The notes under the pieces are model-generated. The model worked only from the letters and a program-made list of their open reading frames with translations, was not told the origin of the DNA and did not search any database. From an uncultured Verrucomicrobia subdivision 3 bacterium (GTDB lineage Bacteria; Verrucomicrobiota; Verrucomicrobiia; Limisphaerales; UBA11358): a stretch of DNA of 40,732 nucleotides. Positions 1-40,732 of this stretch are shown here, one piece after another. The stretch lies in the NCBI GenBank assembly GCA_903917705.1, contig CAIXBQ010000080.1, positions 1-40,732 of the forward strand. Direction: 5' to 3'. Made by a program: the position numbers and the translations under genes. The stretch's first letter is position 1. Every line of letters begins with the position of its first letter.

Positions 1-323
1 CAGCCAATTTTCATCGCCGGAACTTGGCCACCTCATCGAAAGCAATCTCGGTTGCCACTTTTTCCCGTTCTCAGGCCTCTTTTTCCAAAAATCAAACCTC
101 GCTATGAAATATCCGGGCTAGGTGCTTCCTTTAGTCCGGCCTAAATACTTATTTGGTGTAAACGCTTAATACCTCGAGGGATAATTCAAAGATGTATTTC
201 ATCAGCTCCGCTTTCTTGGGAAGGGAATTAATGGGCGGAAGCGGAGCTGATGTTTAGCAACTTGCGATTTATGGAAGCCATTCAAGACACCGTTCCGGCA
301 GAGAGCAAAAAGGGAGGATGAAG
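1..323. other. Intergenic region at the left edge, no confident gene
   Basis: No open frame here looks like a gene. On the minus strand, positions 1-110 give short stretches that read like protein but are interrupted by stops, so a decayed remnant is possible and not demonstrable. The notable element is the strong inverted repeat at 200-252, listed separately. A purine-rich ribosome binding site at 312-317 belongs to the small gene that follows. Confidence 0.5.
200..252. repeat. Long inverted repeat (16-bp arms, about 21-nt loop)
   Basis: The arm ATCAGCTCCGCTT at 201-213 is exactly complementary to AAGCGGAGCTGAT at 239-251. The pairing extends to 200-215 with 237-252 if one G-U pair is allowed. 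No T-run follows, so it is not a typical intrinsic terminator for either strand. It lies about 70 bp before the first small gene of a two-component operon, where an operator, an mRNA leader hairpin or the relic of a small mobile element would all fit. Confidence 0.8.
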
Positions 324-452
324 ATGAAACGAAAACCCTCTTTGTACCAAAAACAGATCCGCTTTTTTACGTATTTTGTTGGAGCTTTGCTGGTTTTTCT
401 CTTTGCCGGCTTGCTGTGGTTGTTGAATCACACGCCACCATCTGGCTTCTAA
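324..452 (+). CDS. Small single-pass membrane protein (42 aa)
   Basis: This short gene has one of the clearest ribosome binding sites in the window: GGGAGG at 312-317, six bases before the ATG at 324. An ATG at 318 would directly abut that site, so 324 is preferred. The protein has a basic N-terminus (MKRKPSLYQKQIR), one hydrophobic segment at about residues 14-34 and a short polar tail, as expected for a single membrane-spanning peptide with its basic end in the cytoplasm. Twenty-seven bases separate it from the next small membrane protein gene, which leads into a histidine kinase and response regulator. It may be an accessory subunit or an unrelated small protein; I recognise no family. Confidence 0.6.
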   Translation: MKRKPSLYQKQIRFFTYFVGALLVFLFAGLLWLLNHTPPSGF

Positions 453-479
453 AAATCCAAGGCTATATTTTGGGGGCAA

Positions 480-839
480 ATGTTTTTATACATGGAGCAT
501 GAGAAGATCATAAATCGGTGTCGAAAATCTTTGCTGGCGGGATTCTTTTTAATCGGCATGGTTTTCTTCACCCCGGATGTTTCCAGAGGGATGCGCGGTG
601 GTTTTTTCAGGCTGGCCACCCAGTCAACCTGGAACAAATTCTTAGAACTGCCTGCGGCCTGGTGCAGTTGCAAGATCATTTTATTGAGCCTTGGTTTATT
701 TCTGGTCATCGAGTGTTTGGGAACCATTCTGGCAGTGTTTGGCTTGCGGCGCCTCGCGTGGGTGGCTTATTTGCTTCATGTGCTGCCCAGCGTGTTGTTT
801 CTGATGGGCAGCTATTATGTCATCAAAGCGTTGCTCTGA
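480..839 (+). CDS. Small membrane protein, about three hydrophobic segments
   Basis: A 119-residue protein of unknown function. Hydrophobic stretches lie at about residues 17-32, 64-86 and 91-117, so it is probably an integral inner-membrane protein. An internal ATG at 492 (MEHEK) is an alternative start. Its 3' end overlaps the longest reading of the downstream kinase gene by 23 bases in another frame, which suggests co-transcription. Small multi-span proteins beside sensor kinases sometimes act as sensing or modulating partners, but nothing in this sequence proves that role. I do not recognise the family. Confidence 0.6.
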   Translation: MFLYMEHEKIINRCRKSLLAGFFLIGMVFFTPDVSRGMRGGFFRLATQSTWNKFLELPAAWCSCKIILLSLGLFLVIECLGTILAVFGLRRLAWVAYLLHVLPSVLFLMGSYYVIKALL

Positions 840-2886
840 ACCTTTACCCGAACTTAAGTTGGCTTTGCTTCCGCCTATGACTAAAAAATATCGGCAGCCG
901 GGGAGACGCCCACCCACCGCCGAAGGATTGCAACCAGCGGCCCCGGTTCCATCCGCTTCAGTGAATTATGCGGAAGGATTCTGGCGGAGCGAAGATAGGT
1001 ATCGCTCGGTCGTCACGGCGATGACCGAGGGCATGGTGTTGCAAAGGGCTGACGGAACAATTTTTGACTGCAATGAACAAGCCGCGCGCATTCTCGGTCT
1101 GACGCAAAACCAAATCCTCGGTAAAAGCTCACGCGACCCCATTTGGCGGGCCGTGCGCGAGGATGGCAGCGATTTTCCCGGCGAAGAACATCCTGCCATG
1201 ATCGCGTTAAAATCCGGTCGGCCCTGCCGGCACGTGGTGATGGGCTTGCATCTGCCTGCGGGCGGACGGCGTTGGATCAACGTCAATGCTGAACCGCTTA
1301 TTTGCGCCAGTGATACCAAACCGCAGGGCGTCGTGGTGACGTTCACCGACATCACCGAGCGCAAGCTGGCTGAGGAGGCCTTGCGGAATAGCGAGAAACA
1401 ATACCGGGCCCTGTTTGCGAACATGCAAAATGGTTTCGCCCATTGCCGGATGATTTTCAATCAGGCTGGACGCGCGGTGGATTTTGTTTATCTCAAGGTC
1501 AATCCCGCTTTCACCCGCCTGACCGGTCTGAAGCACGTTGTTGGTCGGCGCGTCACGGAAGTCGTTCCTGGCATCCGCAAGGCGCATCCAGAATTATTCG
1601 AAATCTACGGGCGGGTGACTCGCACCGGCCGGCCGGAAAAAATAGAGGTTAAGTTCAAATCGCTTGCGCTCTGGCTGCAAATAGCCGTGTATCGCCCGCA
1701 GCCCGGACATTTTGCTGCCGTTTTTGAAAATGTCACCGAGCGGAAGCTGTCCGAAGAGGCCTTGCGCCACACGCAGGGCAGCCTGGAGCAGCGCGTGTTG
1801 GAGCGGACGGCGGAACTGAACCGGATCAATCTCGCGCTGCGGGAAAGTGAAGCATCGCTGCTGTTTGATAGCCAGGTGATGGCCAAGATGGCGGATGGCG
1901 TGCAAGTGGTGCGTGCGAAAGACCTGATAATTGTCCAAGCTAATCCGCGGTTTGAATTCATCTTCGGCTGGGGTCCCGGCGAACTGGTTGGAAAACATGT
2001 CTCCGTCCTTAACGCTCCGGTTGTCCAGCATCCGGAAAAAACGGCCCGTGAAATCAAGCTGACTCTGGATCGGCAGGGCGAATGGTCCGGTGAAATCCTG
2101 AATCGGGGGAAGAACGGCAACCTGATTTGGTGCTACGCGACGGCCACAAGATTTGACCATCCCCAACATGGAGCCGTCTTCATTTCCACGCATCACGACA
2201 TCACCGAACGCAAGCGGCTGGAGCAGGAAATCTTGACCATCAGCGACTGGGAACGGCGGCGCATTGCTTTGGATTTGCATGATGGTCTCGGGCAAATCCT
2301 GGTTGGCGCGAGCTATCTTGCCGAAACCCTGAAAAATGATTTGGTCAAAAAATCAAGCCCGGCGGCCCGGCGTTTGCACCGGCTTCGGGAAGTCATCCAA
2401 GCCGCCAGCAATCAGGCGCGGATTCTGGCCCGCGGCGTGCAACCAGTGGAACCGGAGCCGAATGGCTTGACGGCAGCGCTCAACAAATTGGCAATGCAAA
2501 CGCATGCCATGTTCGGGGTCCGTTGTGTTTTCCGATGTCGCCTGGCCGTCAATGTCGGCGACCCCCAAACCGCCACCCACCTGTTCCGCATTGCTCAGGA
2601 GTCAGTGACCAATGCCATCAAGCATGGCAAGGCGAGACGGATTGTCATTCGCTTGACACAGAATCGTCAGCAAATCACTCTGGCTGTGACGGACAATGGT
2701 CTGGGCATGGCCGCTGGACGGAAGCATAAAACCGGAATGGGTCTGCGCATTATGCACTATCGGGCCGGCCTTATCGGCGGGGCGCTGGCAATTAAAAACA
2801 ACTCCGCCGGCGGTGCCGCCGTGATCTGCAGGGTTGGGCTGGGAACGGCAGGAAAATTGCGGAAGACAAAGGGAAAAAAGAATTGA
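817..2886 (+). CDS. PAS-domain sensor histidine kinase, NarL/HisKA_3 type
   Basis: A cytoplasmic-looking sensor kinase of 689 residues with no clear membrane segment. Three PAS-like domains occupy about 59-180, 190-310 and 345-465; each ends in a DITERK or NVTERK sequence typical of PAS/PAC boundaries, and a coiled-coil-like linker precedes the third. The HisKA_3 dimerisation helix contains RRRIALDLHDGLGQ, whose His488 is the expected autophosphorylation site. The C-terminal HATPase domain shows the N-box (AQESVTNAIKHG), DNGLGM and GMGLRIM. HisKA_3 kinases normally pair with LuxR-type regulators, which is what follows one base downstream. The ATG at 817 overlaps the previous gene; the ATG at 877 (MTKKYRQ, 669 aa) is an equally possible start, and neither has a strong ribosome binding site. 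Confidence 0.93.
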   Translation: MSSKRCSEPLPELKLALLPPMTKKYRQPGRRPPTAEGLQPAAPVPSASVNYAEGFWRSEDRYRSVVTAMTEGMVLQRADGTIFDCNEQAARILGLTQNQILGKSSRDPIWRAVREDGSDFPGEEHPAMIALKSGRPCRHVVMGLHLPAGGRRWINVNAEPLICASDTKPQGVVVTFTDITERKLAEEALRNSEKQYRALFANMQNGFAHCRMIFNQAGRAVDFVYLKVNPAFTRLTGLKHVVGRRVTEVVPGIRKAHPELFEIYGRVTRTGRPEKIEVKFKSLALWLQIAVYRPQPGHFAAVFENVTERKLSEEALRHTQGSLEQRVLERTAELNRINLALRESEASLLFDSQVMAKMADGVQVVRAKDLIIVQANPRFEFIFGWGPGELVGKHVSVLNAPVVQHPEKTAREIKLTLDRQGEWSGEILNRGKNGNLIWCYATATRFDHPQHGAVFISTHHDITERKRLEQEILTISDWERRRIALDLHDGLGQILVGASYLAETLKNDLVKKSSPAARRLHRLREVIQAASNQARILARGVQPVEPEPNGLTAALNKLAMQTHAMFGVRCVFRCRLAVNVGDPQTATHLFRIAQESVTNAIKHGKARRIVIRLTQNRQQITLAVTDNGLGMAAGRKHKTGMGLRIMHYRAGLIGGALAIKNNSAGGAAVICRVGLGTAGKLRKTKGKKN

Positions 2887-2887
2887 T

Positions 2888-3580
2888 ATGGAAAAAATTA
2901 ATTCGATAAGGCGCATGGCGGAAACCGGCCAGGCGGTGAACCCCAAAAAAATCTTCGTCGTGGACGATCATCCCATGATGCGGGAAGGCCTGCGCTCCAT
3001 CATCAACCTCGAACCGGATTTAACCGTCTGCGATGAGGCCGACAATGCCCGCAAGGCCATGACCCAGATTGAAAAAACCGGCCCCGACCTGGCACTGGTC
3101 GACATCACCCTCCCGGATAAAAGCGGTCTGGAACTGATCAAAGAATTGAAAGCCCGGTGTCCCGCGCTGCCCATCCTGGCCATCTCCATGCATGATGAAA
3201 GCCTCTATGCCGAGCGCATTTTGCGCGCCGGCGCCAAGGGCTATATCAACAAGCATCAGCCGCCGGCAGAATTGCTCAAGGCCATCCGCCAGGTGCTTGC
3301 CGGACACCTATACATGAGCCAGGAAATATCCGAAACCTTCCTGAAACGTTTTTCCCGCGGGGCATCCTCCAGCCGTTCCCCTCTGGAAATCCTCACCGAC
3401 CGGGAGTTCGAAATCTTTCAGTTGCTCGGCAAGGGCCACTCCGCCAAGGAAATCGCCCAACAACTCCGCCTAAGCGATAAAACCGTGGCCGTCCACAACG
3501 CCAACATCCGGCAAAAACTCAAAATCAAGACGACTTCCCAATTGATACGACTGGCGGTGGAGGCAGATGCCCTAGGTTAA
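2888..3580 (+). CDS. LuxR/NarL-family response regulator
   Basis: A 230-residue two-domain regulator. The receiver domain (about 20-140) has the acidic pair Asp26-Asp27, phosphoacceptor Asp72 in LVDITLPD, switch Ser100 and Lys122 in GYINKHQ. The LuxR-type helix-turn-helix lies at about 166-225, starting at LTDREFEIFQLL and including AKEIAQQLRLSDKTV. Phosphorylation by the adjacent HisKA_3 kinase should activate DNA binding. The ATG at 2888 is chosen because it lies one base after the kinase stop; an ATG at 2834 in the same frame would add 18 unconserved-looking residues inside the kinase gene. The targets are unknown. Confidence 0.95.
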   Translation: MEKINSIRRMAETGQAVNPKKIFVVDDHPMMREGLRSIINLEPDLTVCDEADNARKAMTQIEKTGPDLALVDITLPDKSGLELIKELKARCPALPILAISMHDESLYAERILRAGAKGYINKHQPPAELLKAIRQVLAGHLYMSQEISETFLKRFSRGASSSRSPLEILTDREFEIFQLLGKGHSAKEIAQQLRLSDKTVAVHNANIRQKLKIKTTSQLIRLAVEADALG

Positions 3581-3976
3581 ATCAAATTAGCGTTCAGAAA
3601 ATAATGCCCTTCGCCGGCACCGCCAGCGCAGGCAGCGCTATGGCCAGGCTGGCACGGACCGGACCGGGCAGTGTCCCGCGCGCTGCGGCCAAAATCAGTT
3701 TTGCACCCATGCTGAAGCATTCAAAGTGTTTTGAATGCGTTCTTGAAATGCCCGCCGAAGTGCTGGTTGCGCGCAATGACGAGATTTCTGGATGCAACGC
3801 CTACGCAGAGTATGTGAAATCACAGGACAACTCATATGCGTCAGTGCCGTGGTGAGGTTGGCTCGTCACGTTTTGCGTCTGTCCCAGTGGCTGTATTTTT
3901 ATGCCTGTGCCGGCAAACGGGCACTTGTAAATCTTCGAAGCGGGATTAGGATTGCTTGAAAAGCAGCGGTGATCTA
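3581..3976. other. Intergenic region, no convincing gene
   Basis: Short open frames exist on both strands (for example 3604-3855 plus and 3594-3797 minus), but they overlap each other, lack ribosome binding sites and resemble no family I know. The region holds a GTGCC/GGCAC hairpin at about 3908-3925. It should contain the promoter of the delta-60 repeat gene, but no clear -35/-10 pair stands out. Confidence 0.4.
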
Positions 3977-6880
3977 ATGAAAAATCTTTTATCGGGCATT
4001 TTTTCATTACGGTGTTTGGTTTTCAATTTGCTGGCATCGGGTTTGTTGGTTGGCCAAGAGGCAATCGCCCAGCCCGGGATGTTGGATTTTACCTTCAATG
4101 CGGGCATTACCAATCCGACAGTTTACAATACTTTGGTGCAACCCGACGGGCATGTTTTGGTTCGATATGGCTGGCCAAATTATACCTTGGCCAGATTGGC
4201 GAGTGACGGTTCGCCGGACCTGAGTTTCAGTCCCGGGCTGCCTGCGGGTGCAACCGTCAGTGCCATCGGGACACAACCTGACGGCAAAATTGTTTTAGCC
4301 GGAACTTTCCTCGAAGTGCAGGGCGTGTCGCGTCCTTGCCTGGCGCGTTTGACGGCGGACGGGACTTTGGATGGCGGGTTTGTCCCGCAAATCATGGCCG
4401 CCGGCATTCCGACGCAGCCGACCAATGCGCCGCCAATGCCGTATTCACCCACCAACGGCGTGGGCATGATAATGGTTCAGCCGGACGGAAAGGTTTTGGT
4501 CACCAGCATGTCCTACATGGCGGCAACCAACGGAAGCAATCTGGCAAAGTTGATCCGCTTGAATGCAGACGGTTCGCTCGACAGCGGTTTTGCCATCGTC
4601 ACCAATGCTCCCTACCGCATGGCGTTGCAACCGGATGGCAGGATTTTGATCGAACAAGCCATCTCCTGGAACTATCCCGGCTCGAATATTGTTTACCGTT
4701 TGAATCAGGACGGCACCCGCGACGGCAGCTTTAATCAGGTGAACCTCACGGGCTGGGCTAATGTGCTGCTGCCGCAGACCAACTCGATTTACCTGGGCGG
4801 ATTCATCATCCGCGTGAATGGAGTCAATTCGGGCTGGATGGCGCGCGTCAGCTTAAGCGGACAGCTGGACACGGGTTTCAATTCCACGGCCTATGATTAC
4901 GGGCAGGGAATCATGGATGCCATTCCCCAGCCCGGCGGCAAAGTTCTGATCGGTGGTTCCTTCTGGCAAGTGAATCCAACGTACAAAAGCCTGGCCCGGT
5001 TGAAAGCCGATGGTTCCGTTGATGCCACTTATGTCGCCACCGGTGCGAACAGTTTTATCTGGTCACTGGCTTCACAACCCGACGGAAAAGCCATGGTGGC
5101 CGGCGAATTCACCGCCGTGAACGGCGCCACCACGCCGCCATTGGTGCGATTAAAGGGTGATTCGGATGCCGGGCCTGGCACCGTGGTTTTCGATTCGGCT
5201 GGAACGGAAGTTTATGAAAACGCGGGTTCAATCACGCTTACGGTGGACCGCATTTGGGGGAAGCAAGGCGATATTTCCGTCGACTATCAAACGGTGCCCG
5301 GCTCGGCCGGCGCTGGTTCTGATTTCGTGGCCCAAAGCGGCATTCTGGTCTTTCATGACGGTGAGACCGCCAAGACCATCACGGTGCCGCTCATTGACAA
5401 CAATTACATCAGCGATCTGAAATCGTTTCAGGTGGAATTGAGCAATGCCAGCAGCGGGGCGGGCGTGGGCCCGCAAAGTAATTGTGTCGGGAACATTTTG
5501 AATGTTCACGGCCCGGCCAGCTTTGATCCGGGATTTTCAGTGGTGCCGGGCCTGTTGGACGGAGCTGTCAATGGCGTCGCAATCCAGCCAGATGGCCGTA
5601 TGGTGATAGGCGGATGGTTTCAGCAGGTGGCGGGTGTTCCCAGACGAGGGGTGGCGCGTTTGAATCAGGATGGCACTCTGGACCCGACCTTCAATCCCGG
5701 CGGCGCGCTGGATTACAGCGGCAATGCCGGCTGGCTTAACCAGGTGAAACTCCAAACCAATGGACAAATCCTGATCGCCGGCATCTTCACCAAGTTCAAC
5801 GGCACGAACCAGAATTATCTGGCTCGCCTGAACTCTGACGGTTCGCTGGATGCCAGCTTCAACGACGGCACCGGTCCGCTTGGCGGTGGCAATGTCGTCG
5901 GCGACATTCGCGGCATGGAACTTTTGAACGATGGAAGAATTATTGTGGGTGGTGGGTTTAACTCTTACAACGGCCTTGCTCGCAATGGTCTCGCACGACT
6001 GAACACGAATGGAACGGTTGACGCCACTTATCAACCGGCGGGCGCCGGCATCGTCAACACGTTCGGGCTGCAGGCTGATGGCAAAGTGATTTTCTCCGCC
6101 TTCGCCTCCACGTATGCCTCGCGCATCAACGCCGATGGCACGACGACTCGCACCAATTTCGATGGCACGACCAACATCACCTTTGTCGCAAGCGCAAATA
6201 ATTACATCCGTCAGGTCAGTTCCCTGCCCGACGGCAACACGATGATCGCCGGAAGCTTCTCCGCCATCAACGGACAACCTCGCCATTGTCTCGCCAGATT
6301 GTTCACAGACGGGACGGTTGATTCCACCTTCGTGCCGGATATGAGTCTTTTTCTGAACGCCGCCACGGCTCCCTACATTTACAAATTTGCGGTGCAACCC
6401 GATGGTAAAGTAATCGCCGCGATCAAAACCTACGTCCCTCCCGCCGGGAATTATCTCGTCCGTTTCAATAACGATGGTTCTTTGGACACGGATTTTGAGC
6501 CGGTGCGCTTTGCAATCCCCGCGGGTGACAACGACACGATTTCCGCCATCACGATTCAGGCCGACAATGAAATCATCGTGGCCGGACAATTCCAATCCGT
6601 GAACGGCTTGGCTCGTCCCTATTTGGTTCGACTCAAAGGCGGCGGCAAGAGCGGCAGTCGCCCCTTGATGGTGAACACCTTAAATATCACAAACAGTCGG
6701 TGCGGTTTGTCCTTGGCGGTTTCACCGGCAAAGCCATTCGTGCTGCAAGCTTCAACGAATATGGTGAATTGGACTGATTTATCCACGAACACCGTGCTGA
6801 CCGGCATTTTCAACGTCCTCGACGACCAGATGTCCGTCTCGAACCAGCGTTTCTACCGGATCAAACAACTGGTGCCCTGA
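3977..6880 (+). CDS. Secreted delta-60 repeat protein with central Calx-beta domain
   Basis: A large exported protein of 967 residues. A signal peptide (MKNLLSGIF onward, cleavage near AIAQ) is followed by seven delta-60 repeats, each shaped like QPDGKVLIGG...[11 protein letters not shown] Calx-beta domain follows at about residues 395-510 ([20 protein letters not shown], then ADFVAQSG-like and SFQVELSN motifs), and then seven more delta-60 repeats. Seven repeats per block fits two beta-propellers. The C-terminus ([10 protein letters not shown] to NQRFYRIK) is a type common at the ends of secreted verrucomicrobial proteins. The ATG at 3977 is preferred to an in-frame TTG at 3956 because it starts a normal signal peptide. 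A surface or outer-membrane-associated role is likely; the ligand is unknown. The end overlaps the convergent cupin gene by 28 bases. Confidence 0.9.
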
Positions 6881-7266
6881 TACTGCTCGTCGCTGACCTT
6901 TTCCAGCCAATCCACCGCTTTGCCATCGAGTTGTTCCTGGAGGGCGACGTGCGTCAGGGCCGTGGTCGGTGCTGCGCCGTGCCAATGTTTTTCACCCGGC
7001 GGGAACCAGACGATGTCTCCGGGATGAATGACTTCAATCGGGCCGCCTTCGCGCTGCACGCGTCCGCAGCCCGCCGTCACGATGAGCGTCTGCCCCAGCG
7101 GATGCGTATGCCACGCCGTGCGCGCGCCGGGTTCAAACGTGACGATCGCACCGCTGACCCGCGCGGCCTCGCTGCCCTTGAACGGCGAATCAATGCGGAC
7201 CGTGCCGGTGAACCAATCCGCCGGTCCTTTGCTGGAGGGTTGCGAGCCATTTCTTTTGATTTCCAT
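6853..7266 (-). CDS. Cupin-domain protein, (R)-mandelonitrile-lyase-like family
   Basis: A 137-residue single-domain cupin. The metal site is clear: His53 and His55 in WHTHP, Gln59, and His94 in EKHWHG. This ligand set and spacing match the manganese-dependent cupin hydroxynitrile lyases described from Acidobacteria, such as that of Granulicella tundricola, although most genomic members have unknown physiological substrates. [16 protein letters not shown] is the second cupin motif. The protein lacks a signal peptide, so it should be cytoplasmic. Its last nine codons overlap the 3' end of the delta-60 gene, leaving no room for a terminator between the two. The alcohol dehydrogenase gene lies upstream on the same strand, across a 108-bp gap that holds a REP-like element. 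Confidence 0.88.
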
Positions 7267-7290
7267 ATTTGGACTCCTTTCCTTTTGCTT

Positions 7291-7360
7291 TGTAGCGGCG
7301 GTCTGTGACCGCCGTCTTTCGCGGCTTGGTTACCTGCGGCGCTCACAGAGCGCCGCCACA
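7291..7360. repeat. REP-like compound palindrome (70 bp)
   Basis: Two short palindromes lie side by side: CGGCGGTCtgtGACCGCCG at about 7297-7315 and GGCGCTCacaGAGCGCC at about 7338-7354. The outer ends are also complementary: TGTAGCGGCGGTCTGTGA at 7291-7308 pairs with TCACAGAGCGCCGCCACA at 7343-7360 at 16 of 18 positions. The element sits between the alcohol dehydrogenase and cupin genes, both on the minus strand. It resembles the high-copy palindromic repeats scattered through many verrucomicrobial genomes and could be mobilised by a RAYT-like transposase. Only one copy was noticed in this window. Confidence 0.75.
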
Positions 7361-7374
7361 GTTGTCTGAGGTGT

Positions 7375-8424
7375 TTACGCCGCCTTGAGCGAGGCCATGT
7401 TGATGACGAAGCGGTATTTCACGTCGCTCTTGAGCATGCGCTCGTAGGCGGTGTTGATCTCGTCCATGCGGATCATTTCGATGTCGCAGGTGATGTTGTG
7501 TTTCCCGCAGAAATCTAGCATCTCCTGCGTCTCGGGCAGACCGCCGATGAGCGAGCCGGAGAACGAGCGGCGGCGGAAGATCAGGGGGAAGGCCGCCACC
7601 GGTAGCGGCTTCTCGGGCGCTCCGACGAGCGTCAGGTTGCCGTCCCGTTTCAGCAGGTTCAAGTAGGCGTTGATGTCATGCGTGGCGGAGACGGCATCGA
7701 GAATGAAGTCGAAGCTGTTGGCGTGCGCGGCCATCAGGGCGGCATTCGTGGAGATGACGACCTCGTGCGCCCCGAGGCGTTTGCCGTCCGCCACTTTGCC
7801 GGGCGAGGTGGTGAACAGCACGACGTGGGCACCGAAGGCCTTGGCGAATTTCACCCCCATGTGGCCGAGACCGCCGAGGCCGACGATGCCGACCTTCTGG
7901 CCGGGACCGACCTTCCAGTGTTTCAGCGGGGAATACGTGGTGATGCCCGCGCACAGTAGCGGCGCGGCGGCGGCGAGATTCAGGTTGGCCGGCATGCGCA
8001 GCACGAAGTCTTCCGTCACGACAATGCTCTGCGAATAACCGCCGAGCGTCGGGGCGTTGAGATGCTTGTCCATGCTCCCGTAAGTCATCACCATATCGCT
8101 GCAGAATTGTTCCAGGCCCGAGCGGCAATCCGGACAGGTGCGGCACGAATCCACGAGGCAGCCCAAGCCGACCGTGTCCCCGACCTTGAACTTTTTCACA
8201 CCGCCGCCCACGGCCGTCACGCGGCCGACAATCTCGTGGCCGGGCACGGCCGGATACTGCGTGAAATTCCATTCGTTGCGGGCGTAATGGAGGTCGGAAT
8301 GGCAGACGCCGCAGTAGAGAATTTCAATCTGCACGTCGGTGGCGGTCGGCTGGCGGCGGTTGATCTTGGTGGCAGCCAGCAGCGAGGTGGCGCTGGCGGT
8401 AGAGTAGGCTTTGACTTGATTCAT
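7375..8424 (-). CDS. Zinc-dependent NAD(P) alcohol dehydrogenase, YahK/cinnamyl-alcohol type
   Basis: A 349-residue medium-chain dehydrogenase that should interconvert aldehydes and alcohols with NADP(H). The catalytic zinc region reads CGVCHSDLHYARNEW (Cys41) followed by PGHE (His63). The structural zinc is held by Cys94, Cys97, Cys100 and Cys108 in SCRTCPDC and EQFC. The nucleotide-binding Rossmann motif is GLGGLGHMGVKFAKAFG at about 181-197. Length and motif order fit the E. coli YahK and plant cinnamyl-alcohol dehydrogenase group, which are broad aldehyde reductases. No membrane or export signal is seen. The gene is separated from the cupin gene by the REP-like element and is probably transcribed from a promoter in the 165-bp gap at 8425-8589. 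Confidence 0.95.
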   Translation of the reverse strand: MNQVKAYSTASATSLLAATKINRRQPTATDVQIEILYCGVCHSDLHYARNEWNFTQYPAVPGHEIVGRVTAVGGGVKKFKVGDTVGLGCLVDSCRTCPDCRSGLEQFCSDMVMTYGSMDKHLNAPTLGGYSQSIVVTEDFVLRMPANLNLAAAAPLLCAGITTYSPLKHWKVGPGQKVGIVGLGGLGHMGVKFAKAFGAHVVLFTTSPGKVADGKRLGAHEVVISTNAALMAAHANSFDFILDAVSATHDINAYLNLLKRDGNLTLVGAPEKPLPVAAFPLIFRRRSFSGSLIGGLPETQEMLDFCGKHNITCDIEMIRMDEINTAYERMLKSDVKYRFVINMASLKAA

Positions 8425-8589
8425 AATGGCGGATATCTGGTTATTTGTTGAAAGGAGCTTAACGCACCTTTCCCCGGCTGTCGCGCGCAGTCTTGCTCCA
8501 CCTGTTGCAGGATTGCTCGAAAATGCAAACGCTTATCAAGGCGGGGCGCCTCAAAAAACGGAATGTTCATGAGGGCTGACGAACGTAAG

Positions 8590-10023
8590 TTATTTTACGC
8601 TGATCACGGAGCTATCAACGATTGCCCTTTCCGGCGAAGACTTCACATATTCCACGACAACTTTTTCCGGCGCGACGGTGACTTGCACATGGCCCGCATT
8701 GCCAAGAAATTTGCCCTGCTTGTAGCCGTAATTTTCCAAGTCGCGAATACGGTCGTTGCCGGCAAAGCTCGGCTGCGGAACCATCAGGTAAAGAATCCCG
8801 TCCAGTTCCTGCCGGGCATAGAAATTATCGTGTGCCTTGAACACCGCCGTGACGTGATGGCGCAGGAGCAATTGATGAATTGTCAGCGGCCAACCGGGCC
8901 GATGGGAGGCAAAGCCGTCGGTGCCGTCCAGATTCTTGCCGCCCCATTCGTTAAATCTGGCAATCTCCACCCCGCCGCGCGAGGCTTGGTCGCCGCAAAG
9001 AAGATTGTGCAAAAAGACGAACTTAAATTTTGCCTGGGCCCCCGCCAGCGTCCGGGTGAGCCAGTCATATTGTGTGCGACCGAGCGACCATGCCCAGCCA
9101 TCACCGCCGCCGCGCTGGCGCAACGAATAGCGATACGGGTCAAGCACCACGAAAAGCGCATCACCCCACTCCCACGCATAATAGTTTTCGAGCAGGCCAC
9201 CGGCTGGTTCGGGGGTGGCATCGCCGGTGTAAAAACCGTCCGGAACAGGATTGGGGAAGTAACGTTTGCGCAGCAGATTCGACCAGGCGGCCAAATTGTC
9301 GGGCGAACCATCTTCGTAGCGGCTGCTCTCGCCGTCGTGCACGCCGAGCGCGAGAAAGAGCGGGATGGAAGACCCGATTTGTCCGAGATAAAACCGCTGC
9401 GCCAGATATTGTCTTGCCGCTTCGTCGCGCGTGGCGTGTTTGTCGGTCATGAATAGGTTGCCGAGATCAATGTGAAAATCGGGGTGTTCAGCCCGGATGT
9501 TGGCGAGCGATTGTTCATACACTTCCGCGCTGGTATGTTCATCCAGATGCACATCCGCCGTCATCGTGAAGGTGAAGGGGCTGCCCGGCGGACGCGCCGT
9601 ATGGAAAGAATATTCCGGGCTGGTGGTGAACGGCGTGGAGCCGGCGAGCCGCGAATGGAGCTGGTAGAAATGTTTCGAATTGGCTTGGAGCGGTGTGATG
9701 ACGAATTCAGCCGGCACGCCGACATGGAACGGACGGACGGGTGTGTGGTTGGTGCAAGCACCGGACCGGCTTCCGTAGGCCACAAAACCTTCCAGGTTTT
9801 TATATGCCAACACGCTCAAGGTGACGGAATTGTTTTCCGGCCGGGCGAGAATCAAATCATACGGATGAGCCGGCACGGCGACGTTAAAGAAATTGGTTCC
9901 GGTTTGCGACCGGCGTCCGTGAGGCATGCCGACTTCATTTGCCGGTGCGGCCAGCACGGACATGGAAATCAGCCAGAGAAGCGCTTGGTAACAGGTCGGT
10001 GTTTTGCGGCTGACGGCGCTCAC
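8590..10023 (-). CDS. Exported metallophosphoesterase-like protein with degenerate active site
   Basis: A 477-residue exported protein with an N-terminal hydrophobic signal, a fibronectin-like domain of purple-acid-phosphatase type at about 45-145, and a calcineurin-like phosphoesterase fold at about 150-420. It is a paralog of the product of the gene at 11809-13365, alignable over most of its length (for example NEWGGKN against YEWGGRN, and RPGWPLTIHQL against RPGWELPVHQL). Asp157-Val-His159, His339 and His398 are kept. Three usual ligands are changed: GD is Gly188-Asn189, GNH is Gly227-Val228-His229, and GHxH ends in Asn400. A binuclear metal centre is therefore probably impaired. It is the last gene of a four-gene unit and may bind rather than hydrolyse its substrate. 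Confidence 0.85.
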   Translation of the reverse strand: MSAVSRKTPTCYQALLWLISMSVLAAPANEVGMPHGRRSQTGTNFFNVAVPAHPYDLILARPENNSVTLSVLAYKNLEGFVAYGSRSGACTNHTPVRPFHVGVPAEFVITPLQANSKHFYQLHSRLAGSTPFTTSPEYSFHTARPPGSPFTFTMTADVHLDEHTSAEVYEQSLANIRAEHPDFHIDLGNLFMTDKHATRDEAARQYLAQRFYLGQIGSSIPLFLALGVHDGESSRYEDGSPDNLAAWSNLLRKRYFPNPVPDGFYTGDATPEPAGGLLENYYAWEWGDALFVVLDPYRYSLRQRGGGDGWAWSLGRTQYDWLTRTLAGAQAKFKFVFLHNLLCGDQASRGGVEIARFNEWGGKNLDGTDGFASHRPGWPLTIHQLLLRHHVTAVFKAHDNFYARQELDGILYLMVPQPSFAGNDRIRDLENYGYKQGKFLGNAGHVQVTVAPEKVVVEYVKSSPERAIVDSSVISVK

Positions 10024-10047
10024 GGGATGATGATTAGAGGGATTGTT

Positions 10048-11745
10048 TCACGGCAAGGCGACGCCGACGCGATAGAACCGTTGCGCGCTGATGATGTTGG
10101 TGTCGCTCAATGAATCCACACCGCCGCTGCCGGTGATGTTGGTTTGGGCGGGCAGGGCGTTCCACGCGCCCGCGGTCAGATTGGTTTTCGAATAGAGCGA
10201 GTATTTCCGGCTGGCCGAGGAAAGATAACACAACTTGAAGCCGGCGGTGTTGGAGAGGCTTTGAATGCGGAAATAGGAAGACGCATTGGTTGGATTCGTG
10301 TCGGCGAGGTATTCGGCGTAGTTGCTTGCGCCATCATGATCCGGATCGCCGTCGGCGGCGGAAGTGGCATTGGTGGCGGTGCCGCTGCCGCCGAAGTATT
10401 GCCGCCGCCAGCCGTCGGGTATGCCATCGCCGACATGATCCACGCTGCTGTAATTTCCGGCGCGCACGAGGCGGACGAAATTAAGCCCGCGAATCGCGTC
10501 GCCTTGGGGGCCGAACGAGTAGCCGGAATAAATCACGCCGCTGTTGGTGACATAGTAGACCGTGGCGTAGCCGAAGGGGGGGCCGGTCTTGGGGTCGCTG
10601 CGCTGGGCGCCCGCGCCGTGAACGTCAACCCACTTGGGATTGGAGGATGGCCAGCCGAGCGCCCGGCCAAAGGCGATGTAGTCCGCCTCCCCGGCGCCGG
10701 TGTTGTTGAGGCTGTAAGTCCAGTGCGTGGAGGAAGTCCAATAATAGCCCCAGTCGGGCTGCCCCGCTTCGTTGGTGATGGCGGTGCAGGTGAAGTAGTT
10801 GGTGTCAATGGCGGGCAGACCATTGTAGTCGGGCGCATTCGAGTAATTGACGAGGCTTTGAAGTTCCTTCACGTTCGGCATCCGCCAGTCGCCGTGACCG
10901 AGATAATTGGAGGCGTTCTTCGACTGCACCCAAGCCAGGGCGTTTGACCAGGTCATCGGCGTGCCGCCGTCGCCCCGGCTCCACAGCAGTCCGGTGCCCA
11001 GGTCGGTGATGGTGCCATCGTTGTTATTGGTGAAAGCGTTGATTCCGTAGCCGGTTGGCCCGCGGACAAGCTGGACGTAAGATTTGAACAGCAGGCCGCT
11101 TTTCGAATCCGTCAGGTCATAGCCTTTGATCCGGCCGTCAGCGAAGTTCACGCCGAAGTTTTTCTGATAGCCGGATTCGCTCGGGTTGAAGATGAAGGTC
11201 GTTGCCGACCAATACTGGGAGTTTTTGAAGGCGGTCTGGGAATAGCCAAAGTTAAAATAGTTGGTGTCGATGAAGGGGGTGAGCACGGAAGCATTCGTGC
11301 CTTGATAGCTGCTGGGGTCGGTGCCCACGCATTCAAATAGCGAATACAATTCCTTGATTGTCGGCAAACGCCAGTCGCTGAACCCGCCATAACTGGCGGC
11401 GTTCAATGTTGCGGGCCAGCTCGTGGCGGCAACCCAGGACATCTTGTCGCTATCCGTCGGATGAGCGAGGCTGGTGTTTGGGCCGCGCATCCAGGTCAGG
11501 CCGGTGTTTTTATCGAAAACCGTCTTGTTTTCCCAGCTCAATGTGTAGCCGGACTGGTTGCCATAGAACTGCGCGTCCTGACCACAGTAGGGCTGCCCCG
11601 AGGCCGGCGCGGTGATGCCGCCGCTGGTGTTGTAGCAATTGGTCTGCATGGTATCCACGACGAACCAAGACGCGGCGGCGTTCACACTGATGGCTGGGGA
11701 AACAACCGCCACCGGCGCAAATAAGAATTTATACCACCACTTCAT
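10048..11745 (-). CDS. Secreted DUF1566 (Lcl C-terminal-like) protein
   Basis: A 565-residue exported protein with signal peptide (cleavage near SVNAAA). It contains two DUF1566/Lcl-type domains in tandem, at about 75-235 and 240-440. Each has a diagnostic core (GGFSDWRLPTIKELYSLF in the first, GHGDWRMPNVKELQSLV in the second) and a later YWSAT or YWTSS segment. DUF1566 domains have a C-type-lectin-like character and occur in surface-exposed proteins. A short Asp-rich, calcium-binding-like linker (DGIPDGW to DPDHDGASNYAEYLADTNP) leads to a C-terminal beta domain ending in AQRFYRVG, related to that of the delta-60 protein. The gene sits between two metallophosphoesterase paralogs, 24 bp from one and 63 bp from the other, so it is probably co-transcribed and may serve for surface binding. 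Confidence 0.87.
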   Translation of the reverse strand: MKWWYKFLFAPVAVVSPAISVNAAASWFVVDTMQTNCYNTSGGITAPASGQPYCGQDAQFYGNQSGYTLSWENKTVFDKNTGLTWMRGPNTSLAHPTDSDKMSWVAATSWPATLNAASYGGFSDWRLPTIKELYSLFECVGTDPSSYQGTNASVLTPFIDTNYFNFGYSQTAFKNSQYWSATTFIFNPSESGYQKNFGVNFADGRIKGYDLTDSKSGLLFKSYVQLVRGPTGYGINAFTNNNDGTITDLGTGLLWSRGDGGTPMTWSNALAWVQSKNASNYLGHGDWRMPNVKELQSLVNYSNAPDYNGLPAIDTNYFTCTAITNEAGQPDWGYYWTSSTHWTYSLNNTGAGEADYIAFGRALGWPSSNPKWVDVHGAGAQRSDPKTGPPFGYATVYYVTNSGVIYSGYSFGPQGDAIRGLNFVRLVRAGNYSSVDHVGDGIPDGWRRQYFGGSGTATNATSAADGDPDHDGASNYAEYLADTNPTNASSYFRIQSLSNTAGFKLCYLSSASRKYSLYSKTNLTAGAWNALPAQTNITGSGGVDSLSDTNIISAQRFYRVGVALP

Positions 11746-11808
11746 GGGCGCATTTTATGCCGGTCAACCTTAAGAAGGCGTGAAGGTGAAACGTGTTTTG
11801 CAAACCCT

Positions 11809-13365
11809 TCAGGCATGCAGTCCCTTGGCCTTGACGGTGTAGTTGTGGGCGATGTTGCCGGTTTTGTTTTGCGGCGTCTCGTCCTTCGGCAAAAAGCTGC
11901 GAAGATATTCCACTTTCACCTGTTCGGGCGAAACGGTGACGCGCAAATGGCCGGAGTTCGGCAGCTTCACGCCGGATTGGTAGCGATCCTCGTTGTAAGT
12001 CATGTAGCCGTGATCGGCGGGCATCGGCACTTCCTGATAAATGATGCCGTCGCGCTCCTGTTTGCAGAAAAGATGATCGTGGCCTTGGAAGAAAATCGTG
12101 ACGCCGTGCTTCACCATGAGCTGATGCACAGGCAATTCCCAGCCGGGCCGTTTCTGCGCGAACTCCCAATCGCCGCGCTTGTTCCGGCCGCCCCACTCAT
12201 ACAGGTCGCACTCGTCTACCCCGCCCCGGCCCGAGCCAAGCACATGGTGGGCGAAGACGAATTTGTATTTCGCCCGGCTCTGTTCAAGCGTGCGCTTGAA
12301 CCACTGATATTGCGCGTCGCCGAGCGTGAGCCCCCACCAATCGCGCTGCTTGCCCGCGCCTTGGCCTCTCTGGCCGCCCGCATTCTCCTCGCGAAAACCG
12401 CTGTCCACTTGCACGGGTGCGTGCCAGTAGTTGTCCAGAATCACAAACAGCGCATCGCCCCACGTCCACGCGCAATAATCTTTCCGCAGGCCGATGGCGG
12501 GCAGCGGGGTGTTGTCGCCGGAATAAAAACTGTCCGGTGCCGGCGTGGGATAGAATTGGTTGCGCGCGTTTTGGGCATGAACCGCGACGTTGTGCCGCTC
12601 GTCGGCCTGATTGAAATTGAACAGCGAGGCCTGCTCGTGATTTCCGTTCAGCAAAAACACCGGCGCGGACTGCGCGACAAGGCCGAGGAACGGACGTTGT
12701 AAAGTGTAGCGCTCGGCAACTGAATCGAAAGTAACCTCGCGCACCGGCGCGACGCTGAAATCGTCGCCCATGCAGATGTAAAAATCCGGCTGGTCAGCGG
12801 CAGCATTGAGCAAGGTGCGGGCATACAAATTCGGCTCGCTCATCTGCGGCCGCTCGGGATGAGAGTCGCCCTGAATCGCAAACGTGAACGAGTTGCCCGT
12901 CGCGCGCTGCGTGTGAAAGCGGCATTCCAGTCGCGCGGTGAAAGCGGTTTCGCCCGTTTTGCGAAATTGTAGCCGGTAGAAGTATTGCGTGTTCGGTTGC
13001 AACTTGTCGAAAACAGTTTCGACGGGTTTGTTTGCCGCCACCGTGAGGACGCCGGTCTTGCTGGTGTAATTTCCCGGCGCGGTTCCGTATTCAAGAAATC
13101 CTTCAATCGGTTCTGTTACAAGCAAATTAACTGTCACCGACTGGTCACTCACGCGGCCGAGCACCAGCGAGAGCCAGCTGAACGTCGCCAACTCCGGGGG
13201 CAGCACATAATCTTGCGCACCACGGTGACCCCGTCCACCGCCGCCTTGGCCGCCACGTTTCCGTTGCCCCGGTCCGTTATTCTGTGCGAAGGCCGGCAGT
13301 TGAAACCAGGCGAGCGCCGAGGCAAGAGCGGCGAGGAATTTTCTCCGGTTGGTGAGCAGGCTCAT
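11809..13365 (-). CDS. Tat-exported metallophosphoesterase with intact active site
   Basis: A 518-residue phosphoesterase. The N-terminus carries a twin-arginine signal (NRRKFLAALASALAWF), so the protein should be exported folded, presumably with metal already bound. A Gly/Arg-rich linker (about 30-50) and a fibronectin-like N-domain (about 60-155) precede the calcineurin-like domain. All usual motifs are present: GDSH (Asp167, His169), MGDD (Asp201), GNHE (Asn242, His243), FAHH (His373/His374) and GHDH (His429, His431). It should hydrolyse phosphomonoesters or phosphodiesters in the periplasm or outside the cell; the substrate cannot be read from sequence. It is second in a four-gene minus-strand unit, 24 bp after the LTxxQ-like gene, and its degenerate paralog is the last gene. 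Confidence 0.93.
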   Translation of the reverse strand: MSLLTNRRKFLAALASALAWFQLPAFAQNNGPGQRKRGGQGGGGRGHRGAQDYVLPPELATFSWLSLVLGRVSDQSVTVNLLVTEPIEGFLEYGTAPGNYTSKTGVLTVAANKPVETVFDKLQPNTQYFYRLQFRKTGETAFTARLECRFHTQRATGNSFTFAIQGDSHPERPQMSEPNLYARTLLNAAADQPDFYICMGDDFSVAPVREVTFDSVAERYTLQRPFLGLVAQSAPVFLLNGNHEQASLFNFNQADERHNVAVHAQNARNQFYPTPAPDSFYSGDNTPLPAIGLRKDYCAWTWGDALFVILDNYWHAPVQVDSGFREENAGGQRGQGAGKQRDWWGLTLGDAQYQWFKRTLEQSRAKYKFVFAHHVLGSGRGGVDECDLYEWGGRNKRGDWEFAQKRPGWELPVHQLMVKHGVTIFFQGHDHLFCKQERDGIIYQEVPMPADHGYMTYNEDRYQSGVKLPNSGHLRVTVSPEQVKVEYLRSFLPKDETPQNKTGNIAHNYTVKAKGLHA

Positions 13366-13389
13366 ATGTTGTCGATTATCTTTAGCACT

Positions 13390-14661
13390 TCAGTCGGCTG
13401 CGCTAAACAGATAATCCGTCTTCGGAATAGTCGGCGCCGTGATGGGATCGGCGTAAACAAAGGGACTTTTGGCGGAGAATCCTTCGATGCCCCGAAGTTT
13501 CTTCAACGCAGAGCGCTGCTCGGACGTTAATGTCTTGTTAACCTCGGCAAAATGAGTCGCGTAGTAGAAAGACAGTTCGCCGTCGAGTTCCCCGTAATGC
13601 CTGCAGAGTTTCAGAACTTTTTCTTTGCTGGCTGAACCGCCTGACATGAATTGCCGCAGTTCCATCGCCACCGCGCGGCGGGTGCTGACGATGTCCTGCA
13701 AATCTCTTCGCTGCAATTCGACCAGGCTGGTCACCTGTTCGCGCTGCGTCGGGTTGAGCGCGGCGAGAAACGCCTCACCGCTGTCGCCCGTCAGCGCCGT
13801 GCTGATGGAATAATTCTTTTGATGCACCGCCGGCGCATCTTTCATGTAAAACGATCCGAAGTAAGTGCCGTGGCCTTCCGGGCAAAAATACGTGTCAGAC
13901 TCGACCGAGCCGGCATACCAGCTGAAAAATTCGCTCGCGTAGGTCATCATCGCCACATGAACGGGGTGCGACACGGTGCGCTTGTCGAACGCCTCCGGCA
14001 CGTCCGGCCAGGTGCGCGAGTCGCCGAACTTAAGCTTGGTAAACTCCGCTTTTTGTGCGTCGGTCAGCGAACTCAAAATCTTCCCATAAACTTCCGCGCG
14101 TTGAAATGCCAGGTCACCGCTTAACTCAAAAATGCCGGAGGTGTATTTCGTGACAGCCGCGCGATTCAAGCTTTGGCTGCCGGTGGGAAAGTCGCCCGCG
14201 AGATTGCGACAAAATGCCTGGATGAGAGGAAGCCGTTTTAGCGCCAGATCATGAATTCGCGTTGCCTGCGATTTGCCGAGTTCAACCAACTGCGCCTTTT
14301 GTTCATCATTCAGGATGCGCAGAGTGTTGTTGGCGATGCGCGTGAGAAAATCCGTGTTGTGCCCCATGGCCGCGCCGTCAACGTCCCGCATGTATTGAAA
14401 ACCGAAAAAGTCGGACACTTTTCCCGGTGGCAAAAACGTATCGCAGTTGAAATCACCGGAGAGAAATGCCAGACCGTCAAAGGCGATGGTGTTGAGCTGC
14501 GCTCGGTCGGATGTCGCCTGCTCAATAGAATATCGGTGGTGCTTCTCTGGTTGTGACCGGTTCGCGATGTGTTCGGTTTTTTTCTGCGGGTTGTTGTCTT
14601 GCGCCATTGCCTGCATTCCCAATCCGGCAATGGCCAGCGTAAGGAGGGTGGATATTTTCAC
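13390..14661 (-). CDS. Secreted LTxxQ-like protein with internal duplication
   Basis: A 423-residue exported protein (signal peptide to about AMAQ20), starting at a GTG. The mature part is two related halves of about 180 residues. CDTFLPPGKVSDFFGFQYMRD (73-93, quoted in part) matches DTYFCPEGHGTYFGSFYMKD (256-275). LNDEQKAQLVEL (117-128) matches LNPTQREQVTSL (302-313). LTDAQKAEFTKLK (199-211) matches LTSEQRSALKKLR (378-390). The LTxxQ sequences resemble the helical motif of the Spy/CpxP periplasmic chaperones, but these halves are larger and carry an extra aromatic, Cys/His-containing segment. A metal or haem role is possible and unproven. It is the first gene of the four-gene unit; its function is unknown. 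Confidence 0.82.
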   Translation of the reverse strand: MKISTLLTLAIAGLGMQAMAQDNNPQKKTEHIANRSQPEKHHRYSIEQATSDRAQLNTIAFDGLAFLSGDFNCDTFLPPGKVSDFFGFQYMRDVDGAAMGHNTDFLTRIANNTLRILNDEQKAQLVELGKSQATRIHDLALKRLPLIQAFCRNLAGDFPTGSQSLNRAAVTKYTSGIFELSGDLAFQRAEVYGKILSSLTDAQKAEFTKLKFGDSRTWPDVPEAFDKRTVSHPVHVAMMTYASEFFSWYAGSVESDTYFCPEGHGTYFGSFYMKDAPAVHQKNYSISTALTGDSGEAFLAALNPTQREQVTSLVELQRRDLQDIVSTRRAVAMELRQFMSGGSASKEKVLKLCRHYGELDGELSFYYATHFAEVNKTLTSEQRSALKKLRGIEGFSAKSPFVYADPITAPTIPKTDYLFSAAD

Positions 14662-15051
14662 GCCTTAAACCTAACAAAACAACCTTAAGGGAACATTAAG
14701 ATGCAATATGGTTTTCAAGGCGGTGAATTCTGATAGGCGTTCGGTGGAGTTGCTGTGTCAGCTCGGCTGTCACGAGGAAATGGCATCCTTTTTCAAAGCA
14801 TTCCCACTGACATTCCCGCCTCCTGCTTCGACAAAACGGCGCAATTTCCCCAATTGTTTCCGGTGTTGTTTAAACCTTAGGCCATCGCCGGCATCGAAAG
14901 CAGGGCAGCAACTTTTCTTCACCTCGCCAGTTTAGTGGATGGCTGAAAATCTTGGGGTGGCTTAAACTCATTTTATTATCCATGGAAAATGTCACGAATC
15001 GCGGCCCATCACTTGAAGCATCCCTGAACAGACAGGCTCCAGTTTAATGCT
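14662..15051. other. Divergent intergenic region
   Basis: This 390-bp gap separates the minus-strand four-gene unit from the plus-strand gene at 15052 and should hold both promoters. A small inverted repeat, CTTAA and TTAAG flanking GGGAACA (about 14684-14700), lies just upstream of the minus-strand GTG start and could be a regulator site. An open frame at 14708-14935 has no ribosome binding site and an unconvincing composition, so I do not call it a gene. Confidence 0.4.
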
Positions 15052-17607
15052 ATGAAGGCAAACTCCTGGACTCTGGCTAAATGCCTGACAATCATATTGT
15101 GCGGCTGGGGATGTTTCTCCGTGCTTCCGACTTGCGCCATGGACACAAACGGTTTGCAAGGGACGGATCTGAATCCGCCCGCAGTCGCGCAAACCTACAC
15201 GTTGAATTCTGACCGGGGAGGTTGGACTGCCAGCATCAATCCGGACGGTTCCATCAACCATCTGGCGATGACGTTTGGCGGCCGGCGCATTGATGTCCCC
15301 TGGCGTAATGCCAACGAGAACTTCGGCCCCGCCTGGAAGTTGCCGGTTGCGCGGGAATCGGATGGCAATGGATTGGTCGCGTTGAAGAAGACGGATGGCG
15401 ACGGCTTGGTTTTTGAGGGCCGCGCCGGCGACCAGGTTTATTCGCTCGCCTACCGGGATGAGCAGGGCGATTTGACGATTGAAGCGGGAATCCGGAACGA
15501 GAGCGACAAGCCACTGGTGGCTGATCCTTATGTCCGTTTGGCGCTGGGGATTGATCACGAGATGAATGATCCCAAGCGCTATTTCTCCATGTTTTTCCCC
15601 AGTCTGCTGCGGTGCGAGAAGACACATCTCTGGGGCTATTTCGAGACGCCGAACGGGCAGGTGCTGGCGCTCGCATCGAAAGACCCGGTGGCCTCATGGG
15701 CGTTGGATTACATGGGCAACGGGCATCGCATTGCCACCGCGAACTTGGATCTGCTGCATGCGACTCCGTTGCCAGCGCGCCATCCGCAGGATCAAACCGC
15801 GCTGGCGCCGCACGCTTCGCGCAGTTGGCGGATTTCACTGCGGGCGGTGAACAATCTTGACGGGGTTATCCCGGCGGTTGCGGCGATGAGCGGCGCACCG
15901 GCCATCGCCTTGGAGCGCACCACGGTCGCGCCAGGGGAGCCGGTGGACGTGGCGTTGTATTCCCCCAGCACGCCGGCGGCGGAGGTCGCGGCGGTAGATG
16001 AGCAGGGGAGTGCCATTCCCATCGGTCAGGCAATCACTGAAGCCGGGGTGCGTCGTTACCAATTTCCCGCTCCGCAAACGCCCGGCCTGATCACGCTCCG
16101 CGCGATGGCTGGCGGCAAGCAATGCGAGGCCGTCGTCTATGTCCGGAAACCGTGGGGTTGGTATCTGCAGCAGGCGCGTTCCGAGGCTTTGCGAATCCAG
16201 CAGAAGCCGGAGATGCACCGCGAGGGTTGGCTGGGCTTCTTCAGCGCGTATTGGGCGCAGATCTATTTTCCGGATCCCGCGCGGCTGGCGGGGACGGAAC
16301 AGAAGTTCAAGGAGTTCTTTGCCTTGATGGTTGATCCGGCGACCGGCGATTTCTATAAGAACAAACCCACGTGGCCCGACCGCCCACAGAACAGCTCATG
16401 GATGCTGGGTTTGCTGGTGGCGCGTTATGCCGCCACCCATCAGCCGGTAGACCTTGAGCAGGCGGCAAAATGGGCGGACTTGTTCATCGCCAAATTCCAA
16501 AAAGCGGACGGCGCGTATTCCCACGGGAAAAACAGCTATGGCGCGCTGACCCTGGGATCGGAGTTCCTCTCCCAATTGGTTTGGTTCGAGCGTCCCCTGG
16601 CGGCCACGGATGTGCGCTGGAAGGAGCGTTATGAGCGGCACACGCAATCCATTGCCCGCTCCGTTGCGAACCTGGAAAAGGTAAAGGACCTGGGCGCGAC
16701 CGAAGGCGACCAGACCTACGAGGATAACCAGGCCGGCAGCGCGTGGTCGCTCCTCGCTTTGCACGCGCTCATGGCCGATGACAGCGCCCAGCGAGACCGG
16801 TATCTGGCCGGAAGTATCGAGGTTCAGCGGCGGCATGAATGTTTGACGCAGGCGCTCATCCCGGATGGCCGGATGCGCGGCGGCACCTTGCGATGGTGGG
16901 AAGCACAGTATGACATCCTCACCACCGGCCCCAATTTCATGGATTCGCCGCACGGTTGGACCATGCGCAGTCAGTTCGGTGCTCTCTACCTGTATCTCCT
17001 GACCGGCCAGGAACGGTATCTGGACCTGGTCTTCAACGCGATGGGAGCTTGTGCGCAAGCGATTGATCTCCCGTCGGGAAAGCTGCGCTGGGCCTTCGTT
17101 CCGGATCCTTACGTCAAGATCGGGCAGTTTGTTCCTGATCCGGCAATGCCAGACTTGGGCCAACATGTTCCCGCCATCATCGGCGAACAATGGCTCCCGA
17201 TGATCAGCGATTGGTGGCGCGTCCCCCCGGGTCAGGTGGCGGGCTCTCGCAAGCCCGGCTGGAGCTGCGACAACGATGTCCATGAACATTTTCGAATCAT
17301 GGGGGAAGAATTTATTCCCAATGCTTTTGTGCTGGAGCGTGCGGATGGAACCTTGCGGGCTTGGAATTGTCTGGTGGAACGAAAAGACGGACTGATTCTG
17401 GTAAAGCCGGCTGAAGCGGCGGTCTCGCGGGTCCATTTCAATCTGCGCACCGCCAGCCGGGTTGAAGTCCAATTCGCGCCCGAAACGGTTCGTGCCAAGT
17501 TGGAGCCGGGGATGAAATGGGTGCTGTCGAAAGCGCAGCCGGCGGCACCGGCTATATATTTCACTTCCAATCACGAACAGAACAACGCTCTTCGACCCAC
17601 CCCGTGA
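15052..17607 (+). CDS. Secreted protein with Ig-like and probable alpha/alpha-barrel domain
   Basis: An 851-residue exported protein with signal peptide (first 30 residues). The N-terminal third (about 45-270) is beta-rich and resembles the sandwich domains that precede some glycosidase catalytic barrels. A short Ig-like segment (about 280-365, VAPGEPVDVALYSP) follows. The rest (about 370-770) is helical and rich in aromatic residues, with recurring LLVARYAATHQP, SLLALHALMADD and LYLYLLTGQERYLD segments, as in six-hairpin (alpha/alpha)6 glycosidases and polysaccharide lyases. A carbohydrate-active function is therefore likely, but I cannot place it in a family or name catalytic residues with confidence. 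It stands alone, with the repeat array downstream. Confidence 0.75.
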   Translation: MKANSWTLAKCLTIILCGWGCFSVLPTCAMDTNGLQGTDLNPPAVAQTYTLNSDRGGWTASINPDGSINHLAMTFGGRRIDVPWRNANENFGPAWKLPVARESDGNGLVALKKTDGDGLVFEGRAGDQVYSLAYRDEQGDLTIEAGIRNESDKPLVADPYVRLALGIDHEMNDPKRYFSMFFPSLLRCEKTHLWGYFETPNGQVLALASKDPVASWALDYMGNGHRIATANLDLLHATPLPARHPQDQTALAPHASRSWRISLRAVNNLDGVIPAVAAMSGAPAIALERTTVAPGEPVDVALYSPSTPAAEVAAVDEQGSAIPIGQAITEAGVRRYQFPAPQTPGLITLRAMAGGKQCEAVVYVRKPWGWYLQQARSEALRIQQKPEMHREGWLGFFSAYWAQIYFPDPARLAGTEQKFKEFFALMVDPATGDFYKNKPTWPDRPQNSSWMLGLLVARYAATHQPVDLEQAAKWADLFIAKFQKADGAYSHGKNSYGALTLGSEFLSQLVWFERPLAATDVRWKERYERHTQSIARSVANLEKVKDLGATEGDQTYEDNQAGSAWSLLALHALMADDSAQRDRYLAGSIEVQRRHECLTQALIPDGRMRGGTLRWWEAQYDILTTGPNFMDSPHGWTMRSQFGALYLYLLTGQERYLDLVFNAMGACAQAIDLPSGKLRWAFVPDPYVKIGQFVPDPAMPDLGQHVPAIIGEQWLPMISDWWRVPPGQVAGSRKPGWSCDNDVHEHFRIMGEEFIPNAFVLERADGTLRAWNCLVERKDGLILVKPAEAAVSRVHFNLRTASRVEVQFAPETVRAKLEPGMKWVLSKAQPAAPAIYFTSNHEQNNALRPTP

Positions 17608-17833
17608 CTTGACACCGATCGGTATTCTTCCATGAAGATTGCCATGAATCGCCCCGCATCATTTGCCATAGGGGCGACGTGGCTGCATTGCCTCATTTTT
17701 TGAGCTGACCGTAAGGCCAGCCCTGCCGGCTGAAACACCGTTTTGGTCAGAAACCAGCATTTTGGCTCTTCCAGCCAACCTTCAAACTGTCCTGTTTTTG
17801 GAAAATTTGTGGAAAGCGTTGTGAATTAGGCAG
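17608..17833. other. Spacer before the tandem repeat array
   Basis: No gene is visible. A weak hairpin, GCCCC and GGGGC with a 15-nt loop at about 17651-17675, is followed some 20 bases later by a run of six T and may help end transcription of the upstream gene. It is not a strong terminator. Confidence 0.3.
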
Positions 17834-18232
17834 ATTTCCATAACTCACCCCACCAAAGAGGGTCCGGCAAGCCCTCTTTCCAGTCGGAAATCGTAAATTT
17901 CCGATCAGCAAACGTAAATTTCCTATCAGCAATCGGCAATTTCCGTACAGCGAACGTAAATTTCCGTACGGCGAACGACGATTTCCTATCAGCAACCGAC
18001 GATTTCCGTACAGCAATCGTCGTTTGCCGTATAGCGAACGCCGTCCGCTGATACTCCCGCGACGATTTCCATACAGCGAATGATGATTTCCATACGGCGG
18101 ACAGCGCTCGCCATACCTCGGACACCAGTTTCCTATCAGCGAACGGGGATTTCCGTAACCCGAACATCACTTGCCGTATCTCGAACGGCGTCCGCTGATA
18201 CTCCCTTGGCGATTTCCATACAGCGGATGGCG
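17834..18232. repeat. 21-bp tandem repeat array (17 clear units plus two decayed units)
   Basis: Seventeen consecutive units of exactly 21 bp run from 17876 to 18232. Two more positions in the same register (17834 and 17855) look like decayed units. A typical unit starts ATTTCC, continues with a core such as GTACAGCGAACG and ends in three variable bases. Unit 8 (18044) and unit 15 (18191) share TCCGCTGATACTCCC, and units 7/14 and 9/16 also match, giving a partial higher-order period of 147 bp. Since 21 is divisible by three, frames stay open across the array on both strands; the minus-strand frame at 17826-18170 would encode heptapeptides such as FAVRKSS and FADRKFT. No start signal supports translation. 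Confidence 0.92.
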
Positions 18233-18293
18233 TTGTTCAAAGCGCCCGCCGCGGGAATGGTCCGACTTCTTTTCTGCAGGCACAAAAAAGGGT

Positions 18294-18309
18294 CGCCATG
18301 ATCATGGCG
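18294..18309. promoter_or_regulatory. Perfect 16-bp palindrome upstream of thiG
   Basis: CGCCATGATCATGGCG is perfectly self-complementary and ends 53 bases before the thiG start. Its length and location fit the operator of a dimeric regulator, though a chance palindrome or recombination site cannot be excluded. I looked for a TPP riboswitch (conserved CTGAGA and ACCTGA-type elements) in 18233-18362 and saw none. Confidence 0.45.
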
Positions 18310-18362
18310 GCTGAAAATCTTCCCGCCTCGACAATTCGCCGCAATTTTCTAAATTATCCCGA

Positions 18363-19151
18363 ATGTCGTTTGTTCATAAACCTTTGATCATTGCCGGCCG
18401 CGAGTTCGGTTCGCGGCTGATCCTCGGCACGGGAAAATTCCCGTCGCCGGAAGCCATGCGCGATGCGCTGGCCGCCAGCGGCACGGAAATGGTCACCGTC
18501 GCCCTGCGCCGCGCGGATTTGAGCGGGAAGAAAGATCCGTTCGCGAATATCCTCGAATTCATTGACCCGAAGAAATATCTGCTCCTGCCCAATACCAGCG
18601 GCGCGATGAACGCCGAGGAAGCCGTCCGCCTCGCGCGCCTCGCCGTCGCCGCCGGTCTGCCGAAATGGGTGAAACTTGAAATTCATCCCGACCCCCGCTA
18701 TCTCTTGCCCGATCCGATTGAGACGTTCAAGGCGGCGGAGATTCTGGTGAAAGAGGGGTTCACCGTGCTGCCCTATATCAACGCCGATCCGGTGCTGGCG
18801 AAGCGGTTGCAGGAAGTGGGCTGCGCGACGGTGATGCCGCTGGGTTCGCCCATCGGCTCGAATCGCGGCATTCAGACACGGGACCAGATCCGCATCATCA
18901 TCGAGCAGGCGACGGTCCCAGTGGTCGTGGATGCGGGCATCGGCGCGCCGAGCCACGCGGCGGAGGCGATGGAACTGGGCGCGGACGCCGTGCTGGTGAA
19001 CACGGCCGTGGCCGTGGCGAACGACCCGAACCGCATGGGTATCGCGTTCAAGTTGGCTGTGGAAGCCGGCCGTGCCGCATTTGAAATCGGCTTGGGCGCG
19101 CCGAGCGAAACGGCGACCGCCACGAGTCCGTTGACCGCATTTTTGGATTAG
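18363..19151 (+). CDS. thiG: Thiazole synthase ThiG
   Basis: A 262-residue TIM-barrel enzyme of thiamine biosynthesis. It joins 1-deoxy-D-xylulose 5-phosphate, dehydroglycine and the ThiS thiocarboxylate to form the thiazole phosphate. Recognition is secure: [18 protein letters not shown] at the N-terminus, Lys104 in [10 protein letters not shown] as the Schiff-base lysine, the phosphate-binding run [14 protein letters not shown], and [20 protein letters not shown] followed by [10 protein letters not shown]. Length is normal. No thiS, thiH/thiO or thiF lies in this window, so the partners must be elsewhere. The heptose kinase gene follows after 92 bp on the same strand. Confidence 0.97.
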
Positions 19152-19176
19152 TCTCTGTAACAAACAAAATACCGCC

Positions 19177-19233
19177 ACACGAATTAATCTGAATGGAACA
19201 ATTTGATTTAACGAATATTTGTGAAATTCGTGT
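19177..19233. repeat. Inverted repeat between thiG and the heptose kinase gene
   Basis: ACACGAATT at 19177-19185 is exactly complementary to AATTCGTGT at 19225-19233, with an AT-rich 39-nt loop. It ends about 10 bases before the start codon at 19244, so pairing could affect translation. Its AT-rich composition differs from the flanking genes. It resembles short dispersed repeats seen ahead of genes in related genomes, which is a recollection and not a search result. Confidence 0.5.
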
Positions 19234-19243
19234 CTAACAAAAT

Positions 19244-20257
19244 ATGAACGGCAAAACTCTATCCGCTGCCCGCGCCCGCCAGATTCTGGCCGCCGCGCAA
19301 AAGACCCGCGTCCTTGTCGTTGGCGATGTGATGCTGGACCAGTTCATCTGGGGCGGGGTGTCGCGCATATCGCCGGAGGCGCCGGTGCCGGTGGTGGATT
19401 TTGCCCGCGAGAGCTTCATGCCCGGCGGCGCGGCGAACGTGGCGCGCAACCTGGTTTGTCTCAAGACACCGGCGGAACTATTCGGAGCCATTGGCAATGA
19501 CGACGCGGCGCGCAAGTTACAGAGGCTGCTGGGTGAGCAAAATATCGGCTGCACCGGGCTGGTGAGGAATTCCACGCGGCATACGAGCATCAAGACGCGC
19601 ATCGTCGCCCACCAGCAACAAGTGGTGCGCATTGATCGCGAGACTCGCGGCGCCCTGGACGCCAGGACCACGGCGAGGTTGCTGGCGGAATTCCGGACCA
19701 AACTCCCCAGGGCCGCTGCCGTCATCGTCGGCGACTACGGCAAGGGTGTGGTGACGCAGCCACTGCTGAACGAGATCAAATCGTTTTGTCACGAGCGCGG
19801 CGTCTGGCTGAGCCTCGACCCGAAGCCGGTGCATCACCTGGATTTGAGCAATCTATCGCTCATCACGCCGAACCGGAAGGAGGCATTTGAACTTGCGGAT
19901 CTGCCGGATGAAACCAGGAACGCCAATCCGTTCGCGGACAAAAACCTGATGCTTGTCGCGGAACGGCTGCTGAACGAATTGCGCCCGGCGCTGTTGCTCA
20001 TCACGCTGGGCGAGTTTGGTATGCTGCTGTGCCAGCGCGGGCAGAAGCCGTTTCACATCCCCACGGTGGCGCAGGAGGTGTTCGATGTTTCCGGCGCGGG
20101 CGACACAGTCATCGCGACGTTCACCCTGGCGGTTGCGGCGGGAGCTTCGCCCATTGAAGCGGCGATATTGTCCAATCACGCGGCCGGCATCGTGGTTGGC
20201 AAGGTCGGCACGGCGACGACCTCGCCGGAGGAACTGGCGAAAAGTTTTCCAAAATAA
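19244..20257 (+). CDS. rfaE1: D-glycero-beta-D-manno-heptose-7-phosphate kinase (HldE N-domain/RfaE1 type)
   Basis: A 337-residue PfkB-family sugar kinase. It should phosphorylate heptose 7-phosphate at C1 on the way to ADP-heptose for lipopolysaccharide inner core. Visible signatures are VLVVGDVMLDQFIWG, the substrate-site VSRISPEAPVPV typical of RfaE/HldE, PGGAANVARNL, the central GDYGKGVV, and the PfkB C-terminal signature DVSGAGDTVIATF with the catalytic Asp. The length corresponds to the kinase half only; the nucleotidyltransferase half found in E. coli HldE is absent, so a separate adenylyltransferase should exist. It implies a Gram-negative envelope containing heptose. The ATG at 19244 is the natural start; panB follows after 60 bp. 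Confidence 0.93.
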   Translation: MNGKTLSAARARQILAAAQKTRVLVVGDVMLDQFIWGGVSRISPEAPVPVVDFARESFMPGGAANVARNLVCLKTPAELFGAIGNDDAARKLQRLLGEQNIGCTGLVRNSTRHTSIKTRIVAHQQQVVRIDRETRGALDARTTARLLAEFRTKLPRAAAVIVGDYGKGVVTQPLLNEIKSFCHERGVWLSLDPKPVHHLDLSNLSLITPNRKEAFELADLPDETRNANPFADKNLMLVAERLLNELRPALLLITLGEFGMLLCQRGQKPFHIPTVAQEVFDVSGAGDTVIATFTLAVAAGASPIEAAILSNHAAGIVVGKVGTATTSPEELAKSFPK

Positions 20258-20261
20258 ATCA

Positions 20262-20312
20262 TCCGCCGATTAACGCAGAAAGCCTGTTTAAAAACCCGGG
20301 GTAATCTGCGGA
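20262..20312. repeat. Inverted repeat between the heptose kinase gene and panB
   Basis: TCCGCCGATTA at 20262-20272 pairs with TAATCTGCGGA at 20302-20312 at 10 of 11 positions, and CGCAGA at 20274-20279 can also pair with TCTGCG at 20305-20310. The element fills nearly the whole gap and ends five bases before the panB start codon. Its placement matches the inverted repeat ahead of the heptose kinase gene, though the sequence differs. Confidence 0.5.
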
Positions 20313-20317
20313 CAAAA

Positions 20318-21094
20318 ATGAATTCTTCAAAGATCACCGTTGGAACCATTCGCGCGATGAAGGCTCGCGGCGAGCAGATAGCTGCGCTCACGGCGTATGA
20401 TTATCCGATGGCGAAGCTGCTTGACGAGGCGGGCGTGCCCCTGCTGCTCGTCGGCGATTCCGTTGGCATGGTCGTGCTCGGTTATCCGGATACGACGCAC
20501 GTGACCATGGCGGAAATGGAGCATCATGTCCGCGCCGCCGCCCGGGCGCATCCGCGCGCGTTGCTCGGAGCGGATTTGCCTTATCGAAGTTATGAGGAGG
20601 TGGACGGCGCGGTGGCCAATGCACGGCAGTTGATCGCGGCGGGTGCGGAATATGTGAAGGCGGAAGGCGGCTGTGAAATCCTGCCGCAGGTGAAGGCCAT
20701 CCTCGCGGCCGGCATTCCTTTTTGCGGACATCTGGGAATGCTGCCGCAGCATGTTTTGGAAGAAGGCGGCTACCACATCAAGGGCAGGCTGGAAGCGGAG
20801 CATCGGAAATTGCTGGAAGATGCGAAGGCGCTGGCCGCCGCGGGCGCATTCGCCGTGGTGCTGGAACTCGTGACGCCGCCGGTGGCGCAGGAGATTTCCG
20901 CGCAGCTTCCCATCCCCGCCATTGGCATCGGCAGCGGGCCGGGCTGCGACGGGCAGATTCTGGTGACGCATGATTTGATCGGGAGCTTTCCGTGGTTCAC
21001 GCCTCGCTTCGTGAAGCCGAAAGCGAACTGCGCGGCGGAAATCAAGTCGGCGGTGGCGGCGTGGAAAAGTTCGCTAGCCGCGCCGGGGGAATAA
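20318..21094 (+). CDS. panB: 3-methyl-2-oxobutanoate hydroxymethyltransferase (ketopantoate hydroxymethyltransferase)
   Basis: A 258-residue (beta/alpha)8 enzyme that transfers a hydroxymethyl group from methylenetetrahydrofolate to 2-oxoisovalerate, the first committed step of pantothenate and coenzyme A synthesis. Family motifs are ALTAYDYPMAKLLDEAG, LLVGDSVGMVVLGYPDT (metal-binding Asp), MEHHVRAAARAHPRALLGAD, a segment starting EYVKAEGG, GHLGMLPQHVLEEGGY, VVLELVTPPVAQEI with the catalytic Glu, and PAIGIGSGPGCDGQILVTHD. Length and motif order are normal. panC and panD are not in the window. It lies in a co-directional group with thiG, the heptose kinase gene and the SLBB-like lipoprotein gene. 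Confidence 0.97.
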   Translation: MNSSKITVGTIRAMKARGEQIAALTAYDYPMAKLLDEAGVPLLLVGDSVGMVVLGYPDTTHVTMAEMEHHVRAAARAHPRALLGADLPYRSYEEVDGAVANARQLIAAGAEYVKAEGGCEILPQVKAILAAGIPFCGHLGMLPQHVLEEGGYHIKGRLEAEHRKLLEDAKALAAAGAFAVVLELVTPPVAQEISAQLPIPAIGIGSGPGCDGQILVTHDLIGSFPWFTPRFVKPKANCAAEIKSAVAAWKSSLAAPGE

Positions 21095-21152
21095 ATTCCC
21101 GTGCAACCGGATGGCGGTGCCGGTGTTGGAATGATGACTTTTTGAAGATCGG

Positions 21153-21512
21153 ATGAAACCTCTGTCCATCATGTTGCTGCTGGTGCTGGCGGTTGTCGGC
21201 TGCACCACAAAATCGCGGGCGCGGCAGGACGCGCAGGGCGCTTTTCTCGCCGGGCAGAATGCGGCGTTGCGGCAGCAGCAGGCGTCCTCGCCGGGCGTCA
21301 CCATCCTCGGGGCGGTGCAGCATGCCGCCGTGCCGTGGGTCGCTGGGCTGACGCTCGCGCAGGCGGTGGCAACGGCGGATTACATCGGGCTGCATGAGCC
21401 GCGTCAGATCATCCTTTCCCGTCAGGGCGAGAGCGCGGCGCTGGATCCGAAAGTTTTGCTGAATGGCGTGGTGGTGCCGTTGGAGCCGGGCGACGTGGTT
21501 GAGATTCGCTAA
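21153..21512 (+). CDS. Small lipoprotein with SLBB-like domain
   Basis: A 119-residue predicted lipoprotein. The signal MKPLSIMLLLVLAVVGC ends at lipobox Cys17. After an Ala/Gln-rich helical stretch (about 25-50), the rest resembles the SLBB beta-grasp fold of polysaccharide export proteins: VPWVAGLTLAQAVATADYIG, then IILSRQGE, then LNGVVVPLEPGDVVEIR. The Poly_export domain that normally accompanies SLBB in Wza-type proteins is missing, so this is a short stand-alone SLBB protein of unknown role, perhaps binding glycan at the outer membrane. It lies 58 bp after panB on the same strand. Confidence 0.78.
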   Translation: MKPLSIMLLLVLAVVGCTTKSRARQDAQGAFLAGQNAALRQQQASSPGVTILGAVQHAAVPWVAGLTLAQAVATADYIGLHEPRQIILSRQGESAALDPKVLLNGVVVPLEPGDVVEIR

Positions 21513-21677
21513 TTGATGCCGGCCGGCAAACCGTTGGCGCCAATCGATGAGCCTTCCGATTTACCTCCGTAGTTCGGGGTTTTCCTTTGAACACCCCAAC
21601 AACTTTTTAAGTATTTTTCACTTGGACAGCCAATTTCCACCCCACTTGCGATGATGTCGTCGAAAGAAAGGCAAATT

Positions 21678-21740
21678 ATGACGACCAATCAACAACTACA
21701 ACTCGGATTCAACGGCGCGAACCGCGAAGTGAACTTCTAA
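21678..21740 (+). CDS. Possible 20-residue micro-ORF, perhaps a truncated gene
   Basis: A purine-rich site (AAGAAAGG, 21664-21671) precedes an ATG at 21678 that opens a 20-codon frame beginning MTTNQQLQLGFNG and stopping at 21740. The beginning looks like the first residues of small basic verrucomicrobial proteins that I recall starting with a TQLQLxFNG-like sequence, so this may be the truncated 5' end of such a gene. The stop overlaps the tail of the convergent esterase gene by four bases. It could also be chance. Confidence 0.3.
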   Translation: MTTNQQLQLGFNGANREVNF

Positions 21741-22360
21741 GCGTTGTAACCTTCGCGGATGAATTCCCGGATGGCGGCGATTTCCTCCTCGCCATGGATG
21801 GTGTGTTCCTTGGGGAACTCGCGCCAAGTGATATTCACTCCGGCGGCTTGCAAGCGGTGAACTTGATCGCGCACTTCGGCAAAAGGCAAGATCGGATCGA
21901 ACGCGCCATGCGTCGCGAGGATCCGTTGGGTTTTGGCTAGCGGTGAGAGGTCGCGAAGCAGATTGTCGATCTCAAACACCCAGCCGCTGATGCCGACGAC
22001 GCCGGCCAGCCGGTGCGGATACCGCAGGCCGGTTTCGAGGGCCATGAGGCAGCCCTGCGAAAAGCCGCCTAGCGTGATCTGGTCGGGGGGAAAGTTTTTG
22101 GTGCGCAGATCGTCGAGTAATTCATCCAGTAATCGACGGCTCCGATGGACGCCGGGGACGATGTCGCCGGGATAATCGAACCACGAAAAGCCGTCGTAGT
22201 AGCGGTCGGGGGCGTTGACGAGGAGGATATTGAGCCACGGCAGATTTAGCGCGTCGGGCAGCCAGCGCCACCCTTCCATGCTGTCGCCGAGGCCGTGAAG
22301 CATGACGAGCAGGCGGCGGGAACTTTTTTCGGCGGCGGGAATGTATTCGGTGTGTAGCAT
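21737..22360 (-). CDS. Alpha/beta hydrolase, carboxylesterase/phospholipase family
   Basis: A 207-residue cytoplasmic serine hydrolase of the acyl-protein-thioesterase/carboxylesterase type (Abhydrolase_2). The catalytic triad is visible: Ser101 in GGFSQG, Asp155 in HGAFDPIL and His189 in HTIHGEEE. The oxyanion segment MLHGLGDS occurs near residue 20. Length is typical. Natural substrates in this family are short acyl esters and are hard to predict. It is the last of four minus-strand genes with almost no spacing: its start lies three bases after the stop of the haem-binding-domain gene, so it is probably translated from the same mRNA as the phosphorelay genes. Confidence 0.92.
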   Translation of the reverse strand: MLHTEYIPAAEKSSRRLLVMLHGLGDSMEGWRWLPDALNLPWLNILLVNAPDRYYDGFSWFDYPGDIVPGVHRSRRLLDELLDDLRTKNFPPDQITLGGFSQGCLMALETGLRYPHRLAGVVGISGWVFEIDNLLRDLSPLAKTQRILATHGAFDPILPFAEVRDQVHRLQAAGVNITWREFPKEHTIHGEEEIAAIREFIREGYNA

Positions 22361-22363
22361 CGG

Positions 22364-22828
22364 TCAATTATTGGTGGCCGCGCGCAGCTTGTCCGCGGCG
22401 TTCTCGGTCCAGTCCATGATGGCTTTGCGCTGGGCTTCGGATAGCCGTGCGCCGGTGTGGATGAAGGTGTATTTCTTCGGCGGCATTTCCCGGTAATCGA
22501 GGACTTCGTTGATGCGGTCCAGTTTTTTGGCGGCGTGGCCGGCATCGGCCTGCGGCCAGTCGGAAAAATCCAGGTGCTCGCGGCCTTCGTCCACGTCGGA
22601 TGTGACCAGCCACGATACGGGGGCGACGCGTGAATACCACGGCCAGGTGGTTTCCCTCGAGTGACAGTCATAGCACGCGGTTCGAAGCGCGGCGGCGACG
22701 GATGCCGGCGGCCGGGCGACGGTGATGAAATCCAGTTTCACCGGTGGGTTGGTGCGCGCGGGATTGAACAGTTGCAGCGCCACAAAAATGATCGCGGCGC
22801 CCGGCAGAATCAATTTCCACTTGTTCAC
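22364..22828 (-). CDS. Membrane-anchored haem-binding-domain protein (CxxCH)
   Basis: A 154-residue protein with an N-terminal membrane anchor (about 5-22) and a domain matching my memory of the Haem_bd family: CYDCHSRETTWPWYSRVAPV with the Cys52-x-x-Cys55-His56 motif, a conserved SWLVTSDVDEGREHLDFSDW region, and a C-terminal MPPKKYTFIHTGARLSEAQR segment. One covalently bound c-type haem is expected on the periplasmic side. Members of this family often sit beside other redox genes; here the neighbours are phosphorelay genes six bases upstream and an esterase gene three bases downstream, which is unusual. A redox-sensing link to the phosphorelay is an inference. Confidence 0.88.
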   Translation of the reverse strand: MNKWKLILPGAAIIFVALQLFNPARTNPPVKLDFITVARPPASVAAALRTACYDCHSRETTWPWYSRVAPVSWLVTSDVDEGREHLDFSDWPQADAGHAAKKLDRINEVLDYREMPPKKYTFIHTGARLSEAQRKAIMDWTENAADKLRAATNN

Positions 22829-22834
22829 GACCGG

Positions 22835-24028
22835 TCAGTTGCTGTGCAGCCGCGCGGACTGGAGCCGGGCGCGGAGAACGTGAATGAGCGCCTTGACGGT
22901 CAGTTCAATGAAAAGAAACGGCTTGCCGATGAAATCGTTGCCGCCGGCCATGGTGGAGCTGGTGCGGTTGTCGAAGTCGTTGAGGCTGGTGACGAAGACG
23001 ACGGGTGTCTTTTTGTGATGGGGCAGGGCGCGGAGCTTGGCGCAAAGCTCGTAGCCAGTCATGCCGGGCATGTCCACGTCGAGGAAGACGAGGTCGAACT
23101 CGTTTTCGGCCAGCAACTGTAAAGCCTGTTCCGGATCCTCGAGGTTGACGGACTTGAGCCGGGCTTTTTCGAGGGCATAAACGATGGCGCGGCGGGAAAT
23201 GGCCTCATCGTCCACCACCAGGATTTTCGTGACGGGGATTTCCTGCTTGTCCGGCAGCGTGCCCTTGTCGAACAGCAGGCCGAGAAAATCTACCGCCGCC
23301 GCGATGGTGCGGATGCTGGAGGCGTTGATGTTCTTGGGCTTTTCGTATACTTCTTTGAGCAGCGCTTCGAAGGCGGAGGCCATGTGGGCGATTTGGGCGA
23401 GGCCCGCGATGCCGGCATTGCCGTTGAGCGCGTGGACCTGGCGGTAAAGCTCGTAGACTTGCTTGAGCCGGGCCATTTCATTTTCGGCCTTGACGAGGGT
23501 TTGAAGGCCGGAGCGCAGCGCATAAAGCGTGGTTGGAAGGTTTTCGATGAAGGTCTTGCGCAAATCCGCTTGGAACTCCGCGTCGCTGCCGCCGGCGAGT
23601 TCCACCGGCATGGCGGGTTCGGCCTGAAATGTGGATGGCTGTACCGGCGTCATGGCGCCGCTGTCGCCGATGCTGTGGCGCACGACGTCGATGACATCCT
23701 TGGGGGTGCAGTTGGCCTTGGACAAGCATTTGTTGGCCCCGGCGCGCCACGCTTCCTGGATCAGATTGGTCAGGTAGGTGTTGGAAAAAACGATCACCGG
23801 TACTTTGGCAAAATCCGTCTCGGCCCTGATTTCCTTGATGACGTCTACGCCTGAAATGCCAGGCAGCATGAGGTCCAGGATGATCAAATCCGGCTTGAAG
23901 GTGCGCATGACCTTCAGACCGCTTTCCCCGTCAGGTGCCACTTCGGCCTTGTAGCCTTCCACCGCCAGTTTGTTGCGGTAGACATTGGCCACAATCTGGT
24001 CGTCCTCGATGAGCAGGATTTTCTTCAT
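22835..24028 (-). CDS. REC-HPt-REC phosphorelay response regulator
   Basis: A 397-residue signalling protein without a DNA-binding domain. The N-terminal receiver (about 2-120) has Glu8-Asp9-Asp10, phosphoacceptor Asp52 and Lys104. The central part (about 150-250) looks like a histidine phosphotransfer domain, with His199 in VHALNGNAG, close to the usual HxLKG. The C-terminal receiver (about 268-390) has VVDDE, FLDVDMPG and a GKPF segment. It can therefore accept and pass phosphate at three sites. Its ATG overlaps the stop codon of the hybrid kinase gene by four bases (ATGA), indicating translational coupling and very likely partnership. The output is presumably a protein-protein interaction. 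Confidence 0.92.
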   Translation of the reverse strand: MKKILLIEDDQIVANVYRNKLAVEGYKAEVAPDGESGLKVMRTFKPDLIILDLMLPGISGVDVIKEIRAETDFAKVPVIVFSNTYLTNLIQEAWRAGANKCLSKANCTPKDVIDVVRHSIGDSGAMTPVQPSTFQAEPAMPVELAGGSDAEFQADLRKTFIENLPTTLYALRSGLQTLVKAENEMARLKQVYELYRQVHALNGNAGIAGLAQIAHMASAFEALLKEVYEKPKNINASSIRTIAAAVDFLGLLFDKGTLPDKQEIPVTKILVVDDEAISRRAIVYALEKARLKSVNLEDPEQALQLLAENEFDLVFLDVDMPGMTGYELCAKLRALPHHKKTPVVFVTSLNDFDNRTSSTMAGGNDFIGKPFLFIELTVKALIHVLRARLQSARLHSN

Positions 24029-26472
24029 GATAATATGAGATTGGTCACGGTGGCAGCCAGTTCCGGCTGCGCCTTCAAAAACTCGCGGATGCGGCCAAAT
24101 TCATTCACCGCATCTTCACAAATCCGCCCCGCCCCCGTCAATGAGCCGGCGGCGCCGAGTTTTTCCAGGGCGCGCAACATCGGGACGAGCCGGGTCATGC
24201 CCAGCGTGGCGCTGGCCCCGGCGCCGCTGTGCGCCACACGCCGGACGTCGTCGGCTTTGCCATCGCGGATGGCCGCGGCGATCTGACCGAATTGCTTGTG
24301 CGTCTGCTTGAGATACATCTCCACCAGCTCGCGCAGATTGTCATTGTTGCCATCGGTCAAATCCCTCATGCGCTCCAAGTCTACCGGCGGTTCATCGCCG
24401 GGGTTCACCGGCGCCACCGCCGCCACCGGGGTTTTGATTTCCGGCATGATCTTGCCAGCCCAGCGATCGATCATGTCGCGCACATCTTTGGGGCGGACGG
24501 GTTTGGCCAGATAATCGTCCATGCCGGCGGCGATGCATTTTTCGCGGTCGCCCTGCATGGCGTGCGCGGTCATGGCCACGACGATGATTCGGGACTGGTA
24601 GTTTTTCTGTTCGCCGAGCATCTGGCGCTTGCGCAACAGGCGGGTGGCCTCCAGTCCGTCCATTTCTGGCATCATCACATCCATGAAAATGAAATCAAAC
24701 GGCTTGCGGTCGAGGGCCTCAAGTGCTTCGCGACCATTAGCCGCCGTTTCGGGCTGGTAGCCAATCTGCTGTAAAATGCGGACGGCGACCTTCTGATTGA
24801 TGGCATTGTCGTCCACCAGCAGAATGCGCAGCGGTAGGCGCGTGGCCATCGCCTGCTCCGCCCTGGGTGGCTCCGCCATGCGCGTGGGAATCCGTGGACT
24901 CAGCAGCGCGCGTTCCAGCGCGGCAGCCAGCAGCGCGGGCTTCACTGGCTTGGTGACAGTATGAGCGAACATTACGCGCGACTCGTCTGCGCCGTCAGTT
25001 CGTTTGCCAAGCGGTGTTAGCAGCACGATGGGCAGCATGGCCGCCGCGGGAAATTTTTGTAGTTCCGCCGCCACCGAGAAGCCGTCGGTGCCGGGCAGAT
25101 GCAAATCCACCAGCGCAATATCGAACGCCTCGCCTTTGCGGAGCAGTTCCATGACCTGCGCGGGATCTTGTACTGCCTTGGGTTGCATCCCCCAGCGGCG
25201 GCACTGTTCAAACAGCGCGTTGCGGCTGGCTGCATTGTCGTCCAGGATCAGGATCTTCAAGTCCGCCAGCCGGGGCAGGCGGGCGGTGTGCGGTGGCGGC
25301 TGGGAGGCCGGGGCCGCCGTCACGTTCAGGGTGAAATGAAAGGTCGACCCTTCGCTGGGCATGCTTTCCGCCCACATCCGGCCGCCCATCAATTCCACCA
25401 GCCGGCGGCTGATGGCCAGGCCCAGGCCAGTGCCGCCGTATTTGCGCGCGGTGGAGACATCCGCCTGTGTGAATGCCCGGAACAGCCGCGCCAGCCGGTC
25501 GGGCTGGATGCCGATGCCGGTGTCGCGCACGGTGAAATGCAGCCGTAGTGCGGTGGAGGCTTCGGCCTCGGCGGGTGGCAGCGCCAGCTTTTGCACCTTG
25601 ATAAAAATGTCGCCGCGTTCGGTGAATTTCACCGCGTTGCCGAGCAGGTTTACCAGCACCTGCCGCAGCCGTTGCGCGTCGCCTTCCACCAGTGCGGGTA
25701 TGGCATCGTCCGTCTCATAGCCGAGGTCCAGTTGCTTGTCGAGCGCCCGCGAGGCGAACAGGTCGAGCGACTCCTCGATGCAGTTGCGCAGATCAAATTC
25801 GCGGCGCTCCAGTTCCATCTTGCCGGCTTCAATCTTGGAAAAGTCGAGGATGTCGTTGATGATTTTCAGCAGTGACTCGCTGCTGTTATGGATGGTCTCC
25901 AGGTAGCCGCGCTGTTCCGCTGTCACCGGCGTTTCCATCATCAGCCCGGTCATGGCGATGACGCCGTTCATCGGCGTGCGGATTTCATGGCTCATGGCCG
26001 CGAGAAATTCTGATTTGGCCCGCGAATTGGCCTCGGCGGCGCTGCAAGCCTTGGTGAGTTCCTGCTGGCGGCGGACCAGTTCCTCCAGCCGCCGCTTCGT
26101 CTGGACGGCGCTGCGCAGCCGGGCGCGGAACAGGCTGCTCTCAAACGGCAATTGGATGAATTCATTCAGCCCCAGGTCAAACGCCCGCATCACCGGCGTG
26201 CTGTCGCCGGCGGGCGCCAGCGCGATGGTGATGAGCGGCGTTGACGCGGCGTTATGCTTGAACTGTCGCAGCAGATTCAGGCACTCGATCTCGGAGGATT
26301 TCACGTCCAACAGCACCAGGTCCGGCGGATGGTTCTGCACATGGCGCAACGCGTCGGCGTAGTTGCCGGCAAAGCTGATGTTGCCGCCATCCAACCGGAT
26401 CAGTTGCAGCAACGCATCCACCAGCCGGGTGTCGGTGCCCAGGTGCAGGACTTGATATTTCAATTGACTCAT
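24025..26472 (-). CDS. Hybrid sensor histidine kinase (REC-HisKA-HATPase-REC-REC-HPt)
   Basis: A soluble 815-residue multidomain kinase. In order: an N-terminal receiver-like domain (1-120, Asp56 in LLDVKSSE), a coiled-coil linker, HisKA with His162 in AAMSHEIRTPMNG, HATPase_c (NLLGNAVKFTERG, DTGIGIQP, GGTGLGLAIS), a receiver beginning LKILILDDNAASR, a second receiver (RILLVDDNAINQKV, FMDVMMPEMDG, YLAKPV) and a C-terminal HPt with the likely His in RRVAHSGAGAS. The first receiver lacks the usual acidic pair (it reads VLHLGTDTR) and the conserved Lys (FIQLPF), so it may not be phosphorylated. The ATG at 26472 (MSQLKYQVL) fits the domain edge better than one at 26508. It is the first gene of a four-gene operon. 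Confidence 0.93.
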   Translation of the reverse strand: MSQLKYQVLHLGTDTRLVDALLQLIRLDGGNISFAGNYADALRHVQNHPPDLVLLDVKSSEIECLNLLRQFKHNAASTPLITIALAPAGDSTPVMRAFDLGLNEFIQLPFESSLFRARLRSAVQTKRRLEELVRRQQELTKACSAAEANSRAKSEFLAAMSHEIRTPMNGVIAMTGLMMETPVTAEQRGYLETIHNSSESLLKIINDILDFSKIEAGKMELERREFDLRNCIEESLDLFASRALDKQLDLGYETDDAIPALVEGDAQRLRQVLVNLLGNAVKFTERGDIFIKVQKLALPPAEAEASTALRLHFTVRDTGIGIQPDRLARLFRAFTQADVSTARKYGGTGLGLAISRRLVELMGGRMWAESMPSEGSTFHFTLNVTAAPASQPPPHTARLPRLADLKILILDDNAASRNALFEQCRRWGMQPKAVQDPAQVMELLRKGEAFDIALVDLHLPGTDGFSVAAELQKFPAAAMLPIVLLTPLGKRTDGADESRVMFAHTVTKPVKPALLAAALERALLSPRIPTRMAEPPRAEQAMATRLPLRILLVDDNAINQKVAVRILQQIGYQPETAANGREALEALDRKPFDFIFMDVMMPEMDGLEATRLLRKRQMLGEQKNYQSRIIVVAMTAHAMQGDREKCIAAGMDDYLAKPVRPKDVRDMIDRWAGKIMPEIKTPVAAVAPVNPGDEPPVDLERMRDLTDGNNDNLRELVEMYLKQTHKQFGQIAAAIRDGKADDVRRVAHSGAGASATLGMTRLVPMLRALEKLGAAGSLTGAGRICEDAVNEFGRIREFLKAQPELAATVTNLILS

Positions 26473-26624
26473 GTATTGCGCGCCAAATGCAGGGACTGGT
26501 CGCGGCAACTTTAGATAGCAAATCTCGCGCCGACCAGCCAGACGTTTTTTGGATGTCCTGTCAAACTTGCCGGGCTGGAAAGTTGTTTTTGTTAAAATGC
26601 TGACTTTGACCTATCCTCCGCGCG

Positions 26625-27728
26625 ATGCGCCTTGGTCCGCTCCAGCTTGAATCCAACCTGTTCCTCTCGCCGCTGGCGGGCTATACCAACCTGCCGTTCC
26701 GTCTGGTCGTGCGCGAAATCGGCGGCGTGGGTCTCTGTACTACCGATCTCGTCAACGCCCGCTCGCTTTTGGAAAAACGCGCCAAAGCGTTCAAGTTGGT
26801 CGAAACCCGCCCGGCGGATTCGCCGCTGGCGGTGCAACTGTTCGGCTCCGTGCCGGAGGAAATGCGCGATGCCGCGCTGGTCGTGGAGGCGCGCGGCGCG
26901 GCGGCGATTGACATCAACATGGGCTGCCCGGTCCGCAAGGTTTGCAATGTTGGCGGCGGCTCCGCAATGATGACGGCGCTCGACCAGACCGCCGCGCTCG
27001 TCAAAGGCATGGTCGCCGCCGTGAAGATCCCGGTGACGGCGAAAATGCGGCTCGGTTGGGACGACGATAATTTGACCGCGCCTGATTTGGCCCGCGCGTT
27101 GGAAGACGTCGGCGTGGCGGCCATTTTTGTCCATGGCCGGACGCGGGAGCAGGGTTTTGGCGGCACGGTGAACCTTGCCGGTATCCGTCAGGTCGTGGCG
27201 GCGGTGAAAACCCTTCCCGTCATCGGCAACGGGGACGTCGTGACGCCGCAGGCGGCCAGGAAGATGCTGGATGAAACTGGTTGCGCCGGCGTGAGTATCG
27301 GCCGTGGCGCTTTTTATGATCCATGGATTTTTAAGCGGACGGCTGAGTTTGTCCGGACCGGGGACCTCCCTCCGGAACCTTCTTTTTCCGAGCGGGTGCG
27401 CGTGCTGGGCCGGCATTTTGATCTGATGATGGAGGTGTTTGGCGAGGAATTGGGCTGCCGGATGTTCCGCAAGATTGCCCCGTGGTATGCCAAGCGGTTC
27501 GGCCCCTGCCACGAGTTCAATAAACATGTGGTACACGTTACCACCAGGGAACAGTTCCAGGTGGTGCTGGAAAATTATTTGGGCTGGCGGCGGCAATTCC
27601 TTGACGAACACGGCGAACTGCTGCCGCGATTCCAGCCTGCCCCTTTGGTGGCTTCATTCATGCGCGAATCCTCCGCCCCCCCGCTCCCGCACATTCCGGT
27701 TCCCAAGGGGCCGGTGGAGGTTTGGTGA
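26625..27728 (+). CDS. dusB: tRNA-dihydrouridine synthase, DusB-like
   Basis: A 367-residue FMN-dependent enzyme that reduces uridines in the D-loop of tRNA with NADPH. Family marks are LSPLAGYTNLPFR at the FMN site, LVNARSLL, VQLFGSVPEEM, DINMGCPVRKV with catalytic Cys101, AKMRLGWDDD, FVHGRTREQGFGG and GNGDVVTPQAA, then SIGRGAFYDPWIF. The C-terminal tRNA-binding helical part is present. Dus subfamily assignment by eye is uncertain, with DusB the commonest bacterial type. The last 40 residues are Pro-rich and longer than usual. It diverges from the hybrid kinase gene across a 152-bp gap that must contain both promoters. Confidence 0.92.
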   Translation: MRLGPLQLESNLFLSPLAGYTNLPFRLVVREIGGVGLCTTDLVNARSLLEKRAKAFKLVETRPADSPLAVQLFGSVPEEMRDAALVVEARGAAAIDINMGCPVRKVCNVGGGSAMMTALDQTAALVKGMVAAVKIPVTAKMRLGWDDDNLTAPDLARALEDVGVAAIFVHGRTREQGFGGTVNLAGIRQVVAAVKTLPVIGNGDVVTPQAARKMLDETGCAGVSIGRGAFYDPWIFKRTAEFVRTGDLPPEPSFSERVRVLGRHFDLMMEVFGEELGCRMFRKIAPWYAKRFGPCHEFNKHVVHVTTREQFQVVLENYLGWRRQFLDEHGELLPRFQPAPLVASFMRESSAPPLPHIPVPKGPVEVW

Positions 27729-27831
27729 CCCGCCTGATTTCCGGAATTGTCAGCCTCATATTATTGACTTATCTTTGATAGAAGATGATTGAAACCTTTC
27801 TGGCGGCATAATCCTCTCTCTTTGTTGCCAG

Positions 27832-28572
27832 ATGGCAAAATTGGTATATTTTCCGCCCGCACCGATGGAGATTAAAATTCAAGCTTACGGCGCCTGTATG
27901 ATTGGCGGCTTCCCCCATCCGCCTGAAGCTTCATGTTTTCATCTTGCGCTGGCGCGGCTGAATTCGCAGACCGCTCATCAACTCATCACTACGATCTTCA
28001 CGCTGGGCGGTTTCCCGGTCACGCGCGCCGCCAAACATCTGACCGCCCGTTGCCTCGCCGCCAGGCCGGATATCGTGGTGCTGCAATTTGGCTCCAGCGA
28101 CCTGATTGTGCCGGTCCGCCGGAAGAAGCATGGCCGGCAGGTTTCTTCGGTGGATAGAAAAGTCAGTTTGGCCGGCGCGGATGCCGTTCACCGTCTCAAA
28201 TGGCGTCTACAGGGATTCGTTGGCGATGCTTTGGGACTGTCGTCGGTGACCCCGCCGGAAATCTATCTGGAAACCATGGCCCAGATGATCCGGGCCATTG
28301 CCGACCAGGGGGCGGTTCCCGTTGTGTTGTCCCCGTTCGTTTTCGGTGGGCAACGCTCGGACCGCCTCGCCCGCAAGTGTGTTGCCAGTTTGCAGCCCGT
28401 GGTGGCCGCTATGCCTGCGGCACGTTACGTGAATGTCTATGCCGCCCTGGACCGGCATCCCCGCCGCCTGATGCTGCTGGGTGATGGAACACATCTGTCG
28501 GTGCAAGGTCAGGCGGTGGCCGGCGAATGCCTGGCGGCGGTCCTGGCCCCAATCATCCGGGAAAGAAAATAG
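27832..28572 (+). CDS. SGNH-hydrolase-like protein with altered nucleophile motif
   Basis: A protein of 246 residues, or 235 if it starts at the ATG at 27865 (MEIKIQAYG), which fits the fold better. The pattern VVLQFGSSDLI followed by LLGDGTHLSVQG resembles blocks III and V of SGNH/GDSL esterases, with an Asp-x-x-His pair. The first block normally reads GDS; here it is YGACMIGGFP, with Cys at the nucleophile position, and block III has Ser in place of the usual Asn. It may be a cysteine-using variant, a non-catalytic relative or a wrong assignment. No signal peptide is seen. It lies 103 bp downstream of the dus gene and converges on the peptidase gene 20 bp away. Confidence 0.7.
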   Translation: MAKLVYFPPAPMEIKIQAYGACMIGGFPHPPEASCFHLALARLNSQTAHQLITTIFTLGGFPVTRAAKHLTARCLAARPDIVVLQFGSSDLIVPVRRKKHGRQVSSVDRKVSLAGADAVHRLKWRLQGFVGDALGLSSVTPPEIYLETMAQMIRAIADQGAVPVVLSPFVFGGQRSDRLARKCVASLQPVVAAMPAARYVNVYAALDRHPRRLMLLGDGTHLSVQGQAVAGECLAAVLAPIIRERK

Positions 28573-28592
28573 CTTTCGGGCTGGACCGGCCG

Positions 28593-29663
28593 TTAAATCT
28601 TTACCTTGAACTGTTCGTCTTTTTTCAGCGATTGCACGAACGCCGCCATTAACTGCGGGATCATTTCCAGATCCTTCAGGCTCACCACCTCCACCGGCGA
28701 GTGCATATAGCGGTCCGGCAGGCTGATCAGCGCGCTGGCAATGCCGCCGCGCGTCCAGAAGATCACATCCGTGTCCGTGCCGCTGGTGGAGGACATGGCC
28801 TCATGCTGCAGCGGAATCTTTTTCTTCGCCGCCACCTCTTCCAGTCGCGCCACGATGTCGGGATGATTGCAGCCGCCATGCGTGATGGCCGGACCCTTGC
28901 CGACATTGATGTCGCCGTGCTGAGCCTTGTTCACGGTCGGATAATCCGTCGCGTGCGTCACATCCACCACCAGCGCGATGTCCGGTTTGAGCGAATACGC
29001 GATCTGCCGGGCGCCCAGCAGCCCCACTTCCTCCTGTACGTTCGAGACCGCGCAAACCTCCGTGTTCAGTTTAACCTTGGATTCCTTGAGCAGGCGTAGC
29101 GTCTCTGCCACGGCGAACGTGCCGATCCGGTTGTCAAACGCCCGTCCCACCGCCAGATCGCCGCGCAAAATGTCAAATTCATCCGCCAGCGTAATCGGGT
29201 CGCCCACGCGGACAAATTTCTCCGCCTCCTTGCGGCTGCCCACGCCGATGTCAATGAACAGGTCATGGATCTTGGGCGGCTTGGGATCACCCTCCTGCTT
29301 GGTAAGGTGCGGCGCGACGTTGCCGACCACGCCCTTGACCGCGCCGCCCCGCGTATGGATGACGATGCGCTGCGCCTTGGTGATGGCCGCGTCAATGCCG
29401 CCCATCTTGCGGACGTAAATGAAACCGTGATCATCGATGAAATTCACCGCCATTGCGATTTCATCTGCGTGCGCGGCGAGCATGATGCGCGGGCCGCCGC
29501 CTTTGTTCAGTACCGCCACGCAATTGCCATAGGCGTCGGAGAAGGTTTCGTCGGCGAACTGGCCGGCATAATCCAGCCAGACGCGCTGGCCGCGTGTTTC
29601 GTGGCCGACTGGACTGGGGGTGTTCACCAGGGTGCGCAGAAAGTTGAGTGATGTATCGAGCAT
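28593..29663 (-). CDS. M42-family metallo-aminopeptidase
   Basis: A 356-residue cytoplasmic peptidase of the M42 group (glutamyl aminopeptidase/FrvX/tetrahedral TET type), which trims peptides and forms dodecamers in characterised members. Metal ligands and catalytic residues are visible in order: His in AAHADEIAM, Asp in AVGRAFDNRIG, the Glu pair in VQEEVGLLG, Asp in VVDVTHA and His in DRYMHSPVEVV. The start MLDTSLNFLRTLVNTPSPVG is typical. M42 proteins were once misnamed cellulases or endoglucanases. The gene stands alone, convergent with the SGNH-like gene and divergent from the amidohydrolase gene. Confidence 0.95.
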   Translation of the reverse strand: MLDTSLNFLRTLVNTPSPVGHETRGQRVWLDYAGQFADETFSDAYGNCVAVLNKGGGPRIMLAAHADEIAMAVNFIDDHGFIYVRKMGGIDAAITKAQRIVIHTRGGAVKGVVGNVAPHLTKQEGDPKPPKIHDLFIDIGVGSRKEAEKFVRVGDPITLADEFDILRGDLAVGRAFDNRIGTFAVAETLRLLKESKVKLNTEVCAVSNVQEEVGLLGARQIAYSLKPDIALVVDVTHATDYPTVNKAQHGDINVGKGPAITHGGCNHPDIVARLEEVAAKKKIPLQHEAMSSTSGTDTDVIFWTRGGIASALISLPDRYMHSPVEVVSLKDLEMIPQLMAAFVQSLKKDEQFKVKI

Positions 29664-29801
29664 GGCCGCAGCCTAATCCGCGCTGCCAAAAACCGAAAGG
29701 CTAAACTGGATGGAGTTCGAAGCTTCGGCATTGTTTCCTTCGATGCCGGTCGCAACTTTATCAATTCAGGTTCGATTCGGAATTTCCGGTAACGTCACGG
29801 C

Positions 29802-30908
29802 ATGAACAGAACCGGGTTGAATTGCTCGCCCAGCGCGCGTCAGCGCAAATTTCTGCTTGCCGGACTGCTCGCTGTCGGTTTTGGCTGGGCTTGCCTGCCG
29901 GCGCGGCCGTTCCGCCCGGTGGAGCCTGTGCCTGCGGGCATCGTGGATATGCACTGTCACCTCGCCGGCCTCGGCGCGGGCGGGAGCGGTTGCTGGGTTT
30001 CGCCCCGGATGCTGAACAACTGGCGCTTTGATATTTACCTGCGCAGCTTCAGTGTGACGAAAAAGGATGTTTTGCAAAAAGGTGACTTCCTCATCGGCGA
30101 CAAAATTTCTGAATCGCTCGCGCACAGCCGGTTTGTCAGCAAGGCCGTCATCCTCGCGCTCGACGGCGTAGTGGACGGGCAGGGGAACCTCGACACCAAT
30201 CGCACCGAGGTCTATGTGCCGGATGAATTCGTGGCCGCCGTCTGCGCGCGGCACACGAATCTGCTGTTCGGCGCGTCGGTGAATCCTTATCGCCCCGACG
30301 CGCTCGCGCGGCTGGAGTGGGCCAAGGCGCATGGCGCGGTGCTGGTGAAGTGGATTCCGCCGATCATGGCCATCCAGCCCGACGATCCGCAGTTGGTTCC
30401 GTTCTACAAAAAAATGGCGGAGCTGAATCTGCCGCTACTGTGTCACACGGGCGAGGAGAAATCCTTCTCCCGTGCCGCCGATGCGCTGGGTGATCCGGCG
30501 AAGCTGCGGCTGCCGTTGAGCCTGGGCGTGAAGGTCGTCGCGGCGCACATCGCCTCCGGCGGAACTTACCACGGCGAGCGCGGGTCGGACCGGCTGGCGG
30601 AATTAATGCGCGAATATCCCAATCTGTTCACGGATATCTCCGCGCTGACGAACGTCAACAAGCCCGGCTGTCTGAAGGAGGCGCTGACGAAACCGGCGTT
30701 TGCCGGCCGGCTGGTGTATGGCACGGATTATCCGCTCATCAACACGGCGCTGGAATCGCCGTGGTATTCGTGGCACCTGTCGCTGCGGCAGAAATGGGAG
30801 ATTTGGCGGACGAAAAACGTGTGGGATCGCGACGTGCTGACGAAGCATGATCTGGGCGTGCCGGCGGAAACCTTTGCGCGCCCGGCGGAGTTGTTTAACC
30901 GGTCATAA
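29802..30908 (+). CDS. Exported amidohydrolase-family protein
   Basis: A 368-residue metal-dependent hydrolase of the Amidohydro_2 type, with an N-terminal hydrophobic segment (about 17-33), so it is probably exported or membrane-anchored. Ligand motifs of the TIM-barrel family are seen: VDMHCHLAG, a Lys in AVLVKWIPPIMA, LLCHTGEE, KVVAAHIASGG and the metal Asp in VYGTDYPLI. These suggest hydrolysis or decarboxylation of a cyclic or amide compound; the substrate is unknown. Export is less common for this family and would point to a periplasmic role. The LysM gene follows after 139 bp. Confidence 0.87.
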   Translation: MNRTGLNCSPSARQRKFLLAGLLAVGFGWACLPARPFRPVEPVPAGIVDMHCHLAGLGAGGSGCWVSPRMLNNWRFDIYLRSFSVTKKDVLQKGDFLIGDKISESLAHSRFVSKAVILALDGVVDGQGNLDTNRTEVYVPDEFVAAVCARHTNLLFGASVNPYRPDALARLEWAKAHGAVLVKWIPPIMAIQPDDPQLVPFYKKMAELNLPLLCHTGEEKSFSRAADALGDPAKLRLPLSLGVKVVAAHIASGGTYHGERGSDRLAELMREYPNLFTDISALTNVNKPGCLKEALTKPAFAGRLVYGTDYPLINTALESPWYSWHLSLRQKWEIWRTKNVWDRDVLTKHDLGVPAETFARPAELFNRS

Positions 30909-31047
30909 TCCTGATCATCATCGTATTCCTGATCGGTTTCTGTGGCGGATTGTGATTAAAGATTGCGATCAGAAAAAATCGGTCGGCAACTTTAAGTTGT
31001 ATTTACTATCGCACTGGCTAGTGTGGAAACACATTTCCAAACCTGCC

Positions 31048-31731
31048 ATGATAAGGATTTTCTTTGTCGCCCTGCTGTTGAACCTCGCGCTGACCATGCG
31101 CGCTTGGTCGGCGGCGGCCAAAAAAGTTACGCCCATCCCGACTCGGAGCATGGTTGATCCCGCGCGTCCGGAGTTTGCGGGGATGGAACTGGATATGATG
31201 GGCTATCCAACCAATGCCGCAATCGCCCAATCCATCGGCCAAGCGGATGCTCGGCGTGACATCACCAACGGCATGCTGGCCATAAAAACCTTTGGGTTGC
31301 CGGCACCCGAGTCGGGGAAATATGACGAATTGCTCAAACAGCGCTGCCATGTTGGCGTTGAAGGACTGGCGGGATGTTGTGTGACCGAAAGCTTGATAAA
31401 ATATGCTCAGGGTTATAGCGAAGTTGCCGATGCCTACATCATGCAGAAATACGGCACGAACATTTTTGACGAGCTGTGGAGCGTGGCGCAAGGGAAACAC
31501 CACGAGACTATCCTCCAGCATCCGGCCGCGTTTCGCACGCCGTCCCGCACTTACACGGTGCAAGCTGGCGACACGTTCACAAAGATCGCCCGCAAAGAAG
31601 GTGTTACGCTCAAGCAATTGCAGGATGCCAATCCCGGCCTGGCTCCGGCCAAACTCAAAATCGGACAGAAAATCGCGGTCGCGTTCGATAAGACGAACCG
31701 CGTCCCCAAATCGTTGCCAGCGGCGAATTGA
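31048..31731 (+). CDS. Exported LysM-domain protein
   Basis: A 227-residue exported protein: signal peptide MIRIFFVALLLNLALTMRAWSA, a unique middle region (about 25-160), and a C-terminal LysM domain (about 170-215; YTVQAGDTFTKIARKEGV, then LKQLQDANPGLAPAKLKIGQ) that should bind peptidoglycan or chitin-like glycans. The middle part has a Cys-rich stretch, RCHVGVEGLAGCCV, which I do not recognise. The frame extends upstream to 30847, but those residues overlap the amidohydrolase gene and lack a signal; the ATG at 31048 opens a proper signal peptide. A terminator follows at 31783. Confidence 0.82.
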   Translation: MIRIFFVALLLNLALTMRAWSAAAKKVTPIPTRSMVDPARPEFAGMELDMMGYPTNAAIAQSIGQADARRDITNGMLAIKTFGLPAPESGKYDELLKQRCHVGVEGLAGCCVTESLIKYAQGYSEVADAYIMQKYGTNIFDELWSVAQGKHHETILQHPAAFRTPSRTYTVQAGDTFTKIARKEGVTLKQLQDANPGLAPAKLKIGQKIAVAFDKTNRVPKSLPAAN

Positions 31732-33114
<1,383 letters not shown>

Positions 33115-33138
33115 GCCGCAAGTTTGCGGTCGAATTCA

Positions 33139-33876
33139 ATGAGCACCGCCGCCACCAGTTTGAGTGCCGAAGCCGTCGCGAATCTCCCGCGCCACGTCGC
33201 CGTCATCATGGATGGGAACGGGCGCTGGGCGAAGTCGCGGCACCTGCCGCGCATTGAGGGGCACCGGCGCGGTGCGGATTCGGCGCGCGAAATCATCCGC
33301 ACGGCGGGCGAACTCGGCATCAAGTATCTCACGCTCTACGCCTTTTCGGCGGAGAACTGGAATCGCCCCAAGGACGAGGTGGACGCGCTGATGAAATATC
33401 TCGTCCACTATCTCAAAAGCGAGACGAAAGACCTGAACAAAAACAATGTCCGGCTGGAAGTCATCGGCCAGATTCACCGGCTGCCGGACAACGTGCAGGA
33501 GCATCTGGCCAAATCCATCGCCGCGCTTTCCAAAAACAACGGCTTGACGCTCATCATGGCGTTGAGCTACGGCAGCCGCATCGAAATTGTGGACGCCGCG
33601 CGTCAGATCGCGGAAAAGGTGAAATCTGGAATGCTCGATCCCGCCGACATCACGGAGAAAGTCATCTCCGATCATCTCTGGACCCGCAATGTGCCGGATC
33701 CGGATCTGCTCATTCGCACCAGTGGAGAAATGCGCGTCAGCAATTTTCTGTTGTGGCAGATCAGTTACGCCGAACTCGTCATCACGCCGACATTGTGGCC
33801 GGATTTTAAAAAACCGCAGTTTTTCGCCGCGCTGGAGGAATACGCGAAACGGAATCGCCGGTTTGGCGGGGTTTGA
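33139..33876 (+). CDS. uppS: Isoprenyl transferase (undecaprenyl diphosphate synthase)
   Basis: A 245-residue cis-prenyltransferase that builds undecaprenyl diphosphate from farnesyl and isopentenyl diphosphates, the lipid carrier for peptidoglycan and O-antigen. Motifs are HVAVIMDGNGRWAKSR with catalytic Asp25, GHRRGADSAREII, YLTLYAFSAENWNRP, IMALSYGSRIEIVDA, and DPDLLIRTSGEMRVSNFLLW leading to YAELVITPTLWPDF. The ATG at 33139 is preferred to an in-frame TTG at 33124. The C-terminal sequence FAALEEYAKRNRRFGGV is normal. It is followed directly by a decayed esterase fragment. Confidence 0.97.
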   Translation: MSTAATSLSAEAVANLPRHVAVIMDGNGRWAKSRHLPRIEGHRRGADSAREIIRTAGELGIKYLTLYAFSAENWNRPKDEVDALMKYLVHYLKSETKDLNKNNVRLEVIGQIHRLPDNVQEHLAKSIAALSKNNGLTLIMALSYGSRIEIVDAARQIAEKVKSGMLDPADITEKVISDHLWTRNVPDPDLLIRTSGEMRVSNFLLWQISYAELVITPTLWPDFKKPQFFAALEEYAKRNRRFGGV

Positions 33877-33893
33877 GGCCGGTGAATCGGCGT

Positions 33894-34297
33894 GGACGGC
33901 AATTCCGTCAGCCGGGCCGGGTTCGGATGATCCTGCTCATGCCATTCTGCCGGCGGCTTTGGTGCTGCTGAATCCCGTGACGGACACGAAAGACGGCGGT
34001 TATGGCGGGACGAAACGTTTTGGCGGAGACGCCGAGCGGTCGCGGTCCTGTTCCGTGCCGGACCGGATGACGGCGAAGATGTCGCCGGCTATAATCTTTT
34101 ATGCGACGGCCGACCAGACTGTGCCTTATGCCAGCTCTGTTGCGTTTAAGGACAAGTTCGTAAGAGGCAGCAATCATGGCGAAGCCGGCAGGGCGGCGGA
34201 TGTGAAAACTCGCGAAGCGGTCGTGGTTTTCTTGCCGGTCTGGGGCTGGTGGACGGCGGAACCTCCCGCGCTCCGAAATGAATTGATTGTGGGTTAA
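33894..34297 (+). pseudogene. Remnant of an alpha/beta-hydrolase (acetylesterase-like) gene, C-terminal part
   Basis: Read in the frame containing 33896, the stretch just after uppS shows the C-terminal core of a secreted esterase of the BD-FAE/acetyl-xylan-esterase-like group: LPAALVLLNPVTDTK, GGYGGTKRFGGDAERS, then MSPAIIFYATADQTVPYASS (Asp of the triad) and VAFKDKFVRGSNHGE. The N-terminal half with the nucleophile Ser is missing, there is no start of its own, and beyond about 34185 the similarity dissolves and the usual catalytic His region is absent. The frame stays open back into uppS only by chance overlap. It is probably a deletion relic; a close intact homolog should exist in related genomes. 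Confidence 0.72.
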
Positions 34298-34479
34298 CCG
34301 CTCATAGCCTGAGCTATTAGAGCGTTTGAGGAAATGGTGTCGCCGTTCGGAGTCGGGATTTTTGGGTTTTGGCGGGGCATTGGCGCAGGACTTGGGGAGT
34401 CAAACCGGGCCGATACGAAGCCAAAACAAAAAGACCGCCCTCATTTTGGCCCCAGCCGGACGGCTGCAGTATTTATAAA

Positions 34480-35175
34480 ATGCTCCAAGAGATGATGAAA
34501 CTACTATCATTGCCAACCGTTCGGCGATTGTTCGTCGGCGGGATTCTGCTGGCCCTTGTCAGTCAGGCTGTTGCCGGGACGGTTCAGCCGCTCGATGGTG
34601 GCTGGGAATTTTACCTGGGCGCGCTCGGCAGCATTTGGGAAATCTGGCGTGATGACCAGGCCACTGACAATGTCAACTGTCGCCAGGTGGAGCTTTTTGT
34701 CAACGGCATCTCTGCCGGCGTGAAGGAGCGCAACAGCGCGGATTTTCCCGCCGCCGGCTTGCGCTGGAATGTCCAGCTGAACGAAGGCGCCAACACGTTG
34801 CGCGCGGTTGGAACCTCCGCCGGCGCGGAAGTCGCGGATCAAATCCCCGTTGCGTATCAGACGGCGTCATGGGGCCCGCCGGCAACGCTGGCGCTGAAGG
34901 AAATCTCACGGAACCAGGATATTGTCACCCTTGAGGCGCGCGCGTTCGACCGGGGCGGCGTGCCCTGCCTCGACGCGGCTAATCTGGTGCGTTTCGGGCT
35001 GACGGGAGATGCCCGGTTGCTCGACAACCTCGGCCCCTCCACCGGTTCGCGGGTGGTGCAGCTTTACAATGGCCTGGCGCAGATCAGTCTCCAACTCAAG
35101 GGGGAAGCCGCCGTGGCCAGCGTTTCCAGCGGGGGGATCAAAACCGAATTTCTCAAGGTGGAGAAACGCCAATGA
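34480..35175 (+). CDS. GH2 (beta-galactosidase-like) gene lacking its catalytic core
   Basis: A 231-residue exported protein (signal to about AVAG). It joins two pieces that normally lie far apart in large GH2 glycosidases. PLDGGWEFYLGALGSIWEIW matches the very N-terminus of the sugar-binding domain. After WRDDQATDN it moves straight into the C-terminal Ig-like parts: QVELFVNGISAGVKERNSAD, then FPAAGLRWNVQLNEGANTLR, then the ANLVRFGLTGDARLLDNLG region. The TIM-barrel catalytic domain, several hundred residues, is absent although the frame is intact. An in-frame internal deletion is the simplest explanation; a designed small binding protein or an assembly error are alternatives. The stop overlaps the start of the lyase gene as ATGA. 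ATG at 34480 or 34492 could start it. Confidence 0.75.
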   Translation: MLQEMMKLLSLPTVRRLFVGGILLALVSQAVAGTVQPLDGGWEFYLGALGSIWEIWRDDQATDNVNCRQVELFVNGISAGVKERNSADFPAAGLRWNVQLNEGANTLRAVGTSAGAEVADQIPVAYQTASWGPPATLALKEISRNQDIVTLEARAFDRGGVPCLDAANLVRFGLTGDARLLDNLGPSTGSRVVQLYNGLAQISLQLKGEAAVASVSSGGIKTEFLKVEKRQ

Positions 35176-37571
35176 AAGGAGTCTGCGCACCTCTAACCGG
35201 GCGGATCGCCAGCATCTGGTTGGTTCTGGTGGCGTGCCAACTCGCAATGGCCGGTGAAGATGCGCCGCGCTATTTCGCCGTCCGCCCCGGTGCGTTGGCG
35301 GAAACCCGGGCCCGTTTGATCGCGCACGATGCATCGTTGCAGCCGGCGTTGAAGGCGCTCGTCCGGGCGGCGGACCAGGCGCTGGCGGCTACACCTCCGT
35401 CGGTCCTGGAGAAGGCTAAAACCCCGCCGAGCGGGGATAAGCATGATTACATGAGCATCGCGCCTTATTTCTGGCCCGACCCGAACAAGCCGGATGGCCT
35501 GCCCTACATTCGTCACGATGGAAAAGTGAATCCGGAAAGCCGGGAGGAGGCGTTTGATCACGGGCGGATCGGGACGATGGCTAAAAATGTCGAGACGCTC
35601 GCGCTGGCTTATTATTTCACCGGGAATGAGGCTTATGCGGGGCAGGCGGCGAAATATCTGCGCGTCTGGTTTCTCGATCCGGCGACGCGGATGAATCCCA
35701 ACCTGAACTTCGCCCAGGCCGTGCCGGGCGAAAATACCGGACGTGGCACCGGTATTTTGGAGGGGCGGAACATCGCCGCCGCGGCGGACGCGGCGCAGTT
35801 GCTGGCGGGTTCGGCGGCGTGGACCGCGAAAGACCGGATTGAATTCAAGGCGTGGCTGGAGGCGTATTTTAACTGGTTGATGACGAGCCAGCCCGGCCGC
35901 GATGAAGCCGGTGCGCGCAACAACCATGGAAGTTTTTACGATGTGCAGGCGATGGAACTGGCGCTGGTGCTCGGCCGGAATGAGGCGGCCGCACAAATCG
36001 CCGAAACCGCCCGGCAAAAGCGCATCGGGATTCAGATCGGGCTGGCGGGGCAGCAGCCGTTGGAACTGGAGCGGACAGCGGCGCTGGGTTACTCGCACTT
36101 CAACCTCGAAGCGCTGTTCACGCTGGCCACGCTGTCGGAACACCTCGGCGTTGACCTGTGGCATTGCCGGCTGGCGAATGGCAAATACGCACTGGCCGCC
36201 GCCCTTGATTTTCTGCTGCCATACGTTGACGACCCGTCGAAAAAATGGCCGTACGCGCAGATCAAAAAATTTGACCGCGCCGGCTTCGCGCCGCAGCTGC
36301 GTCTGGCGGGGATGATCTATCACGAGCCGGCCTATGAAAAAGTTCTCGCCCGGTTTCCGGAGGTCGCCCGGGCGCGGTTTCAACTGCTGTTCCCGGTGTC
36401 CGCCCGACCTGGTCTGGCTACCGCTGTCGACCACGGTTTTGATCCGGCCGTGATTGACCGGGAGCGGATCCTGGCGGCGGCCGAGGCTGCGCTCGCTTTG
36501 CCGCCCATTAGCCTCACCACCTATCCCGCCAGATTCAGCGAGGGCGGGCTGAATGATTATTATTCAAATGGCGACTACTGGTGGCCCGACCCGGCAAAAA
36601 CCAACGGCCTGCCTTACCTCCAGCGCGACGGTCTGACGAATCCGGCGAATTTTAACCAGCATCGGTTGGCGCTTCGCCGGTTGCGTGATGCGGTGGCCGC
36701 GCTCGGGGCGGCCGGCCGGATCACCGGCGATGATCGCTATGCCGGCAAGGCCGCGGAATTGCTGCGGGTGTTTTTTCTCGATCCGGCGACGCGGATGAAT
36801 CCGCACCTGAAATTCGCGCAGGCGATTCCGGGGGTTTCGTCCGGCCGCGGTATCGGCCTCATTGACACGCTGCATCTCATCGAAGTGCCGCCGGCGGTTG
36901 CTGCGCTGCAGCGGTCGGCCGCGTTCCCGGCGGCGACGCTCGCGGGTCTGAAGCAATGGTTTCGTGATTACACCGGGTGGATGCTGACGAGCAAGAACGG
37001 CCACGACGAGGCGAACGCAAAAAACAACCATGCCGTCGCGTTCTGGCTGCAAGTGGCCGTGTTCGCGAAGTTCACCGGCGACGAGGCGCGCTTGGTCGAA
37101 TGCCGGCGGCAGTTCAAGGAGGTGTTGGTCCCGAACCAGATGGCGGCGGACGGAAGTTTTCCGGCGGAACTGAAGCGCACCAAGCCTTATGCCTACTCCA
37201 TATTCCAACTTGATAACCTGGCCACGCTTTGCCAAGTGCTGTCGACGCCGGCAGACAATTTGTGGGATTATGAACTGCCCGATGGCCGCGGTATTCGCCA
37301 GGCCGTGGCCTACCTGGAGCCGTTCCTGGCCGACAAATCGAAGTGGCCGCTCCCGCCGGACGTTCAGGCGTGGGACGGGTGGCCGCGCCGCCAGCCGTCC
37401 CTCCTCTTCGCCGGTCTGGCGTTGAATAATCAGAGCTATTTGCAGCTCTGGCGGAAACTGCCGTCCGATCCATCGGATGAGGAAATCCAGCGCAATCTCG
37501 CCATCACCCAGCCGGTTCTATGGCTCCCGGCCCGCGCCGCCACCGCGCCGCCGGCTCAGACCGATTTATGA
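35172..37571 (+). CDS. Exported tandem alginate-lyase-like protein
   Basis: A 799-residue exported protein (signal to about AMAG28) made of two copies of the Alginate_lyase (PF05426-type) alpha/alpha-barrel. Copy one (about 75-410) has YFWPDPNKPDGLPYIR, FLDPATRMNPNLNFAQAVPG and ARNNHGSFYDVQ. Copy two (about 430-770) has YWWPDPAKTNGLPYLQ, FLDPATRMNPHLKFAQAIPG and AKNNHAVAFWLQ. The Asn-Asn-His run is a hallmark of the active region in this family, and both copies keep it. Typical members have one domain of about 370 residues, so this is a duplication and fusion. It should cleave uronate-containing or related polysaccharides in the periplasm or outside. It is translationally coupled (ATGA) to the shortened GH2 gene. 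Confidence 0.92.
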   Translation: MKGVCAPLTGRIASIWLVLVACQLAMAGEDAPRYFAVRPGALAETRARLIAHDASLQPALKALVRAADQALAATPPSVLEKAKTPPSGDKHDYMSIAPYFWPDPNKPDGLPYIRHDGKVNPESREEAFDHGRIGTMAKNVETLALAYYFTGNEAYAGQAAKYLRVWFLDPATRMNPNLNFAQAVPGENTGRGTGILEGRNIAAAADAAQLLAGSAAWTAKDRIEFKAWLEAYFNWLMTSQPGRDEAGARNNHGSFYDVQAMELALVLGRNEAAAQIAETARQKRIGIQIGLAGQQPLELERTAALGYSHFNLEALFTLATLSEHLGVDLWHCRLANGKYALAAALDFLLPYVDDPSKKWPYAQIKKFDRAGFAPQLRLAGMIYHEPAYEKVLARFPEVARARFQLLFPVSARPGLATAVDHGFDPAVIDRERILAAAEAALALPPISLTTYPARFSEGGLNDYYSNGDYWWPDPAKTNGLPYLQRDGLTNPANFNQHRLALRRLRDAVAALGAAGRITGDDRYAGKAAELLRVFFLDPATRMNPHLKFAQAIPGVSSGRGIGLIDTLHLIEVPPAVAALQRSAAFPAATLAGLKQWFRDYTGWMLTSKNGHDEANAKNNHAVAFWLQVAVFAKFTGDEARLVECRRQFKEVLVPNQMAADGSFPAELKRTKPYAYSIFQLDNLATLCQVLSTPADNLWDYELPDGRGIRQAVAYLEPFLADKSKWPLPPDVQAWDGWPRRQPSLLFAGLALNNQSYLQLWRKLPSDPSDEEIQRNLAITQPVLWLPARAATAPPAQTDL

Positions 37572-37623
37572 TCATCGTCCACCTCCGGGCGCATCCCTTG
37601 CCTTGCTGGCTTTGGACGGCTGG

Positions 37624-40200
37624 TCAATCTCCGCCTTGGTCCAGCCGGGTCAGCGTCAATCCGAGCGCCTTCAGGCCTTTGCCATGCGCGCCGGCGAATT
37701 CGGCGGGATAACGCTCGCCGGGACGCGTCTGCCGCCAGACGTCGCGGTTCAAGGCATCCTCATCCATCAGATCGGGTTTGGAAAAATCGAATTTGGCGAC
37801 GCGTCCGGCCAGTTTTTTTTCGGCCCGGGTTTTGGGTTTGGCCGCCGTCTTGGGCGCGTTCAGCGCGAACTCCGGCACCAGGCAATGGTAGGGCGTCAGG
37901 TCGGGCGTGTCCTGGAAGCAGTCCGCCATCGTGGGGGCGGCGGCGACCAGCTGGTTCAAGGGTGGCAGGCCCAGGATCTGGTCGATCGTGTGGAGCACGG
38001 AGCATTCATTGTAGAACTTGCTCACGGTCTGGCCGTGTTTGGCCCAGGGGCTGGCGACCAGGCAGATGGAGCGGTGTCCATCCACATGGTCGTGGCCGGT
38101 CTGCGGGTCGTCTTCGATCACGAAGATGGCCGTGTCTTTCCAGAACCGGCTTTTGGAAAGTCCTTCGACGCAGCGGCCCAGGGCCAGATCGTTGTCGGCC
38201 AGGTAGGATTGTGCCTTGAGTTCGCCCGCGGTGTGGTCATTGGGCAGGTAGAGAATGACGAAGTCCGGGTAGGTCCCGCGTTGCTCGAACTCCGCCAGTT
38301 CTTTCAGGAAGGCGTCGGCGCGCACCTGGTCGGGGATGGTCATTTCCCAGCCGGGGAAGGTCGGGCAGCTGTATTTCCGCAGGGCTTCCAGCTGGTACAC
38401 GCAGCGGAAGCTGGTCTTGCCGGCCTTGGTTTTCCAGTCCTGATAGAAATCATTGTATTTTTTGCCGCCGTCCTTTTCGGGGAAATCAAGTTCGCCGTAG
38501 TTGCGGAAGGACCGGCCGGCCAGCAGCGCCTGGTCCCAGAGGAAGCCGCAGGCGGCGGGGAAGAGCGCGTCCGTGCCGTAGTCGTAGGCGCAGCGGTAGC
38601 CGTTGCGGTCCTTTTCCCGGTAGGGCGTGGTCAATCCCTGCAGGCACCAGGCGTGGCCGTCGGAGGAATTCACGCCGTTGCAGTAATAATTGTCCAGCAG
38701 GGTAAAGGTGGTGGCCAGGGACTTGTGATTGGGAATGACCGTGCGGTCATAGTTGCAGAGCTTCGGATCGCTGTTGCCCCGCCCGATGTCGCCCAGCAGC
38801 TGGTCGTAAGTTTTGTTTTCCTTGATAACATACACCACGTGCTTGATGACCGATGGCTCGCCCGGATGGGCCGGCACCGGTGTGGGTCCGGCCGTTGCCG
38901 CGGCCCGTTCCGCCGAACTCAGGGCGAAGGCCAGATGCGCGTTCGCGCGGGCCCGCGCATCCCGCGCCAGGACTTCCGCCGCGTCGCGCGCCGGCTGGAT
39001 TTTTTCCAGGCCGTTGCGGACATTGGCCACGAATAATTCCTGGCCGCGGACGCACAGCCCCCCCGGATACCACCCGGCCGGGATGAGCCGCGGCGTTTCC
39101 GCCGGCTGGTCCAGCCGGAGGCAGGCGACCGCGTTGATGCCGGCATTTGCGACGTACAGGGTCTGCCCGTCGGCGGACAGCGCCAGCCCGTCGGAGAGAG
39201 AGCCCCAGGGCAGGGACGGGTCGGCTTTGGTGTCAAGAGTGGCGATCACTGCCTGGGCGGTCGGGTCGATCACGCTCACGGAATCGCCGCCGGCGTTGGC
39301 GACGTATAGCCGCTGTCCATCCGGACTCAGCAGCAATTCCGTCGGATGCAGCCCCACCTGGATTTGACGGGTCGCTCGCGGCTTGCCGCTCAGGTCGATC
39401 ACCGTGACGGTGCCGGTCAGCGGGATGGCGCGCGCATCCACCACGACCTCCGTGCCGGCGGATTTTTCGGTCTGGTCCCCTTTGCCGGCCCGGCGTCCGC
39501 CATAATTCGAGACCCACGCCCAGCGGCCGTCTTTTGAAAGCGCGACGCCATAGGGGCAGACGCCGGTCGGCACGCGCGCTTCGATTTTCCCCTTGGCTAG
39601 GTTGACGATGACGGCATCGTTGGCCAGCGACCGCGCCACGATTGCGCGCTGGCCATCGGGTGTCAGGGCCAATCCCAGCGGATTTGTCGGTTTGCCGGCA
39701 TCCGCCAGATTGATTTCGCCGCTGAATGTGAACGTGCCGTTGGTGGCGACCGCCACGCGGAACAGCCGGTCTTTGCCGCCCGTGACGTAGGCGCTCGCCC
39801 CGTCGGCGGTGACGGTCAAGCCGTGCATCGAGCCGCCGTTGGTGTGTGGAAAACTGGTGTGTTGGATGCTTTTGAATGTCTCCGCATCCACGCAGGCGAG
39901 CTGGCTGGAAGTTTTGACCAGCACGAATCGGCCGCTGTGGGCCAGGGTGATGGCGCAGAGCCGGCCGCCGAAATCAATCATCTGTCCTTCCGGGTGAAGC
40001 TGCTGGCTGCTCCATAAGATGTCCGTGCCGGGGCTGCGGCGCAGGTTCATCCACTCCTCGCCCTGGACCGGTGCCGTGTGGTCAGCCGGCCTGTCCGGGG
40101 TTTCGGCGGTTGCCAGGGGGGCGATCCAGGCCTGGGAAAAAACCAGGGCGAGGATGCCCAAGATGGAGCCGGGCCGAAAAGAGCGGGTGTCTGATTTCAT
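37624..40200 (-). CDS. Exported YVTN beta-propeller/phosphoesterase fusion protein
   Basis: An 858-residue exported protein with a signal peptide (MKSDTRSFRPGSILG onward, ending near ATAE). The N-terminal half (about 75-450) is a YVTN-type beta-propeller with repeats such as LLSPDGQRLYVANAGGDSVSV and ALSADGQTLYVANAGINAVA (quoted in part). The C-terminal half (about 480-790) is an alkaline-phosphatase-superfamily phosphoesterase (PF04185-like, as in phospholipase C and acid phosphatase AcpA): VVYVIKENKTYDQLLGDIG with the Thr nucleophile candidate, YCNGVNSSDGHAW, ILYLPNDHT and FVIEDDPQTGHDHVDGHRS with metal-binding Asp and His. This combination is frequent in Verrucomicrobia and Acidobacteria. 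The start at 40200 is chosen for the signal peptide; the frame opens at 40350. It converges on the lyase gene. Confidence 0.92.
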   Translation of the reverse strand: MKSDTRSFRPGSILGILALVFSQAWIAPLATAETPDRPADHTAPVQGEEWMNLRRSPGTDILWSSQQLHPEGQMIDFGGRLCAITLAHSGRFVLVKTSSQLACVDAETFKSIQHTSFPHTNGGSMHGLTVTADGASAYVTGGKDRLFRVAVATNGTFTFSGEINLADAGKPTNPLGLALTPDGQRAIVARSLANDAVIVNLAKGKIEARVPTGVCPYGVALSKDGRWAWVSNYGGRRAGKGDQTEKSAGTEVVVDARAIPLTGTVTVIDLSGKPRATRQIQVGLHPTELLLSPDGQRLYVANAGGDSVSVIDPTAQAVIATLDTKADPSLPWGSLSDGLALSADGQTLYVANAGINAVACLRLDQPAETPRLIPAGWYPGGLCVRGQELFVANVRNGLEKIQPARDAAEVLARDARARANAHLAFALSSAERAAATAGPTPVPAHPGEPSVIKHVVYVIKENKTYDQLLGDIGRGNSDPKLCNYDRTVIPNHKSLATTFTLLDNYYCNGVNSSDGHAWCLQGLTTPYREKDRNGYRCAYDYGTDALFPAACGFLWDQALLAGRSFRNYGELDFPEKDGGKKYNDFYQDWKTKAGKTSFRCVYQLEALRKYSCPTFPGWEMTIPDQVRADAFLKELAEFEQRGTYPDFVILYLPNDHTAGELKAQSYLADNDLALGRCVEGLSKSRFWKDTAIFVIEDDPQTGHDHVDGHRSICLVASPWAKHGQTVSKFYNECSVLHTIDQILGLPPLNQLVAAAPTMADCFQDTPDLTPYHCLVPEFALNAPKTAAKPKTRAEKKLAGRVAKFDFSKPDLMDEDALNRDVWRQTRPGERYPAEFAGAHGKGLKALGLTLTRLDQGGD

Positions 40201-40652
40201 GTTTTTAGGGTGCTTCCGGAATGAGAATGACGGTCCGGTTGCGGGAATAGTAACAGCCTCCTGAGGTATTTCTTGAGGGGATTCATTTTTACGGAATGCG
40301 AATACCACCTCCCTTGTCCCTCCTGGAAAATTTATCATGTCTGATAACATGTCGGCTATGTCGTAGATGCGAGGTTTGATACCGGGATGGATGGTCGCCT
40401 GCGGAACGAATTAGTAATGTTATCTGCTCGGTCCCATCGAGCACGGTTTCGTTGCAAGAATGTGATAACGGTCCCTTAATGTTTTCAGCTATTGGAGTTG
40501 TCGTGGCTTTCGAGGGGGCTGTCGATTCGGTGAGTTAAATTGGATTTTGACCGGGAAGTTGCGAATTGCCTTGAAAACATTTTTGCAAGTTGTTCTAGTC
40601 TCCTGAGTCATAATAAACTTTCATAAATAGACGGGGTCTGTATCATGTCGGC
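40201..40652. other. Intergenic region at the right edge
   Basis: No gene is visible. It must hold the promoter of the minus-strand phosphoesterase gene. The last 100 bases before the edge gene are AT-rich and could contain the promoter or end of an insertion sequence. A 9-bp direct repeat, CATGTCGGC at 40348-40356 and 40644-40652, brackets the region and may be coincidental. Confidence 0.4.
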
Positions 40653-40732
40653 ATGCCAACAAAGGAAACGCGAGGCCGCCCCCAAAAACATCCGCTTGTG
40701 GTTTCTGAACCGCACCGGCAAGAGCTGGAGCA
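40653..40732 (+). CDS. Start of a possible transposase gene, cut by the window edge
   Basis: An ATG at 40653 opens a frame to the end of the window: MPTKETRGRPQKHPLVVSEP followed by HRQELE. The sequence RGRPxKxPLxxSExxRxxLE resembles the start of IS630-type transposases and some other helix-turn-helix proteins. Only 26 residues are visible, so the assignment is tentative. A second ATG at 40645 opens another frame that looks less protein-like. Confidence 0.4.
   Translation, partial: MPTKETRGRPQKHPLVVSEPHRQELE

Follow-up and report, generated by a model that had tools for sequence, protein, structure and literature searches.

A recurring gene module of duplicated LTxxQ, PEBP-type and paired metallophosphoesterase proteins, and its modified form in a Verrucomicrobia subdivision 3 genome

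The recurring core of the gene module described here consisted of an LTxxQ protein in duplicated form, a PEBP-type protein and a pair of neighbouring metallophosphoesterases of the PAP/PhoD fold, MPE-A and MPE-B. The module was present in many bacterial groups as well as in genomes labelled archaeal, these taxa being those of record titles and open to binning errors in MAGs, above all in CPR and archaeal bins. The locus analyzed here was a modified form of the module, with the PEBP gene absent and a gene for a DUF1566 protein added. The parts belong to known families, whereas the module as a whole, the duplicated LTxxQ protein with its YFCPE motif and the A/B pair appear to be undescribed; no description of the module was found in a literature search that covered the combination, the single parts and the background and took in few subscription papers. 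The window, i.e. the whole stretch of 40,732 nt analyzed, was an entire contig (C80) of a draft genome of 3.76 Mb and 66% completeness. In the order of reading, its four module genes were as follows.

13390..14661, minus strand: exported duplicated LTxxQ protein of 423 aa (PF07813, 28.5 bits, cut-off 24.3)
11809..13365, minus strand: MPE-A, metallophosphoesterase with a Tat-type N-terminus (NRRKFL, by eye) and a full ligand set (Pfam, ligand scoring, tree clade A)
10048..11745, minus strand: exported double-Lcl_C (DUF1566) protein (Pfam, 155 bits in two stretches, cut-off 34.9)
8590..10023, minus strand: MPE-B, paralog of MPE-A with a degenerate site and the predicted fold kept (identity to MPE-A, ligand scoring)

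The intergenic gaps were 24, 63, and 24 bp, and all four N-termini resembled export signals when judged by eye. A sequence-only reading had described four minus-strand genes with these gaps, encoding a duplicated LTxxQ protein, a phosphoesterase with a full active site, a double-DUF1566 protein and a second, degenerate phosphoesterase. This description was borne out: the ORFs were real at the positions it gave, the LTxxQ protein matched Pfam LTXXQ and its halves could be aligned by profile, every metal ligand was present in MPE-A, the Lcl_C match fell in two stretches, and MPE-B, which shared 40% identity with MPE-A, had lost three of the ligands. A promoter and terminator scan at the locus gave results no better than those from shuffles, and it is therefore from spacing and conservation that we infer co-transcription of the four genes. 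The alcohol dehydrogenase and cupin genes lying downstream were considered as module parts and rejected, no relatives of either being present among the genes called in 20 compared regions. A second locus in the same genome (contig C6), with no LTxxQ gene, carried FGE-PEBP, FGE-ASST and more ASST genes together with another MPE-A gene, which shared 84% identity with the one in the window.

A scan with the LTxxQ alignment, in which loci were chosen regardless of MPE genes, yielded 75 loci with titles from many phyla, including the isolate Sapientia aquatica; many of the contigs were cut. Genes were called as longest ORFs, by which the LTxxQ gene was found in 72 of the 75 loci and the MPE-A gene of one locus (L054) was missed, and a run was defined as genes on the same strand lying no more than 1 kb apart. 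Among these 72 loci, three of which (L100, L101 and L136) look near-identical and were counted separately, the run containing the LTxxQ gene held another module gene in 53, an MPE in 32, a PEBP in 28 and a DUF1566 domain in 16; at least two MPEs were present in 17, and two MPEs plus DUF1566 in 6. In a survey of 384 genomes of the class at E ≤ 1e-10, MPE relatives were found in 35 and LTxxQ in 5, and all five of the latter, the window genome included, had an MPE match on the same contig. Among the 75 loci, the LTxxQ relative nearest to that of the window (84%) was that of L071, a MAG with the title Verrucomicrobia subdivision 3, where the order was LTxxQ-PEBP-MPE-A-MPE-B. In a Verrucomicrobia MAG (L077), the genes for LTxxQ, MPE-A, MPE-B and DUF1566 were consecutive, with a 35-bp gap followed by overlaps of a few bases as judged from mechanical start calls. 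A module version with both MPEs was carried by the isolate S. aquatica SA-152. Of 72,556 plasmid records searched, a single one contained an LTxxQ relative and a single one an MPE-A relative, and these were the same record, a 375-kb closed circle of Ca. Chlorohelix allophototropha that is termed a chromid in PMC10972752. Its gene order was response regulator-histidine kinase-LTxxQ-PEBP-MPE-MPE, with all ligands kept in both MPEs, and since the replicon is closed, binning error is no explanation for the module it carries.

These arrangements bear on the proposal, made in the sequence-only reading, that the four window genes belong together. The neighbourhood search in related genomes upheld it, as the same four families lay side by side in L077 and LTxxQ was followed by PEBP and both MPEs in L071, which disposes of the objection that the genes might not be found together in any related genome. 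The four genes are, however, not the basic unit, since the recurring core was LTxxQ-PEBP-MPE-MPE and DUF1566 was one of several optional parts. That they are unrelated exported genes brought together by chance is very improbable: the 66% completeness of the draft and the lack of LTxxQ matches (E ≤ 1e-10) in 10 other genomes of the same genus would suit such a view, the latter indicating that the gene set is accessory, but the same families were adjacent in many phyla, the same set occurred in L077, and parts of the module were fused with each other.

MPE-A matched Pfam Metallophos with 33.1 bits (cut-off 21.5), whereas MPE-B had no Pfam match. The dinuclear ligand set of PF00149 (D-x-H, GD, GNH, H and GHxH) was complete in MPE-A and incomplete in MPE-B, as located by ligand scoring and, for the losses, by comparison with MPE-A.

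12859..12867, minus strand: MPE-A motif I ligands D167 and H169
12763..12765, minus strand: MPE-A bridging ligand D201 (GDDF)
12637..12642, minus strand: MPE-A N242 and H243 (GNHE)
12247..12249, minus strand: MPE-A H373
12073..12081, minus strand: MPE-A H429 and H431 (GHDH)
9457..9459, minus strand: MPE-B, bridging Asp replaced by Asn189
9340..9342, minus strand: MPE-B, Asn of GNH replaced by Val228
8824..8826, minus strand: MPE-B, last His of GHxH replaced by Asn400

An MPE tree combined the 75 loci chosen by LTxxQ with 20 regions, for which 20 of the 35 genomes that had MPE matches were the source; 80 of 87 domains remained after removal of duplicates, 29 of which made up clade A under midpoint rooting only. 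With one domain (L132), which lacked the C-terminal motifs, left unscored, the full ligand set was present in 73 of 79 domains, and the remaining six had the same three losses. These six formed one clade (support 100/100) inside the B side of the tree, while all other scored B domains kept every ligand. The window MPE-B was under purifying selection, with dN/dS values of 0.15 (NG86) and 0.12 (YN00) against L071 and 0.15 (NG86) against L052. Judged from its residues, MPE-B is probably a non-catalytic pseudoenzyme here. Pairing of an active with an inactive paralog, as put forward in the sequence-only reading, is one of the best-supported guesses; the loss itself is confined to one clade of six. 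The accompanying argument, that a Tat signal on only one paralog points to cofactor loading in the cytoplasm, proved weak. Both MPEs of Chlorohelix carried the motif (TRRKFV) and MPE-A relatives from several other phyla were without it, so that Tat export was dropped as a defining trait of MPE-A; among the loci seen, it was mostly a trait of verrucomicrobial MPE-A. A loose regular expression for the motif matched 13 of 25 non-fused A and none of 47 non-fused B proteins, with two proteins missed (L058 and L060) and one match doubtful (L063) according to the printed N-termini.

The window phosphoesterase type had the two-domain fold of purple acid phosphatase. It differs from the plant type of this enzyme (1kbp, 4dsy) in being bacterial and in occurring as paired A/B paralogs. 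The Tyr of motif II is the charge-transfer residue of purple acid phosphatase; in the alignment with the human enzyme (GDNFY), this Tyr falls on a Ser of the MPE family profile (GDDFS) and is therefore missing. The Pfam PhoD profile (PF09423; structure 2yeq) scored 18.9 bits, below the cut-off of 27, and the alignment with GAP50 of Plasmodium (3tgh), a eukaryotic protein, was confined to the phosphoesterase domain. Ordinary phosphate scavenging, by PhoD/PAP-like phosphatases accompanied by passenger genes, would leave the A/B pairing, the degenerate B clade and the recurrence of LTxxQ and PEBP partners across phyla unexpected, and with the PhoD score below threshold it is regarded as quite improbable.

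The Pfam LTXXQ match of the first protein was best in its second half, and no single stretch passed the cut-off alone. Its halves aligned by profile (hhalign) over 153 columns with a probability of 98.2% and E = 3e-14, whereas the probability never exceeded 3% for 60 column shuffles and was 1% with one half reversed. Conservation was assessed over 78 distinct LTxxQ domains drawn from the loci of the present analysis, and together with the hhalign result it defined the following features.

14020..14496, minus strand: LTxxQ repeat 1, residues 56–214, with PPG and the LxxxQ motifs L117/Q121 and L199/Q203
13483..13950, minus strand: LTxxQ repeat 2, residues 238–393, with YFCPE and the LxxxQ motifs L302/Q306 and L378/Q382
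13876..13890, minus strand: YFCPE motif, residues 258–262, each residue invariant in 78/78 domains

PPG (residues 78–80) was likewise invariant. Cys260 was the sole invariant Cys, and Glu262 was also kept in 78/78; His101 was kept in 77, the remaining one being a gap, and His264 was replaced by Gln in 25. The Gln residues of the four LxxxQ motifs were kept in 77 or 78 of the 78 domains, while L199 was replaced by Phe or Met in 30. The family is large, with 3882 proteins at E ≤ 0.001 among 7996 candidates scored, of which the best 120 were listed. The AlphaFold model of the window protein had a pTM of 0.79, with low certainty precisely at the YFCPE loop, and no convincing match to it was found in PDB. 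Where an LTxxQ protein of the CpxP/Spy/ZraP kind would be expected to have two LTxxQ motifs in one small domain, the window protein is a two-fold repeat 423 aa long with four LxxxQ motifs. Spy and CpxP act as dimers. Two LTXXQ motifs are given as a canonical feature of CpxP in PMC5063474. With two motifs per CpxP chain and a dimeric assembly, the window protein by analogy looks like a single-chain CpxP/Spy-like dimer with an added YFCPE site.

Conservation of PPG, YFCPE and His101 would be superfluous for a plain Spy-type chaperone and thus points to a predicted site with a metal, a haem or a redox function. Some LTxxQ relatives are metal sensors. A system of the ZraP/CnrX type for sensing of metals or redox state and for resistance, in which Cys260 and Glu262, perhaps with His101, would be ligands to a metal or haem, with the MPEs as incidental metalloproteins, draws on these relatives and on the invariance of both residues, the near-invariance of His101 and the lack of any further invariant Cys. 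It is nevertheless considered improbable, as the 45 neighbour clusters listed, which are partly annotated, included no evident metal efflux family, with ABC (MacB-like) genes in five loci; His264 is frequently replaced by Gln; and Metal_resist scored 14 bits against a cut-off of 29.2.

The optional parts of the module were DUF1566, FGE-like, SGL, ASST and sulfatase, and of the 75 LTxxQ loci 22 had ASST and 7 had sulfatase. YHYH proteins, tried as a core part with an HMM from only five seeds, were called in 1 of the 75 and set aside. The DUF1566 protein of the window resembles Lcl of Legionella in its Lcl_C domain; it differs in having two such domains and in that no collagen repeats were seen. 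The Legionella protein binds sulphated GAGs, as stated in PMC11162425. Fusions among the LTxxQ loci joined LTxxQ with PEBP in 15, PEBP with MPE in one (L095), MPE with MPE in one (L073), DUF1566 with FGE in 12 and FGE with ASST in 8. In three genomes from the taxonomic order to which the window belongs (G012, G035 and G068), one giant chain ran MPE-MPE-DUF1566x2-FGE, with an ASST domain further along, and so united in one polypeptide the domains that three of the window's four genes encode; the chain of G035 was cut by contig ends. In a Chitinophagaceae MAG (L130), one protein ended in a Por sorting tail. The DUF1566-FGE and FGE-ASST fusions, the ASST and sulfatase genes, the giant chains of MPE-MPE-Lcl_C-FGE-SGL-ASST, the sorting tail and the GAG binding of Lcl would all suit a surface machine remodelling a sulfated or phosphorylated extracellular polymer, in which lectin-like Lcl_C/FGE domains and ASST/SGL propellers would bind or transfer, MPEs and sulfatases would trim, and the LTxxQ protein would be a scaffold or chaperone instead of a sensor. 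We consider such a machine, the main rival of our preferred reading, unlikely, if far from negligible, because these parts are missing from the 29-kb Chlorohelix stretch, which has just LTxxQ, PEBP, two MPEs and a two-component system, and because the nearby kinases are left unexplained.

Of the 72 LTxxQ loci, 20 had a histidine kinase gene on the LTxxQ strand no more than 4 kb away, and 27 had a regulator of some kind (kinase, response regulator or ECF sigma factor) so placed. In comparison, 5 of 189 genes at least 6 kb away matched the regulator HMMs and 5 more an ABC-transporter HMM, a contrast that is inflated since the HMMs were built from these same neighbourhoods. The kinase type varied, being LytS/LytTR under Bacteroidota titles and HisKA/OmpR under several others. 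At the window locus no such kinase was present, and nearly all Verrucomicrobia-titled LTxxQ loci were without one on the same strand at up to 4 kb, an observation that speaks against the sensor model at this locus. ZraP is the LTxxQ protein of modules of the ZraSR-ZraP type. The present module resembles these and CpxAR-CpxP in having an exported LTxxQ protein above the Pfam LTXXQ cut-off, accompanied in Chlorohelix and at some other loci by genes for a histidine kinase and a response regulator; it differs in the invariant YFCPE and PPG segments, in the linkage to PEBP and paired phosphoesterases and, in the window, in the lack of an adjoining kinase. The role of sensor or chaperone assigned to the LTxxQ protein in the sequence-only reading stands as one of the best-supported guesses in view of the kinases in other phyla, and it is weakened by their absence at the window.

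The reading that we prefer, tentatively and at somewhat less than even confidence, is a phosphoesterase module of the periplasm or cell surface that comprises a CpxP-like sensor, an active MPE-A, MPE-B as pseudoenzyme partner and DUF1566 as the tie to a polymer. What the computation shows is the module, the repeats, the A/B pair, the ligand loss in one clade, the fusions and the kinase genes near LTxxQ in other phyla; catalysis, complex formation, sensing, location and substrate are inferred. MPE-A would most likely hydrolyse a phosphoester beyond the cytoplasmic membrane; MPE-B, whose relatives mostly have a full active site, would here bind the substrate or MPE-A. The PEBP and DUF1566 proteins may bind substrate or polymer, the double DUF1566 protein tying the other proteins to a polymer of the surface such as a glycan, and the LTxxQ protein may sense the condition of the envelope or of the substrate and signal to a histidine kinase.

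In a broader form, put forward a shade more cautiously still, the module would be an envelope signalling-plus-phosphoesterase system spread by gene transfer across many phyla, perhaps across both prokaryotic domains, with a covalent CpxP-like dimer as sensor carrying a new YFCPE site and with paired phosphoesterase effectors that may once have become enzyme and pseudoenzyme and that elsewhere are fused with lectin-like and propeller domains into a giant chain. As S. aquatica SA-152 is an isolate carrying both MPEs, some parts of this are genetically testable. Two sharp questions are raised, namely which ligand is bound by the invariant Cys of YFCPE and whether a phosphoesterase and a pseudophosphoesterase form a natural pair working as a complex. 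Recurrence in so many phyla, both in draft genomes and on a replicon that is closed, and the fusions joining its parts indicate that the module very probably has one definite job, which so far as searched has no name.

Giant fused polypeptides were encoded at three loci from other genomes, L062 (nt 7536–19901, at least 4122 aa), L150 (nt 1063–11703, 3546 aa) and L151 (nt 3–6398, at least 2132 aa), each chain uniting two metallophosphoesterase (MPE), two DUF1566, an FGE and an ASST domain; two of the three additionally possessed SGL and a first ASST. On the closed Ca. Chlorohelix replicon (L163, NZ_CP128401.1, 256197–285330), nt 11579–19372 of the locus held a single run, response regulator-histidine kinase-LTxxQ-PEBP-MPE-MPE, in which TRRKFV and a lipobox-like stretch were observed at the N-terminus of both MPEs. 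A second locus in the window's own genome (L164, contig C6, nt 1–16,440) contained a copy of MPE-A together with ASST, FGE-PEBP and FGE-ASST genes, and no LTxxQ gene was present in it.

Within the window, the gene divergent from the four-gene run (nt 15,052–17,607) encoded an 851-aa protein with no Pfam match at E ≤ 0.1. An overlapping gene pair not close to the run (nt 817–3580) encoded a PAS-rich histidine kinase and a LuxR-type response regulator. Two neighbouring genes spanned nt 22,835–26,508: one encoded a hybrid histidine kinase in which three receiver stretches were combined with an Hpt domain, and the other a protein of 397 aa that likewise had an Hpt domain, here with two receiver stretches. 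The 908-aa protein of nt 37,624–40,350 had a YncE-like propeller match and a Phosphoesterase domain (PF04185), which belongs to a Pfam family different from that of the MPE pair, and in a 974-aa protein (nt 3956–6880) 12 DUF5122 beta-propeller stretches occurred alongside a Calx-beta domain.
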